Of a stretch of 64,000 nucleotides of DNA, positions 1 to 64,000 are shown piece by piece. This DNA comes from Gracilaria domingensis. Taxonomy: Eukaryota > Rhodophyta > Florideophyceae > Gracilariales > Gracilariaceae. The notes under the pieces are model-generated. The model had not been told where the DNA came from and ran no database searches. It saw only the letters and a list, made by a program, of their open reading frames with translations. Location: assembly GCA_022539475.1 (NCBI GenBank), contig VCMS01000104.1:62001-126000 (forward strand). The letters run 5' to 3'. Both the position numbers and the translations under genes were made by a program. Each line of letters opens with the position of its first letter. Within the stretch, counting starts at the first letter, position 1.

Positions 1-3000
1 CAGGGTTGCCGCTCATAGCGTCCCAAACACGCACAGTCTTGTCCCGCGAGCCTGATACAACGCGAGTGGCGTCCGCGCTCATCGCGACGCACAGCACTGC
101 ACTGGTGTGACCTTGTAGAAGCTGTGCGGAGACGTGTCCGCTGTGAAAGTGCAACACACAAACCGTATTATCGAGTGAGCCTGACACGATGAAAGTGCCG
201 TCGTCATTCACTGCCACGCCCGTGACTCCATCAGTGTGGCCTTGGATAGGCCGCCCGACAGGGTTGCTGCTCTCAGCGTCCCAAACACGCACAGTTCCGT
301 CCCTGGAGCCTGTTACAATACGAGAAGCGTCTGCGCTCACCTCGACGCACCGTACCCCACTGGCGTGACCTTGCAGTGGCTGCCCGACAGTGTTGCCACT
401 AAGAGTGTCCCACAATTGAATGGATCCGTCATTCATCTCACACGCCAGCACAGCTCCATCCGCACAAAAGCTCACATATCTTAGATGATTTGCGCAATCG
501 TGTGCAACAACTTGCTCGCCAATTCCGCTGTGCCTGTTCGACACAGAAATGCATCCACCTTCATGTGCCGTTATCACCCTGCATTGATCGGGTAGGAACG
601 AAGCACACTCGAGTGACATAATTGGCGTAACATGCCCTTTGACCGCTTCGTATTTGTAAACTTTGTTCAATGTGTTAAACCTCCCGCAATGTTTTCTAAA
701 TCCCCATATGTCTGCCGAAAAGATCCAGATAGAATCGGTTTCTACACGCATGCAAAATGCTCCATCAAATTGAACGTTGATAACTTCTACTGCACCAGTA
801 CCTGCCTGTTGCAACAAGCCTTCAGACGCTTTCAGCCATGGCTTCGGCGCACACCTTTCCATCCTCTGCACAAAATCCTTCGTCAATTCGTTCTGCGTCG
901 CATGCCGCAGCAGCCTTCCATGCACTTGAAACCAACCCTCCTCCGTGCGGCGGTTCTTGATTACAAATGACATACTCAGCCCGGCTGCACGGCCGACCAC
1001 TTCCAGATGTTCCTTGTGATGAGAGGGTTGCGAAGAGCTATCACTACATATTGCTATGCCATGATCCAGATCTTGCTGAACAACGAGGCTTCCGCTTTCG
1101 ACTAGTCGTTTCACAATCCAATGCGGTTGCGATAGTAACCACAAGAGCTGATCAGCATACCCTGCGTTTCGAAGTATTCTGCAAACGTTGTTGTGTATGT
1201 ACCCATCATCCTCGGCATCCCACCACGGGTGACTCAAGCCCGAACTAAGAGTACCATGCTTAGTCTCCGGCTTTATGTCTTCTTTTACCTCTTTCTTGGA
1301 TTCTAACTGGGATTTTGGAGTGTGCTCTGCGTGGTCCTCGGTGATTTTAGCGTGTTGCTGTCCAATCCATGAATCATCTCTCTCACTTTCGCTACAGCGC
1401 AAGCGCTTATGAACCTGAGCTTGATGTATCTTTTTGATTCCTGATTCCTGCGTCCTTTTGCGAGCCCCTGACTTGAGCGCTTCATTTTTGGGTTGAGGAG
1501 AACCCTGCAAAATGCTCCTTACTGGTACAAATGCCTTACCTCGCACATCCCTGTGATCCGATGACATATAATTGCGCACAAGGGTTTGAAAGAAAGCTCT
1601 TGTTTCTCTTGCCTCCATGGCTTGGCGAGCAGAGATATCCAGGATCAAGTCGTGCAATTGTACCAATATTGAACCACCGACTCTCCTCATTTGCACAACT
1701 GAAACGTCCGCAAACGATTCCACAATACTTCTGGTTTCTTGTGTCGTACTCAAGTCCCACAGTTTTTGCAGCATCGACAAAGGCACAGGTTGCTGCTTTT
1801 GGAGCACACACAGAGCACGAAACCAGTACCCAAACTTTCCATGCCCATTTCGTCTCTCAAGAACTTCAAGCGACAAACCCACAATCTTTGGTAATGCACC
1901 GTACGCTTCAGCTTTCGCTTTCATCAGGTCTTTCTGTTGCAAACGAAGGTCTTCGTAAAAATCTGACCATGCGTTTTCCCTTGGGCAGCTTGTAAATGAG
2001 TATCGTCTTACTGATCCACCCACAATGCCCAATCCAAGTGGAAGTCCTTGGCACATGGTGAGAAAATAAATGAACGCGTCCTTGTTCTTCCGATCAAGTA
2101 CAGTAGTTCGCTCAAACCCCGCGTGTGCCATAAGCATTTGCTGCGACAGGTCTCCAAGTGCTTCTTTCTCCTTGAAGTCAATCACTTCATTCGCCCGCAC
2201 CAGAAAATGGTTATCTCTGGTTGTGTATACCATTCTACTTTTCGTGTTCAACATGAGCCCAAGAGTCGTCAAGATGTCAGAATCTATTCCATTCTCATGC
2301 CAAATATCATCTACAAGAAACAGGCATGAATGTGGTTCAAACCATTTCGAGGCTTTCTGGGATGCTTTTTGAACAGACTTGGATGTCCGAATCACATTTG
2401 CTAACCTCGAACCTCCGGAGCAATCGACAATGTTTGCTATTTCTTCGATAACAGTCGGCAAGGCTGCATTGTTTCCAAGCTGAATGTAAAGAAGGCCTCC
2501 AGTAAACAATCGTTTGATCTCAATGTCTTCGGCAAGTCCTTTCAAAGCGCACGTCTTACCAACTCCACCCTTCCCGGTAGCTACAACGGCAACAATTCGG
2601 CTCTCTCTTGCGCTCAGAACTGCGGCCTTTAACCGTCCCTCGCATGTAGTTGATGAACTATAGTTCAGAGTTAATCTGGGCGGATTTGGAGGCACCATGT
2701 TGCATGAAGTGTACGCATCTTGTTGTGAACTTGAATCACTTACCATTGCATTACCACTGTCTACTATCTGAGGTCTGTCGATCCCGAGTCGCTCTAAAAT
2801 GCTGCTGGCAATAATTTGAAGAAAAGAATCTCTGGTGCGAAGCATGTTTGGGCTGTCGGAGTTATTCGCTCCGCTGTTATTTTCGATGCTCCACACTGTG
2901 GCTGCCGTATGGAGTGCATGTTTAACATCTTCTAACGGTATCGTGCCGTCTAATGCGCGTTGAAACAGCCCCAGTTGATGAAAGAGATCTCCATAGTCTT

Positions 3001-3382
3001 TGAAAATTGCCGTATTGCGACACTGGCGGGTGGTAAAGCGGTACAAGATAGGGATAAGCAATGGTGGAGTCTGCTTGTCAGCCATAGCGCGGTCATAGCG
3101 ACGTACGAATGCCAACAGTTCACGCATGGGCCAGTGTTTGGCCACAAACTCGGGACTCAGGATAAACACGCCCACGGGGGCGGTTTGCATGGCGTGTTCC
3201 ATGACTTGGGGGCAATCATCGCCGAGGCGGAAAGACTCGTTATCGAGAAAAACGGAGAGACCGTGGTTGCGCAGCCTCTTACACAACGGTCGCGCGATAG
3301 TTTCTTTGTCTTCGCCAGCATGACTGAGGAAGATTCGAAACTGTGGTTCCTGGGGAGAAGAGGCGTTGCGCGACGTAGACAT
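1..3382 (-). CDS. TIR / NB-ARC / WD40 STAND protein, 3' end beyond window
   Basis: The frame is open from the ATG at 3382 to the left edge, 1127 codons with no stop, so the gene is partial. An in-frame TGA lies a few codons upstream of the ATG, which fixes the start. The N-terminal TIR domain (about residues 15-125) shows RIFLSHAGEDK, GLSVFLDNESFRLGD and a WPMREL segment whose Glu matches the catalytic Glu of NAD-cleaving TIR domains. The NB-ARC/STAND ATPase follows: Walker A GKGGVGKT near 270-277, Walker B LVDDIW at 356-361, the sensor segment MVYTTRD, and GLPL near 446. A charged, Lys-rich linker covers about 620-760. WD40 repeats begin near 915 and continue to the edge. Such proteins act as oligomerising receptors in immunity or self/non-self recognition. 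The domain calls are from motifs; the role in this alga is inferred. Confidence 0.9.
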   Translation of the reverse strand, partial: MSTSRNASSPQEPQFRIFLSHAGEDKETIARPLCKRLRNHGLSVFLDNESFRLGDDCPQVMEHAMQTAPVGVFILSPEFVAKHWPMRELLAFVRRYDRAMADKQTPPLLIPILYRFTTRQCRNTAIFKDYGDLFHQLGLFQRALDGTIPLEDVKHALHTAATVWSIENNSGANNSDSPNMLRTRDSFLQIIASSILERLGIDRPQIVDSGNAMVSDSSSQQDAYTSCNMVPPNPPRLTLNYSSSTTCEGRLKAAVLSARESRIVAVVATGKGGVGKTCALKGLAEDIEIKRLFTGGLLYIQLGNNAALPTVIEEIANIVDCSGGSRLANVIRTSKSVQKASQKASKWFEPHSCLFLVDDIWHENGIDSDILTTLGLMLNTKSRMVYTTRDNHFLVRANEVIDFKEKEALGDLSQQMLMAHAGFERTTVLDRKNKDAFIYFLTMCQGLPLGLGIVGGSVRRYSFTSCPRENAWSDFYEDLRLQQKDLMKAKAEAYGALPKIVGLSLEVLERRNGHGKFGYWFRALCVLQKQQPVPLSMLQKLWDLSTTQETRSIVESFADVSVVQMRRVGGSILVQLHDLILDISARQAMEARETRAFFQTLVRNYMSSDHRDVRGKAFVPVRSILQGSPQPKNEALKSGARKRTQESGIKKIHQAQVHKRLRCSESERDDSWIGQQHAKITEDHAEHTPKSQLESKKEVKEDIKPETKHGTLSSGLSHPWWDAEDDGYIHNNVCRILRNAGYADQLLWLLSQPHWIVKRLVESGSLVVQQDLDHGIAICSDSSSQPSHHKEHLEVVGRAAGLSMSFVIKNRRTEEGWFQVHGRLLRHATQNELTKDFVQRMERCAPKPWLKASEGLLQQAGTGAVEVINVQFDGAFCMRVETDSIWIFSADIWGFRKHCGRFNTLNKVYKYEAVKGHVTPIMSLECASFLPDQCRVITAHEGGCISVSNRHSGIGEQVVAHDCANHLRYVSFCADGAVLACEMNDGSIQLWDTLSGNTVGQPLQGHASGVRCVEVSADASRIVTGSRDGTVRVWDAESSNPVGRPIQGHTDGVTGVAVNDDGTFIVSGSLDNTVCVLHFHSGHVSAQLLQGHTSAVLCVAMSADATRVVSGSRDKTVRVWDAMSGNP

Positions 3383-5045
3383 ATGAAGAGAGGCTACTTC
3401 TGCTCAGAAAATGGTGGCAGCTTTGTGCGCATGAGAAAACGGTGACTAAAAGGTCGATAGAGTTAGCTCAATGACTTGATGATCACATGTGTAAGATTAT
3501 TGAAGAGAGCAATCTTCTCGACTGCGGAGGGGCGAGGTAAGGAAAACGAGTGTTGAAGCTGATGGCCAACTGCGACATGGGAATGGAGGATCCGCATAAG
3601 TCGTCCATCGTTTCCTGGTAGTACAAAGGGCAACAAGGTTGTCCTTTTCCCTCAAGGTTAACCTGAAGGCTAGCATTTGGAAGGTTAACGACTCGTTAAT
3701 AACGAGGGATACAGGTGTATAACGTCAACTTTTTAACCTGGGTAGATATGATGAATCATCATTGATGATTGCCACATGTTATCGCAAAGGCCCTCGAAGT
3801 TTTTGGGCTTTTTCAGCAGGGTGGGTGACTTTTTAGCTCGAGAAATAAACCCTCCTGCGGTTTCGTGGTTGGGAGCAGCTGACCATAAAGAAGAACATGA
3901 AGATGAAGAAAAGGATATCATGTTTGTTGAGAGCTAGCAAAACTGTTTATACGGTTCTTTAGAATGGAAACTGGTCTGAATCAGGATCCAGCTTCAAGTC
4001 ACCCAGGGTAGTATACGTCTATTGGGCCGTGATCCAAAAGAGTTCACCTGCTACGGGGTAATCAGAATATCCTGACTGGGCAAGCTGGTCTTCAGCCAGC
4101 TTCTGAACAACATCGCCATCGTCGAGGAACGTTGCTTCAGCCTAAACTGCATGGAATCATTGCTGCGTGGTGCAGACCATGTTTATGATGACCGCGGGGC
4201 TGAGCTCCAGGAGCTTGGTACTTGATGATGATGATGGCTATTGTGTATGTAATACTTGGTACTTAATGGGAGACAATTTATGTACCAGTATCTGTCAGGA
4301 AAATGGATGTCTGGTCAGGGACTTCTGCTTTTGAAACTGCAGTGGGGAAAACATAGTTTATGAACCCATAGGTTTGCTGTATCGTGAAGCAGCCGTACTG
4401 CTATCACTCAATACTACATTCGCGGTGGGACTCTACGGACATCGCGTAGTAAGGAGCTGTCACTCACTAAGTGCCGCAATGCTCCTGAGTCTACAGCTAA
4501 TTTAGATTTCTTCATGGACGTACACGGCATTGCCATAAGAAGGCGAGTTTGATGCGCCCATTACCACTACCAAGAGTAGAGTATATCTGCGGAAATCGAA
4601 TTGTTGCTCGTGAGTCACAAAGATTTCAGGCGAAACGAGGCAAACACGAAAGGTGGGTGGGTGCCAATCGTACAGAATACCAAGATCGTAGTGATATCTA
4701 CTCACAAGGCATGATTTAGAAGAAAGGGGAAGAGAAGGCAATATGCAAGGCAAAGGGAAAGGAGTATAGACACATTTCAACTGATTATCGGTCTAGGCTT
4801 GGAAGGGTACTATGGCAAAAGCAAACGATCCAACAATACTCGCTTGCGGCTATCGGAGTGGCGCAAACTCACAGACACCGTGGAAGAGCTCTCATGCTAC
4901 GCAGCACGCGTTGCCATAGAAAACAGAGCGACCGACCCAAAAACCAACGAGAATGTTCGCCAAGAGGGAAGTTACGGTTTAGGCGGGAGATGTTCTCACC
5001 ATCTGAGGCACCTCGGACGTGACCCACCTCGATCAAAAGCGGTTA
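3383..5045. other. Spacer with no recognisable gene
   Basis: About 1.7 kb between the STAND gene's start and the 3' end of the helical-repeat gene. All frames are broken and I recognise no protein. It should contain the STAND gene's promoter at its left end. A perfect 15-nt palindrome, CTCGTTA-A-TAACGAG, lies at 3692-3706. ATG/GAT-rich short repeats occur around 3750-3780 and 4225. No RNA gene seen. Confidence 0.5.
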
Positions 5046-6035
5046 TCATCGTGAGTGCAAGGAAGTTAGTATTTTAGGGGACGAGAGACATGCCAGCAAG
5101 TCTACGCATCGATGTTGGACGGGAACATTGTCGGCGAAAAACGAAGACACCTCTGCTATAACGGCACTCGCATCTGCTCGCAGAAATAGTAGCAACACTT
5201 GCTTCCGAGAGAATACGACTTTGAGCGCGTCCAGCGCGGCAATAGTGTGGTCACGATTGCGAGAGGCCATTGTGTCAACAGCGTTGAGAATACTGGTCAC
5301 TTGGAGCGGGCTGAGAGAGAAAGCGGTGGAGTCCAGGCCGGCGCGTTCGCACGCTTCGACCACGAGGGCTACAAGATGCAACAACAGCGGCCATAGACGC
5401 AGTTCCAAATCGGGTGAGCTCAAAAAGGTGAGAGCGGTATTGAGCAAGCTGTTGGCGCGACTGGCGGTCTGCAGCGGCATGACGCGGGCGCACTGCTCAT
5501 CTCGCAACACTTTGAGCAAGTGCTCAAGAGCCGATGCAGGTGGCGCAAGTGAAGACACCGCATCCATAACCGCGCACATTATGGTCGCATGGTGGGACGA
5601 AAAGTCCGGCTGTTCGGAAGCGCGCAGTGATGCTAGCAAGTTTGGAAGCAGAGCGGCGACCACATCAAGCTCGTCGGCACGCGGTCGACCTAGCACGTCA
5701 AGCACGGGGTGCAGGACGACGTGCGCCAAGCGCGGGTGCGGCTTGGAAGCGTCCAGGGCGTGGGCGACTTGAGTCCATGCGGCTTGGCGAACTGACGGGC
5801 GATGATGGGCGAGCTCGCGCAGAGTGGACGGCAGTTCGACGGGCTCTGGGGGCAGCTCCTCGGCAAAGGAAAGACGGCGGCGGCACTTGACAGGCGATCC
5901 GGATAAAGCGAGCAGAGAGCGACGCTTCTTGTCGTGCGCGCAGCGGAGGGGGGCAGGTGGCGGGGCGGAGACTCTTCGCGAGCTCCCGTTGAAGAGGAAG
6001 GCCTGCGGCGGCGAGACCGGCGAGCAGGGAGCCAT
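5046..6035 (-). CDS. Helical-repeat (HEAT/ARM-like) protein, unrecognised
   Basis: Encodes 329 aa from the ATG at 6035. The frame is open further upstream to 6419, but that part is translated GC-rich low-complexity sequence (Pro/Arg runs), so the internal ATG is preferred. A basic N-terminus with SPVK and RRRLSF, resembling CDK/AGC phosphorylation contexts, precedes about 250 residues of Leu/Ala-rich amphipathic helices such as LELRLWPLLLHLVALVVEA. This looks like an alpha-solenoid fold. I do not recognise the family and assign no function. A poly-C-rich leader precedes the ATG on the coding strand. Existence as a gene is likely from length and composition. Confidence 0.6.
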   Translation of the reverse strand: MAPCSPVSPPQAFLFNGSSRRVSAPPPAPLRCAHDKKRRSLLALSGSPVKCRRRLSFAEELPPEPVELPSTLRELAHHRPSVRQAAWTQVAHALDASKPHPRLAHVVLHPVLDVLGRPRADELDVVAALLPNLLASLRASEQPDFSSHHATIMCAVMDAVSSLAPPASALEHLLKVLRDEQCARVMPLQTASRANSLLNTALTFLSSPDLELRLWPLLLHLVALVVEACERAGLDSTAFSLSPLQVTSILNAVDTMASRNRDHTIAALDALKVVFSRKQVLLLFLRADASAVIAEVSSFFADNVPVQHRCVDLLACLSSPKILTSLHSR

Positions 6036-6720
6036 CTGCAGAGGGGCGGGGGCCGGAGGGAGGGGGAGGAGGGGAGAAGGGAGGGGGAGGGGGAAAGGGG
6101 AAGGGTGAAGGGGAAGGAGGGGGGGGGGGGGGCGGGGGTTGGAAGTGGGAGGGCGCGAGCAATGAATGAAGTGGCGGGGCAGGCGCGGCGGGCGGCGGGA
6201 GCAAATGGCGGCGGTTTCATACGTATAGGCGGCACGCAGTGCAGCGCAGTCGGCATTAGTACGAAGGCTGCGGCAGGCGCTTCCCGCCACGCGGCGCGCG
6301 CGCGCGTTCAAAATCAAAACGCGCGGCGCGTTTGAAAAAGCGCGCGCGCGGCCGCCATGCGGCGCGCTGTCGGAGCGCGCGCGGCGGGCGCGCGCCGTTG
6401 ACGGGGCGGCGCGAGCCAACTGGCGCGCCGGGCCGTGCCGCGCGAATGTGTAATTTGCGCGCAGCGCGCGCGGCGCGGCGCGGCGCGGCGCGCTGGAATC
6501 AACTGCCGCGCGCCGCGCAGGGGGATTTGATTCAGCGCGGCGGCAGCGCGCCGAAGGTAGAGCGCGGCGGCCGCCGCGTGGCGGCGCCGCGCGCGCGCTG
6601 CGGCGTGGCCCGGCGCGCGCGCGCGGACGGGCGCCGTTGCGGGTGTCGGCTTCTCTGTCCCATCGCGCGCCCGCCGTTGTTTATTCCGCGCACTGCGGTT
6701 GCTCTTGCAGTTTAATTCGC
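6036..6720. promoter_or_regulatory. GCGCGC-rich island, 5' region of the helical-repeat gene
   Basis: Very GC-rich, low-complexity DNA with long alternating GCGC runs, a G-tract around 6120-6131 (poly-C on the gene's coding strand) and no convincing ORF. Within it, TTCAAA (6307-6312) and GGCGCG followed directly by TTTGAA (6325-6336) form an inverted pair embedded in GCGCG. These resemble cell-cycle CDE/CHR elements, but that is only similarity. The island most likely holds the promoter of the gene at 5046-6035. Confidence 0.45.
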
Positions 6721-8823
6721 CGTGCGTTTCGGGTGTCATCCTCGATGCCACGCCCGTTTCCGCTGCTCCTTCACGTGTATCGTACTGGCTGGTATCGTTA
6801 GCCTATCGCCATGCTGTCCACTGCAGCTTGACTCAAAGGCAACCTGCCTGTCGTCTGGTATAACGTTGCACGCGCCTGCAGTCCCACGTTGGGACTCCCA
6901 ACCAGCCAACTTTCATGCTCGTCCTTGTTTGCGCTTTCTTGCCGTACGTGCCCCACTTTCGTCCATCTCGATTGGAGATTCAGATATCCACAAGGTTACA
7001 CTATTAGAGAGAGCGAGAGCGAGACTAATGCGCTTCAAGTAATCTCTGTGCGAGAGTCAAGCCACCCCACGCTTCTCCTTGCGGTGGCACGCGAAGCAGC
7101 AAATTTGCCATGCATGTAAGCGTGTATAAGGATATCCTTAAGATACCCCCTAGTTTTCCGCTTGCCCTCAAGCTTGCAGTCACCACGCCTAATTCTGTAC
7201 TGCCGCGCCAAACATCATCGTCGTCTCGCGTCCACAAGGTCTATCTCGCTCTCTTCGTCACTTGGAGAAGCACCTATTTGCTGCTCGTACGACGAGACGC
7301 GTATTCAACAGCTTTCCTGCTCACCAAATCTCATCATCTGCGAGTGGCAATCAATTGTTTGCAACGTTGCAATCCCTCGTTGCATATGACATATCATATA
7401 CTTGAGAGTGCTGCTTTGCGTAATACCGCACTTTATCTCTTTAAAAACGCGAATCTCACCATCGTATGCAAAAGCGGTGTAACCGCAACCTATTCACAGA
7501 GAGGCTGTGAGGCGCACTTATATGGTACAGGAAAACAACATTTGCGCTTGCGTGTAACTCCTCAAATCAGCTGATAAACTCCTGAGACTACCCTGCGGGT
7601 CGCGCACGCATCAGTCGCTCTCTAGGAAGCGGTGACATTGCACCCCACGTCACGATACCGATCGCAAGCATGCAATAACCATGTTGTCTCGAGCTTTCAT
7701 CGTGAGGTCGACAAGATGCACACTGTTTGGCTCGAAGGACAAAGTGTGTTTGCTCCTGCCCATTCGTTTCCTAATCACATTAGGTTGCCAATGGCTTGGA
7801 TCATCCGTCTAATCCGTTTGGAACATGGTGCACATTTCTCTGTGATAATGACAGAGTAGAATGGGCTGGTAAGAGGAAAGGTGTACTTTGTTGAGCATAT
7901 CATCAGCTTAGATGTTTAATGTTTCAAGTGATTTCTTCCGGTCATAGTTACTTTCAATAACCTCACGTTCTAAACTCTGCAAATCTACTAAACGAGTTCT
8001 TGTGATGAGTCACCGTTCCAGCCTTCATAGCCCAGATCGCAGCATTCGCTTTAAGCAGCACATAGCACAGAGAGGCCTTCATGAGCTCCGCGCAACCTAT
8101 CCGCATACGAGCATTGCTAAGACATTGCTGTTCACGGGCTGGCATGCGTTGGGAAGGAAACGACGGACCCCGCCCAATCTTCCGCTCAAAAGTATCTCAT
8201 CCTTATGCACCGCGGACACTGCGAAAATAGTAGAGAGGAATATGCACGTCTGCTAGCTAGCAGATGAAGAGGAACACGTGTGTTTGTGTTATCGTAATCG
8301 TCAGCGTTGTCGAGTAGAGTCGACCTGTTCCATTCTGTAGCGCCAAAAGTTATGTTCAAGTTACGTGTAGCTGATGCATCAGTGCTTCCACCCGGCTTCA
8401 TCGGGTCCTAGTACAAAATTCATCCAAACTCACGTTCTTCACAAACACACATGGCACTGCCGAACGGTTGTACACTGTACAATGTACAGGTGATTGACGT
8501 CATTTCCTACGAATTTAATACAATTAGCCTAAACAATGATATGAATATACAAGATGACTTCGGTTCATCAACCCGTTTTCGACGGGCAACCTGTGCAGAT
8601 TCTATTTCAGATTCTCCAGAAATCAGGGGAGTTCATCGCGGTATGTGACCATGCCTTTCACGCACACGCGAAATCGGTCAAGGACCCCCCGAACCATGAC
8701 ATTTCTTTCGCTCCCTTTGACGCCTAGTAATGTTGGAAGCACTGAAAAACCCCCGTCATTGGCGCAGTCGTTCGATCTAAATAATCTCTCGGATCGTGAA
8801 TAGATGGAAGTGAAGCAAGGCAC
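6721..8823. other. 2.1-kb spacer, no gene recognised
   Basis: Contains only short ORFs (up to about 150 codons) with no recognisable motif. A consensus CRE/bZIP site TGACGTCA lies at 8495-8502, next to TTGTAC-ACT-GTACAA at about 8468-8482. The right end should include the 3' UTR of the kinase gene, whose stop is at 8824. No RNA gene or transposon remnant identified. Confidence 0.4.
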
Positions 8824-11289
8824 TTAATCGAAATGTAGAGTTTCCTTGATATTCTTCAGTGTTTCCGTGATATCCGAGAAGTCAGGACGCATGACAACCT
8901 GTTGATGCCAGCAAGCTTGAATAAGTGATTTGACTCGAGCGGGAACTTCGTCACCTTGTTCAAAAGTTGGCCTTTCTCCTCCAAAACCAACTTTTCGCAT
9001 AAGCTGCATGGGTTCGATAGATCGCCCGAACGGGATTCTACCACAGAAAATTTCCCAACAAACTATTCCAAAGCTGTACACATCCGCTTTCTGTAAGTAA
9101 GGTTCGCCGTTGATTACTTCGGGTGCCATGGTTATCAGCGAACCAGTGAGGCCGCCGCCGCCAGGTACAAGTGACTGTTGAGCAGAGTTAAGCTTGGAGA
9201 GACCAAAATCGATAATAGTCCCCTTGAAAGTGCCATCATTTTGTTGTTCTACAAGAATGTTTTGCGATTTCAAGTCACGATGAAGTACAACTGGTTCTCT
9301 CCCGTGCAAATACCGCATGCCGAGCGCGATATCTTGTACGAGTTGGAGTTTCTGCCGTAGATTCAGAGCAGGTCTTCGCCGTCCATGTAGCAGTTGGAAC
9401 AAACTCCCTCCGTTGATGAGGGAACTAACTATGCACAAAGGATACCTCGGGTCCACGCATGCACCCATGTATAACAAACAGTTAGGATGTCGAATCGATT
9501 TCAGAAGCGAAACTTCCGACAGGAAGCGCATTCGGTTCCACGCCATGTCAGCGCCATCATCTGCAGCGACAGAGTTTTGAACACCACCGTTAATGTTACT
9601 CATCACACTATCAAATTCGGGTTCAAAAGATTCTCCATCCTGAAGATATCGGGCGTGTGGAGCGCCCATTTGCCCAGACGCTGCTTCAACGGATGTTGGT
9701 GCAACCGAAGTGGTCCCATCGCTGTTGAGAATAAGCTGCGGGCCAGATTTGAAAACCTTCACAGCGACGGGAGAATCAAGCCATGTGCACTTCCATACGG
9801 TAGCAAATGAGCCACTTCCGATTTGGCGCTCGAACTTGAGCTCATGGAAATCAATTTCGAAGCTACCGATTGCTCGATCTGTTAGAGTACGTCGAGAACG
9901 ACGAGAGTTACGCAGCGGCGATGAGAGTGATTCTCCTTGTTCTCGCTGATAAGATGTCGAAGAGCAGCTGTCACTATCCTTCGAAGTGTGAACATCTGAC
10001 GTCGGGTGCGTTGAGGCGGAAGCCACAGAAGAAGCGCGCTCAGAAGCAGAAACACGATCAGATGGCAGAGGTGTGAGAGGCGGGAGTTGGTTTGTCTCAG
10101 CAGCAACAGCGGGTGGCAACATAGGGGTTGAGCGTCGCGGAGGGGACCCAACATGATCGTGCCAAAAGTCAGAGGGGAAAATGCCGAGACTCGCAAACTC
10201 TCTCGCAAGTAGACGCTTCTCGTTCTCGACTTTGAGACGTTCGATGCCAAGAGCGGTGTCAAAACACAGCCTGTCAAGCCATGTCTTGACAAGAGGATCG
10301 CGGGCGCACCACTTTGCAAAATCCTCGAAACCAATGACGCCGTCTCGATCAAGGTCGTGCTCGACAAGGGTGCGAACGGACAGCTCGTGAAGATCTCTGG
10401 GAGTGCAGCGGCGAAGACTGGTGAGTGACTGGGCCTCCAAGGAGTCGGAAGCCTTGAAGGTATGGCTCCCGGCAAAGTTGCTCATGACGATGAAGACCTT
10501 TTCGATTTCAGCTGCGTTGAGGTTGCCGGAGCTGTCGGTGTCGTACATGTGGAAGAGGTAGCGAAGGCGCTCTTCTTCGCTTCCTTTGCCGAGAATGGTC
10601 ATGCCGGTGACGAATTCGCGCAGACTGAGGGTCTCTTCACCGGTGGAATAGAAGAGGGACATGGCAAATTTGTAGAGCGGGGATTCCTCAGAGTGCTGCT
10701 GGGGGTTGCTAATAATGGAACGGAAAAGACTATAAAATTGTTCGCGAGTAAGAAAGCCGCGGCCCTCTTCGTCGAGTTCGTTGAATTTGCGCTTAAGCGC
10801 CGTGAGCTCGGACACCTTCCAGCGCTGGAGGGCGGAGCCGGGGCTATTGGCGAGGTCGACCAGGCTGGGGCGGCTGGCGTACGGGCTGGCGGGCGGGGTC
10901 TTGGCGGCGGGGGTGGTGGGGGTGACGCTGTGGGGAGGGGGGGTGGAGAGCTTGGTGGGGAGCGCGGGGCTGGGGCCAGTGGAGGAGGGCACGGAGGCGG
11001 TGTCGAGCGTGGAGGAGGTGCGCATCCAGACGGCGGGGTTGTCGGCGTGCAGCAGCGAGCGGGCGGACGTATCGGGGAGGCCGATGCTCTCCATGCTGAC
11101 GGAGGCGTCGGCATCTTCGGACGACACCTGAGAGAGGCCGGTGCGCGCGAAGGTGGCGAGCTCGCTCCAGCGCGCAAGCGTGGCGGGCGCGGAGAGGTCG
11201 AGCGAGCGGGCGGGGCACAGGCGGCGCGGCGGCGACGGCGCGGCGCGGGGGGGGCGCGCGCGCGAGCGCTGCGCGCTGGGGAGCGGCAT
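8824..11289 (-). CDS. EF-hand / TKL (Raf-like) protein kinase
   Basis: Encodes 821 aa from the ATG at 11289. The open frame extends upstream to 12408, but that is antisense to the decarboxylase gene. N-terminal 150 residues: Ser/Pro/Thr-rich and probably disordered. Residues about 165-330: an EF-hand module. Two loops fit the calcium-binding pattern (DTDSSGNLNAAE near 248, DLDRDGVIGFED near 307); an earlier one (DEEGRGFLTREQF) is degenerate. After a Ser-rich linker comes a complete kinase domain, about 480-815: Gly loop GSGSFATVWK, VAVKVFK, HRDLKSQN (catalytic Asp near 672), DFG (Asp near 694), APEV, and DVYSFGIVCWE. The catalytic loop is of TKL/Raf-MAP3K type, not of CDPK type. Calcium-controlled Ser/Thr phosphorylation is inferred. 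Unusual architecture. Confidence 0.9.
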   Translation of the reverse strand: MPLPSAQRSRARPPRAAPSPPRRLCPARSLDLSAPATLARWSELATFARTGLSQVSSEDADASVSMESIGLPDTSARSLLHADNPAVWMRTSSTLDTASVPSSTGPSPALPTKLSTPPPHSVTPTTPAAKTPPASPYASRPSLVDLANSPGSALQRWKVSELTALKRKFNELDEEGRGFLTREQFYSLFRSIISNPQQHSEESPLYKFAMSLFYSTGEETLSLREFVTGMTILGKGSEEERLRYLFHMYDTDSSGNLNAAEIEKVFIVMSNFAGSHTFKASDSLEAQSLTSLRRCTPRDLHELSVRTLVEHDLDRDGVIGFEDFAKWCARDPLVKTWLDRLCFDTALGIERLKVENEKRLLAREFASLGIFPSDFWHDHVGSPPRRSTPMLPPAVAAETNQLPPLTPLPSDRVSASERASSVASASTHPTSDVHTSKDSDSCSSTSYQREQGESLSSPLRNSRRSRRTLTDRAIGSFEIDFHELKFERQIGSGSFATVWKCTWLDSPVAVKVFKSGPQLILNSDGTTSVAPTSVEAASGQMGAPHARYLQDGESFEPEFDSVMSNINGGVQNSVAADDGADMAWNRMRFLSEVSLLKSIRHPNCLLYMGACVDPRYPLCIVSSLINGGSLFQLLHGRRRPALNLRQKLQLVQDIALGMRYLHGREPVVLHRDLKSQNILVEQQNDGTFKGTIIDFGLSKLNSAQQSLVPGGGGLTGSLITMAPEVINGEPYLQKADVYSFGIVCWEIFCGRIPFGRSIEPMQLMRKVGFGGERPTFEQGDEVPARVKSLIQACWHQQVVMRPDFSDITETLKNIKETLHFD

Positions 11290-11631
11290 GGTGGGCGGAG
11301 CGCGGGCGGCGGGGGGGGGGGGGGGGGGTGGCGGTGGGGGGGGAGACGGGCGTGGCGGGGGCGAGGTGGCGGCGTGGCGCGCGCCGCGCCGCGCCCCCTC
11401 ATCATACGGCGCATTGGCGCGTGCGCGCATGCGCGCGCATGCGCGCAATGCGCCCACGTGCTGCGCTGCGCCGCGCGCCGCGCGCTCTCTCTCTGTCAGC
11501 CGCGCTGTAAGGCGCGCGCGCGCGCGCGCACGCGGTGGCGCGCGGCGGCGCGCAATCTCGGCGCGCGAGACGACGCCGCGCCGCTTGCGCGCCGCTTGCA
11601 CGGCGGCGCGCCATCGGCCGCCGCGCCCGCC
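11290..11631. promoter_or_regulatory. Shared divergent promoter, kinase / uroporphyrinogen decarboxylase
   Basis: 342 bp separate the two divergent start codons. It contains an 18-nt G run at 11311-11328 that lies about 20 nt upstream of the kinase ATG (poly-C in that transcript), alternating GCGCGC stretches around 11425-11445 and 11512-11530, and no obvious TATA box. Both transcripts must start inside this island or in each other's coding region. Confidence 0.55.
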
Positions 11632-12837
11632 ATGGAGTCGCCGCGCGCCTTCGTCGCCGCGCCGCCGCTGCGCGCGCGCCGCCGCCGCGGAGGCCTCGCG
11701 CGCGCGGGCGCGCTCGTGGCGCCGCCGCGCGCGTCCGCGCTGCCGGCGCCGCCGGCCGCGGCGGAGCGCGCGACGCGCGCGGCGCCGCTGCTGCTGCGCG
11801 CGGCGCGCGGCGAGCGCGTGGAGCGCCCGCCCGTGTGGCTCATGCGCCAGGCGGGCCGCTACATGGCCGACTTCCGCGCGTACAGCGACAGGCTCCCGTT
11901 CCGCCAGCGCTCGGAGACGCCCGCCATTGCGCGCGAGCTGTCGCTGCAGCCGTGGCGCGCCTTTGGCGTGGACGCCGTCATCTTCTTCTCGGACATCCTC
12001 ACGCCGCTGCCGGCCATTGGCCAGCAGTTTGACATCGTGCGCGGCACGGGGCCGCTCATCACGCACCCGCTGCGCTCGCGCGAGCAGATTCTGCGCCTCG
12101 TGGACAACCGCTTTGACCTCGGTCAGCTGCAGTTTGTGCGCGACGTGCTGCAGGCGCTCAGCCGCGATGTCGACCCGCGCACCGCGCTGCTCGGCTTTGT
12201 GGGCGCCCCGTTCACGCTGGCCGCCTACATGATCGAGGGCCGCTCGGCGAAGAACTTGCTCAACGTCAAGCGCTTCATGTACTCCACCACTGATCAAAGT
12301 CTCCCCCTTCTCCTCGAGCGACTTTCGCAGCTGGTCGCCGACTACGCTGCCTTTCAGATTGAGTCTGGCGCTCAGGCCATTCAGCTCTTTGACTCGTGGG
12401 CGCACCACCTGTCACCGGACCAGTACAGGCGCTTTGCCATTCCGTACGCCAAGAAGTCCATTCTTGCTATCAAGAGGCGCTTCCCGGACACGCCCGTCAT
12501 TTTCTTTGCCAATGGCTTGGCAGGGAAGGTCACCGACGTCTGCTCGCAGTTCCATGGCGTGGCTGATGTGCTGGGCGTGGACTGGTCCGTGCGCCTCTCA
12601 GACGTGAGGCGTCAATGGAGCGGTGTGTTGCAGGGCAACGTGGATCCAGCCGTTCTTGCTGTTGGCGATGAGCACGCTATCAACGCTGCAGTTTTGGACA
12701 CTGTCACGCAGAATGGTGGCGTGCAGAAGCTCATCATCAACCTTGGCCATGGCGTAGTACAGCAAACACCTGAGTCGGCAGTTGCTACATTCGTCGATCG
12801 CGTCAAAGAGCTGGCCGTAGCTCCACTTTCTACGTGA
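11632..12837 (+). CDS. hemE: Uroporphyrinogen decarboxylase, plastid-targeted
   Basis: Encodes 401 aa. Converts uroporphyrinogen III to coproporphyrinogen III by four decarboxylations (EC 4.1.1.37), the step that leads to chlorophyll, haem and bilin chromophores. The family signatures are intact: PVWLMRQAGRYM with the catalytic-site Arg, GFVGAPFTLAAYM, and the C-terminal LGHGV segment. The first roughly 60 residues are Ala/Arg-rich without acidic stretches, which fits a chloroplast transit peptide. The start codon at 11632 has a strong GCCATGG context. The frame extends upstream to 10462, but that is antisense to the kinase. The 5' third is extremely GC-rich and the 3' third is near 50% GC, a steep gradient within one gene. 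Confidence 0.95.
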   Translation: MESPRAFVAAPPLRARRRRGGLARAGALVAPPRASALPAPPAAAERATRAAPLLLRAARGERVERPPVWLMRQAGRYMADFRAYSDRLPFRQRSETPAIARELSLQPWRAFGVDAVIFFSDILTPLPAIGQQFDIVRGTGPLITHPLRSREQILRLVDNRFDLGQLQFVRDVLQALSRDVDPRTALLGFVGAPFTLAAYMIEGRSAKNLLNVKRFMYSTTDQSLPLLLERLSQLVADYAAFQIESGAQAIQLFDSWAHHLSPDQYRRFAIPYAKKSILAIKRRFPDTPVIFFANGLAGKVTDVCSQFHGVADVLGVDWSVRLSDVRRQWSGVLQGNVDPAVLAVGDEHAINAAVLDTVTQNGGVQKLIINLGHGVVQQTPESAVATFVDRVKELAVAPLST

Positions 12838-12980
12838 TCGCCACCTCGGCCACTGCTGTTTACTTCTGTTTTGAGCCATTAAACTGGCTGATGCTTTATC
12901 TCTGTCATGTCGCTGCCCACTCCTGAAGCAAAAGTCCTACATGATTGTCGTAATCTATCCATCAAGTCCTCGTTCACCGT

Positions 12981-13475
12981 TTAGAACTCAGATCTTAGTA
13001 GCTGTAGAAGGCCGAAAACAATGTTCACCGCCACGCCGCAAGCGAGCCCGCTCCGCCACCGTTCCGACATGCTAGTACTTTTGTCCATGGAGACTATGAC
13101 CATGATGAAGCCCAAAAACAGTCCAACTAGGAACCCGCATATCCATTCCAATCTCCGTCGCCCCGAGTGCACGTTATTTGGAGTGCTCTCAATGTTGATT
13201 CGCGTGGAGCTGCGTGAGCGGTGCGATCCCTCTTCGGCCGACGATGAAGGCGTCGTAATGGCGCATTGCACCAGCCCACATGCCAGAATTGAAGGCGAAG
13301 ACAACAATCGCTCCTCATCGAGCACTTTTCCTTGAACTATGACCCGTACATTTTTCGCTTCACTGTCTTGACCCTCGAGCATAGCAGAACGCAAATGGGA
13401 CACGGTGGACCCTTTTGGCATATCCATTTCGATTGGCGTGTCATTGCCATTCACAGATACACGCAGAGATGGCAT
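12981..13475 (-). CDS. Ubiquitin-like ER membrane protein (Dsc3/TMUB-like)
   Basis: Encodes 164 aa. Residues 1-75 look like a ubiquitin-like fold: LRVSVNGNDTPIEMDMPKGS, an SHLRSAM helix, and VRVIVQGKVLDEERLLSS in the place of the ubiquitin QGKxLxD segment. A Ser-rich linker follows. Then come two hydrophobic segments, about 112-130 (ICGFLVGLFLGFIMVIVSM) and 143-160. An N-terminal UBL with two C-terminal membrane spans is the layout of Dsc3, TMUB and HERP proteins, which belong to ER or Golgi membrane ubiquitin-ligase complexes. The order of parts is visible; the specific family is inferred. It is convergent with the decarboxylase, 143 bp apart. Confidence 0.7.
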   Translation of the reverse strand: MPSLRVSVNGNDTPIEMDMPKGSTVSHLRSAMLEGQDSEAKNVRVIVQGKVLDEERLLSSPSILACGLVQCAITTPSSSAEEGSHRSRSSTRINIESTPNNVHSGRRRLEWICGFLVGLFLGFIMVIVSMDKSTSMSERWRSGLACGVAVNIVFGLLQLLRSEF

Positions 13476-14067
13476 TGTTCCGGTGTGGTGCTGTCCTCGT
13501 CCAAACCGGACCGGTCATGTGAACCCTTGCTCACTTCAGTTGTGCTCGCTATGACCTGTTCGGGCAAGAGTTATGACATGCGCACACTGTGTGTGCCACG
13601 GACGTGTCCATACCTCACGTGCCCTCAACTTCTGCCGTTCCCGTTATCACCTCGAATTAAGACTGAACTCAGGGAAAGCGCCGTGTACGAGCTGCTTTCT
13701 AATCATAGCTTTTCTGTTAAAACCGTTGTAAGACTCGGGGTGGTTCTCAAAACCTTGCCTTAATCTACAAATGCACAACTTTGCTCATTAAAACTAACAC
13801 AGCCGTCGTTGTAAAGGACGGCGACGGGATTTCAAGTTACATGCACTGGTTGCACAATGTGACACCGTGTCGATCAGTTTCATTCAGTTTTGTAGTAAGC
13901 ACAGTGTGACTACCACATGCTGTATACATTTTATTCAACGTTCTTCATCGGACCAAAATCATCTCAATTCATGTCTTACCAGAGTACAACGAACTTGTAG
14001 TTGGTAGAGAACAAAAGTTCTTCAAAGTAAGGCTTATGACATTGACAGTGTTACGAGGAATTATGCC
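13476..14067. other. Spacer, no gene recognised
   Basis: About 590 bp between the start of the UBL membrane protein and the stop of the FGGY kinase. It holds the UBL gene's promoter and the kinase's 3' UTR. A weak inverted repeat, CCGTCG...CGACGG, lies around 13803-13827. Nothing else is supported. Confidence 0.4.
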
Positions 14068-15585
14068 TCACGTGTTCCACAGACCCTCCATATGTGCAAC
14101 AACACTTTTCCATCTGTGGAAAGCTATCGTCCACTTTCGATGCTCTTCTCCAGGAGCGAACGCGTAGTTTACCTTTCCCCGGCTCATAATATCCAAGCCG
14201 AGCGCTCTTGCACCAATAACGCCTGCGCCTTTTACGCCAACATTTCGTTCACCTAGTCGTGCCCCGCCAAACAGGGCTTGAACTCCCTGGACAAACACGG
14301 TGCTTGCCGCTACACCTCCCACAACCTCTACTCCGTTACAATTCATTCCATTCGATGCATCCGCAAGGGCAAATACTAGGCCCTCTATCACAGCCCTTGC
14401 TATGTCGTGTCTGTCCGTTGTCACCTTCAGGCCATACAGCGCTCCTGAGGCGTCAGCAGGAGGGCATCGTCTTCCCGTGATGTATGGCACGTAAACGAGA
14501 CCCGAAGCCCCAATTTCGCTGCGACTGGCTAAAAAGTCCAGGTCGTTTACGTTGCAGTTCAGGAAGGCCTCACAAGCGTGTGAAACACATGCCCCGACTG
14601 CTGCGACCGAACCTGCCACGACAATGGCCCTCTCATTCGCGGCGTGTGCGAGCGCGAGTCCAGGCCCTTCACTTTCTTCGACACGTATAGTCTGCCCAAC
14701 CCAACCACTGCTTCCGCCATACACATAACACCCTGAACCAATACCATCACATCCAGCCCCAACGGTCGCTGAAAAAGCGTCCCCACCAGCATGAATCACA
14801 GGTACACCTGCTGCCTCGGGCCGTCCAAGCATCTGGGCCATTTGAGAACTCAAGTGACCTACAATTGCAGGACGTGGCAGTATTTCTGGCAGTAACGGAA
14901 GGAATGAAGCGAGTTGCGCCTCTTCAAAGAGGGCCGCATTGTACGTACGATGGGGTTCTTTTGTCAAGCCAGTGGTGGCAGCGGTGGTTGCATCAGTGAA
15001 ATGACGGTCAGGGCAACCGGCAAGTTCGTAACAGATATAGTCTGCCCCTCCAATCATAAGCTTATAATCTGTTCCCGATGGCGATGGAAGCAGAGCGAGC
15101 TTAGGTAAGAGGTCCGTAGGCAAGATGTGTGTATCAGTCATATTGGACAGTTTTGCTGCTTCATTGACCGCGCGGGCATCAGAGTACAACACCGCGTTAT
15201 CGTTCAGCAGACCCGGTACGTTCCCACACCCTATGAGGTCTTGCATTTGACCTGTAACACTTATAGCAGTTATATGACCTACATCTTTGAAAACATCGAT
15301 ACACCCGGCCTTCATCGCTGAGAGCCAGTTTGAGGGTTTCTGTGTCACCTCATTATCATCCGCATAAGTTACGTGAGAATGACGCGATACGTTCAAAAGC
15401 CTATCATGAGTCGGCTGGTACACACCGACCTTTGTTCCTGACGTTCCCACATCAATAGCGATTACAACATCATCGCCCAAAGATGCTGAACAGATTTTCA
15501 ATCGCCTTTTCTTCGACCAGATGCGACCTCGATCGATTCGACGTTGTTTTCCCCACAAAAGGGGTGTAGTGACGAAGAGAAGCAT
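14068..15585 (-). CDS. FGGY-family sugar kinase, plastid XK-1-like (xylulose/ribulose kinase)
   Basis: Encodes 505 aa. ATP-dependent pentulose kinase of the FGGY/actin-like fold. The N-terminal phosphate-1 motif AIDVGTSGTKVGVY starts near residue 42. VTGQMQDLIG and HAGGDAFSATVGAGC are typical of the substrate and ATP lobes, and GLVFALADASNGMNCNGVEVVGGVAAS is the C-terminal adenosine region. The preceding 40 residues are basic (KQRRIDRGRIWSKKRRLK) and could be a transit peptide. The closest known type is the plant/cyanobacterial XK-1 group, whose characterised members act on D-ribulose. Substrate cannot be settled here. Single exon, ATG at 15585. Confidence 0.85.
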   Translation of the reverse strand: MLLFVTTPLLWGKQRRIDRGRIWSKKRRLKICSASLGDDVVIAIDVGTSGTKVGVYQPTHDRLLNVSRHSHVTYADDNEVTQKPSNWLSAMKAGCIDVFKDVGHITAISVTGQMQDLIGCGNVPGLLNDNAVLYSDARAVNEAAKLSNMTDTHILPTDLLPKLALLPSPSGTDYKLMIGGADYICYELAGCPDRHFTDATTAATTGLTKEPHRTYNAALFEEAQLASFLPLLPEILPRPAIVGHLSSQMAQMLGRPEAAGVPVIHAGGDAFSATVGAGCDGIGSGCYVYGGSSGWVGQTIRVEESEGPGLALAHAANERAIVVAGSVAAVGACVSHACEAFLNCNVNDLDFLASRSEIGASGLVYVPYITGRRCPPADASGALYGLKVTTDRHDIARAVIEGLVFALADASNGMNCNGVEVVGGVAASTVFVQGVQALFGGARLGERNVGVKGAGVIGARALGLDIMSRGKVNYAFAPGEEHRKWTIAFHRWKSVVAHMEGLWNT

Positions 15586-16213
15586 ACCTCAAACAGTTTC
15601 TCGGAAGGAAAACTACAATTTGATTATAGTTCAGACCACTTGTGATGACTACACAGGGGTACCAGTCTTAAGCTTGTATCCTGTATCCTGAGGCGAAGGA
15701 CCGTAAAAAGTTCTCAACTTGAGATCCAAGGGCTAAGGAATCAATGTACAAGTTTCGTGACAAGTCCGAGAATTCTCCTGCTATGGCTGAAATCTTCGTA
15801 CAGGGGTATCAAGGATAGCCTTCTATCCTTCCTATACACTGTATAGTATACAGTATAAAGTTCGTAGTTTGACGGGATCAACAGGGGAATTCTCACTATC
15901 TATTCGAATTTGAGGTTGTTTTTGAGAAGCGCTTCGTTAATGCCCTTTTGAGAGAAAAGTCCTGAAGGGTTCGGTCTGTCCGTCAAGATGACCTCGTGAC
16001 GGTACAAAAATCCAATCATTGCACTGCAACCATGCGTACCAAGGGTAGCAACTATGATCTACTCGGGCAAACTGGCGGTTTAGATCAGTATGACTCTTTG
16101 CGGAGACATTCTTCAAACAGAAATGAGTCATTATAGTTTATGTACACAGCACATGACAAGTACCATGCGCTCCTGGCTTGCCCATGCTCCGAGATAACGA
16201 ACCAATTCCGGGG
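15586..16213. other. Spacer with paired palindromes
   Basis: No gene seen in these 630 bp. Two adjacent perfect inverted repeats stand out: AAGGATAG-CCTT-CTATCCTT at 15811-15830 and ACTGTATA-G-TATACAGT at 15838-15854. A copy of the motif TACC-N3-GGTA lies at 16037-16047. The left end must hold the FGGY kinase promoter and the right end the 3' UTR of the Mediator-like gene. Confidence 0.5.
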
Positions 16214-18181
16214 CTATGCAGGTACGTTTGCTTGGCCTTCTTGGGGAAGAGATGGAACTCCGTTCCCGTTGGGCTGAGTTGAATTGTTCATATTTGTGGG
16301 CTTAGCGTCACTCATAACCTGGTGAGTATCAGCGTCAGGAGTGACGATCCGTTTCAACAGCTTTCGCCACGCCCTGACGCGTCCACATCCCTCTTCAGGG
16401 AATCCGTCAACCTTGCGGCCATCTAACCATACCGTTGTCCCAGGCAACTCTTTGCCAACGCATTCACCTGTTGGCCACGCTTTAGCCTTCAAAACACGCC
16501 CTGTGCTGGGGGAACTAACCACGACAGTGAAACACTGTCGGTCAATATCAAGCATTTCCTCCACGCTTGCTCTTGCCGCAGTCTCCAAAGCATCAAGTAA
16601 CCGAACACATAAAAGCAAAGTGAGGACTGAAAGTATCTCCCCCCCAACCGGACACACGTATGAACGGGGAACGTCGTCAAGCCCGAGTGCCGAGCCTGCA
16701 GTTGAGCTTGTATGGGCCGCGAGGGCCCGACCCCTGGCCGTTGGGTCATCGGGAGCGGGAATGATCACGCCAAATGCTGGGGTGATTCTGACGCTGCCAT
16801 TGTTCCGCTCATCGCCGCAGTTGTTGAGACCAGATATAGGCTCGATCGTAGCCAATACTCGTTCTGGGCCGTCGCCATCGGCCTCCGTGGAATACACTTT
16901 CACGCGTGCTTCTTCAGGACGATGCATCCCGCGAGTCCATTCCAATCTTACTCTGAGCATGCGCACTGCTTCATCTAGCACACGCTCTGTGGTTGACAAA
17001 AGCGCCGGTCCGGTTGCTGCCGATGTCAGCTGTTCGAGAATCCTGCCCTTAGAGTTCGGCTTTATGTCATATACACATGCGTGAAGGGCCATTATGTGCA
17101 ACAGAGAGGCACGTTGTATCTCCGATATGTCTTCTGGAAACTGCGGGTCTATGTTCAGATCAATCGAAGGTGCTGAACCCGCCAATTGGGTCTTCTCCAC
17201 ATGCACAATGTGGTGAGGGCCAGCTTCAAACCCGACAGACGAAGCAGTCATTTCCGCATCGTTAGTATTCTGAGCGACGTTCCTCGAAAGGTACCGAAAA
17301 GTGTTCTCGCGGAAAGACGCCACACGCGCAAGTCTGATCCTTCGTATGATGGCTTTCACGGAGTTTTCCTCCAAACTCCCCCCCGATTCGAGCACAACGG
17401 GGGCTGGAGTAGTGCGGTACTCCTCGTCGATACGGCTCACCCCAAAGGACAAGAACACCGGGGTCGGGAACTGAATACGTAAGGCTTGTTTCGCCCGATC
17501 ATCTGTTGTTCCAGTTTCAGCGTCATTATCAGGTACATCTAGAGGTCGCAGTACTGGTGCGAATGCAGCATCCCCGACATCTATGAGAGGAGTACCGTCC
17601 GCGGTGCGACGAACTCCATTGCAGTTCTTTCGCAACATGAGAAACGCCTGCACATAGGCGTTGTCGGCCGTGATCCATTTGCTTAAGGAAGTTTTTCGCT
17701 CTTCAAGCAGCTCAATACATTTGTTCAGCGATCGCTTCTTTGCAATGAGGTAGGCACCTCCGTCCTTGGATAGTGAGGTTGTAAGTTGCGCGACGGCACC
17801 ATCCCGTGTTCTCGGAACTGTTCGATGTAGCGAGAGAAGCGGATTGCTCGCGCGCAAGGCCTCAATCATGTTGATGGCCCTCCCCAGCTCATAAATCGCA
17901 CCCTCCACTTCTGTGACGACGTTCGATGGCCATGTTGCGGATATGTCGGTATCCGTAGCTCGGGTTTCGGCCGAGGACGCTGTGGGTGGTGGTGCCGCTA
18001 ATGCGCGTGCTACGAAAGCCGAGGCTATTGCGGACGTTCGCTCGAAGTGGGAGTTGTCTGCCGGTATGAAGTTGCCGTCCGCAAACACTTGATGTACAGG
18101 GGTGCGTCCATCCGCATCTGGTTCCAGAGATACTTGCAGAGAAATCTTCCTGCGCTTCGTTTCGATAGGTCCGGAAGCCAT
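16214..18181 (-). CDS. Mediator complex subunit 17-like protein
   Basis: Encodes 655 aa from the ATG at 18181. The frame is open to 18244, but only with a non-ATG start. The N-terminus TKRRKISLQVSLEPD resembles the conserved start of MED17, followed by a helical region (about 90-200) ending in NAYVQAFLMLRKNCNGVRR and a TPLIDVGDAAFAPVLRPLDV segment. MED17 has the same order: a helix with L+xNW, then a beta-rich stretch with a short LDV-type element. MED17 is a head-module scaffold that links RNA polymerase II to activators in the nucleus. The rest of the protein aligns to nothing I know. The similarity is weak, so this is a best guess. Confidence 0.45.
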   Translation of the reverse strand: MASGPIETKRRKISLQVSLEPDADGRTPVHQVFADGNFIPADNSHFERTSAIASAFVARALAAPPPTASSAETRATDTDISATWPSNVVTEVEGAIYELGRAINMIEALRASNPLLSLHRTVPRTRDGAVAQLTTSLSKDGGAYLIAKKRSLNKCIELLEERKTSLSKWITADNAYVQAFLMLRKNCNGVRRTADGTPLIDVGDAAFAPVLRPLDVPDNDAETGTTDDRAKQALRIQFPTPVFLSFGVSRIDEEYRTTPAPVVLESGGSLEENSVKAIIRRIRLARVASFRENTFRYLSRNVAQNTNDAEMTASSVGFEAGPHHIVHVEKTQLAGSAPSIDLNIDPQFPEDISEIQRASLLHIMALHACVYDIKPNSKGRILEQLTSAATGPALLSTTERVLDEAVRMLRVRLEWTRGMHRPEEARVKVYSTEADGDGPERVLATIEPISGLNNCGDERNNGSVRITPAFGVIIPAPDDPTARGRALAAHTSSTAGSALGLDDVPRSYVCPVGGEILSVLTLLLCVRLLDALETAARASVEEMLDIDRQCFTVVVSSPSTGRVLKAKAWPTGECVGKELPGTTVWLDGRKVDGFPEEGCGRVRAWRKLLKRIVTPDADTHQVMSDAKPTNMNNSTQPNGNGVPSLPQEGQANVPA

Positions 18182-18958
18182 TTTGAACAGAGGCACTGGG
18201 TAGAGGTGGTGGGGCTTTAGGCACTGGCTCTTGAGAACAAGCAAGGGACTCTCAGCCGCGCTTAACTTGGTTCCAATACTGCATGCAAGACAAAAACTAC
18301 ACTTGTGTGTCCAAATGTCTTTTCGTCGCTTCGATGAAAGAGCTTCCGCTATGTTTCGAACTCGGAAATCAGGCTCACTAGGGTCAATCGGGTCACCAGA
18401 TTGCTTCGCATGATTTGCTCAACGCCCTGGCAGTTCCCGCGCGAAAGTTTGGTTCTCAAAACTAGTGGCGCTCCGTACGACTTGAGTTTGCCGCGCGGTA
18501 AGACACACGCCCTCTTTGCTCCTACACACTTGTGTACTACTACACATTGTGTACTACACAGCGCATTCAGTAGATTATGCTGCCAGCCAGTGCTTTCGTA
18601 GTACGAAATTCGTACCAAGGGTAGAAGGCTACCTGATTTGTGTGAAACGAATTTCATAGAATTTAAATCTTACTTGCCTCGTCACCCACGTGGCCCAGCC
18701 GAAGTTGAGGTCATGCGGATAGTCAAGATCTCTACCAGCATCAACTACATGTATGATCCCGAGAATGGGTGCAATTTATCATATCCCTGGGTACCATCAT
18801 CAGTCGAAGGAGTTCTTTGTGAAGCTCTGTTATGTGCTGCAATTCGCAATGGAAGTTGGATAAACCGAATTAGTGATTTCTAACTGATAGAAGTTGCAAG
18901 TACTGCACTACTCTCCGTTCTCTCTTGGTAGCTCTACTAGGTTTGCAAGCTTTTCGAA
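18182..18958. promoter_or_regulatory. Divergent spacer, Mediator-like gene / Era
   Basis: About 780 bp between two divergent starts. It contains a near direct repeat around 18530-18558 (TTGTGTACTAC... twice), the palindrome GTACGAA-A-TTCGTAC at 18601-18615 overlapping a TACC-N3-GGTA copy at 18613-18623. No convincing TATA box and no gene. Confidence 0.4.
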
Positions 18959-20065
18959 ATGCATTCAATAGCACTCCTTTCCTTTGTTTCACATGCTCCA
19001 GTCACACCTGCAACCTTTGTCTCTGACAGTTGCTCCTTTCGCTGCACTCCACGGCGAAGCAAACATGACCTCAAGGTGATGTGCTCAACTTCTTCTGTTC
19101 CTCCTCCGTCCTCCAAACCAAACCAAACCAACGTATTCACCACGCAAAATGATACTGCATGTGGATTTACCGCCCTTTTCGGACCTTCGAACTCTGGAAA
19201 GTCTACACTTTTAAATCGTTTGATAGGTAGCAAGCTGGCAATTGTGTCCCCTAAAGTGCAGACAACACGATGTCGGATTGCAGGAATAACCGCTGTTGAC
19301 AAAACTCAATTAATCTTCCTAGACACCCCCGGTATATTTACACCAACTACCCGTTTATCGAGAGCCATGGTCAAATCTGCTTGGGCATCGTACAGGGATG
19401 CTGATGCTGCAATACTCATCTTGGATGCTCTCCGTATTTACAGAAGCTCCCGCCTTGGGTCAGAAGCGCAGCAATTACTTTCGAGAGTAAGGAAAAACGA
19501 CTTTTGCGTGGCTGCGAATAAGATAGACGCTGTGCCAAAAGATGAACGGCCGAAAGTGGTCAAGCTATTGAGAGAGAGCATGGACATCGTAGGTCTGCAG
19601 GATGCCCCGATAAAGACAATATCTGCTCTGCATGGTCAAGGTGTCGAAGAGTTACTTCAGTGGGTCATAGAAAGAATGCCAAAAGGGCCATGGCTGTATC
19701 CGGAAGACGACTTCACAGACATGCCAGCCAGACTTCTCGCCGCGGAAGTGACACGAGAGAAGCTGTTCTATGCTTTACGCAATGAGTTGCCCTATGAAAT
19801 TGCAGTTGAAACGACGAGTTATGAAGATCAAGCTGATGGCTCTATCAGAATAACACAAGATATATTGGTCAGGAGAAACAGCCAGAAACGCATTGTCACT
19901 GGGAGAAGCGGTTCAGTTGTGAAAAGTGTTGGGATCAAATCCAGAGCGGCACTTGCAAAGATTCTTGGAGCTACTGTTCACCTCATGTTGACTGTTAAGA
20001 TACGTCAGCAATGGAAAGAAGATAAGCTTCAATATGAACAATGGGGTCTTGATTTCAATGCATGA
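18959..20065 (+). CDS. era: GTPase Era, organelle-targeted
   Basis: Encodes 368 aa. Era binds GTP and the 3' region of small-subunit rRNA and helps assemble the 30S-type ribosome. Motifs: G1 GPSNSGKST, G2 around TTRCRIAG, G3 DTPG, G4 NKID, G5 SAL, all within about residues 75-245. A C-terminal KH domain follows (VETTSYEDQADGSIRI... then GRSGSVVKSVGIKSRAALAKILG). The N-terminal 65 residues precede the usual bacterial start and are Ser/Thr/Arg-rich, so import into plastid or mitochondrion is inferred; which one is unclear. Single exon, ATG at 18959. Confidence 0.93.
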   Translation: MHSIALLSFVSHAPVTPATFVSDSCSFRCTPRRSKHDLKVMCSTSSVPPPSSKPNQTNVFTTQNDTACGFTALFGPSNSGKSTLLNRLIGSKLAIVSPKVQTTRCRIAGITAVDKTQLIFLDTPGIFTPTTRLSRAMVKSAWASYRDADAAILILDALRIYRSSRLGSEAQQLLSRVRKNDFCVAANKIDAVPKDERPKVVKLLRESMDIVGLQDAPIKTISALHGQGVEELLQWVIERMPKGPWLYPEDDFTDMPARLLAAEVTREKLFYALRNELPYEIAVETTSYEDQADGSIRITQDILVRRNSQKRIVTGRSGSVVKSVGIKSRAALAKILGATVHLMLTVKIRQQWKEDKLQYEQWGLDFNA

Positions 20066-20530
20066 CTCTTGAACAGTGTGGTCAACGAGTCGGCCAACGT
20101 TTTTGCTCTTTTCGTCTCTGTGGCGGGGATTTACAGAGATGCTAGGACCTTGCCATTGTGCAAAGCACGATGTCATGTTATACCACTTAATCTATCAAGC
20201 TGCAGTATGATATGCGAAGTTAACAGTGGTTTTGGCCTTCCTCTTGAGTGAACGTTTCTTTCCACAGAAACGTTCTGCAGCACGCCGGAATTAGGCTGTT
20301 ACACCTAGAGAGAGAGAGAGAGAGAAGTTAACAGTGTTTGAATAGATGATCGCCCATTGTTCAGGCTTGTAGCTCGGCTATTCCTGGTGCAATTAACGTT
20401 TTCGAAGGATTGCCAATCATTGTTCTTTTTGTAACGCGCCCATATTGGGTGCAAGGTTCGTCTACGAATGAATAAGATGTACAAGCATATTCTAGTTGAG
20501 ACCGTGATTCGAGCTATTCAGTGCGAGCAG
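20066..20530. other. 3' spacer with hairpin and GA microsatellite
   Basis: Convergent spacer between Era and the transporter. It contains a perfect hairpin GAACGTTTCT-TTCCAC-AGAAACGTTC at 20250-20275 and a short (GA)n run at about 20308-20326. No coding signal. Confidence 0.5.
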
Positions 20531-22177
20531 TTATTCTCTCGCGCTTAAACTTATTCCCAGGAATGGCCCCACAGAAGCCAGTAAGCAAGCAACAGAGAAA
20601 AAGATAATGCCAAATACCGTGATCAATGTGCCGAACGCAGGAGGCATCGCTGACGGAATAGAACGACTGCCAATGCCTTCTGCAGAGCCTTTTCCTTCCT
20701 CAATGTTAGTCAATCCCCTCCTCATGGTTCTTGCCGTCAAAAACATGATGAACAGCATCAATCCAGCCTGCAGGTTTATGGTGAAGGATGAGAATCGGGT
20801 AAGAACAGCAATAAATCCATTGGGATTCGCAAGAATGATTGCCAGGACGAAACCAAACGAGAAGACATACGCAAGCAGAGTCGTTGTGCGCCTCTTCCAC
20901 TCGCTTTGTACTCCTGTGTTCACAATATGTATTCCTCCATCCACAAAACTCTTCATACCCGCCGCTGTAACAAAGAAACTGACTCCGGTCGAGACCAAAA
21001 TGAAGAGCTCAACAATGGTTTCAATAGCTCTCAAGACATCCCCTTTAACGGCGTCTCCGTGGTGCAACGCGTCAATAAGCGGAACCGTAGAAATTTGGCC
21101 TTTAAGATAAGCGTTGGTCAAACTTGGACCACCAGTTCGATCCGCCCGCGGTACAACTTGAAGCACAGCAAGAACCCAACCAACGTTGAGCAAGTAGCAA
21201 AGCACAGCAGCTAGCAAAATGGCACCGCGATAACGTCTTATTTGTCCGGGTGTGGGTTTTTCTGGCAAAAGACGATAAGTAACAGGTAAGGTGTTGGCCA
21301 GGCCACCGAGAGCGACACATGCCATGAGAAATGGTGTCGCAGATCGCCCCCAGCCCGAAAAATCGGCAAAGAGTTTGCCTAGCGAACTAACGCGAGCACC
21401 GGCGGGTAGAGCGGCGACAATGGCAACCACACCGACAAATAGGGATCCCTTGAGAACGGTGAAGGAACCAAAGACGCCTAAGAGTTGGTCAACGAAAAAG
21501 ACGACGCCAACTGTTCCTAGAGCCCAGTACGAGGCGAACACAGAGGTTGGGGGGTGAGATTGCGAAGGTCCAGACGTCAAAAGCTGCCAGACAGCTTGAG
21601 GACCTGCCAGTCCATAAGAGACCAATATGGAAACAAAACAGAGCATAGTTGAAAAGTAGTAAACATAACGTAAGAAGCGTGAGCTTAGGTAAAGGTGAGC
21701 AAGAGTGAAGAGGGAGATTTCGGCCGGTTTTGGCGACTGTGAAATGCTGTCATAGTTTGGAGAGGATGGTTCGGTTTCAGTTGTTGAGGATGGTTGTTCT
21801 GGTTCATCAAAGTCAAGTGGCTCATGAATGTAAGCGATATCCTCTCGTGCGCGCTGAATCAATTCAATTACGACGTAGATGACAGCAATTTGAGCAAGTA
21901 AAGTGATGGTGAATAGGATAAGAAAAATGGGTACAGCAGTATCATAAAGGGTGACAGGAAGAGCCAGAATTCCGGACCCGATAATGGTCGCAATGGAAGT
22001 TAGGCATGCCACGGGCAGCACGCGCCACTCACGATAAACCCCCTCTCCCATCTTGGGCTCGTCCTCCTTCTGTGCCGCGTCTGCGTCTGCGCCTTCTTCC
22101 AGCGGCCGAAGCTGGGGAGAAGGAGGGGGCTCGGAAACGGCTGGCGCCGACGCACTTATTTCATGTGTTCCAGTCAT
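20531..22177 (-). CDS. Amino-acid transporter (AAAP / aromatic permease-like)
   Basis: Encodes 548 aa from the ATG at 22177; the frame extends to 22267 only through a non-ATG codon. After an acidic, Pro-rich cytosolic N-terminus of about 55 residues there are about 11 hydrophobic segments. The first, VACLTSIATIIGSGILALPV, carries the GSGILALP signature of the amino acid/auxin permease and aromatic amino-acid permease group, at the broken helix that binds substrate. Later spans include LFTITLLAQIAVIYVVIELI, ALGTVGVVFFVDQLLGVFGS, ETIVELFILVSTGVSFFVTA and FGTLITVFGIIFFSVACLLA. It probably moves amino acids across the plasma or vacuolar membrane by proton symport. Substrate and membrane are not visible. 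Confidence 0.75.
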   Translation of the reverse strand: MTGTHEISASAPAVSEPPPSPQLRPLEEGADADAAQKEDEPKMGEGVYREWRVLPVACLTSIATIIGSGILALPVTLYDTAVPIFLILFTITLLAQIAVIYVVIELIQRAREDIAYIHEPLDFDEPEQPSSTTETEPSSPNYDSISQSPKPAEISLFTLAHLYLSSRFLRYVYYFSTMLCFVSILVSYGLAGPQAVWQLLTSGPSQSHPPTSVFASYWALGTVGVVFFVDQLLGVFGSFTVLKGSLFVGVVAIVAALPAGARVSSLGKLFADFSGWGRSATPFLMACVALGGLANTLPVTYRLLPEKPTPGQIRRYRGAILLAAVLCYLLNVGWVLAVLQVVPRADRTGGPSLTNAYLKGQISTVPLIDALHHGDAVKGDVLRAIETIVELFILVSTGVSFFVTAAGMKSFVDGGIHIVNTGVQSEWKRRTTTLLAYVFSFGFVLAIILANPNGFIAVLTRFSSFTINLQAGLMLFIMFLTARTMRRGLTNIEEGKGSAEGIGSRSIPSAMPPAFGTLITVFGIIFFSVACLLASVGPFLGISLSARE

Positions 22178-24124
22178 GGCGGATGCAACAGAGCGCGGCA
22201 CATGAACCAGACAATGCGACAACGCGTCGCTGCTGAGTCGCAAGATTAACGGCGCTGGTGCGGCCAACTGCGCGAGACGCAGAGGATATGGTTATGTTAT
22301 TGGACAACGCCGGGAGATTTTGAAGCTTCGCAATTACGGGTGTTGTGACGTGGAAAGGTTTCCCGCAGGGGTGGAGAAGGTCCTGTGTCGCGGTTGATAC
22401 AGTCCCACACCGTGAGTCGGTTAAACGGGCGCTGGACGAGCGTGTGAAGGGGAACGGGACTTGAAAGGGGCGGCGAGAGGCGTTTGCGTTGAGCGCAGCG
22501 ACGATATTCGCCGTCACGGCGGGCGGGGTGCTGGGGCTGGCGTTTGTTGTTGTTTCGAGATTGCAATGAATTTCATTATTATTGACTGAAACTTTATACG
22601 AAAAGGTACCTTTTTATCTTTATATTTGGCATTGTAATTATGAGCGCTTGCTCTTCTCTCTGTTGTGGCTTTCCGTCCCCCCTTCGGAGTAGCAAGGGGT
22701 ACGATCATCTCTCTCGCACCCAAGGGTAGATGAAAACGGCAATGTAGTGCAAGGTATCCGTAACGGGACGGGCAGAACTTGTTTCAGCTTTGTCCATGAC
22801 GCTAGTGGCGCCTAAACTCATGAAAGTTTCGTGGCAGGCGCACATATAAATCCACTGGGCTATTTGGAAGAAGTTGGCGCCAAACGGGGCAATTCACAGT
22901 GTGCTTGTTGTCTGATAGGTAGTGTTAAGGATGACAAGAGCGGCGAATTCACCGCATGGTAATGATGGTGAATTGGGATGGTTCGGTGCCCAGCATGTAA
23001 TCAACGGTTGCGAAGGGCCGCGCTAATTCGGATCGTCAAAGCATTGCATCAAGGACGCAGAACGGTGCCGAGAATGTTTGTCAAACAGAACACATGACTG
23101 CGCGCCAGTCGGTTGCCAATTGCCGTGCGAGTGTAGGATGGTAACGTTGATAAATTTAGTCGCTGTATCGCTCTACTCGAGTAGCAGGACTGTACTCGAG
23201 TAGCACCGCGATATCATGATGATGTGAAATCATGCCAGACTCGAGTTGATGCGAAGGCGCGTCTGACTAGTTACGGGCATCATGGCGGTATCATATGGCT
23301 TACACCGACGTTGGGCGGAGAAGAGCAGCGAAGAGACAAGGATATGAAGCGGGGCGGGGGTTACGACTTGACCTTGGCTAAGATAACGAAAACAGAAGTC
23401 CGTTGGGTTATCTGTCGCATCACAGGATTGATGATGGCTGTGGTGCAAAGCGAGATGATGTGGAACGGTTTTCCGGCTGCTTCCGACCGCGAATTTTGGC
23501 TCGTGATCAGCGTTATGGCGCAGCAGAAGCCGAAACAGGCGGCATTTGGCGGGGGGATTTGGAAGCATGCGGTTGACGAAGTTGGGCTGATTCGCAGCCT
23601 CGAGACAAAAGGCTGTGGCGCGTATTCGAGGAGACGGCGAGATTGAGCCAAGCCACAAGGGCGGCGACAAGTGGAAACGGAGATGAGGTCGGGCGGGGCG
23701 CACGTCGCATATGCGGCGCGCGGCGATTGGCGGCGGCTGTCCCACGTCGCCCAGCCACGACGCGTGGCGCGTGCGTGCGCGCATGCGCCACCAGCGCGCA
23801 TGACGTAGTCGCTTGCCGCCCGCCTGCGGCGGGCACGCTGCCACCGTTCGCGCCTCAATGGCACCAAGAAGGCGCGCACAACGGCCAAACAAAGGCGAAT
23901 CTGCAAGCCACGGTTGATGGCGTTTACTCAAACAGTAGGTCTTGGCGCGCTTCCGCTCGTTAGGGTTGTGCGCGCGGCGCTCGTATCAGGCCGTACGCGC
24001 CCGGCGCCGCGCGCGGCCACTACAGAACGCGCAACGGTGTGCTAGACACACACCGGCTTGAGAACGGCTGTTCTAGTCGACCAAGTTGTTGTTTGTACAG
24101 AGCTGCGAGTTAGGAGCGAGAGAG

Positions 24125-24174
<50 letters not shown>

Positions 24175-24225
24175 CAGGGGGCAACACAAAAAAACATTCC
24201 CGACGAGGACGGACGCCGGCGCGTG
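22178..24225. other. 2-kb spacer: transporter promoter, palindromes, GC island
   Basis: No gene recognised; the longer ORFs here lack family motifs and overlap each other. Notable elements: AAAAGGTACCTTTT at 22601-22614; TACTCGAGTAGCA twice at 23174-23186 and 23193-23205; a GCGC-rich zone from about 23690 to 24030; and a long (GA)n microsatellite at about 24118-24176. The left end should contain the transporter promoter. Confidence 0.4.
24118..24176. repeat. (GA)n microsatellite
   Basis: Almost pure GA dinucleotide repeat with a few interruptions. It lies just beyond the stop codon of the small basic protein gene, in its 3' region. Confidence 0.85.
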
Positions 24226-24561
24226 TCACGTCTTGAGCGCGGCGTGCTTCTGCTTGTGCTTGGGCGCGCGCTTCGTCTTGTTGGACGCGCGTCTTGTTCG
24301 CAGCGCGTCGCGCGGCGACACGTGCTTGGGCGACAGACTCGGCTTGGACGCGGCGGCCGCGAGCGACATGCGCTGCAGGCGGCGATTGAAGCTTATCATG
24401 CGGAACTGATGCCAGTCATCCTGCGTGCGCAGGTCGTACCGACGGCGCTCCGGCGACGACAGATCGTAGCCGGTGGCCTGGCCGTTGAGGCGCACCACCA
24501 GCAGCGTGGGGATGTTCATCACGGAGCACGGAAGCTTGTCCAGCGAGCAGGAGGCAGACAT
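24226..24561 (-). CDS. Small basic protein, unrecognised
   Basis: Encodes 111 aa from the ATG at 24561. The frame is open to 24693, but the extra residues are Pro/Ala runs. The middle, IPTLLVVRLNGQATGYDL, then a Tyr/Arg-rich stretch and WHQFRMISFNRRLQRM, look like real ordered protein. The C-terminal 40 residues are strongly basic (NKTKRAPKHKQKHAALK), which suggests a nuclear or nucleic-acid-binding protein. I do not recognise the family. It is divergent from the isoaspartate methyltransferase gene across a 390-bp GC-rich island, a gene arrangement repeated elsewhere in the window. Confidence 0.55.
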   Translation of the reverse strand: MSASCSLDKLPCSVMNIPTLLVVRLNGQATGYDLSSPERRRYDLRTQDDWHQFRMISFNRRLQRMSLAAAASKPSLSPKHVSPRDALRTRRASNKTKRAPKHKQKHAALKT

Positions 24562-24948
24562 GGCGGCGGCGGCGGCGGGCGGGCTGGGCGGCGACGGCGG
24601 AGGCGGCGGCGCGGGCGGAGGCACGGGTCGGAGAGGGGCGGCGGGGGCGCCGGCTGTGGAAGGCTGAAATACGCGCGTGAGATTCGAAGGCAAGTGCTGC
24701 AGCTCTCATTCGTATGACACGTCAGAAAAGGCGCCGCGGCGGCGCGCGCGCGGCGCATGCGCCGCGCGCGCCGCCGCTTGTTGCGCGCACGGGCGGAAAT
24801 GTACACCGCCGCGCGTTTTCTCCGCCAGCGCCGCTGCGCGCACGCGCCGCAGCGTGTTGCGCCGCAGCGTGTTGCACCGCGCCCCCCTCCCATGCGCGCC
24901 GCCGCCGCCGCCTTCGTGTTTCCGTGCGTGAACGCCTGCGTCGCCGCC

Positions 24949-25730
24949 ATGGCCTGGACCTGTTCCGCCGCCTCCAATGCCGCGCTGGTGGACAATCTCG
25001 TCACCAAGCGGCTGCTGACCTCCGTCCGCGCCGAGAGCGCCATGCGCGCCGTCGACAGGAAGCTCTTCGTCCCCCACTCCGGCGATGCCTACATGGACTC
25101 GCCGCAGCCGCTGCCCTGCGCCGCCACCATCTCGGCCCCCCACATGCACGCCATGGCGCTGCAGCTGCTGGAGCCGCACCTCGAGGCCGGCGCCCACGCG
25201 CTGGATGTCGGCGCCGGCAGCGGCTATTTTGCCGCACTCATGGCTGTACTCGTTGGACCCAGCGGGTGTGTCGTAGGCGTGGAGCACGCCGCACAGCTCA
25301 CCCAGCTCGCAAACAATAATCTCGCCGCCTTTCGACATGCAGCTGTGCCGTCCGCGCCGGTCATCATGCGCACTGCTGACGGCCGCGCTGGCGCTGTCGA
25401 TAAGGTAAGTGCTCTCGCTCTCTCCTTTTTTCTCTTTGCTCTGCTGCTCTACTTGCTGCCTGCTAACGCCACCCCTCCCCGCACCCCCCCCCTCCCAAAA
25501 AAAAGGCACCGTTTGCCGCCATTCATGTTGGAGCCGCATCTCCCACCATTCCACAACCACTTCTAGATCAACTCGCAAACAACGGGGCGATGATCATTCC
25601 GGTCGGCCCGGAATACGGACCGCAGCATCTTATGCTTGTCAAGAAAGACCAAGATGGCCAGATCAGAACAAGCTCCGTGTGCGGCGTTCGATACGTGCCG
25701 CTGTGCGATTTAGATCATCAACTGCAATGA
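24949..25730 (+). CDS. PCMT1: Protein-L-isoaspartate O-methyltransferase (two exons)
   Basis: Exons 24949-25404 and 25506-25730. The 101-nt intron starts GTAAGT and ends AAAG, phase 0. The spliced protein has 226 aa, the usual length. It methylates L-isoaspartyl residues in aged proteins using S-adenosylmethionine. The N-terminus ALVDNLV...MRAVDRKLFVP, the SAM-binding loop LDVGAGSGYFAALMA, GCVVGVEH and, across the splice, DGRAGAVDK joined to APFAAIHVGAAS and IIPVGP match the family. I chose the ATG at 24949 for its perfect GCCGCCATGG context and match to the family N-terminus; an in-frame ATG at 24892 would add 19 residues. The unspliced frame runs into unrelated sequence and stops. Confidence 0.93.
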
Positions 25731-25733
25731 TGC

Positions 25734-26699
25734 TCAGCTGCTCTCATGTTGCACCTGCCCATTGTCGCGCTCACGCCACCACTGCGGCCGCCATGCCGTC
25801 ACCGAGCGCCCATCTCGCAAATGCAGTTGGCGCGTGCCTTCCTCGCTGAACACGTCTGTGAGGCGTATCACAGCCATGCCTATATTGTGCACACTAGAAC
25901 TCACCTTTGCTACCGCCTTACTCTTTCCTTGTAGCATTAGTTCTGCCCCGCTCTCTAGGCGCAGATCAGCTGCGTCGGACACCATGCTAGATGCATACTT
26001 ATCGCTCAAATCGTTACTGTCGCTTACGATCACTGGCGTGATGCGCTTGCGCAGCACGCCGGTGAAGTGACTTCTGGCTGTCAATTCCTGCCCCAGGTAG
26101 CAGCCCTTGTTGAAGGAAACACCATTCAGCAAATGTAGCGCAAGGTCAAGCGGTAGCGGTGTATTGTGAAAATCCGAACCGTCAGGAACGCCGTTCAAGA
26201 TTCGCAGGCAGTTGTATTGTTGCTCGTCTGTAACGTGCACATCTGACGGAGGACTAAAGCTGTCATCTACAATTGCTCGCAGTCCAAGAGCCCCCAAACG
26301 TGGATCTTCGAACACGCGGGAATCGTGACGCAGTGAATCTTGATCGACATTAACCAAGCTCCAAACAGAGTGCATGTGCGACTGATCGCTTACTTGCACA
26401 TCGGCTCGCAGCCGATACATGTTCATATGGTTGATTAAACTGGGGACTTGCTGATGTTCGAGGTCGATCAAGTAGTCATTGTCTTGTTGTCTCTGAATGA
26501 TGGCACCAAACATCACGCGTCCTTTGCGATTGAGAAAGGCGGCTGCGCAGGCGTTTGGCGATGCGCCGTTGCAGATTTGGTGCAAGTCATTGGTGATGAG
26601 CGTCTGGAGAAACTTGAGCGAATCGGGGCCATGAACGCGAACTACGCCGCGTGACGATAGCTTCGCGACGAAGCTGCTCGACGGCCCCAACGGCGGCAT
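25734..26699 (-). CDS. IBA57: IBA57 / YgfZ-type Fe-S cluster assembly factor
   Basis: Encodes 321 aa of the GcvT-like folate-binding fold. IBA57 works with ISCA proteins in mitochondrial (or plastid) maturation of 4Fe-4S clusters. The diagnostic motif KGCYLGQELTAR with the conserved Cys is at about residue 198. SLKFLQTLITNDL near residue 27 and AAFLNRKGRVMF are also typical of the family. There is no long extension before SSRGVVRVHGPDSLKFLQ, so a targeting signal would have to be the first about 15 residues. Its stop is 3 bp from the stop of the convergent methyltransferase gene, so the two 3' UTRs must overlap. Confidence 0.92.
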   Translation of the reverse strand: MPPLGPSSSFVAKLSSRGVVRVHGPDSLKFLQTLITNDLHQICNGASPNACAAAFLNRKGRVMFGAIIQRQQDNDYLIDLEHQQVPSLINHMNMYRLRADVQVSDQSHMHSVWSLVNVDQDSLRHDSRVFEDPRLGALGLRAIVDDSFSPPSDVHVTDEQQYNCLRILNGVPDGSDFHNTPLPLDLALHLLNGVSFNKGCYLGQELTARSHFTGVLRKRITPVIVSDSNDLSDKYASSMVSDAADLRLESGAELMLQGKSKAVAKVSSSVHNIGMAVIRLTDVFSEEGTRQLHLRDGRSVTAWRPQWWRERDNGQVQHESS

Positions 26700-27154
26700 G
26701 ATGATGCCAGCGCAGGCGGCGAGATCGCGATGTCAGGCACGGGCGACGGCGCGAACAATCTGCGAGGCGGCAGCGTTCTGCAGAGTATGCGCCATAGATG
26801 ATAACGAGAGCCGACCACCGCTTTACAGTAAGACGCACGCTTTATGGTACAGCAAAACGGCGTGTTGATACACGTCAGCGCTAAAGCCTAAAGCCTCGCC
26901 GCCCATCGCCTAACCGTCGCACCGCCTGTGGCCGCTCGCCGCGCCCTTGCCGTCGAGACGCTTCATAGACTCGGCTCGATCGGGGGGAGAAACCAATCGG
27001 CGGGAGAAACCAGCCATACAATGAGATCTTCCGAACAGTCTCGGTGAGATACAAGAGTCTTTGGATAAGATACGAGTGACCAATACAATCACTGGTCGTT
27101 CTTCTCATCCAGATCCTTCCAGCACACCATCACGATGGTGAACGCATTCGCTTT

Positions 27155-27386
27155 GTTGGATTTTGTTGTCCGAATTGCTCCTCTATATCTGTGAGCAATA
27201 GCCGGCACCATTCTGGCAATCCGCATCACATGCGAGACGATAGGTGTCGGTATACGCGCACTTTCTCTTCGTTGGATTTTGTTGTCCGAAATGGTCCTCC
27301 ATATCTGTGCGCAATAACCCCGTACCAGTCTGGCACTCCTAACTTAGTGCGAGACGATAGTGCTTCGTATGTGCGGCTCTTTTTCT
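27155..27386. repeat. Imperfect tandem duplication, about 116-bp unit
   Basis: Two units start at 27155 and 27271 with GTTGGATTTTGTTGTCCGAA. Both continue with an ATATCTGTG...GCAATA block, a CCAxTCTGGCA block and GCGAGACGATAG, then diverge. Divergence is large enough that this is not a recent copy. Confidence 0.75.
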
Positions 27387-28040
27387 TGCGCTGGTGCATA
27401 TGAGTCATCTCATGTGCACATCTGGCATGGCGCTGCAGATACATGACTGCAAGTCACGAGAACGCACCTGGGTTCGCACTTTACTTGTGCACCGACATAT
27501 ATGTCTCGTTGCCGAAAATGTTGGTTACATCGTGGCGCAGTACAACTTTATGTGCTCGAGCAACTGGTTTCAATCGCCATTGTGTCCGGGAATTCTCTTT
27601 CAGGGCATAACAATGCTTGTTGGAGTTCCAGTGTTGCACGCAACGTCTACTTCCACTGTTCTCCAAAGTGCGCACATGCAGCCCAGTACGCTAGTTTCGA
27701 ACACTACACAAGTGAGCATCGCTGTCAACTTTGTCTTGCATCATAATGGAAGCTAATCTCTTTAATACTTTGCTTTGTCAAGAATACGAAATCTAGGTAC
27801 AGTAGTGACAATCTGTACCCTAACGTAAACGCTGCTTTTAACCCCGTCTTCGAGCTGCCTGACAAAATATTACTTCGTGCGGAGTGTTCATCCCACAGTT
27901 GCAGTGGTCACACAAAGGTTGATAACGATTATCATGCACGCAAATCTCAAACACAGTGTAGCTCATATTATGCGACATATCGCAGTCAATGATCCACCGC
28001 GGCACTAGGTTCTTGGCAATGGAAGATCCCAGTTACCACA

Positions 28041-28083
28041 GCGGTTCACACACACACACACACACACTCTCTCTCTCTCTCTC
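28041..28083. repeat. (CA)n-(CT)n compound microsatellite
   Basis: A CA dinucleotide run passes directly into a CT run, then into an A-tract. It lies 350 bp beyond the bZIP gene's stop. Confidence 0.85.
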
Positions 28084-28432
28084 CAAAAAAAAGATTACAG
28101 ATACAAAATCAATATGGTACAAGTTGTGGAGTCAACGGAAAACGAATAGTAAGACTTGATAAAATCATGTGGGAGGGAAGCGACACATCGCTAAATTGTT
28201 GAACGTTGCCGAGGCCTTGTTCCGACCACTCCTTTTCTCCGCAAAATGCAAATCCGACAAAAGGTTCGCACCGTTCGTGGCACAACAAGTGTTGCGGGAG
28301 GAATGTCAAAAGGGAGACACAACTAGCCGAAACGGAGAGCATCTCACGAGAACCTTGCCTTTTTAGCAGAACTCTGGACCAAGACCAACTAGCACAACGC
28401 CAACAACCGTTCGCAAACCCACCCTGCTATGG

Positions 28433-30349
28433 TTATTGCTTGGCCGTCACGCGTTGGCGCAGCAATTCATTCTCGCTGCGCAGATTGGCCTCTTTCTCTC
28501 TCAGCTCAGCCTCTCTCAACTTGTGCTGTCGAATCTCAGCGCGAATGCCGTCCATAATATCTTTCTTTCGCGCGTTGGAACGAGCGGCAGCCTGACGGTT
28601 CTTCTTACGTCTTTCTTCAGCTTTTCGAGCCTTTTCCATTGCCTCCAGCCTCGCGGCAAGAACGGCCTCATTGCCCGCAAAGGCGCCAATCTGCCAGATG
28701 AAGCCATCCGTCACGCTCATACCCGCAGGTCGCGGTGCCAACGGTTTGGGCTTCAAGGTTGGTTGCGACGCAGCAAGCGGTCTCGGTTTCTTGGCTATCT
28801 GCGGCTGGAGGCACTGTTTCCGCTTGGGTGGGTTGGGCGGACTCGGAAGGTCGTTTTCGGGATCGATCATCTCAATAACGTCTTCGACGCAAGGAACACT
28901 ATCGGGCAAGGGAGCAACATCGGATCCAGCATTGGACAAAGTAGAGGAAACGGAACGAGAGTCCTGGTCGCTCGCAATATATGAGCACCAATCGTCCTCA
29001 AAGTCCATGCCGTGCAAGCACGTCTCGATGCCAGCCGGCAAAGTGCTGGGATCGGCAGGCAGCATGGGCTGCTCCATGAGCGGTTCGGAAATGGGAACAG
29101 CGGGCGGGACGAGGAAGTGATCGGCAACTTCGAGATGGCCGGGCTCGAAGAATGGGAAGGTGGGAGGGGAGCCATGCAGAGGTTGCGGACTTGAATGTGG
29201 AGCAAGTGGGGAGGTTTTGGGACTCGCCAAAAGAGAAATCTCGGGGGACAGCTTTGGCGGGGAGGGAGACAACAAGGGTGTACGCTGCGGCGAAGCCATA
29301 GTGTCTAAGCAAGAGGAGGTGTGCGGCGGGACGGAGGCAAATGCAGTTTGCTGAGGATGAAAGGAAGAGTGCGAGGCGTTGTGATGGCGATACAGTTGCA
29401 GTTGTTCGTAGGCCTTATGATCTTCGTCAAAGTTTGCAATCGGGGCTGGAATGCTGGTGGAAGCTGAAACCTTTTCCATGATGGCGAGGCGTTTCATTTG
29501 GGTGGCAAGAAGGTTGTCTATAGAAGGGTTGTACGAGCTGAAGACGTCCATACAAGCATCAAAGGGGGCACTATTGGAGGATTGCAGGTTGCTGCCGACT
29601 ACAGTGACACGAACTTTACCTTGCCAGGAGGCGGAGCCCTCGTTCATGACGCGCCACACGGCCTGCGACAAACCGGTGAGATTGGAGAGCAGCGGAGAGG
29701 GCAACGAGGGCGCACAGGCGCAGGCGCGGCGCGGGGAGGAGCGGCAGTTGGAGCAGAAGCGCCACTCACGGTCGTGGCACTGGAACAAGACGCTGCCCTT
29801 GATGTCGCCCGTCTCGAACAGATCGGAGGAGCAGGTGAGGCAGATGCGCTCGCGCAGCACGTCGTGCATGACGCGCACGTACTGCAGGCGGGTGACGCGG
29901 TCGCGGTCGTTGCGCGTAATGATGCACCACTCTCCGGTGGCGTTGTGTCGCACGTAGCGCCCCACGCGCACGTCGGCCATGACGGCCGGGGCGTGCAGCG
30001 GGTGCGTCCTGGCGGTGTACGTGGTGACGACGAGTCCGCCCGAGAAGCCGGCGCGCTCGGAGAAGAGCGGGATTCCCAGGTAGTGCATGGCGATCTTGCC
30101 GTTGACGGCGCCGCGCTGCTCCTCGTCGGTGGAGAGTATAAAGGAGGGGCGCGACGTGGTGAGCAGGTGGATGTCGGCGGGGGCGCGCGGCGGGCGCAGC
30201 ATAAAGTCGGCGATGAGGCGCTCGCGCTTCAAGAGCGCGAGCGCCTTGTGCAGGTCGTCGCCCAGCGCATCGGAGGCGCGCGCGAGCGGCGGCGGCGGCG
30301 TCGGCGTCGTCGGCGTCGGCGGCGACGGGGACGGCAACGGGGGAGGCAT
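28433..30349 (-). CDS. bZIP transcription factor with a long N-terminal region
   Basis: Encodes 638 aa. The C-terminal 70 residues are a bZIP domain: basic region KKNRQAAARSNARKK (the Asn and Arg contacts are present), then a leucine-zipper-like coiled coil (heptads through LREAELREKEANLRSENELL). The central part (about 300-560) is Pro/Ser-rich with SP motifs, and PPKRKQ and KKPRP could act as nuclear localisation signals. The N-terminal 250 residues are a separate, more ordered region with Cys pairs (ICLTCSSDLF, FCSNCRSSPRRACAC), which could hold a metal. I do not recognise that part. It is divergent from the glycosyltransferase gene over a 477-bp GC island. Nuclear DNA binding is inferred from the bZIP domain. 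Confidence 0.85.
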   Translation of the reverse strand: MPPPLPSPSPPTPTTPTPPPPLARASDALGDDLHKALALLKRERLIADFMLRPPRAPADIHLLTTSRPSFILSTDEEQRGAVNGKIAMHYLGIPLFSERAGFSGGLVVTTYTARTHPLHAPAVMADVRVGRYVRHNATGEWCIITRNDRDRVTRLQYVRVMHDVLRERICLTCSSDLFETGDIKGSVLFQCHDREWRFCSNCRSSPRRACACAPSLPSPLLSNLTGLSQAVWRVMNEGSASWQGKVRVTVVGSNLQSSNSAPFDACMDVFSSYNPSIDNLLATQMKRLAIMEKVSASTSIPAPIANFDEDHKAYEQLQLYRHHNASHSSFHPQQTAFASVPPHTSSCLDTMASPQRTPLLSPSPPKLSPEISLLASPKTSPLAPHSSPQPLHGSPPTFPFFEPGHLEVADHFLVPPAVPISEPLMEQPMLPADPSTLPAGIETCLHGMDFEDDWCSYIASDQDSRSVSSTLSNAGSDVAPLPDSVPCVEDVIEMIDPENDLPSPPNPPKRKQCLQPQIAKKPRPLAASQPTLKPKPLAPRPAGMSVTDGFIWQIGAFAGNEAVLAARLEAMEKARKAEERRKKNRQAAARSNARKKDIMDGIRAEIRQHKLREAELREKEANLRSENELLRQRVTAKQ

Positions 30350-30826
30350 GTAGCGGGCGGGGCGGCGGTATGAGCAGCTGGGGGGGTGGGGTAAGGCGCG
30401 GCAAAAGGGGGGGGCTCAGGCTGGCGGCGGTGTAGCGGCGGCGGCGACGGGCGCGACGGCGGACGGAGTGGGGGGCCGACACGGCGGGCGGCGCGGCGCT
30501 GTCCGCCGGCGCGCCGTTTGTGGCGAAGGCTCTCAGTGGCGCGCGTGGCGCGCGGCGCGCGCGGCGCGCGGCGCACTGGCGGCGCGCGCCGGCGCGCGCC
30601 GGCACGCGCGGCGCTTGCGCGGCGCTTGCACGCGCCGCGCACACGCGCGCGCGCGCCAAGTGGCGCGCGCGCAGTGGGCGCCGTCTGACAGCGCGCGCGG
30701 CGCGGCGCGGCGCGGCGCGGCGCGCGTGTCGGCCGCCGGCCGCGGCGGCGGCGCGCGGCGCCTGAGGGCGCGCGCGCGCGGCGCGGCGGCGCTGCGGGGC
30801 GGCGACGGCGCGCGGCGGCTTGCAGC
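30350..30826. promoter_or_regulatory. Divergent GC island, bZIP / glycosyltransferase
   Basis: 477 bp of GCGC-rich DNA between two divergent starts, with a G run at about 30408-30415 (poly-C for the bZIP transcript). No TATA box is visible. This is presumably a bidirectional promoter. Confidence 0.5.
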
Positions 30827-32767
30827 ATGCTGCGCGCGCGCTTGCGCAACAGGATGAAGGGCGTGGCGTCGCGCTCGCGCGCGCTCTCCGCCGCCGCGTC
30901 GGCCGCGGCGCGCCGCCCGGCGTGGCTGGCCGCGCTGCTGGCCGCCGCGCTGCTGCTGGCGCTGGCGCGCGCGTCGCAGGCGCGCGGCCGCGTGAGCTTC
31001 GTGCCGCCGGCCGCGCCCACCGTCGTGCTCACCGAGCCGGCGCGCCGCAGCGACCGGCTGCTCTTCGCCGCCGTGCTGGTGCTGGCCGATCGCTCCAACT
31101 TCTCGCGCACGGCCGCCACCGTGCGCGCGCTGCTCGCGCCCGCGCGCGACGCCAACCTCTCCGTGGGCGTGTACCACTTCTCGGCGCCGTCGGCCGACGC
31201 GCTGCGCGCGCTGCCCGTCGCGCACCGCCTGCACCGCTCCGCGGGCCCGTACGACGACGCGCTGCTGCCGCTGCGCACGCGCGGCGCGCTGCTGCTGCGC
31301 GCCGGCGTGCGCCTGCCGCCGCACGCGTTTGCGCACCTGCGCCGCATGCTGGACAGGCACGCGCACCGCCCCGACGTGGCCGCCATTTCGCTGCGCGCCG
31401 CGCCGCCGCGCGTCAAGAAGAGCGCGTCCGCGCCGGACCACGAGCCGGCGTCGTGGAGGCAGCTGCCCGTCGAGGCGCCGTTCTTGTCGCCGCTGCTGTA
31501 CGGCGACGCGCTGGACGCGTTTCTGCCGCTCTCGTCCGAAATCACCGACACCATCACCCACTTTGACGAGTGGCTGCGCCTGCGCCGGTCCGACTGGTAC
31601 CGCTACCCGACGGGGCCCGGCATTGACGGCACCGCGCTCAGCATGGGCGACGTGGCTGCCGCCGGCTGGACGCGCGCGCCCTGGAACGTGTGGTTCTCCA
31701 AGTTTCTCAGCGAGTATCACTTGTTTGTGCTGAACGCGCCGCCGCCGGAGCCGTCGCATTCGCAGTCGCAGTCGCAGTCGCAGTCGCAGTCGGCGTCAAA
31801 CGGCACGCTTGCCGCGTACGACGCGAGTGGGGCGGCCGTGCCGCCCGCGCGCTTCGGGTCGGCCGTGAGGGAGCTGGGCCAGCGGGCGCGCGAGCAGGGC
31901 GGCGTGCTGTCGTTCACGCTGGTGAACCACATCTTCCTGCCCACCGCGCGCTCGTGGCTCTGCAACGTGGACGTGGCGCGCTTCCGGCCGCGCGGTCTTG
32001 TGTGGGCGGCGACGGACGCGAAGACGCAGCGCGAGCTGTCGGCTGTGGAGGGCAGTGCTACCGTGTTGTTGGATGACGTGCAGGGCGGAAAGGACACCGG
32101 TCACGAGTTTGGAAACCCGGGCTATTGGCGGCTGATGCTGGAGCGCACGCAGCTGATTGGGGAGCTTCTCGCAAACGGTATTTCGGTGTTTGCTTTCGAG
32201 ACCGACGCCACCTGGCTGGAGGACCCGCAGCCGTGGATTGACGCGCTGGTGCAGCAGAAGGCGGACATTGTGGGCACGATCAACACGAGGATGGAGGTGT
32301 CGGGCAACTTTTTCTTCCTGCGGGCGACGCTGGCCACGCGCAGGCTGTGGTTTGAGATTGTGAGCGAGTTTGAAAAGGCGTACGCGCAGGGGCGCTTTGA
32401 GCGCAAGAAGGCGGACTCTTGGACGTACATTGAGAACGATCAGTCGCTGCTGACCAAGCTGGTGCTGCGGAACGAGACGTGGCGGCGCAGCTACCCGCTG
32501 TCGTTCCTGACGCTGGACATGGAGAAGTTTGTGGACGGGCGGTGGTACACGATGGACGGGGGGGTGTACACGAGCAAGCGGTCGCGGAGTCCGGTGGTGA
32601 TCAACAACAACTTTGTGATCGGGGTGGCGGAGAAGACGGCGCGCGCCAAGAAGTGGGGGCACTGGTTCTGGGACGAGGAGAACGAGCGCTGCCTGGAGCA
32701 GGTGGTGAAGAAGGCGGTGCGCGCGGAGGGGCGCGGCGGCGCGCGCGGCGCGGGGGAGCGAGCGTGA
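30827..32767 (+). CDS. Type II membrane glycosyltransferase (Nucleotid_trans / GT77-like)
   Basis: Encodes 646 aa. A short basic cytosolic tail, one membrane anchor at about 31-50 (WLAALLAAALLLALA), then a lumenal part, as in Golgi enzymes. The C-terminal half (about 350-630) fits the nucleotide-diphospho-sugar transferase family PF03407: LVNHIFLPTARSWLCNVD, LVWAATDAKTQRE, and FETDATWLEDP, where Glu-Thr-Asp stands for the metal-binding DxD. FFFLRAT, ENDQSLLT and the C-terminal NNNFVIG also fit. The N-terminal half (about 75-300) resembles a second, degenerate GT-A domain, joined by an SQ-repeat linker near 306-316. It may act on cell-wall polysaccharide or protein glycans; donor and acceptor are unknown. 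GC-saturated codon use. Confidence 0.75.
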   Translation: MLRARLRNRMKGVASRSRALSAAASAAARRPAWLAALLAAALLLALARASQARGRVSFVPPAAPTVVLTEPARRSDRLLFAAVLVLADRSNFSRTAATVRALLAPARDANLSVGVYHFSAPSADALRALPVAHRLHRSAGPYDDALLPLRTRGALLLRAGVRLPPHAFAHLRRMLDRHAHRPDVAAISLRAAPPRVKKSASAPDHEPASWRQLPVEAPFLSPLLYGDALDAFLPLSSEITDTITHFDEWLRLRRSDWYRYPTGPGIDGTALSMGDVAAAGWTRAPWNVWFSKFLSEYHLFVLNAPPPEPSHSQSQSQSQSQSASNGTLAAYDASGAAVPPARFGSAVRELGQRAREQGGVLSFTLVNHIFLPTARSWLCNVDVARFRPRGLVWAATDAKTQRELSAVEGSATVLLDDVQGGKDTGHEFGNPGYWRLMLERTQLIGELLANGISVFAFETDATWLEDPQPWIDALVQQKADIVGTINTRMEVSGNFFFLRATLATRRLWFEIVSEFEKAYAQGRFERKKADSWTYIENDQSLLTKLVLRNETWRRSYPLSFLTLDMEKFVDGRWYTMDGGVYTSKRSRSPVVINNNFVIGVAEKTARAKKWGHWFWDEENERCLEQVVKKAVRAEGRGGARGAGERA

Positions 32768-33176
32768 GGGGTGCGCGATGGGCGCGTCTGGGCGGCCATC
32801 TGGTGGCGCGTGATTGGGCGCGCGCGCGCGCGGACGAGGTTTCGGGCGCGTGCAAGCCGGCTGCGCCGCGGCGGCGGCGCGCGCGGCGGGCGGAAGAAGG
32901 TAACAAGAAGCGCGCGCGCGCGCGCGGCGGCGGCGCGCTCCACGCGCGCCCAAGCCAATGGGCGCCGGCGGCGTGTCACGTGCGCGCGCGCGCGCGCGCG
33001 GCGCGGCGGCGCGGCGGCGGCGGCGGCGGCGGGAGGCGTGGCGGCGGCTTGGGCGCATGCGCGCGCGCGCAGCGGGGCTAGGGCTAACGCACGCGACGCT
33101 ACATGCACACTGCGGCTTTTACGCAATTTGGACGGCTAGATACGCTAGTACAACAAGACAAGAACGGCGTGTACCA
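32768..33176. other. GC-saturated 3' spacer
   Basis: Convergent spacer between the glycosyltransferase and the small bZIP gene. It has long alternating CG runs (about 32818-32831, 32910-32925 and 32984-33001) with Z-DNA potential. No gene seen. Confidence 0.45.
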
Positions 33177-33626
33177 TCAAGTGCTAGCAGACATGGTCTT
33201 CTTGAGCGAGTGGTTCTCCTGGCGCAGGCGGCGCTCCCGCACCCGCAGGCGCGACGCGTGCCGCGACAGCAGCTCCAGCTCCTGCTTGAGCCGCTCCAGC
33301 CGCAGCTTGCGCTTGAAGTTGCTGCGCTGCGCCGACTCGCGGTTGCGCGCCTTGCGCAGCTCGATCTTGCGGCGCCGCGCGTCGCACTCCGAGAGCGACG
33401 CGTCCGCCGACGACGACGAGCTGCTGCACGGCGGCGCCGGCGCCAGCTTGGGCAGCAGCCGCACGCCGTGCGGCGCCCGCCCGCTGCGCGCGCGCAGCGG
33501 CGCCACCACGTGCGCCGCGCGCGGCGGCGCGCCGCCCGGCGGCGCCCCGCTCTCGTCCAGCAGCAGCTGCTTCACGGCAATGCGCCCGCACGACGACGAC
33601 GACGACGAGGGCGGCGCGGCCTGCAT
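33177..33626 (-). CDS. Small bZIP transcription factor
   Basis: Encodes 149 aa from the ATG at 33626. The frame continues upstream only through translated low-complexity DNA. The basic region RKIELRKARNRESAQRSNFK (N-x7-R core NRESAQRSN) is followed by a zipper with LERLKQELELL and later RLRQENHSL. This is the layout of short bZIP factors, with little besides the DNA-binding and dimerisation parts. An Ser run and an Ala/Pro-rich stretch precede it. Its promoter carries a full CRE (TGACGTCA) 300 bp upstream of the ATG, so self-regulation or control by the larger bZIP factor 5 kb away is possible (inference). Confidence 0.88.
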   Translation of the reverse strand: MQAAPPSSSSSSCGRIAVKQLLLDESGAPPGGAPPRAAHVVAPLRARSGRAPHGVRLLPKLAPAPPCSSSSSSADASLSECDARRRKIELRKARNRESAQRSNFKRKLRLERLKQELELLSRHASRLRVRERRLRQENHSLKKTMSAST

Positions 33627-33888
33627 GGCGCCCAACCCACCACAACCAAACACGGCGCGAAGGCGGCGGCGCGGCGGCGGCGGCGGAGCGCGCGGAAACG
33701 CTCTCCCTCCCTCTCTCTCTCTCTCTCTCCCGACCAAAACGTGAACGGCGACGCGACGACGCGGTCACGGCGCGCACATCGGGACAGGCGGAGGGGAGCG
33801 CGCGCGCGCGGGGGAAGGCGGTGTTGCGGGCGCGCGCGGCGGAAAGGGGCGAGCGCCGCCAGCGCGGGCGGCGCGCGCGCCACGGGCC

Positions 33889-33966
33889 ACTTTTTATGGA
33901 CGCGCGGCGCGGCGCGGCGCTCGCCGTGACGTCAGCGCGTCTGTCAAAAAAGCGCGCCGCGCTTTT
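33889..33966 (-). promoter_or_regulatory. CRE site, TATA-like box and palindrome upstream of the small bZIP gene
   Basis: On the minus strand a CCATAAAAAG box (33889-33898) lies about 30 bp downstream of a perfect CRE, TGACGTCA (33927-33934). A 19-nt palindrome AAAAGCGCG-C-CGCGCTTTT follows at 33948-33966. The CRE is the canonical target of CREB/ATF/TGA-type bZIP proteins. The spacing between box and CRE is that of a core promoter. The palindrome sits at the 3' end of the GRDP-like gene (stop at 33988). Confidence 0.5.
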
Positions 33967-33987
33967 CTCCACCGGCGCGCGCACGCG

Positions 33988-35661
33988 TCACGGCGGCGCG
34001 CCCGCCACGAGCGCGCGCCGCGCCGCGAGCAGCGCGGCGGCGGCCACCAGCCCGTCGCGGCGGCGCGCGCGGCTGGCGCGCCGCCAGCGCGCGCGCGCGC
34101 CGTCGGCGAGGAACCACGCCACGGCCGCGCGCTCGCGCGCGGCGGCGCCGCCGGCGGCCGGCGCGGCCAGCAGCGCGTAGTCCTCGCCGCCGACGCGCAG
34201 CAGCAGCGCGCGCTCGTCGCGCCGCAGCGCGCACTCGCGCCGCCGCCGCGAGCGCGCCGCCGTCGCGCACACGCTGTTGGTGGCCACGTCGTGCGCGGCC
34301 GCCAGCGGCAGCGCGCGCAGCGCCGGCGCGCCGGCCGCGTCGTGGTGGAACAGCTCCACCAGCGTGCTGCTGCGGCCGCGCGCCGCGGCGCAGCCGCCGC
34401 GGTCGGCGGGCGGCGCCGACTGCAGCACGGTGCGGCACACCAGCGACGACGGCGACGACGACGGCGACGACGACGGCGCGGCGGCGCCGTCCGCCGCGCG
34501 CACACGCGTCCAGCTCTCGTGGCGCGTGCATTGGTCGGCGGGCGTGGCGGCGGCCAGAAGCTTGTGCTGCGCGGCGTGCATCCAGTCGACGCTGTTCCAG
34601 GGCGCCATGCGCTCCACGTCGATGTCGCACGCGAACGGCTCGAGGCGCACGCGCTGCGCGGGCGCCGGCGCGGCGAGGCGCTGCTCGAGCGCGCGGATGG
34701 CGGCGCAGATGTGGCGCTTCTGCAGGCGCTCGGGCAGCGAGACGTTGCCGCGGCCCATGGCGCCCGGTCGCCAGAACGGCGTGCCGAAGCGCGCGTGCCA
34801 CAGGCGCAGCGTCTCGAGCCAGCTGTCGTGCAGGTCGGCGCCGTCCTCGCGGTCCGTGACGGTGTCGTCGTGCGGCAGCACAAAGCCGCACACCTTGAGC
34901 ACGTGCTTGGCGTAGTTGCGCGGGTGCAGCATGTGCGTGTGCCACACAATGTCCGTGTCGAACGTCGGCACCAGCACCGTCTTCTCGTGCTGCCGCTTCA
35001 GCTCCAGGAACATGTAGTAGCGCGTCACCGCGTCGCGCACAAAGTTGCGCTGGCGGTACTGCGGCAGCACTGCGACATGCCGGTGAAACATCATCTGCCG
35101 TTCGCACGCAGCCACCACGTCGTACGAAATGTTGCCGCTTTCACCCGGCTGCTCGCGCTGCTCGCGCTGCTCGCGCTGCTCGCGCTGCTCGTCGCGCTCG
35201 TCGCGCTCGCACAGCAGCCCGTCGTGGAGAAACGCGTTTTCGAACGGCTCCTCGCCAAAGTTAGCGCGCCACAAGCGCTGCGTCCGCCGCAGCGCGCGCC
35301 GCCGCTGGCGCGGCGACATGAGCATGTGGTCAATCATGGGCACCTGCTGCGCGCGCGGGTGGCACGCCGCCCACATCTTCTGCGAGTCCGGCGCGTACTT
35401 CCTGGGGCACAGCATGTGCACCGTCCACACCCACTGCACGTCCAGCGGCGGCGCGAGGCGGCGCGGGTCGAGCCCGAGCAGCGACGCCTTGACCAGCAGC
35501 GGCACCCACACGTGCTCGTAGCGGCGCAGCGCGGCGCGCAGCGCGCGGTGGTTGGTGTACAGCGCGGGGTGCGCCTCCACCTCGCACAGCAAGTCGAGCA
35601 GGAACTGCACGCGCTTGACCAGCGTGCCGTGCAGCTGGCGCGGCGACAGCGTCGGCTTCAT
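33988..35661 (-). CDS. DUF1399 / GRDP-like protein
   Basis: Encodes 557 aa from the ATG at 35661. The frame is open to 35934, but the extra part is Ala/Arg-rich and lies in the 5' region. Two copies of the DUF1399 module are visible: DVQWVWTVHMLCPRKY near residue 75 and DTDIVWHTHMLHPRNY near residue 245. Each has the W-x-x-H-M-L-x-P-R-x-Y signature and is followed by an aromatic/acidic LWxxxFG segment (LWRANFGEEPFENAF, LWHARFGTPFW). A QRE repeat lies between them. Plant glycine-rich-domain proteins (GRDP) carry this domain and are linked to stress and hormone responses. Here the Gly-rich C-terminus is replaced by an Ala/Arg-rich one. Molecular function is unknown. GC-saturated codon use. Confidence 0.8.
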   Translation of the reverse strand: MKPTLSPRQLHGTLVKRVQFLLDLLCEVEAHPALYTNHRALRAALRRYEHVWVPLLVKASLLGLDPRRLAPPLDVQWVWTVHMLCPRKYAPDSQKMWAACHPRAQQVPMIDHMLMSPRQRRRALRRTQRLWRANFGEEPFENAFLHDGLLCERDERDEQREQREQREQREQPGESGNISYDVVAACERQMMFHRHVAVLPQYRQRNFVRDAVTRYYMFLELKRQHEKTVLVPTFDTDIVWHTHMLHPRNYAKHVLKVCGFVLPHDDTVTDREDGADLHDSWLETLRLWHARFGTPFWRPGAMGRGNVSLPERLQKRHICAAIRALEQRLAAPAPAQRVRLEPFACDIDVERMAPWNSVDWMHAAQHKLLAAATPADQCTRHESWTRVRAADGAAAPSSSPSSSPSSLVCRTVLQSAPPADRGGCAAARGRSSTLVELFHHDAAGAPALRALPLAAAHDVATNSVCATAARSRRRRECALRRDERALLLRVGGEDYALLAAPAAGGAAARERAAVAWFLADGARARWRRASRARRRDGLVAAAALLAARRALVAGAPP

Positions 35662-37501
35662 GATGGCGAAGACGCGGCGGCGCGTGGCGTGGCGTCGCGT
35701 CGCGCGGGCTGCGGCTGCGGCTGCGGCTGCGGCGCGGCAGGTGGCGGCGCGCGCAGACGGAGGCAGGTGGTAACGGAACGGCGGCAAGCATCGCTTTGTT
35801 GCCCCCGGCGCGTCGCACCAATCATGCCGTTTTGCGTGCTGTACGCACGTGCCTGCGACTGGCTCCAAAATCATCACAATCTCGCAGCCGCGACGCGGCC
35901 TTGTTGCGATCTTCGCATTGGCAAGGTCATGCATCTTAGAATGAATAAACGATCAACGCCACTTGTTTTGGTCTCTTGAGAATCGCTGCTGTCCTCCTCA
36001 TGTCCTTCGTTCGTTCATATCCTGCTATCTGCGGCTATGATTCCAATTGGCCCCCAAACCCTTCCATCTTGGCGAAAGACCGGAGTCAATAATTATGCGC
36101 AGAAAACACACAAGTCGTTTGTTTGCCAAGTCCTCTTCTACTGCACTTCGTTTCCTCCTTGTTTTCCCGGAGAACAAGGAGAAGAAGAAGCAGAAGAAAC
36201 GCTCGCATCCGTTTGGCAAATCTCGAATATTGTACTACTAAATCTTTTCTTAAACTCTTCTTTCTTCTTAAATTGTTGTTTGCAGGAGCTTGGCTTTGAG
36301 ACCTGAATCTCCTCACGCACATAACGGAGCACAGCGCGATGGGTTGCTGACCCGCAACGGCGCTCCCTACATGCTCGACGCATGGCTACCTCTAATTCTA
36401 CAGATGCTTTCGTCATAAACAATCTTATGCCAGCGCAGAAATGGAACACATACATTCCTTTTGGCTCCAACTTAGCCCGCAGTTGAGTGTTTCCTTTCGT
36501 TGTAGTCTCATTGTCAAGCTGAAACACACTGCTCCAATATATATGAACCCGCACAGAATCTATCAGCAACATTAAACGCAGCCAGAGTTGTGCGGGAAGA
36601 CTGTCGCTCGCAGACGGCCATAGATATGGTATTTCTGACAGACTACTTTTGCAAAGTAGAAAGTCAAAAGTCATGGAATTTCGCTCCAAGTCAGTCAGAA
36701 GTAGTCATGAAATAGTCACTACGAATTTAGGTAATAGGACCGAACGAAAGTAGACCCAAACGTTGTTAGAAGACTGAGACTATTGTTTCAATCACCATCT
36801 TTCAAACAACATTCTTAAACAATTACAATACAAAACGCAGCTGCTTTCATAGGTGTCATTGCTTCTCTTTTTAGCATTCTATAAAAATTGCCATTTAGGG
36901 ATACTGATAGGTTGTCGAGGAAAGTGTTGAATACGAACAACGAACAGCACTTTACTCTAATGAAGAGCATAAACGCCGTCGACTTCGTAGCTGCCGCCTC
37001 AGTATCCATTATTGGCATCATGATTTCTCTAGTGATGCTATGCTTTGAGCCTTGAGTGCTCGAGAAGATCAGCTCACGGCGTATTTGGCGCCCTGAGACG
37101 ATCAAAAAGTGGATCCCAAGAGCTTATGACTAATCTGACTAGACTACATCGATATTTCTGTAGTCAGTCAGTCAGGAATACGGGCTTGGCCATATCATGA
37201 AAATCTGAGCTCATTGACCCGTTTATGAAACAGCGATTAATCTATTTGGCGAGAATTAATATGTCAAGCTGTTACGCAGAAAAACATCCTTAACTTCCAA
37301 CCAACGGTATGCTGTGCTCTGGTTCTAATTACGAAATACCACACCAGTCTCCTGGAGCGTTTATCTATTTCTCTGCAAAGCTTGCGTAAGATCGTCTAAC
37401 GGATTCGCAGCGTGCAACTTGGTTACAAGCCCTCGTTTTCCTCGCGAATTTGCCGAGCTTTGGAGAACGAGAACCTGAACCAGGAACGGAAAAAAATTTA
37501 A
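35662..37501. other. 1.8-kb spacer left of the transposon
   Basis: GRDP-like promoter on the left, then AT-richer DNA. An ORF of 183 codons on the minus strand (36138-36689) has no motif I recognise. Small hairpins are present: CTACTTT-TGC-AAAGTAG near 36641, and TGACTAGACTACA against TGTAGTC-AGTCA at about 37136-37174. I see no further gene. Confidence 0.4.
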
Positions 37502-37521
37502 GTCATTTGAGAGTTTACGCA
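37502..37521 (+). repeat. Left terminal inverted repeat of the Harbinger-like element
   Basis: GTCATTTGAGAGTTTACGCA. It matches the reverse complement of 42146-42165 with one mismatch. Weaker similarity continues inwards (a shared AAATCTCG block, then GAGAATT near 37585). Palindromic GTACGA-type motifs cluster at 37590-37655, including GTACGAA-AA-TTCGTAC at 37606-37621; they are candidate binding sites for the element's Myb-like protein or transposase. Confidence 0.75.
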
Positions 37522-37709
37522 CCGACAAATCTCGTAAATTTATGAGAAACAGCTCACACAGATGGAAGATCTGGAGTAGCTGTGCGAGAATTGTACGAGA
37601 TCTCTGTACGAAAATTCGTACAAACCGAGCGGCGTACGAAAACATTCTCGTATGGCTCTTCATGACATATCTCTGTCCAACCCTCAATACAAACATCAGT
37701 GCAGACGCC

Positions 37710-38753
37710 ATGAGCCCACCGGACCCGGCGCAAGTTCCAGCACGAGCCTCTACTGATGAGGAGAAAACGTCCATGTCCCCTTCACCGGAGCAAACACGCC
37801 TTGAACCACATGAAACTGCAGCAAGACCCTCTTCACAAGCAAAAAATCGTCGGTTTCGGTTCACTGATACGTACGATCTCTTCCTGCTTCGCGCGGTTCG
37901 AAAAGAAGACGCACATGTAGCAAAATGGGGCCACACGGAGACCGCATTTGACAAAGTGCTCCAGACGTTTCTCTCACAAGTACCTTCCCCGGTATTTCTC
38001 TACACAAAAAAGCCGTCAACAAAAACACTGGTAGACCGTTTTAAACGGCTTATAGCACTGAGACGTAGCGCTGTAAAACAAAATGAGTCTGCGAGCGGTA
38101 TTGCAGAAGTGTTTGGTGAGAAAGAAGAACTCTTAGACGACCTCATTCTGGAAATGGATGAAAAGGCCGAACAATTACGGGAAGAAAAAGAGCAACAAAA
38201 TAAGAAGGAGCGGCGATTGATTGAAGCTGGTGAAATTATTCGTATGAGTGCATTGAAACGAGCGTCAAGAGGTAATAGCAGTGGCAGCGAGACGCACAAC
38301 AAAGCAAATGAAAGACAGAAGCGTGTGCGGCACGATACATCTTCAGGAGACGCAATTAGTCAGTACCTAGAAAAGCAAGCGAATATGAAAAACCGAGTAG
38401 ATACAGAAAGATTGCAAATTGAGCGGGATCGCATGGAAGCTGAGGAAAACAAGTTAGACACAGAAAGACAGAAGCTTATCACCCTCCAAGCAGAGTCAGT
38501 GAAGCGTCTTGAGCTCGCAGAGAAACGGCTGGAGATAGAAAGATCTGAGTCCGAAAAGCGTTTCAATCTTGAAGTGGAGGAGCGTAATCGACGTTTTGAG
38601 CTCGATAAATCTGATCGCGAACGTCGTTTTGACCTTGAAAAGCAAGAAAGAGACCGTCGTTATGCACTAGAGAGAGAGGAGCGTATGGTGGCAATGGAGG
38701 AGCGAAAACAGTTCATGCGTTTAGTGGAAATGCTTAGAAAGAAGAAAGACTAG
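37710..38753 (+). CDS. Myb/SANT-like coiled-coil protein of the Harbinger element
   Basis: Encodes 347 aa from the ATG at 37710; the open frame begins at 37542. After a Pro/Ser-rich start, residues about 45-125 form a Myb/SANT-like DNA-binding domain (FRFTDTYDLFLLRAVRKEDA, then FDKVLQTFL and TLVDRFKRLIALRR). The C-terminal 200 residues are one long, highly charged coiled coil with RRF-x-L-E/D repeats (RRFELDKSDRERRFDLEKQE). Harbinger elements normally encode such a protein next to the transposase; it recruits the transposase to the nucleus and to the element's ends. The reading frame is intact here, unlike the transposase. Confidence 0.75.
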   Translation: MSPPDPAQVPARASTDEEKTSMSPSPEQTRLEPHETAARPSSQAKNRRFRFTDTYDLFLLRAVRKEDAHVAKWGHTETAFDKVLQTFLSQVPSPVFLYTKKPSTKTLVDRFKRLIALRRSAVKQNESASGIAEVFGEKEELLDDLILEMDEKAEQLREEKEQQNKKERRLIEAGEIIRMSALKRASRGNSSGSETHNKANERQKRVRHDTSSGDAISQYLEKQANMKNRVDTERLQIERDRMEAEENKLDTERQKLITLQAESVKRLELAEKRLEIERSESEKRFNLEVEERNRRFELDKSDRERRFDLEKQERDRRYALEREERMVAMEERKQFMRLVEMLRKKKD

Positions 38754-39522
38754 GGGATATGATTTGGAGAAATGGATAGTATCATACTGTCTGTCCATGA
38801 GCCCGTGCGAGATTAATTGAAATGAATGGTACGATGTTAGCGGAGAAGGTAGCGCCAGAACGGAAGACAAATGCGTAGGTTTAATCACATGAGAAAATGC
38901 TTATGTCAAAGGTTTCTAGATTCCTACATGTTTCGTTTCTTCTACCAGTGCGCACGACAGTAACTCAACAGATGGCCATGCTCAAAGATAACCTTCAGCT
39001 CATCTCCCAATTGGCGGCAAGCACACAGTGCAAATCCCACGGGTCCGGTCACGCCCGTCCTCGCCATCTCAGATCTGGGATCCAGAACACAGAGCTCGTG
39101 TGCTCCGCACGCGTCTAGTTCGTTGATGACTCTCCTCCTCAGTTCCCTTTAGGAGTCCCCAATTCATTCTGGAAGTTCATTTCATCCGGATTAAGGCTGC
39201 AGAATCCTACTAACATATGAGAAGAGAAGTTTCTTCTGGGTCCAAGCCGTGACTTCCGCAGTGTAGCACTTTCAACATGGGGGCATGCTTCAATTCTAGT
39301 GCAGAGGTCAATGAAAAGAGTTCCAATCGATGACGAGGACAACTGGGACACCTAGTGCCACCTTGAGGAGGCTCGCCACTGCCAGACCGTCAGACCAAAC
39401 TCCTCCAAACGACGCGCACAACTGGTACGTATAGCTTCAACAGACAGACTGCGTCATTTCAATCCCCCCGATCCTCGCCACGTCGTGTGGCCCATTGCGC
39501 CGTCAACAAGTGCGCCTCCAAA
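38754..39522. other. Spacer inside the element
   Basis: Between the Myb-like gene and the Nup88-like gene. Short ORFs only, with no recognisable motif. I could not see an outer boundary (repeat or target-site scar) that would mark where captured host DNA starts. Confidence 0.35.
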
Positions 39523-40596
39523 ATGCTCTCTCTCCGCACATATCTGCGTCCGCAGAGCGTACCGCTCGACCAACAGACGCCCGCTGACGCCGCCCAGCAC
39601 ACGCTACCTTCGCTTTGGCCAACACACGCCGCCGTATTATCCAACGACCAGATGCACATGATCCCTCTCACTGCGCGCGCAAAGTCGCGTCGCACATCGC
39701 TTCCGTTCTCGCCGCTCTACGAGGTGGAGAGTGGCAATCACACCGCCCTCGTCGCCTCCACTGAACTTTCCGTGCTGCATTAACAAAGCGGTGTTTGCTA
39801 CAGCGTCGCCACCGCCCTGTTTGAACGGCCCCGCGTCGCGTATTCTCCACGTGCAGTGGTTGTCTTCCGCGACAACGTTTTTGATGCTGCTGACTTCGGA
39901 CTATAGTTTGAGTGTGTTTGATGCCAGTAGTGCTGAATCTGTTGAGTTTGAGCGACAGCGCATTGAAGTCGTCACAGCCGGGCCGCCGCCAATTTCGTTT
40001 GTTTCCGGATCGGGGCTCGGATTGCATGCTCTTTCGCTCTACGTCAAGGCGGAACATGGCGGCGTATATTTCGCTGCGTCATTTGCTCCCATCGGCACCA
40101 GGTTATCCATCGCAGAGTTTCGAAAGCATACACGCACCGCCAAATCCGCCCTGATTCAAAATGCAACAGATACGCCCATCTCCTCCGGTAAAAGTAAGCA
40201 GCTCAGTTTTGGCGACTTGTGAATGCCGTGGGTTCTGCGTCAGGCGCGTCTTCATATGCTATTCTTGGACACCGTGTTCGGAAACAACGGAAATCAAATG
40301 CTTGCTGTCAAAAGGTTCAAGCCTGCTCCTTTCCTGTTTCAGGGTCTCCTTCACGCGCAGAAAGAACTTGCTTCATGAGCGATATACCCAACTACGAATT
40401 GCTGCCGCTACACAGCCTTCGTTCTTGCGCTTTTCTGAGAGAGGCAACGTCTGTGTCTTGCTTGCCATGTGAAGAATGCATGCCAATTGATTTTTGTCTA
40501 GTTAACCGGCAAGGGAGGTTTGATGCTTGCGAGCAAAGAATACGCTTCCTGTGCGCAGTCGGTTGCACTGGCCTCCCGGTTCGTCATCTTTCGTAG
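39523..40596 (+). CDS. Nup88-like nucleoporin, truncated; three exons inferred, possible pseudogene
   Basis: Three frames together resemble the N-terminal beta-propeller of Nup88: SRILHVQWLSSATTFLMLLTSDYSLSVFD matches the Nup88 'ILQVxWHP...HLxVLTSDxxLRxYD' blade, and VKAEHGGVYFAASFAPIGTR its 'xxDGxVYxLCPVxPFG' strand. The frames join with matching phases if introns are 39731-39788 (GTGGCA...AAAG) and 40194-40243 (GTAAGC...TCAG). That gives about 321 aa. The first of these could instead be a frameshift near 39770, as the skipped frame also reads like propeller (HTALVASTELSVL). Nup88 is usually 650-750 aa; the C-terminal coiled coil is missing. Nup88 anchors Nup214/Nup98 on the cytoplasmic side of the nuclear pore. 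It lies inside the transposon. Confidence 0.42.
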
Positions 40597-40863
40597 AAAT
40601 TAATGAACCTTCGAGACGTAACTTCGCCCTCAGTTCCATTGTAATCTTCATAAATCTTTGATACTTTCCAAGCTTCCCTCTGTGGTAACTGCTGCCGCAA
40701 TACCGTACTTCCTTCATCGCCTGACATAACGTTCTTCTAATCCTGTACTGCAAGTGAAGTCAGAAGTATTGCCGTACCTTTTCAATATGTCGTTATGAAA
40801 TGGAGGGCTGGAGTGGGTTACATTGAAGGTGTAACGTCTGTAGGCGAAAGATTTTAACGTACA

Positions 40864-42039
40864 TTACGTGTTTGCATAAGCATCAAAGTCTGGAGCAAGA
40901 CAGGAGAAAAAATGACTAGCCTGTCCTCCCTTCTCGATACATATCTTAAAGTTGAGGAGCAACGCAGAGGCAATGTAAAGTAGCGCAACTGGATAACGTC
41001 GAACGCACAAAAGACGTGAAAATCCATTCCGAACCCAAAGCTGTTTTAAATCGCGATAGTTCCACTCCACAGAAGTCCGCAAACGATTCATACACCAGTT
41101 GAAAGATAGCTGATCTGCAGTCGCAAACAGTCTCTCGAACGCGGTTTGCATCCAAGGTCTCAAGCAGAACGCTGGATCCGCATATACGTAATACTGTAGT
41201 CCATTATACAATAAACAGGTTTCCAAGTCTACTTCTAGACCACTCGCTCTCAACACCGTCAAGTCATGATGGCGGCCTTCTTTGGGTCCGAACAAATAGA
41301 ATATGAGCCCATCAGGTGTGGAGATTGTTAAGTACTTTAACACATGCTTGCGAGTGTGTCCAGAGTAGCATGACTGCTGCATAGTACGGGCTCCTCCAGG
41401 ACGACACATTTCAATTTTCGTGCAATCTACGAAGCCAACACATCAATTCAAGGGAGCACCAACTCTCGAGATTGCTGTAGCGTAAAGCTCTAATCGCGAC
41501 TGTAGCATAGGTTGTTGTACATTTGTGATCAAGTGCCCTTTTGCTTCGACAAATGTTTCTATTGCCTCCCAGAATATCTCACTAATATGACTGTATCGCA
41601 TACCAAACATCGGTTCAACGTCGTACCAGGTGCAAGCGGATGCTAAGCGTTTGAGCACAATGGCACATGCTGTGATACAATCACATTTGTACCGGTTTCT
41701 TGCAGTTCGTTTCTTGTACCACATGAACGTCTTTGCAATTCGTCCAATATCCTGACGTCTAAAGCGGAAATCATGTAGGCACTGTTCATCGGAAAACACG
41801 TTCAAATTAAACTTGTGTGAAGTGATGTAACCGTAACGGAGACGAAGGTTACCTATATCTCTCTGAGCCTGCCGCACACGATACCACAGATAAGGAACAA
41901 GAGGGTCGTCTTCGTCTGCCTCTTCTAGGCTCGCAGCCATCGCAATGCGGCGATAGAGGCGACTACGAGCTGCCGGAACGCTATAATCACGTTGACGAAC
42001 CATCGCGAGTTCTTCGCGTGCACGTATGGATGATTCCAT
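40864..42039 (-). pseudogene. Harbinger-type DDE transposase with one in-frame TGA
   Basis: One frame from the ATG at 42039 to 40864 is open except for a TGA at 41443-41445. The N-terminal 200 residues hold a helix-turn-helix region (FRFRRQDIGRIAKTF, YSHISEIFWEAIETFVE). The DDE_4-type core follows the TGA: the first Asp in GFVDCTKIEMCRP, then GHTRKHVLKYLTISTPDG and GRHHD, the second Asp in YVYADPAF and the Glu in SVEWNYRDLKQLW. All three catalytic residues are present. The TGA lies five codons before the first catalytic Asp. This may be a recent nonsense mutation, a sequencing error or readthrough. The enzyme would cut and rejoin at the element's inverted repeats. Confidence 0.82.
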
Positions 42040-42145
42040 AGCACGCAAAAGCTTTTGCGTAAGCCCTATTTCTAATTCTCGTACGCCCTATTTTCCACTT
42101 CAACGTGGCAGTTGTGGCTACCATACTTGGGCGAGATTTTCTTTT

Positions 42146-42165
42146 TGCGTAAACTCTCTAATGAC
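42146..42165 (-). repeat. Right terminal inverted repeat of the Harbinger-like element
   Basis: On the minus strand GTCATTAGAGAGTTTACGCA. Inside it, about 85 bp from the end, lies a subterminal GTACGAGAATT that mirrors the left end. A short direct repeat (CGTAAGCCCTATTT, CGTACGCCCTATTT) lies at about 42058-42093. Confidence 0.75.
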
Positions 42166-42306
42166 AACAGTTTGTGTTTATAGGCACAGCGGACACATTC
42201 GACAAAATGCGAGAACCGGTTGCAAAATGGAATCTTAAGAGATGTTGTGGTGAGTCGTATAGGGCATAATCATATTATAAAGGACTTAGCGCCCAAAGAA
42301 TGTGTG

Positions 42307-42963
42307 TCACAGATTGATGGGAGTGCATGGACGGTTGTTGGGTCGATCTGATGGATAGAATGTACAAGATGGATAGCGGCTACTTCCGGTGAAAACTCTT
42401 CGTCGAAGCTCTCCCGGATCTGTCACAGATTGGCTGAAGGCCATCGCAGCCCGATAGGCAAACATGGGCAACAAACTTCCAAAGTTGAAGTTCACGGTGG
42501 TTGCCAAGAACGGCAGCTGAGAGACTGCACTGACCTGTTCTTCCGTAACCGCCGCCGAGATGTACACAGTATTTCCCTGAGCCTTTGAGAACGCACAGAA
42601 CGACGACGCGTATGGACCTCTGCCTTGAACGCAGAAGTGCGTGGCTCCTCCGGTGGAAAGCGTTTGCGGCTGAGCGAACGAGTACGAGTACGCCACTTCC
42701 GAAGAACAGGAGATGGTGTTCTCAGTGACGCTGTAGTTTCCAGTTCGGATATATGCGGTGGTTGCTTGGATGAGGAGGCAGGAGAGAATGATGGAATCTT
42801 CGCGCGGATCTAAGAGCGTGTGGTTCGGTTGAATATCAACGGTCTGAATCGAGACACAAGGTTGGTTAAGGGGGGAGGTGAAGGACACTGGCTGTGTCTC
42901 GGCTCTGCATATTGAGAGGGACAGAGCGAGCGCCACGGAAAGAACAAGATGTGAACGATTCAT
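42307..42963 (-). CDS. Secreted Cys-containing protein, unrecognised
   Basis: Encodes 218 aa from the ATG at 42963. The first 20 residues, MNRSHLVLSVALALSLSICR, form a clear signal peptide with cleavage likely near ICRA-ET. The mature part has about seven or eight Cys (PC, SC, SCSS, HFC, SFC, SC, PC), probable disulfides, N-glycosylation sequons (NHT, NYS) and no membrane span. I do not recognise the family. It starts just outside the right end of the Harbinger element. A TTAAAAAG stretch at about 43072-43082 on the minus strand could be a TATA-like box. Secretion to the wall or mucilage is inferred from the signal peptide. Confidence 0.7.
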   Translation of the reverse strand: MNRSHLVLSVALALSLSICRAETQPVSFTSPLNQPCVSIQTVDIQPNHTLLDPREDSIILSCLLIQATTAYIRTGNYSVTENTISCSSEVAYSYSFAQPQTLSTGGATHFCVQGRGPYASSFCAFSKAQGNTVYISAAVTEEQVSAVSQLPFLATTVNFNFGSLLPMFAYRAAMAFSQSVTDPGELRRRVFTGSSRYPSCTFYPSDRPNNRPCTPINL

Positions 42964-45001
42964 GACGAAGGAAGGGGGGTAGTTGTTGCTGGAGCTACCT
43001 TCGCAATTTGCGCAAGTTGGAGACAAGCTGTGAGTCGCGAAAGCTGATGCGGAACGGACGGAGGGTTTTGCCTTTTTAAGTATGTGACAGCTCGTGCAGG
43101 CTGTTGTTGTATGTGGCGGGGATATTGCTCAGCAACCACATGGTGTTTACCAAGATGGGCGCGCATGTGCAAATTGAGAGCTCTACTGTACTGGGGGGGA
43201 CGAGTATGTAACGATGGCGACAGCAAGGCCTCACTCCTTGTGATCGAGCTCATAGCGCTGGGAGCGCAGGAGACATGGCATGGAGCACGTACATGTAGAT
43301 ACAGGATGTCGGAGAATTTGCGAGTAATGGAGGGGTGTGGTTTACACTTTGCTCGAGTGGAGGGCGCCTTGCGTGAGTTTGGACCCCGCGGATGAGGCAC
43401 AAAGGGAGAGCGGCCTTTCGCGTTGGGTACAGTTCATAGTTACAGAGAGCGAGCGCCATGTGTTCAACGAGGCGATCAAGATATATCTATCTAGTCACCT
43501 TTAAAGATGACGACAGCACTCTGTGATGCACCCCGAAGGGTACATAAACTCCAAAGCACGCAGCACGGCAGGCCTGTCGCCGTTTAAACGCGACGCGCGG
43601 CGCAGCGGAACAACAGCAGCGAACAACGAAGTGTGGCGTGCGCCCGACGGGCTGGTGACGCGTTCCCACGCGTGATTAATGTTGGCTTACATGCGCCGCG
43701 GCGTGGTCGCCCTTCTGACGAGTGTTCGCACGCAACTGCGTTGTTGCGCGCAGCGCTGTGTGGCTAACGTGACGTAACGGGCTGTGCGTTGCTGCCCAGC
43801 TTGTTGCCCGCGGGCGGTTTCATACGTCACCGCTGCAGTGGCTCATCGTCCCGTCGTGCTGACATCGGCACCTTACAGAGCGCTTTCGGGTTGAATGCTG
43901 CTGACGGCGCAGAAGAAGAGCCGAAAATTTAAAGTTTACAGCCGTCTATGGATACACAGATAGAAAGTGCATATCTTTTATGTAGGAGGAGGTTCAATAA
44001 AGCAGGTTTATTGCAGTCGTGCAATCAGGTTGTGATTCAAACGTGGGCAAAGCATTGTTTCTGTCGAACACCATTAGCAAATGCTTCAACAAAACGCACA
44101 GCTCGAGGTGATTACGTTCCGGCCCATCGTGGCCCATTATGTGCTGTCAGTCAGGTACCTGATACTCTCGTACGTGGTCAAATATCATAAACATATCGAG
44201 AGGCGGGGAGAGAGTCCGACACACCAAAACGAGATGTCTTTCGTCGCGCTTGCTATTCGCGCCATGGGGGCCCAGTGGCGAGAGATCTACTCCTCTTCTG
44301 CTATACACTGCGCATTAGTGCTGAAGTACCAAAGGTAGACTGCTGCTGTGGTTCTCTCTGCCACACATGCCTGCTAACATAACTGCCAGGGCTTTGAGGT
44401 ATGTAAGAGGAATATCTCTCAGCGCGATACTCCTCTTGCCTACCTGCATTATCTGGCCCGCCATCCTGTCGTGCCCTGGCGCAGTATCACACCAGCGTTG
44501 TGCATATTGCTGATTCACCATTATTCTCTATCGTACGCAAAGTCATGTCCAGCCTCTTCACACATGGTTGCTAATGAAGTTATGAGGGTTGTGAGGCATA
44601 ATCCTCTTGCCTCGAGCAAGGGTGACTGGTCGCCACCCCGTTGTGTCGGTTTGGAAAGACATATCATACGTACGATGTACCAACGGTAGATATCATATCG
44701 ATTGCGCTGTGTTGAAGATCGGCTGTTTTGCGCAAGATGCTCATCCTGGCGAGAAGTGAATTCTCACGCGTGCGCCACGTGTGACATGTGGATACATCCT
44801 TTGTAATGCTGCAAGTCAATGCGCTTTGGCGCGTTGCCTTCTGTTTCGCCAGTGCCGTCATTGCGATTTCGCGCCAAAATTTGCGGCACCGCAACTTCGC
44901 ATGCCAAACACATCTGCACCGGCTGTCCACATCGCCTCCCGCACAAGTCCGCGCAACCGCCTTCCCCGCACGCCGCGAACCACCTTCCACAACCAGCCGT
45001 C
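42964..45001. other. 2-kb spacer, divergent between secreted protein and CAF-1 p60
   Basis: No gene recognised. It contains the promoters of both flanking genes and two copies of the TACC-N3-GGTA motif (44327-44337 and 44678-44688). The frame of CAF-1 p60 is open upstream to 44819, but the extra 61 residues precede the conserved MHAKAIEI start. Confidence 0.4.
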
Positions 45002-47296
45002 ATGCACGCAAAGGCAATCGAAATCGCGTGGCATGAGGACTCATCCATCTGGTCGCTTCACCTTTCTTCTGCCAATCGGCTCGTCACAGCCGGAGGCGAC
45101 AAGGTAGCGCGAGTGTGGAAGCTTCATGACAACCCTCATACTTTCTTTAACAGCGCCAATAACATTATTCAACCCTCTCCAGCTACTACAACCCAGCCTT
45201 TAGTGGACTGGCTCTGCGACCTGAGGGCGCATACAACCACCGTCAACGTTGCGCGGTTTACGCACGATGGATTTACGATTGCAACAGGTGCTGACCAGGG
45301 TGAAATCGTTCTTTGGAGATTGGATACTCAGCATGCAAATGAGCCGCTTGGCATGATGGATAATGGAAAGGAAAGATGGGCGCGATACGCAACTCTTCGC
45401 GCACACGTGCAGGATGTGCTCGACTTGGCATGGTCCAGAGACGGCACCAGACTTGTTTCGGCAAGCGTTGACAATGCCATCATGATATGGGATGTGAAAA
45501 ACCCATCCAAGTCTCCAGTTACGCTTCGCAACCACGCTAACTTTGTTCAAGGAGTATCAATAGATCCATTTTCCCGTCTCATTGCATCTTTGGGCAACGA
45601 TCGAACAATGCGTGTTTTCACTTCTTCCAATGCGACCAATTGGTATCAGGTGGCTTATCTTTCGAACGTGTACGATACAAAACTGTTTATGGATGACGCT
45701 CGTTTTAAGAACTGTTTCCGACGATTAGGGTGGTCACCCGATGGAAGCGTTGTTGCGTGTCCTTCAGGAGTGCACCTTCCCGCCACTAAGCGCCAATTCG
45801 CAGTTCACGTGTTCGCTCGAAATCAATGGATGCAACCTGCTGCCCAATGTGGCGGTCTTATCAAGCCAGCCGTTGCTGTGAGATTCAGCCCCATCCTCTA
45901 TGAACTTCGATACTATCCTCAACCTTCAACAGAGAACCAGAGCGAGCCCTCAAGCCGTCCGTTTGCAAAGTTCACATACCGAATGGTGTTCGCCGTTCTC
46001 TGCGTAGACCAGGTTCTCTTCTACGATACGCAAAACTTCCAGCGACCGTTTGCGAGTGTGAAGGGTCTTCACGTGGCTGAAAATACAGATCTGACGTGGA
46101 GCGGCGATGGTCGAACTGTAGCTGTCAGTTCCGCAGACGGATATGTTGCATTGATATGCTTCACAGCTGAAGAACTCGGGCAAAAACTGTCAATACAGAA
46201 CACACCACCATGGCTGTATAAACACGAAGATATATCCCCCGCCACACGGTCTCCGTCGAAGACAGCACATCCAACCACTGTGACGGTGGTTCGCCCACTG
46301 CCTTCGCGCGCTTTGGAAAAGGCCTCGATGAAGACCGCCAGCTCGCCTGAAACCTCTAGTGCTCCCTTGGGGCTTTCGTCTACCGCTGGAGTGCAGAGTT
46401 CTGCGCACCCAAAACCATTAGTGCCAACGGTGAGTCCGCCTCAATTACCTCGTGAACCTGCATCGATTGCTACAAAGAGTACAACGACTGCCCAGGGTTA
46501 CAGAATTGGTCTGGCTAACCCTGCTGAAAATATCTTACGATGTCCAAAGAGTGTCGCCGATACTCCTGTTGTCGACCTAACGAGTCTACCGGACGAAGAC
46601 CCGTCTCGCAAGCAACCCTCGAAAGAAGCTGCAGAGAATGAGAGCCGATGCAGACCAACTCCCGAACACCAGCCTTCAAAAACCAGTGCTGACCCTGTTA
46701 AGCAACCAACCTGTTCTACACCAACCATGTCCGCACGAGACCTGGAATTGCAAGAGAGCTCGAAGGACATCAAACCATCGATCGAGGCCGAGGTGTGCGT
46801 TACCCAAAGCATAAAGGAAGGGTGCACCACGCCTTCGACTGGAGATTTCAAAGAACAGCCAAAAGCACTAGCAGATGCAACAGAAGACAAAACTGTTCGC
46901 ACCATTATTGTGGATAACGCAGACAAAGAGATAAGCGCAGATCCGGAGAGCGCTGTGAGGGTTGTAAACAGGAACAAATCAGCGTATCGGGGGACATCAC
47001 CACAGGCATCTAAGCGTCGGCTGAAGACAAAGCAAGTGCAAACAACCCTTCGAGGATTCCAAACTCCAAACTCAACAACTAACGTACCAAAACCGAAGCT
47101 CGCTAATGAGGGTGCTAATAATACTGGCGTTACGGGCCCTATGGCCCTCGACCTAAAAAGGATGAGATCAGAGCGGCCTGACCAAAACTCCGCAACGACT
47201 TCGCCATCGGATGCGAACATCGACTTGACTATCGATGAAAAAGAACAACGGAAACGTCGGAAGCTGAATCCTGCAGAGGTTGTGGAGATATCGTAG
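45002..47296 (+). CDS. CHAF1B: Chromatin assembly factor 1 subunit p60 (FAS2/Cac2)
   Basis: Encodes 764 aa. CAF-1 deposits H3-H4 on newly copied DNA through PCNA. The start MHAKAIEIAWHEDSSIWSLH is the conserved p60 N-terminus. Seven WD40 blades span about residues 1-420, for example RLVTAGGDKVARVWKL, TIATGADQGEIVLWRLD, RLVSASVDNAIMIWDV, LIASLGNDRTMRVF, VVACPSGVHLP and VAVSSADGYVALICF. The C-terminal 340 residues are Ser/Thr/Pro-rich and disordered, with QTTLRGFQ at about 680, which looks like a PCNA-interacting peptide. KRRLKTK and KRRKLN near the end could act as nuclear signals. Single exon. It is convergent with the PPR gene, 100 bp apart. Confidence 0.92.
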   Translation: MHAKAIEIAWHEDSSIWSLHLSSANRLVTAGGDKVARVWKLHDNPHTFFNSANNIIQPSPATTTQPLVDWLCDLRAHTTTVNVARFTHDGFTIATGADQGEIVLWRLDTQHANEPLGMMDNGKERWARYATLRAHVQDVLDLAWSRDGTRLVSASVDNAIMIWDVKNPSKSPVTLRNHANFVQGVSIDPFSRLIASLGNDRTMRVFTSSNATNWYQVAYLSNVYDTKLFMDDARFKNCFRRLGWSPDGSVVACPSGVHLPATKRQFAVHVFARNQWMQPAAQCGGLIKPAVAVRFSPILYELRYYPQPSTENQSEPSSRPFAKFTYRMVFAVLCVDQVLFYDTQNFQRPFASVKGLHVAENTDLTWSGDGRTVAVSSADGYVALICFTAEELGQKLSIQNTPPWLYKHEDISPATRSPSKTAHPTTVTVVRPLPSRALEKASMKTASSPETSSAPLGLSSTAGVQSSAHPKPLVPTVSPPQLPREPASIATKSTTTAQGYRIGLANPAENILRCPKSVADTPVVDLTSLPDEDPSRKQPSKEAAENESRCRPTPEHQPSKTSADPVKQPTCSTPTMSARDLELQESSKDIKPSIEAEVCVTQSIKEGCTTPSTGDFKEQPKALADATEDKTVRTIIVDNADKEISADPESAVRVVNRNKSAYRGTSPQASKRRLKTKQVQTTLRGFQTPNSTTNVPKPKLANEGANNTGVTGPMALDLKRMRSERPDQNSATTSPSDANIDLTIDEKEQRKRRKLNPAEVVEIS

Positions 47297-47395
47297 GACC
47301 ACCTTGTACTGCTTATGAGCCAAATTAGGTGAATGCTTTATACCTTGCAAAAGCGTTATTGTCCTTATCTTTTCATGAACTAACGGAAGGAATCC

Positions 47396-49564
47396 CTACA
47401 GTGGGACTAAAGAGTTTCCATGAAGGGTCCTAGATCGTTTCGAAGTTGAGTTAGCTTTTGTCTGTTCACACTGTCGAGTGTCAGTTGTGACGGTCGTTCT
47501 TACAAGGCCATTCACCCCTGCCTCCTCTTGTTGCTGGTGCACTCTCCTGGACATTTGAGTTCTGAATCGAAGGAACTCCTTCTTCTTAAAGATGAAATCG
47601 AGGTCAGAAACTTCAATATCGGCGATTGACATCATATCGTTACAAACTTCTCGTTGTTGGCGCCTGGCAAACCTGATTATAAATTCTTTAACATTTGGTC
47701 GAAGTTCAGGTGATATCAGCAACTCTTTGTTGTCTACGCAGAGATTTCGAACGCTCCACCACGCTTCTGAATCTTGGAGCTCCGCAATAGCTTCGAGAAG
47801 ATGTATGATTCCCGTTTGCGACAAGGTCATACTTCCGTGGTAGACGAACTTCTTTGCACAATCTATCGCACTGTGGGTGTCGCCCATCCTAACGTACGCA
47901 GCTAACAAGGAGTCCAGGGTGTGACCGGATGGAGGAATCTGGTATTCACTCATTTCTTCATAAAGATGTATTGCTGTTTTGGGTCCATCTGGTCTGCATT
48001 CTCGACAATTGGCGAAATTGTATATCATCTGATCAAAAGCGTCTTCGATCTCCATGCGAGATACGACGCTTCTCTTACTTGAAGCTGACTTTGAGCTTCG
48101 GAGATACGCTCCAAATTCTTCTAACGCTCTTGACTTAATTCCTAAATGAGCGTAAGCCCTCGCAAGTGAAAGACGGGAATAAGGAGTATGTCTTACGCCA
48201 GCCCTTATCATGTGCTCCTCCATCATGCTCAGCTCCTGTTGCCATCGAGTTACAGGTAACGCTTGTTTTCTCCGTGCCGATCTGTAATCGCCCGGTATCA
48301 CACAAGCGCTAAATATGAGCCCGTAAGTGACGGCAGTTGGAACTATTTCCGTTTCTGTCATGTCAGAAAGCAGCGTGGTCACCATTTCCGGATCGTTACA
48401 ATAACGCAACTGACCTGCGAATAAGTTGTACGTGTGCACTTTGAGAGGAATACAAGCACTTCGCATTGTATCCATCCAGGCCTTTCCAGCAGCGAGTCTG
48501 TCATTCAGTCGAGCGTTACAGCGTAGAATAGCTCCAAGTGCCATAGAAAACGCCTGTTCATCCAGCTGAACATGTCTCCTCCTGGCATGTTCAATGCGCT
48601 GTTGTGTCTCGTCGAGCGAAAGAGCTGCATGCTGTAGGAGTTTGAAATACGCGCCCGTCAGTGGAAGACTGCTCTCAAAGAGGGGTATATTCAAGCTTGT
48701 CAAATTGTCATACGCAGAAAGACAGACACTTGGGACAACCGATGAAGCCGCTGCAATAGCCTTGGTGGCAGATGTGAGCAGCAACGCCATAGCGGAAGGG
48801 TTAGACGTGTATGTGGACTTTGGCGTACCATAATCCTGCTCACATAAGTTGGCTCGTACCCAACTCATGAGAGCATGTATAGCCCTGACAGCACCTTCAC
48901 CACCGCATGCCACGAATGCGGAGATAGCTGCCGACAACACAGCAGTGTCGGACTGCAGTGGTTCTTCCTTCTGAGCACGACTCCATTGCCGCTCCACATT
49001 GTCTATGTTGGGTACAGCTGCACAAAGTGCGTGTTCCATCTCCGCAACTTGAGCAGCATAGCGGCGTGTACGAGGAGGCAGAGGCTGTTTGTCAGACATA
49101 ATTATGCCCTCTTGTAGGAAAAACGGAGAAGCTGATGACGGCGGTTGCTTTGTACGTACGGCCCGTAGTGCGCGGAGATTAGTTAGTAACGAACGATCGT
49201 TAGGAGCAGCCCGAGATACAGCGGAGACAAAACGGCGATCAACAGCCAGGCCCATGGAGGGAAGAATCTGCAGAAAGTGGAACGCAGCATGGGCATTTCG
49301 TTCCCTGCACAGGGCCGATACAACATGTGCCGCTGCCGCTTGGGTGGGTTTCGACATGCTGTTAAACACGGCACTGGCCGCGACTGAATCCGGCACCTGG
49401 GCACAGGCGCGAACGACAACCTCGTAGAGATTGTCGGAACGTAATTCAGCCGGACGCTTGACAAAGTGGCGTATTGCCGCATCAAAGTCGCCGGTGCGAA
49501 AGAGATGGATTATTTGAGACTCGGAGAGCGATGAGAGCCGGCGGAATCGGACATTACTAAGCAT
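47396..49564 (-). CDS. PPR-type organellar RNA-binding protein
   Basis: Encodes 722 aa, an almost all-helical protein with scattered pentatricopeptide-like repeats. The clearest stretches are HTYNLFAGQLRYCNDPEMVTTLLSDM, IVPTAVTYGLIFSACVIPGDYRSA and GHTLDSLLAAYVRMGDTHSAIDCA. Each has the helix-turn-helix pattern with an aliphatic/Asn start and a Pro just before it. PPR proteins bind organellar RNAs and control processing, stability or translation. The N-terminus MLSNVRFRRLSSLSE could be a targeting peptide. The repeats are degenerate; the RNA target cannot be read from this. Single exon, ATG at 49564. Confidence 0.78.
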   Translation of the reverse strand: MLSNVRFRRLSSLSESQIIHLFRTGDFDAAIRHFVKRPAELRSDNLYEVVVRACAQVPDSVAASAVFNSMSKPTQAAAAHVVSALCRERNAHAAFHFLQILPSMGLAVDRRFVSAVSRAAPNDRSLLTNLRALRAVRTKQPPSSASPFFLQEGIIMSDKQPLPPRTRRYAAQVAEMEHALCAAVPNIDNVERQWSRAQKEEPLQSDTAVLSAAISAFVACGGEGAVRAIHALMSWVRANLCEQDYGTPKSTYTSNPSAMALLLTSATKAIAAASSVVPSVCLSAYDNLTSLNIPLFESSLPLTGAYFKLLQHAALSLDETQQRIEHARRRHVQLDEQAFSMALGAILRCNARLNDRLAAGKAWMDTMRSACIPLKVHTYNLFAGQLRYCNDPEMVTTLLSDMTETEIVPTAVTYGLIFSACVIPGDYRSARRKQALPVTRWQQELSMMEEHMIRAGVRHTPYSRLSLARAYAHLGIKSRALEEFGAYLRSSKSASSKRSVVSRMEIEDAFDQMIYNFANCRECRPDGPKTAIHLYEEMSEYQIPPSGHTLDSLLAAYVRMGDTHSAIDCAKKFVYHGSMTLSQTGIIHLLEAIAELQDSEAWWSVRNLCVDNKELLISPELRPNVKEFIIRFARRQQREVCNDMMSIADIEVSDLDFIFKKKEFLRFRTQMSRRVHQQQEEAGVNGLVRTTVTTDTRQCEQTKANSTSKRSRTLHGNSLVPL

Positions 49565-49770
49565 GTTTCGATAGAAAGATCACGTTAAAATGGTTGCAAG
49601 TGTGGAGCTGAGTCTTCATTCGTAACAAATCCAATGCAAGTGGGTCTTTGACGAACTTGAATGGTGAAGTATCATATTGATCGCAGCTGGGCTTCTGATG
49701 GGCGCGATGGTTGGCGCGAGCTGCGGAATGCAGTCCCTGGTCCCCACCTGCTTTGCGGTGATCTGTGATT

Positions 49771-49991
49771 GGCTGTGCAGCACAGCCTGTGCTGTGTTAC
49801 AGAAGGAATACGGCACCCCGGGGGTGTAACACCCCCAGGGTGCCTTTTGCCCGAAAAAAGTGACAGTGCCATTCGGTATCTCCACAAGCTGCTCTCTACG
49901 ATGTTCGAGCTACCTAACGTAGACGTACCAACGGTACCAGCGGTACCTTCTTAGATCAGTACGTTAGGTATCCTTAGGGATACCTCCGGTA
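49771..49991. repeat. Cluster of palindromes between the PPR and REEP genes
   Basis: In 221 bp: GGCTGTGC-A-GCACAGCC (49771-49787); a 33-nt hairpin with 16-bp arms, one mismatch and one central base (49812-49844, arm GGCACCCCGGGGGTGT); TACC-N3-GGTA at 49926-49936, overlapping another at 49935-49945; AGGTATCC-TTAG-GGATACCT (49966-49985), and TACC-N3-GGTA at 49981-49991. It lies in the divergent promoter region of the two genes. Confidence 0.8.
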
Positions 49992-50067
49992 CGTGCTTGG
50001 AGAACATACAGAGCAGAACGTCAGTAGGCAAAGTTCGCTTGTGTTTTGGTACAGTGATGTGTGCACG

Positions 50068-50491
50068 ATGGGCAACGTTCTCACAAACATCGCTTGGTAA
50101 GTTCTTCTTGGAAACTGCGTCAGTTGTGTATACCCCAATGCCACCCACGTGAGGAGTGAGAAAACTAACAGACTCTCAATCGCCACGCAGCCACGCAATA
50201 GCCAATCTTTACGCATCGTACGGCAGCTATCGCGCATTGAAGAACAATGCTTCAAACATTCAACTGATTCACATTCTCATCACATGGCTGTTCACCACAG
50301 TTTTTCTGATGGTAACAGATAGCGTTCTTGATCCGGTGTTCGGACCTTGGTTGCCATTCTATTTCTTAACAAAGCTGGTAGTGGTTGGGTGGATGGTTTA
50401 TCCAGGAACGCGTGGCGCATGCTATCTTTTCGTGAGATATATCGAGCCCTTGCTCCCAGAAGTCCCACAACGGTCGACATCATTGTCATGA
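50068..50491 (+). CDS. REEP / HVA22 / Yop1-type ER-shaping protein (two exons)
   Basis: Exon 1 50068-50096 (29 nt, MGNVLTNIA) and exon 2 50191-50491; the 94-nt intron runs from GTAAGT to CGCAG and the phases match (TG + C). The product has 109 aa. It has the TB2/DP1/HVA22 pattern: IANLYASYGSYRAL for the family's 'xYPAYxSxKAI', a hydrophobic hairpin (LIHILITWLFTTVFLMVTD), PWLPFYFLTKLVVVGWMVYP, and GACYLFVRYIEPLL for the 'GAxxLYxxxixPxL' segment. Such proteins insert as hairpins to curve ER tubules. It lacks the long C-terminal tail of larger REEPs. The 29-nt first exon would be missed by ORF-based calling. Confidence 0.8.
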
Positions 50492-51086
50492 AGATGACAT
50501 CCATTGCAAATATGAGGAGTGCGAGCGGGGCAGAGTTTGCAAATGAGCGAAGGCTTCTTGGTTTGCGGCGAAGCGTGCTTCGAAGCACACACCTTGGCAA
50601 CATGCAACGCGACTGCCATTGCTCGAGCTTGCTCCTGCGAGTCTACAATCGGAACGTGACCTCCGAAGAAGAGCGATGGCGAGCACAAGACGCTAGCGTT
50701 TAGAAGATTCCTTCTTGCCCTTGTGATGAAGGTAAAATAAATTGGCATGATCATTTACTTCCGTTGCAGGATTGCTTAACTTTTGAAGATCTTCCAGTTG
50801 TAGAACGAAAGGCAATCTACTTTTTCATCTCCATGCTTTCTGTTCCCCTACTCCAAACGAGGCTTTTCTCACTTGGAAAACACATCAGAACTTCCGCGTA
50901 CACACAGTCTAGACAACTCGTGAGCTTCCCGAACTCGGTGCCAAACCGCACGCCAGCTCTCGAGACTTCGGTGCCACCATTGCCTTCAAGTGCAAATGAT
51001 TCACATCGTATCCCCGGGAAGTGGCATTGTGCTTGACTCAGATCATCATACATGACGCATGTCACCCGTTGACGTAATAAAATGAA
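50492..51086. other. Convergent spacer, no gene recognised
   Basis: About 600 bp between the REEP-like and ZIP genes. Both 3' UTRs must lie here. Short ORFs only. Confidence 0.4.
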
Positions 51087-52157
51087 CTAACCATGCACTC
51101 CTGTCACTTTGAGAGCCACGGTGATCACTGTGATGATCACCGCTCCCAGAATAGTGAACAGGAACTTACGTAACTGCCAATCACTGCGCTCGACAAACTC
51201 CTCCGCCATTAGCTCGAACGCGCCAATGTACAGAAAAGTACCGGCCGATATCGCAAACAGAACACCCTGGACGGCGGCCGAAAGGCTGGAAAGAGCGGCA
51301 CCGATGGCAACTCCAACCGGAATTGCCGACGAAAATAGGGTAACCAGCACCAGGAAAGGCAAATAACGAAGGCCACGAATAAGTTTGAACGAGAGAGCGG
51401 CAGCTGTGGCCCACCTGTGAGTGACAGTTGCGATGAAGATATTGAGCGCAACGTCAAACGAATTGGAAATACCCAGCGCCATGGACTCAAATAGTGAATG
51501 CAGTGAGAGGCCCACAACTTGAATGAGGCCCTGCCAAAAGAGTCCGGAGCCGAAGCCACCTAGCGTGGGCGATGACGCCTCATCACCTTCATCACTCTGG
51601 AGTTCGACGTCCTTCACGTGTTCCCCATGAAGGGAAACAGAGGGGAACAATTTCGGTATGAGAATCTTCTCGACAGCAAAGAGAACGTAGAACGCAATTC
51701 CGGCAATTAGGAATGCCCATGGGAACTCTCCCTCGTGACCCTCTTCTCCTTCCTCGTCGTCATGTTCTTCACCCTCCTCGTCCCGGACGAGCTTGGAAAG
51801 GAGGCGAATACCGGCACCGAGCATACGTCCATGTGCGTGTTCCTCGCCACTGATCAGTTCAACGGCCTCAGGAAAGATATGCAGCAGTCCAGTAGACAAA
51901 AAGATGCCTGCCGCAAGAGCGTTTCCAATTCGGATGGCTGCATTGAATTTCGCACCAACCCCACCGGTGGCTTTCTTCACGAAGTACACGATATGAGCGA
52001 ATAAGAGCCCCTCTGCCAGCAAAATTGCGGCGAAACCAATCTTCCACGACCTTAAGCAGCTTCCCTCACATAGTTCACGAACAGTAGTACTGAGCTGTTC
52101 GGAAGACGCGAGCAAGGAAGCCGCAGCGGCCGGGAGAGTGAATGAAGGAGACGACAT
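51087..52157 (-). CDS. ZIP-family metal transporter
   Basis: Encodes 356 aa from the ATG at 52157; the frame opens at 52460 but the extra part has no conserved features. Eight hydrophobic segments are visible. The acidic/His loop between TM3 and TM4 (EEGEEHDDEEGEEGHEGE, about 150-168) is typical of ZIP proteins. TM4 carries HSLFESMALGI (the family's HSxxExxALG metal-site motif), TM5 ATVTHRWATAAAL (HKxxxA-type; Arg replaces the usual Lys), both with metal-binding His, and TM1 LEAEG-like LLAEGLLFAHIVYF. ZIPs move Zn, Fe or Mn into the cytosol. Metal specificity and membrane are unknown. Single exon. Confidence 0.88.
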   Translation of the reverse strand: MSSPSFTLPAAAASLLASSEQLSTTVRELCEGSCLRSWKIGFAAILLAEGLLFAHIVYFVKKATGGVGAKFNAAIRIGNALAAGIFLSTGLLHIFPEAVELISGEEHAHGRMLGAGIRLLSKLVRDEEGEEHDDEEGEEGHEGEFPWAFLIAGIAFYVLFAVEKILIPKLFPSVSLHGEHVKDVELQSDEGDEASSPTLGGFGSGLFWQGLIQVVGLSLHSLFESMALGISNSFDVALNIFIATVTHRWATAAALSFKLIRGLRYLPFLVLVTLFSSAIPVGVAIGAALSSLSAAVQGVLFAISAGTFLYIGAFELMAEEFVERSDWQLRKFLFTILGAVIITVITVALKVTGVHG

Positions 52158-53455
52158 TGTACGCCTGTGACACTGACGGTGACGGAGTGGGTGCTGGCGG
52201 TGGTGGCGCTGGTGCTTCCAGTGTTTGAGCAGGACTTGAGAGCGTGCAGCACCGCTGCTACGCAAGCACTCACGCAACAGCTTGGTGCAAGTCGTTTGCA
52301 CTAGGGCACGCGCATATGCGCTCGGGACCCATATTCGCCGAAGAATTGGTGCAGTGATTGGTGCCAAGACGATGAGGTGCGGCACTGTGGACATGCTGGC
52401 ACGTGAGTGGCCCACAGTCGTCGCTGGCCGGTGTAGACATCGGTGGGGTGGCGGAGCCAAATCCTGGCCTCAGGGCCTCGCTGGCACCGTGATAATCGTC
52501 ACCGGGGCACAGCTACGGACAGTGCCTTCGCAAAACACATGCCAGCGTAAAGATCAATTCACAGAATGTGCAGGGGTATGCTAAACAACAAGCTTGTCCG
52601 TGCGACGGTAGGTACTCAATGGCATCTGCGACGGTTCACTTGGGCAACGTCCCGACGCCGTCTACACGACGCAGTTGAACGTATGACCGTCATAGCTGCG
52701 AAACGAGAGTGGTCGGCCTCTCCATTTACCGACCATGATTTGCTGTTCACAACGTCAAACTTTCATCGATAGAAACCATCCCTCTCGACCCTTGCCCCTG
52801 ATCTAGCCGTTACATTGGAAGCATCAAAACACTTTCACGGGAAACTAAGAATGAAGACATATCCGAATTAGGTAGGCTGGCCTCTCTGTTGAAAATGCAA
52901 GCAAGCATTCAGTTCATGACTTATTAGTGAGGGCCATCTTTACATCGTGACAATGAAACATCAACACGCCTACAGTTTCGTTGGCTCGTCACAAGAGTTA
53001 TCCTTAATTTACATCGGGGCTACAGCTTCAAGTTGTGCAGTACTGTTGAAGGTTTCTTTGCGCTTCACCCAGTTAGAATACGCCAAAACAACTTGCCCTT
53101 AATTATAATGGGAGCATTCTGAAACAGCAAATGCACATTTTGTTCGACGCTCCAAGTCATGATTTGAGCGCACGGCATGACTTTGCGCTTGCGATCGGGC
53201 TGAATTCGGTCAGCGGGCTTGCCACGCAGACCGAGTTCTGCTCCCGACGCAAAACATTACTTTCAGCGTGCGTACTCTTTGGTAGTGAATATCGATTGGC
53301 TGCTCTCGCTGCGCGTTCCCCTCGCTGTGCGTTCGCTTCAGAATGTGTGATGATATTTGAATGAACGACTGAAAAAAACTCTTGAAATGACTGTTGATTT
53401 ACTGTGGCGGTTTTCGTTTTTGTGATTTCAGGAAGGCTTATGAATCGCAAATACA

Positions 53456-53486
53456 CAAACGCACAAAATGCGATTTTGTGCGTTTG
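53456..53486. repeat. Perfect 14-bp-arm hairpin
   Basis: Arms CAAACGCACAAAAT and ATTTTGTGCGTTTG around GCG. A bulge then allows pairing to continue for about three bases outside. It lies in the gene-free stretch. Confidence 0.85.
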
Positions 53487-53650
53487 GTGTTTCAGGATGC
53501 TCCCAATGTTTGGATAGCGTGGTGAGTGCTTACTTCCGTAACAGGTTCTCCTTGTGTAGTATACGACAGTGTGTCCAGCAAAAGGTCATCGATGCCATTA
53601 CCTTGGTGAGCACTGGCACCGCTGCAAGTAAGATCATCACACAAGTCTAG

Positions 53651-53677
53651 CTCTCATGACTTTGAAAGTCATGAGAG
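53651..53677. repeat. Perfect 13-bp-arm palindrome
   Basis: Arms CTCTCATGACTTT and AAAGTCATGAGAG around a single G. It lies 165 bp from the hairpin at 53456-53486. Confidence 0.85.
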
Positions 53678-56600
53678 TTTTGCGGACCCGTCTGCCAACT
53701 CACTGGTCTTAGGTCGTAGACTGCACTCCATGACCCAGCTCCAGTTCTAAAAAATTCGTGTGGACTGCTGATGGAATAGCGAACATTAGAATCCTTCTAC
53801 GTGCAAGGGTCTACTCTACGCCGTACGATGCGGTTTGAGATTGAGATTGAGATGCCTAGTACAAGTGCTAGAAACAGCTCATTTAGGAAACGCATGTAAA
53901 TCATCACGACATTGTAGACGTCCAGTAAAAGAAGGCATTCGATAGCTATTTGTTTTCGCGTATCAGCCATTGAGAACCTCCGGAAAGAGAAGAGAAAGAT
54001 TTTGTACTAGCCTGCCAGGAAGCATTCTGCAATTCCTCTCTCGGCTGGTTTCTTGGTGCGCAGGTTCTAAGCCGTGTTTCATATGCCATACATACGAAGG
54101 TACTTCAACGCTTTTTATTTTAGAGAGAGTTTTCTGTCCTTCTCTTTTCCGTTCCACACTCCGATCGATCTTTAGTTTCAACCCAATTTGCTTGAAATGC
54201 TTTTCTAATAAATAACATCCACTGATGCATTTTATCTGCAAAAGCTGGGTATACCGGTATTTTTCTCAAACGAACGGGCAGCCTATGGGCTGCGATCAGC
54301 AGCGTGGTGGGCTTGAAGGATACCCTTGTACTTCTGAAGTCGCTGATTTCTTCTCTTGTCGTTTTGTTGTCGAAATCTATCTTCCTGCGCTCTGAGAGCC
54401 CCCCCAATACCGTCGGTACATCCCAGTTCACTGTGTTCGGGCGCTTTGGTTTCGAAGTCGCCCTGACGGTCCAAACCGCAGAGCCGCTCTCGTTTCCGTT
54501 ACAATCCGACGCCGCGTGTACTGCTCAGCTTTCGAATCGCGTTACTCTTTCATTTTACAATTGCGTCCCAAGAATGGACACATTTAGTTCGAGAAAATGC
54601 ATTGCTTTCTATGGGCCATTGCCGGCACAAGACCCAAACCCGACTTCATATTCTTCGGAACGGCTGTAGTGAGAAAGGGGCATCCAGCACCCAACTTCAA
54701 GGCGATGACCCAAATTGTACTCGCAGCAATCCATGCAAGGACCAGGGCTGGAAGTACAAAGGGCAGCTTTGTTGTCCACAGGGGACTTGGTCTCTCTCTT
54801 TCTTTCTCTCTCTCTCTCCGTGAAATTGTGAAGTATTCGAACTTCTACAACGAGGTCGATAAATACCAACAACTAATATCACCTCTATACCGCAGTCAAT
54901 AACGCCGAGAAACTAGGTAAGCCACAATCACTGGTCTGAGTCAAGAAGATACTAGACTTCATGTACGATTTAGACCAGAAGCGTTTCGTCACCGACGCTT
55001 GTAGCCTTCTCTTTCTTCTTAATCTCTTCATTTCACCTCTAGCGGCCGTCGACTAAAGGGCACGCTATGACGAGGCGTTCTGAATGAAGATGGGCTTGAT
55101 AAGGGGAGACAAGCAAAAAGTGGTCTGTTTTCTACATGGATAGCTGGGGATGCAGCTTGAACGCAGCAGAAGCTTGAATGCTTTCAACTTCTTCAAAACG
55201 AACATTCTCCTTCTTGCTTCTTTGCAATTTCGGAGCTGAATAAGACTACTATTATTTGCACTCCCTCTCTGGGAGAAAAAGGTTTTCAGGATCAGGTATA
55301 GCGCGAAAGTAAGGCCATTCACTAATTCCGAGCCAGCCGTATCCAGATGGTCAATTCTCTGCTCGAGGATACAGAGTATTCGATTGACTATGGCGCACGA
55401 TATGTAAGGCGCTGCACTATGCTGATTTGCAAATGGGTACGAAGGAAAGAACAATCGTCAAAAATTGAAGGCATGAGTGCAGGCCCCGGTGTACATTTGC
55501 GGGAAGATGATGCACAAGGTAATAAGGTGAAGCACCTGTACCAAGAAGATGCTAGATCAATTTGAAATCGCACAGGTGCATCAATGGGTTTATCGTCTTC
55601 ATCCGGGAACCCTAACCCTCCAAGTGAACGAGACCTGATCAAATGTTGCGATTTCTATCGCGAAGCCCCTAACTCAACTGAAGACGAGTAATGTTGGGAA
55701 TTAAGAATGGGCGGAGTTTTGAGTTTTAAGCAGTGCAGAAGTCTACAATGGTAAAGAATTCCGCAATGTACGAATCATAGAAGGATACGCTCAACTACAT
55801 CATTTGCCAGAATGCGAGCGAGTTGAAAAAGTGAATGAAGGAAAATGTCTGCTACCTCTCTGAGTACCGTGGTGAGGGCTCCGTCAAGACCGCCTGCACA
55901 CTCTCTAATACGGGCCGGTAGTCTAATTCTTATGTACCACAGTGCGTTTCTGTTGAAAGAAACGCTCTCACCAGAAAACTCACCTACACTCGTGCCTCAG
56001 AGATGCGCGTTTCGGCCGGTTGTGCGGTCACCACGACCGGCCTAACCTGTGGCGTAAATCTTCGAAACTTTGTACGGGGCGAAACGGATCTTGCTGTTGA
56101 GTCTGTTACGGAACGATTCGTGACAAAGAATCATCTGATGAGGCTTTCCTTCGAGTTTGTCGCAGGGCTCCTACTCATTCATTCATCCTACAGTAGGATT
56201 AGGGCTTTAGGATTCCAACTCAATCATATCATCTAGGAGTAAGCAAGATAAGCACTCCCTCGCCGTCGCGTTAGGGTCCCGACAAATTGAATTCTCCGTC
56301 CACTACTGCTGAGATCGGAGATAGGGACACCATGCGAAGTCCAGTTTCCACAAGGAAAATATGACGAGGGTTTCGTGGACCTAACGGGGCCCGATACGTA
56401 ACAAATGCTTTCATCGACGCATATCCGTTTATCCGTTTCGTTACGGAGCACACCCTTCCATGTCGCAGTACGTAAATCAGACTTACGGGAACCCAGAGGG
56501 CCGGCAGACTCTTTGCTCCCCGTATTCGGAGCTAAAGCAGCCGCTTGGAACTCTGCCGAGCATCGATTGGCGGTTTGCCACGTCGAAGAACCTTGAAATG

Positions 56601-57210
56601 GAAGACTAACCATGTCCAACTCTACATGTTGGAGTGACAAGGGGGGTGTTATTACCGCAGACTGCTTTTCTCGCAAAGTGTTCATGGCGAGCAAACCGTG
56701 ATAAGAGCGAGCAAACGTGGCTTCATTTCATGCAGGTTCGTCAACACTGTTTGAACCAGAACGCGAACTCCAGGCAATTTCGAGCACTTTTCAACACCTT
56801 GATACTTCCGTGACCGTAGAAGCACAAAAATTTGTAACTTGAGCAACCAACGTCGAATGAATTCTGTTCGTTCAGGTTTATCAGACTGACCGCAGAAAAA
56901 CGGCTAGATATTGGGAGTGGCCCACGAACAGTAGATGGCTGTATGGAGCGATAGGAACTATACACATCTGCCCACATCGTGGGGCCTCGAGGATTGGCAA
57001 ATGTTGTTCCACGGGCCTAGTAATTCATTTGATGCCCTATCATCCAAACTTGTACATTTTTCTGTTCAGGGGTCAAACTTAACAAATGAATTTCAATGCC
57101 ATCCAAGCACTGCAGCGTTAGGACTTCCTTTGTCCACCTTCCTGTATGGGAAAAGCAACAATTTTCGAGGCGTTCTACATGTGCTGCTAGTTGCATCTGT
57201 GCGAGCTCCA

Positions 57211-58689
57211 TCACTCCTTTGGATTCTGAACCGTGTTTGGATGTGTAGTCGAGTCCAAAACCCTGTCTAAGTTGAGTTCGATCGACTCTGATAACCGTCT
57301 AAGCACCGCCACGTCCTCATCCATTAACGTCCGTAATGATCGCCACTTGAACTTTCGATCATTCTTTCTCTTCGACCCTTCATCTAGCTCTGCATCGTCC
57401 AAATCTTCCTGTAATGCCTGTTTAAGCTCTTTCACACCGGGTACGGGTGATCTATCGAACAAAGCAGCATATATATCACCGTTCTCGGGCGCTGTTTCTA
57501 AAGACTTGATTCGCTGTAGCCAGTTGTTGAACCCAGTCGTTTTATCCTTCTGATGCCATAACACTGTACGTTTCTTGAAAACTGTGGGTGATTTAGCCAC
57601 TCCTGTCTCCAAGTGTGAGTAATTCGTCCTTTTCCACCGAAGCCACACTTTTTCCCTTTGCAACAACGATTGAACGAAGTGTTTTAAGCGATTGCCGTCG
57701 TCCTTCTCCAGAAGTGCCAAAACACGATGCTTTAGCTGTTCTCCACTGCCGTTCCTCCCGAATAGTTTGCCGCAGAAATCGGCATTCTGCCGCACAGCAT
57801 GGGTATCCTTTTCTCCAATTGGCAGGGAACCAGTTGTCTCAAGGTGGTGAAGAAATATAGCGTATTGAACGAGCATGTGTCGACGAAAGTGAGTGTCGGC
57901 GAGCTGCAAGTTGAGAACATTAGGTGAGGTTGGATAATCCACGCCATGAGGCACAGTGTCACTTCTTACTGCTGTACTTTCGAAAGCCGATATGACAGTG
58001 TCAAGTGAGCTGGCAGCCTCTTTCCACAATCTCTCTGTTTCAGCAATTGAAGGATTCTGAAGAAACTTTTGCAAACCCCATAGCGCATTGTATAAAGCGG
58101 CATCCACATTGCTTTCCGGAAGCGGGTCGTATGCGATTGGATGTATTGCATACGCACCTCGGCGATTCATACCCGATGGATGCCACGCACGTAACGATTC
58201 AGCTAACATTAGGCGTAGACGACCAGACCTGATTGCGTTGAGCCCGTGTGTGTCACGTTCTATAGCTGACTGAAACAGCTTAATGAAGTACAACTGTCGA
58301 CGAGGTGTGCGGGGTAGTGCAGTGATTCGTTTGCGAACAGCATCCAGGTTTGCGACGATATCGTCGAGGGTGATGAACGAAAAGAGATAATGAAGGTACG
58401 TGACTGGTGCATGTTGATCTAGACGTTCCTTCAGCGATAGACTTGTCGCAATGTCTACCACATGCAACGCATCAAACGGAGATGGTGATTTAAGTTGCTT
58501 GGTGAGGAGAAGAAGTAATGTTGGATAGAAGTTAAATCTGGGGAATTTTTCGATTAGCTCCTCGGTAAGAACATCAGGCGGGGCTTTGAGTTTTTCACAT
58601 AGGAGTTTGTTTAAAGCATCCTTCGCTTGCAAGTATTCTTCAACAGGATTCGGCTTGGAATCAGGTTCATTTGCTGTAGACATCGCCAT
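57211..58689 (-). CDS. THOC1: THO complex subunit 1 (THOC1/HPR1)
   Basis: Encodes 492 aa. THOC1 is part of the THO/TREX complex that couples transcription to mRNA packaging and export. The family's core segment is clear: SPNVLNLQLADTHFRRHMLVQYAIFLHHLE (near residue 250), then the VWLRWKRTNY segment and an acidic/basic tail. N-terminal helices (FPRFNFYPTLLLLLTKQL) also fit. No death domain (present in animal THOC1) is visible. It begins with two adjacent Met codons (MAMST), either of which could be used. Single exon. Confidence 0.85.
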   Translation of the reverse strand: MAMSTANEPDSKPNPVEEYLQAKDALNKLLCEKLKAPPDVLTEELIEKFPRFNFYPTLLLLLTKQLKSPSPFDALHVVDIATSLSLKERLDQHAPVTYLHYLFSFITLDDIVANLDAVRKRITALPRTPRRQLYFIKLFQSAIERDTHGLNAIRSGRLRLMLAESLRAWHPSGMNRRGAYAIHPIAYDPLPESNVDAALYNALWGLQKFLQNPSIAETERLWKEAASSLDTVISAFESTAVRSDTVPHGVDYPTSPNVLNLQLADTHFRRHMLVQYAIFLHHLETTGSLPIGEKDTHAVRQNADFCGKLFGRNGSGEQLKHRVLALLEKDDGNRLKHFVQSLLQREKVWLRWKRTNYSHLETGVAKSPTVFKKRTVLWHQKDKTTGFNNWLQRIKSLETAPENGDIYAALFDRSPVPGVKELKQALQEDLDDAELDEGSKRKNDRKFKWRSLRTLMDEDVAVLRRLSESIELNLDRVLDSTTHPNTVQNPKE

Positions 58690-58932
58690 CTTAAGGCTGC
58701 AGAAATGAAAAAAAACAAGAGCAAAGTACCTGAATCAACGGTTCTGACGGCCCAAGCACCTGAAAGGAAGGACGAGAGTCACACACAGGGTTGGGGCGTT
58801 TAGAGTATCGTGGGGTTGTGCTCGATGGTACACTTCAGCGGTGTCCGAGGGGCTTTCGCATGAAAGACACGATGAGTGGAGTGACAGGCACGAATGAAGG
58901 AAAAGGTTGGTGGACCCAAACTATTGGAGACG

Positions 58933-59460
58933 TCAAGTATCGCCAGAATCAGCGACTTCGTCTTCGCAGTCCAAGACTTTTGCTCCGCACGTCTGTTTGT
59001 GTAGCCAGACTTCAATTTCATCTATGAAACAGATTTTTAGAAAATTCATACTTTCTCACGCAGACCTCTGACAATGCGCCCATTTTGATCGTCGTTCGAT
59101 AGTATCGATTCGCCTACATGCGGATCCTGCACCAGCATAGAAGGGTATTTTTTCTCATAAGGGCCGAGTAAAACAATGGTTTTAAAATGCTTGGTTTCTT
59201 TGATAACAGGGGCGAGGCCACCCCTAAACAAGAACACAAGTAAAAACAGAACTACTATACATCTGCCGATTCCCCTTCTGAACGGCAAGGCTTGGCAACG
59301 CCAACGAACCCAACGTTCACGAAGGAATTATGAAGAAACAAGATGAAGAATTTCGCTCTGTATTATCCCTAGGAAGCTGATATATGTTACAGTCCTTTTC
59401 TGCGTCGTAAGGAATCTCAAGACCGAGCGCATCGTGCTGTCGTGTCCAGAAAGGGTAGTT
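58933..59460 (-). CDS. Unrecognised spliced gene (3' part, three exons)
   Basis: Exon chain with matching phases: up to about 59460-59321, 59223-59060 and 59021-58933 (TGA). The donor at 59320 is GTGAAC; the acceptor at 59224 follows a strong pyrimidine tract (TTACTTGTGTTCTTGTTTAG), intron 97 nt. The second intron is only 38 nt (GTGAGA...CATAG). Exon 1 reads NYPFWTRQHDALGLEIPYDA and ends FFIIPS, exon 2 GGLAPVIKETKHFKTIVLLG... DPHVGESIL, exon 3 HEIEVWLHKQTCGAKVLD with an acidic end. This is clearly protein-like, but I do not recognise the family and cannot place the 5' end. A candidate upstream ORF ends near 59468. It follows the SPC22/23 gene on the same strand. Confidence 0.4.
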
Positions 59461-59728
59461 TCTTCCCTCACACCAACTTCAAAGTAGCTAGTTTTATTCG
59501 GTATTTACAAGCGACCGGTGCTTGTTCACACGGAGTCTCAGACAAGTTTTGCTCACATGTGCACGGAGTGTGGCAAAACCGTTTCAAGGCACTCTTCGGC
59601 ATCCAACGTTGGACAACTTCAACGGTGTGGAAAACATCAAAGTTAGATTGCATTACGTCGTTGTTAGGATGAAACCGCAACATCAGTTTCAAATCATTGA
59701 GTGAGAGCAATTACGATCAGAAAGAAAA

Positions 59729-60413
59729 TCATGCAAAAGTCACAGAGTCTTTGGTGTAGTTTGCAGGGACAGTAAATGTGGCATTGCCTTGTTCGCCGTA
59801 GAAAAGAGGGCCCATGTACGGTAGGATGTTATACTTGAGTTTCAACGTGACCTCCGCAAGTCGCAATGCATAGCCATGATCTTTGAGCGAATACTTGTTG
59901 TATTGGCCCTTCTTGGCTATCAACGCTTCGTTGCGTCCGCTGAGAATGTTGTCCCAGACAATTACTTCGTTTCTCGGATGTGTGGCAGATTCGTATTCGG
60001 CTACTACATAGACATACATATGATTTATGTTCCAGGACCACATCCTTCTAAAGTCTGCATTAAAAGGTTAGAATCAAGTGTCGACGAGTAGATACGCGGC
60101 TTCAAAAGGAATGGACGTACCGGCATTGAGGTCGAATCGGATATACGCTTGATCGCATCGCTCCCTCTGCAACTGGCGTCTACGAGTTTTTGCAGAACGC
60201 ATCGCAGCTGTTAGCAATCGCTCAAAACACGAAAAGCAGTGCAAAATGCTGGGGAACGTACAGAAACTTCATCTCGGTCATTCGTAACGTGACGGAGGGC
60301 GAGCTGCTTCGAAGCTGCATATAGCTGAACGAAGATCCGATGGCGACCAATACGAAGAGCATGGTCATCAAATGCGTGAAGAACACATTCAATCGCGGGC
60401 CGACGGCGTGCAT
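59729..60413 (-). CDS. SPCS3: Signal peptidase complex subunit SPC22/23 (SPCS3), three exons
   Basis: Exons 60413-60262, 60179-60121 and 60054-59729. Introns are 82 nt (GTACGT...GTAG) and 66 nt (GTACGT...GCAG) with matching phases. The product has 178 aa; the human protein has 180. One membrane anchor is near the N-terminus (FTHLMTMLFVLVAIGSSFSY). Lumenal part: RERCDQAYIRFDLNADFRRM and WSWNINHMYVYVVAEYES correspond to the family's FDxxADLxxxFDWNxKQLFxYLxAEY. EVIVWDNIL, YSLKDHGYALRLAEVTL and NILPYMG also fit. The subunit supports ER signal-peptide cleavage. I chose the intron-1 acceptor at 60180 because it restores RER; another AG 15 nt further in is possible. Confidence 0.88.
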
Positions 60414-60850
60414 CTTGGGGCGTGGTTCGGGCGCAAATGGGGCCCCGCAACGACTAGAATCAACGAATGTCGTGCGTGTGTGTGTGTGTGCCGCCGTTGT
60501 CCAGAGGCAACCCTCTGTCGTTCAACGAGTTGATGCTCGGCGATGCGCAGGGCTCGCAATTCGGAGCAATCAAAAAACGCTGCCGCGAGTTGACTCGGCG
60601 ACGCCAATGTGCCGATTTCCTATGCGGCGTCCTGCTACCAACGGATGCTTTTGGAGAGCGTGATCGCTGTGAAATATCTGGAAAAAGTATAAAAATGAAT
60701 CTTGTGCGCTTTTACCCTCGACGAATCTTGAGCCATCGGAGATCATGAATCTTGCGGGGTTTCTGCGCGCAGCGATATGTATTGCTCCACCACCCGCAGC
60801 CGTCTCCGCCCCGGCCGCGCGCGTCGCCGCCATCCCCCACTCCACCTACA
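60414..60850 (+). promoter_or_regulatory. Divergent promoter SPC22/23 / phycobilisome linker, with TATA box
   Basis: 437 bp between the two starts. A TATAAAAA box at 60689-60696 points to the linker gene, 155 bp upstream of its ATG. A (GT)n run lies at about 60478-60490. The leader before the linker ATG is C-rich. The position of the box suggests a transcript start near 60720. Confidence 0.6.
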
Positions 60851-61783
60851 ATGGCCTTCGTCAATCCCGTGCTCTCCAGCTTCACTGGCAGGCCTCTGGC
60901 CCGTTCTTCCTCAACATGCGCCCTCCCGCGCGCGCGCGCCGTTCCCGCGCGCGCCGTTCGAATGGCCTTCTCGTCCATTGACGATCCCTCCACCGCGGTC
61001 ACGTTGAAGGACACTGCCCTGCAGTCCAAGCAGAACGTTCTTTCCGCCGTATACAAGCATGTGTTTGGCAACTCGTACGTCATGGAGGAAGAGCGAGCCG
61101 AGCTGGCGACCGCCGACAGCGACTTTTTGTTGGGCAAACTTTCCACGCGTCAGCTCGTGCGCGCCATTGGAAAGAGTGCGCTGTACAAGAAGCGCTTCTT
61201 TGAACGCTCGGGGCCGTATCGCTTTATCGAACTCAACTACAAGCATTTTCTCGGACGCGCCCCGGAGAGTCAGGAGGAGATTTCGTTCCATGTGCAAACG
61301 TTGGTCAATGAGGGGTACGACGCCGAGATTGACACGTACTTTGATTGCGGAGAATACGAAGAGCGATTTGGAGATGAGGGAGTGCCAAGATTCATCTTCA
61401 AGGGAACGTATCAACGAAATGACAGCTTCAATAGGATGACCATTCTTCGTAAGAACTGGGACGGCTGCTCTACAAGTACTGTGTCTGGTTCGACCGCGCC
61501 TGCAAAGGCGATCGCGGCACAATTGATCATGGGGCACGGTGGCTACGTCAACGGTTTTGTCGGAATCTGCAAGGGCTTACCGGCAGGCTTCCGCCCCGAG
61601 CCGCAGCCTAGAGCTCCAAATTCGCAGATCCCGTCCAACCCACAAGCGCCAGTGCGAATTCGTTACAAGATTGCGGAAAACCTGTATCAAGTGTATGAAA
61701 TCCCGGGCATGGAGCCTGTTTATGATCCCGAGTGGAAGAAGGAACGCATGGCAGTGAAGAGATGGAACGGCGCTTGGTATTAG
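60851..61783 (+). CDS. Phycobilisome rod linker polypeptide, plastid-targeted
   Basis: Encodes 310 aa from the ATG at 60851 (the frame opens at 60752). Residues 1-38, MAFVNPVLSSFTGRPLARSS..., form a classic red-algal transit peptide, with processing likely before the second MAFSS. A phycobilisome linker domain follows (PF00427, about 55-190): ADSDFLLGKLSTRQLVRAIGKS, YKKRFFERSGPYRFIELNYKHFLGRAPESQEEI and YDAEIDTYFDCGEYEERFGDEGVPRF. The C-terminal 100 residues have no recognisable CpcD domain. It joins phycoerythrin/phycocyanin discs into rods and tunes energy flow. Which rod position it takes cannot be told. It is the strongest marker that this is a phycobilisome-bearing eukaryote. Confidence 0.95.
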   Translation: MAFVNPVLSSFTGRPLARSSSTCALPRARAVPARAVRMAFSSIDDPSTAVTLKDTALQSKQNVLSAVYKHVFGNSYVMEEERAELATADSDFLLGKLSTRQLVRAIGKSALYKKRFFERSGPYRFIELNYKHFLGRAPESQEEISFHVQTLVNEGYDAEIDTYFDCGEYEERFGDEGVPRFIFKGTYQRNDSFNRMTILRKNWDGCSTSTVSGSTAPAKAIAAQLIMGHGGYVNGFVGICKGLPAGFRPEPQPRAPNSQIPSNPQAPVRIRYKIAENLYQVYEIPGMEPVYDPEWKKERMAVKRWNGAWY

Positions 61784-62285
61784 AGAACGCCGTGACGAAG
61801 CGGCGTGGCGCACCTGCTCTCTCTCTGTAGTCGGCCTCAGCATGGCCCTGCTGGAGAGCCTCGAAGAGCGGTTTGCGAGACAACACGAATACTGTACACG
61901 TACCAGGGGTACAGGCCTTGCCGCCGATAATGATAATATTTTTTGTTTTGAAGAACATGCTTTTACTGCTCTGAGGAGGAGTAAAAAAAGATGGAGCTGG
62001 AACGAGTTTACACAAAAGTTGTTTCGATCTTCTCCAGTGCTGTGTTTGCGTGTGAGCAAGGTGTACAAGATCACCTTGTAGCGATTTGCGATCTGTACCT
62101 AACAGACGTTGGCGCATGTTTCCAAAATCCGTTCGATTCCAGCGCGCACACGACGTTTTCTTGCGTGATGCGATAGAAGAACGTGCAGTATGACATGATA
62201 GAGAGCGGGCGTAGAAAAAGAAAAAGGGGAAAGAAAGAACTGAAGGCGAGCGCAAGTTGAGCGGCAGGCAGCATGGAGAATGTGT
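61784..62285. other. Convergent spacer, linker / MEMO
   Basis: Both 3' UTRs. A TACC-N3-GGTA motif lies at 61901-61911, 118 bp after the linker stop. No gene. Confidence 0.45.
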
Positions 62286-63224
62286 CTAGGAGGCATGGTG
62301 ATTATTAGGGGCAGTTTGAATGACTGCGCTCGCGTAACTGACACTGGAATCAGACATTGACATACAGCGAGAACTCTGTTTGTAGCGAACAAAGTTGGTG
62401 GTGAACAGCCTCCTCGAGTGCGAGGAGCAGTACGCCAACGCACTCATGAGCACGCCGATTGGGTGGCGTCCACACACAGTATTGTCCGTTTCGCGTTGGT
62501 ACGCACAAAACGAGGCGTGATCTCCCGACTCGATGCAGCGCATTCCCTCTCGGTCGAGCTTTTCAATGCTTTGCCAGATGTGTTGCGATTGGCGGTCGAC
62601 TCGGGTGTAGCCGAAGCGGGAGCCCCAATGACAGAAATCAGACGACACGACGAAGAAGGTTTCGCCGTCGCCGATCCACGACGACAGCACTCGGCCAAAC
62701 GCACGTTCCTTCTCCTCGGACAGGGAACCGACAACAATGGGCACTACTTTAACGTCAATGTGTGCAAAAACTAAGCGAATATAAGGAAGATGCATCTCAA
62801 TGGAGTGTTCGGCCTCGTCGTTGAAGGCGCTCATTGACACAAATCTAATGGAGCGGTCTTCCGAGGCAAGCAGGCCGTCCACCACGTCTCGATCGACAGC
62901 CAGATCTCCCAGCGGCGTCTCCAGCACGTCGGCGTCCGACAGCGCGCACGTATCCCTCATGTACACGTGATGGCTGGGCCCCAGCACGATGACGCGCGAG
63001 AAGCGGAGCGGGTCGACGGCGGCGTACGCAAACGCGGCGGTGGAGCCCGAGTAGGAGAAGCCGGCGTGCGGCGCAATGATGGCGTGCGACACGGCGCCGT
63101 TGGAGGCGGCGGCCACGGACTGCGCGTCGCGGATCCACGACAGCAACGAGCGGCGCAGCTTCTCGCCAGACGCTTCGTACCAGGAGCCGGCGTGCGTGGC
63201 GCGACGACGGCGTAAGGGCGGCAT
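62286..63224 (-). CDS. MEMO1: MEMO1-family protein
   Basis: Encodes 312 aa from the ATG at 63224; the frame opens at 63593 but the extra residues are low-complexity. The MEMO fold is related to class III extradiol dioxygenases. Conserved blocks in order: HAGSWYEASGEKL, AIIAPHAGFSYSG, VIVLGPSHH, EHSIEMHLPY, VVSSDFCHWG, DREGMRCIESGD, CGRHPIGVLMSAL, and QSSRCMSMSDSSVSYAS. The metal-site His and Asp/Cys residues of the family are present in these blocks. Animal MEMO1 is a redox- and iron-binding protein with roles in cell motility; the function in algae is unknown. A 17-nt G run sits 15 nt upstream (poly-C in the transcript). Confidence 0.94.
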   Translation of the reverse strand: MPPLRRRRATHAGSWYEASGEKLRRSLLSWIRDAQSVAAASNGAVSHAIIAPHAGFSYSGSTAAFAYAAVDPLRFSRVIVLGPSHHVYMRDTCALSDADVLETPLGDLAVDRDVVDGLLASEDRSIRFVSMSAFNDEAEHSIEMHLPYIRLVFAHIDVKVVPIVVGSLSEEKERAFGRVLSSWIGDGETFFVVSSDFCHWGSRFGYTRVDRQSQHIWQSIEKLDREGMRCIESGDHASFCAYQRETDNTVCGRHPIGVLMSALAYCSSHSRRLFTTNFVRYKQSSRCMSMSDSSVSYASAVIQTAPNNHHAS

Positions 63225-64000
63225 GGCGGCGCAAGGGCGGGGGGGGGGGGGGGGGTAGAAACCAGAAACACAGGGGGGAAGGTAGCGTTGGGGTAGCAGG
63301 AGAGCGGGGAGTAAGAGGACTAACCGAACGGCGGGGCGGTGGCGCAGACGGGCGGCGAAAGAGCGTGCGCCAGCGGCCGATATGTACGAAGAAGTTTGGG
63401 GGGGCGGGGGGCGGGGGGAGGGGAACTGGCGGCACCGGGGCGCGCGTGCGACGCGGCGGGGTGCGGAGCCGGGCAAGGGCGAGTGCTGGCAGCACAAGGC
63501 GCAAAGAGATACGTGGTGGCTATTTAAGCGCCGCCGCGGCCACGCGCGCGCGGCGGAATGTAGATTTGGCGGCGCCCACGCGGCGGACCGCACACCGCGC
63601 GGCGGCCGCGGCGCGCGGCGGCGGATCCGGGCGCGCGCGCGCGCGCGCGCGCGATATGGCGGCGCGCGGCGCCACCGTCGGCGCGCGCGCGGGCGGCGCG
63701 GCGATGCGGCGACGCGCCGCTCCGCGCGCGAAGCGGCGCGCGCGCGATGCGCGCGATGCGCGGCGCGGCGCGCGATGCGCGCTGCGTGGCTGCGGCGCGG
63801 CGCGCGATGCGCGCTGCGTGGCTGCGGCGCGGCGCGCGATGCGCGCTGCGTGGCTGCGGCGCGGCGCGCAAATATCTAGCCGGCGCGCGGAATATCTGCG
63901 TGAGATGCGCGCGGCGCGCGCGCGCGCGGCGCGCGCTCGCGCGCCGGCGACGTGTGCGCGCTGGCGGGTGGGGGCGCGGGGACGGGGGGCGTGGAGGGCG
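63225..64000. promoter_or_regulatory. GC island at the MEMO1 5' end
   Basis: G run at 63239-63255, a TATTTAAG box at 63521-63528, an alternating GC stretch at about 63631-63651, and GCGC-rich DNA to the edge. The box reads TATA-like on both strands and could serve MEMO1, about 300 bp downstream. No gene seen. Confidence 0.45.
63774..63869. repeat. Three tandem copies of a 32-bp GC-rich unit
   Basis: Units start at 63774, 63806 and 63838 with GATGCGCGCTGCGTGGCTGC and are essentially identical. They lie within the GC island upstream of MEMO1. Confidence 0.9.

Follow-up and report, generated by a model that had tools for sequence, protein, structure and literature searches.

NB-ARC proteins ending in WD40 repeats are already in print for red algae. 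In Chondrus crispus, 58 of 61 NB genes carry WD40 repeats and 23 of these 58 also carry a TIR domain (PMC7145615), an architecture described again for this alga in PMC9806590, and proteins combining NB-ARC and WD40 have been published for Pyropia (PMC6928737). According to PMC9806590, the Chondrus TIR domains are not orthologous to those of the plant TNPs, which are TIR-NB-TPR proteins, whereas the Chondrus NB-ARC domains form the sister group of plant NB-ARCs (Gao 2018, as cited there).

Outside the red algae, the fungal HNWD NLRs HET-D, HET-E and HET-R combine an N-terminal TIR-related domain, a STAND NTPase and a WD40 sensor with homogenised units (PMC12222747, PMC4986451), in which the variable positions of HET-D/E are 10, 11, 12, 14, 30, 32 and 39 of the fungal unit (PMC12222747). 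APAF-1 arranges NB-ARC, a helical region and WD40 in an order that the protein described here may share, but behind a CARD. Plant TIR-NLRs (RPP1, ROQ1, L6) and TNPs share with it the TIR, the NB-ARC and the glutamate in the catalytic place, but end in LRR or TPR.

The window, a 64,000-nucleotide stretch of a contig of Gracilaria domingensis, opens on the 5' part of one minus-strand ORF that is open from its ATG (Table 1). Extension of the contig to the left, as the sequence-only reading had proposed, located the stop 653 bases beyond the window's left edge, at C104:61348, giving an intact, intronless ORF of 1344 aa (L009:3348-7382). On the 3' side of the gene is a reverse-transcriptase ORF. 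That reading had also proposed the order TIR, NB-ARC, WD40 with intact nucleotide-binding motifs and a TIR glutamate in the place used by NAD-cleaving enzymes, and each of these points was borne out. In the window part, Pfam recovered TIR_2 (E 6.1e-17), NB-ARC (E 1.3e-13) and WD40 (E 1.1e-34) in this order, all exceeding their curated cut-offs, with TIR rather than CARD at the N-terminus and NB-ARC rather than NACHT as the NTPase; the whole assembly gave one NACHT match. The STAND motif set is complete, comprising Walker A, Walker B (LFLVDDIW, with DD at aa 358-359), GLPL (aa 446-449) and an MHD-type motif, LHD (H577); Walker A GxxGVGK, DDxW and GLP are invariant in 15 of 15 aligned family frames. 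The glutamate, E88, sits in HWPMREL; solved bacterial TIR chains have the Glu of that motif in the same alignment column. WD40 repeats stand in the place of a C-terminal LRR, and no LRR was among the Pfam families listed (the best 25 of 46 and the best 25 of 35). The window edge cuts the third canonical WD40 unit, and the fourth, at aa 1134, lies outside.

Table 1. Features of the receptor gene and a marker gene elsewhere in the window.
Feature	Position in window	Strand	Basis or remark
TIR-NB-ARC-WD40 gene, first 1127 codons (5' part)	2..3382	-	ORF reading; remainder beyond the window edge
TIR domain, aa 17-117	3032..3334	-	Pfam TIR_2, AlphaFold model and Foldseek
E88, Glu at the NADase catalytic position	3119..3121	-	alignments with the family and with solved TIRs
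NB-ARC domain, aa 258-504	1871..2611	-	Pfam
Walker A GKGGVGKT, aa 270-277	2552..2575	-	sequence
Weak match to the APAF-1 helical domain (APAF1_C)	1034..1219	-	under cut-off, E 0.058 and 0.15
Canonical 43-aa WD40 units with hypervariable positions	2..370	-	aa 1005-1047, 1048-1090 and 1091 on
Phycobilisome linker gene	60752..61783	+	evidence that the contig is nuclear and red-algal; separate from the receptor

Comparison with solved structures placed the TIR and the NB-ARC near different relatives. By sequence, the best TIR match was 7uxr (E 2.5e-15) and the seven best were all bacterial TIRs, including the AbTir NAD+ hydrolase 8g83 (E 6.9e-13); TLR1 (E 5e-5), L6 (1.6e-4), ROQ1 (0.018) and RPP1 (0.023) matched more weakly. 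An AlphaFold model of aa 1-175 was of moderate confidence (mean pLDDT 67.7; block means of 72-84 over aa 11-110), and Foldseek matched it to TIR structures, with AbTir first (E 5.5e-8, rmsd 6.3). Among solved TIRs, bacterial AbTir and BtTir are nearest by sequence and belong to the nearest by fold, whereas the algal TIR is fused to NB-ARC and WD40. The catalytic-place Glu lies within the TIR fold, as in TIR NADases, and is present in all 15 of the family frames aligned, although a glutamate in this position is no proof of enzyme activity. For NB-ARC, the nearest PDB entry was APAF-1 (E 1.3e-9), followed by the NB-ARC protein 9h2l (8e-4) and the plant RPP13-like protein 4, 6j5t (1e-3). Nine of 12 family members matched APAF1_C with E no higher than 1 (0.0013 at best), the window member falling under the cut-off. 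The protein is probably built as an APAF-1-like NB-ARC-helical-WD40 protein in which TIR replaces CARD.

The gene belongs to a large, partly clustered family. A profile search of the 77.9-Mb assembly gave at least 88 NB-ARC and at least 42 TIR_2 matches, with NB-ARC in one frame with TIR_2 for 24 of the 42; these counts are rough, being lower bounds and yet possibly inflated by duplicated contigs such as C104/C494 and C394/C457, which gave equal scores in both searches. Among ten sister genes lacking a TIR, Pfam found only weak N-terminal matches, to SesA in two (E 0.02) and to MLKL_N in one (E 0.21), which we do not claim as domains. Broken relatives also occur: at C104:8173-9476, and in the copy of this locus on C494, the TIR lies in another frame than the NB-ARC. 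One pair of genes, L032 and L041, is a mosaic, 52-76% identical to just past the P-loop and then 94-99% identical over the next six 60-codon windows.

The DNA of WD40 units in this family is 71% identical within genes (37 pairs) versus 65% between genes (398 pairs), a gap reached by none of 2000 label shuffles, indicating homogenisation of units; the fungal HNWD units, at 80 to 100% within a gene, are more alike than most algal ones. With an offset of 7 between fungal and algal numbering, the seven HET-D/E positions become 3, 4, 5, 7, 23, 25 and 32 of the 43-aa algal unit. The five most variable codons of that unit (23, 5, 4, 7 and 25) are all among these seven, and the other two, 32 and 3, rank 11th and 17th of 43. 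None of 200,000 random seven-position sets drawn from positions 1-32 reached the summed variability, and the true register beat all others among the 43 circular shifts. Raised variation at these positions is also seen in ordinary WD40 proteins, with a ratio of 1.25-1.5 in three controls versus 1.6-8.3 in the receptors.

At the seven positions, dN/dS was 2.58-4.82 (bootstrap 5% bounds 1.44-3.13) in 5 of the 14 genes that have at least four units, three with and two without TIR and all with pS below 0.3; core positions of the same genes gave 0.27-0.36. The other nine were not clearly above 1 (dN/dS 0.09-1.33), synonymous change there being high or saturated (pS 0.44-0.81). The window gene, at 1.12 (bootstrap 0.98-1.78, pS 0.49), does not clearly show the excess seen in the five. 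Because pS is also raised at the variable codons of L032, L033 and L041 (0.37-0.47 versus 0.14-0.21 in the core), local hypermutation is a possible alternative to selection. Among the open-access papers covered, we found no report of such a repeat pattern in red algae.

Taken with the domain composition, these observations make it probable that the protein serves a red alga as an intracellular recognition receptor of the STAND (NLR) type, its WD40 propeller diversifying and its TIR acting as NADase output, and the immune-type STAND assignment of the sequence-only reading stands as an inference from domains. We infer ligand binding, oligomerisation, NADase activity and an immune role as follows. 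The propeller would hold an ADP-bound NB-ARC closed until a ligand at its variable face frees the NB-ARC, which would exchange ADP for ATP and oligomerise; the gathered TIRs would then cleave NAD+, leading to a defence or cell-death output. Specificity within the family would evolve as WD40 units are homogenised, face residues diversify under selection and paralogs exchange sequence. A search for an EDS1-type partner gave no match, but none in the control genomes either.

Several other readings were weighed against such a receptor. Bacterial contamination was ruled out by the phycobilisome linker and the eukaryotic genes in the window, in agreement with the red-algal source assumed earlier. 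Contamination and very recent transfer from bacteria, taken together, are highly improbable: the gene lacks introns and its TIR is nearest to bacterial TIRs, but it shares the window with the linker and with THOC1, CAF1B/HIR1-like, PPR and CAF17-type genes, has dozens of relatives over many contigs, and has its architecture repeated in Chondrus (PMC7145615). A single-protein scan of prokaryote genome contigs found no close donor, an alignment scan of prokaryote genomes found four loci with 35-37% TIR identity, and a viral scan found none. NCBIfam defence-system profiles gave three matches to the TIR, all well short of their cut-offs, and the PADLOC library matched the TIR part ten times and the WD40 part once. 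An old transfer of single domains may have taken place. Contig C680, which carries phycobiliproteins, was taken as plastid. Decay of the window gene into a family member without function would fit its broken relatives, the reverse-transcriptase ORF on its 3' side and the dN/dS near 1 at its variable sites, yet is improbable given a 1344-codon frame that is intact with all motifs kept and a core WD40 dN/dS of 0.21.

The remaining two readings concern what the receptor does. Its TIR could be a scaffold, an adaptor in an apoptosome-like complex that does not cleave NAD+, since the stretch from NB-ARC through the putative helical region to WD40 resembles that of APAF-1, itself a scaffold, and the TIR of the animal receptor TLR1 outscores those of plants; against this stand the invariant glutamate and the bacterial top matches that include an NAD+ hydrolase, and we consider it unlikely. 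Somewhat less unlikely is allorecognition, in which the propeller would read self/non-self markers of other individuals rather than microbes and trigger rejection when thalli coalesce or meet parasitic red algae, much as fungal HET-D/E read HET-C. Red algae do coalesce and do host parasitic red algae, paralogs are many, and the positions that vary most coincide with those of fungal allorecognition receptors. Pathogen sensing, however, would leave the same signature, and in Pyropia three of the seven listed NB-ARC plus WD40 genes were up at least 1.5-fold in both red rot stages (PMC6928737).

Set beside described systems, the protein has TIR, NB-ARC and WD40 in order in one polypeptide encoded by a red-algal nuclear genome, as in Chondrus, whose family is of similar size (PMC7145615, PMC9806590); this comparison is by published description rather than alignment, and repeat variation is not mentioned in the passages compared. 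The novelty implied earlier for the architecture therefore does not hold. WD40 ends, which had been called usual in fungal and bacterial STAND proteins, are not confined there, since the Chondrus and Pyropia reports make them usual in red algae too. The proposed link to how plant receptors arose fares unevenly, favoured by the reported sister relationship of Chondrus and plant NB-ARCs but not by the Chondrus TIRs, given their reported lack of orthology to TNP TIRs. In the present protein the nearest solved relatives are bacterial TIRs and APAF-1. APAF-1 differs further in that WD40 units diversify in the alga. The fungal HNWD receptors vary at the same WD40 positions but pair a NACHT NTPase with a HET effector where the alga has NB-ARC and TIR. 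We judge the chances about even that red algae hold a large receptor repertoire whose WD40 sensors evolve like those of fungal heterokaryon-incompatibility receptors, with units homogenised and exchanged between genes, the same few codons diversifying, and a TIR NADase as output, sister genes having different domains at the N-terminus. In that case two lineages would have reached one recognition surface, each with its own NTPase and effector modules, and in seaweeds it would serve self/non-self or pathogen recognition.

With the window gene, a known class of red-algal receptors gains one genome. The repeat pattern outweighs this, indicating diversifying selection in part of the family at receptor residues that may touch the ligand. 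In flagging these residues, the pattern makes a recognition role testable and offers a direct route to what seaweeds recognise.

Extension of contig C104 to the left of the window, with flank L009 spanning C104:58001-66500, revealed that the receptor frame closes with a stop at C104:61348, giving a single intact ORF of 1344 aa. As proposed from the sequence alone, the protein carries TIR, NB-ARC and WD40 domains in that order, all over their curated Pfam cut-offs (see table), and WD40 matches continue past the window edge towards the C-terminus. Walker A, Walker B and GLPL motifs were likewise read intact, with LHD occupying the MHD place. The TIR glutamate is E88, which in alignments with family frames and solved TIR chains falls in the catalytic place of TIR NADases. 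This glutamate is described as their catalytic residue (PMC9806590). A reverse-transcriptase ORF (L009:3-2750 on C104; RVT_1 E 3.4e-35) that by eye resembles a non-LTR element flanks the window on its left; it shares the strand of the receptor gene and lies some 600 bases beyond the gene's 3′ end.

Features of the receptor gene and of the window
Feature	Position	Evidence
Receptor ORF, window part	window 2-3382 (-)	ATG-initiated, 1127 codons, leaves window at its edge
TIR_2	aa 17-117	Pfam E 6.1e-17
NB-ARC	aa 258-504	Pfam E 1.3e-13
WD40	window part of ORF	Pfam E 1.1e-34
CAF1B/HIR1-type propeller	window 44819-47296	match in ORF scan
THOC1	window 57211-58689	match in ORF scan
Phycobilisome linker polypeptide	window 60752-61783	E 5e-37; the same gene was matched at C104:123022-123387 in an assembly scan

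The assembly comprises 77.9 Mb in 680 contigs, the window being C104:62001-126000. Because the window encodes a phycobilisome linker and eukaryotic genes, and because phycobiliproteins and linkers also lie on a separate contig, C680, taken as the plastid contig, C104 is a nuclear contig of the red alga. Bacterial contamination, which the sequence-only reading had named as fatal to its interpretation, is ruled out by the linker, THOC1, CAF1B/HIR1-type, PPR and CAF17-type genes of the window (10 ORFs scanned, four without a match), and the receptor reading stands. At window positions 30001-36000 the G+C content reaches 71-77%, compared with 45-70% in the other 2-kb bins, and long open frames overlap there on the two strands.

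The receptor belongs to a family, with 88 NB-ARC, 42 TIR_2 and one NACHT match in the assembly. Twenty-four TIR_2 matches lie in one open frame with NB-ARC (at least 12 of these frames also with a WD40-type match) and three adjoin an NB-ARC match in a different frame. For the other 15, among them that on C305 (L041), whose frame holds a P-loop and WD40 units, no NB-ARC match lies within 1.6 kb. Across 15 aligned frames that combine TIR with a P-loop, the GVGK of the P-loop, DD.W, GLP and the TIR Glu are invariant. C28:271982-298307 is a recent tandem array: it has four TIR-NB-ARC frames of 808 aa whose TIR scores are equal, three of which are spaced 6,236 bases apart; downstream of at least two of the four, a separate 417-aa frame has a WD40 match. 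The TIR and NB-ARC of a second receptor on C104 (8173-9476) fall in different frames; a near copy of this receptor lies at C494:17449-18752, either a duplication or the other haplotype. DNA comparison of L032 (C220) with L041 in 60-codon windows showed 52-76% identity for windows one to six, which span TIR, linker and P-loop (column 291), 94-99% for the following six and 73-95% thereafter; most simply, one gene of the pair is a mosaic jointed directly behind the P-loop. Seven NB-ARC loci (L014, L015, L017, L022, L026, L029 and L030) have about 170-230 aa ahead of the NB-ARC match that are not TIR, look helical by eye and gave only weak Pfam matches (SesA E 0.02, MLKL_N E 0.21). The alga may have more than one effector type.

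In sequence searches of solved structures, the best seven TIR matches were all bacterial, led by BtTir (7uxr, E 2.5e-15); the NAD+ hydrolase AbTir (8g83) gave E 6.9e-13, animal TLR1 5e-5 and SARM1 0.5-0.75, and plant L6 1.6e-4, RUN1 0.012 and ROQ1 0.018. An AlphaFold model of the TIR from five sequences had a mean pLDDT of 67.7 (block means of 72-84 across aa 11-110) and a pTM of 0.66; it matched TIRs, AbTir first (Foldseek E 5.5e-8, TM 0.51/0.65, rmsd 6.3), which supports the predicted TIR fold and nothing beyond it. The best NB-ARC match was APAF-1 (E 1.3e-9), followed by the NB-ARC protein 9h2l (8e-4) and plant RPP13-like protein 4 (ZAR1; 6j5t, 1e-3). A conserved stretch joins NB-ARC and WD40 in 12 aligned members and shows weak similarity to the helical domain of APAF-1, with E ≤1 in nine (best 0.0013; window member 0.058), insufficient by itself. 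Together with the NB-ARC match and reported red-algal NB-ARC proteins with APAF1_C (PMC8891106), it suggests that the receptor follows the APAF-1 plan, the CARD being replaced by a TIR.

The WD40 part is built from 43-aa units, whose DNA identity is 71% within genes (37 pairs) versus 65% between genes (398 pairs; 30 clean units, nine TIR genes), a difference reached in none of 2000 label shuffles. In the fungal HNWD unit, four codon positions are reported under diversifying selection, and PMC12222747 works with seven high-dN/dS positions (10, 11, 12, 14, 30, 32 and 39), corresponding here to 3, 4, 5, 7, 23, 25 and 32 because its printed unit has GH at 8-9. The set was defined by the fungal work, although the entropies of the algal units had been computed beforehand. 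In a pooled test (96 units from 26 frames; 119 within-gene pairs from 10 TIR-group frames, including L010, whose gene is broken), non-synonymous change was greatest at codons 23, 5, 4, 7 and 25, with 32 and 3 ranking only 11th and 17th of 43. The seven-position sum was reached by none of 200,000 random seven-sets among positions 1-32, and the true register outscored all 42 other shifts.

Among 14 frames with four or more units, five had a synonymous change (pS) below 0.3, and their dN(seven)/dS (bootstrap 5% bound) was 3.82 (1.84) in L016 and 4.54 (3.13) in L022, which lack a TIR, and 2.90 (1.60), 4.82 (2.84) and 2.58 (1.44) in the TIR genes L032, L033 and L041; core-position dN/dS was 0.27-0.36. 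The other nine gave 0.09-1.33 at pS 0.44-0.81, a range in which synonymous sites approach or reach saturation; among them, the window gene gave 1.12 (bootstrap 0.98-1.78; core 0.21). In single-gene tests, random seven-sets reached the observed value in 0-33 of 2000 draws. L022:3232-7566 and L016:3210-4550 have 42-aa units, near-identical within each gene, with differences mainly at the seven positions (66% and 60% of pairs) and few at core positions (11% and 7% of pairs).

Local hypermutation may lie behind the change at the seven codons, because in three genes, L032, L033 and L041, pS is higher there too (0.37-0.47 vs 0.14-0.21 in the core). Face bias by itself is ordinary, since three control WD40 proteins from this genome (WDR5, a further WD40 protein and the window's HIR1-like protein; 7, 6 and 5 units, partly gapped) also vary 1.25-1.5 fold more at the seven positions, compared with 1.6-8.3 fold in the 14 receptors, the window gene standing at 2.6. 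What is out of the ordinary is the excess over synonymous change.

Most likely, the receptor would rest in a closed, ADP-bound form until a ligand docked on the variable face of the propeller; nucleotide exchange and oligomer formation would follow, leading to TIR-driven NAD+ cleavage and defence or death. The motifs are observed here, as is the signal of selection in five family genes; ligand, oligomer, enzyme activity and outcome would follow by analogy with APAF-1, plant TIR-NLRs and fungal NLRs. A different red alga, Pyropia, gives indirect support to this mechanism: of the seven NB-ARC+WD40 genes listed there, three went up 1.5-2.2 fold at both stages of red rot (PMC6928737). A search for EDS1 gave no match, either here or in the control genomes.

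A receptor of this kind is not new to red algae: Chondrus crispus is reported to have 61 NB genes, 58 with WD40 and 23 of those 58 with TIR, so that the TIR and WD40 combination is already in print (PMC7145615). Its bearing on receptor origins does arise as a question, but one already under study, Chondrus NB-ARCs being placed as sister to those of plants (Gao 2018, as cited in PMC9806590) and Chondrus TIRs being reported as not orthologous to plant TNP TIRs (PMC9806590). Homogenised WD40 units are also known as such, mostly from fungi and bacteria (PMC12222747). The variation of the red-algal family peaks at residues that also vary in fungal HET-D/E sensors, a likeness for which we found no report on red algae in the open-access literature searched. 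The receptor itself was to be expected; it is the sensor pattern that merits further attention.
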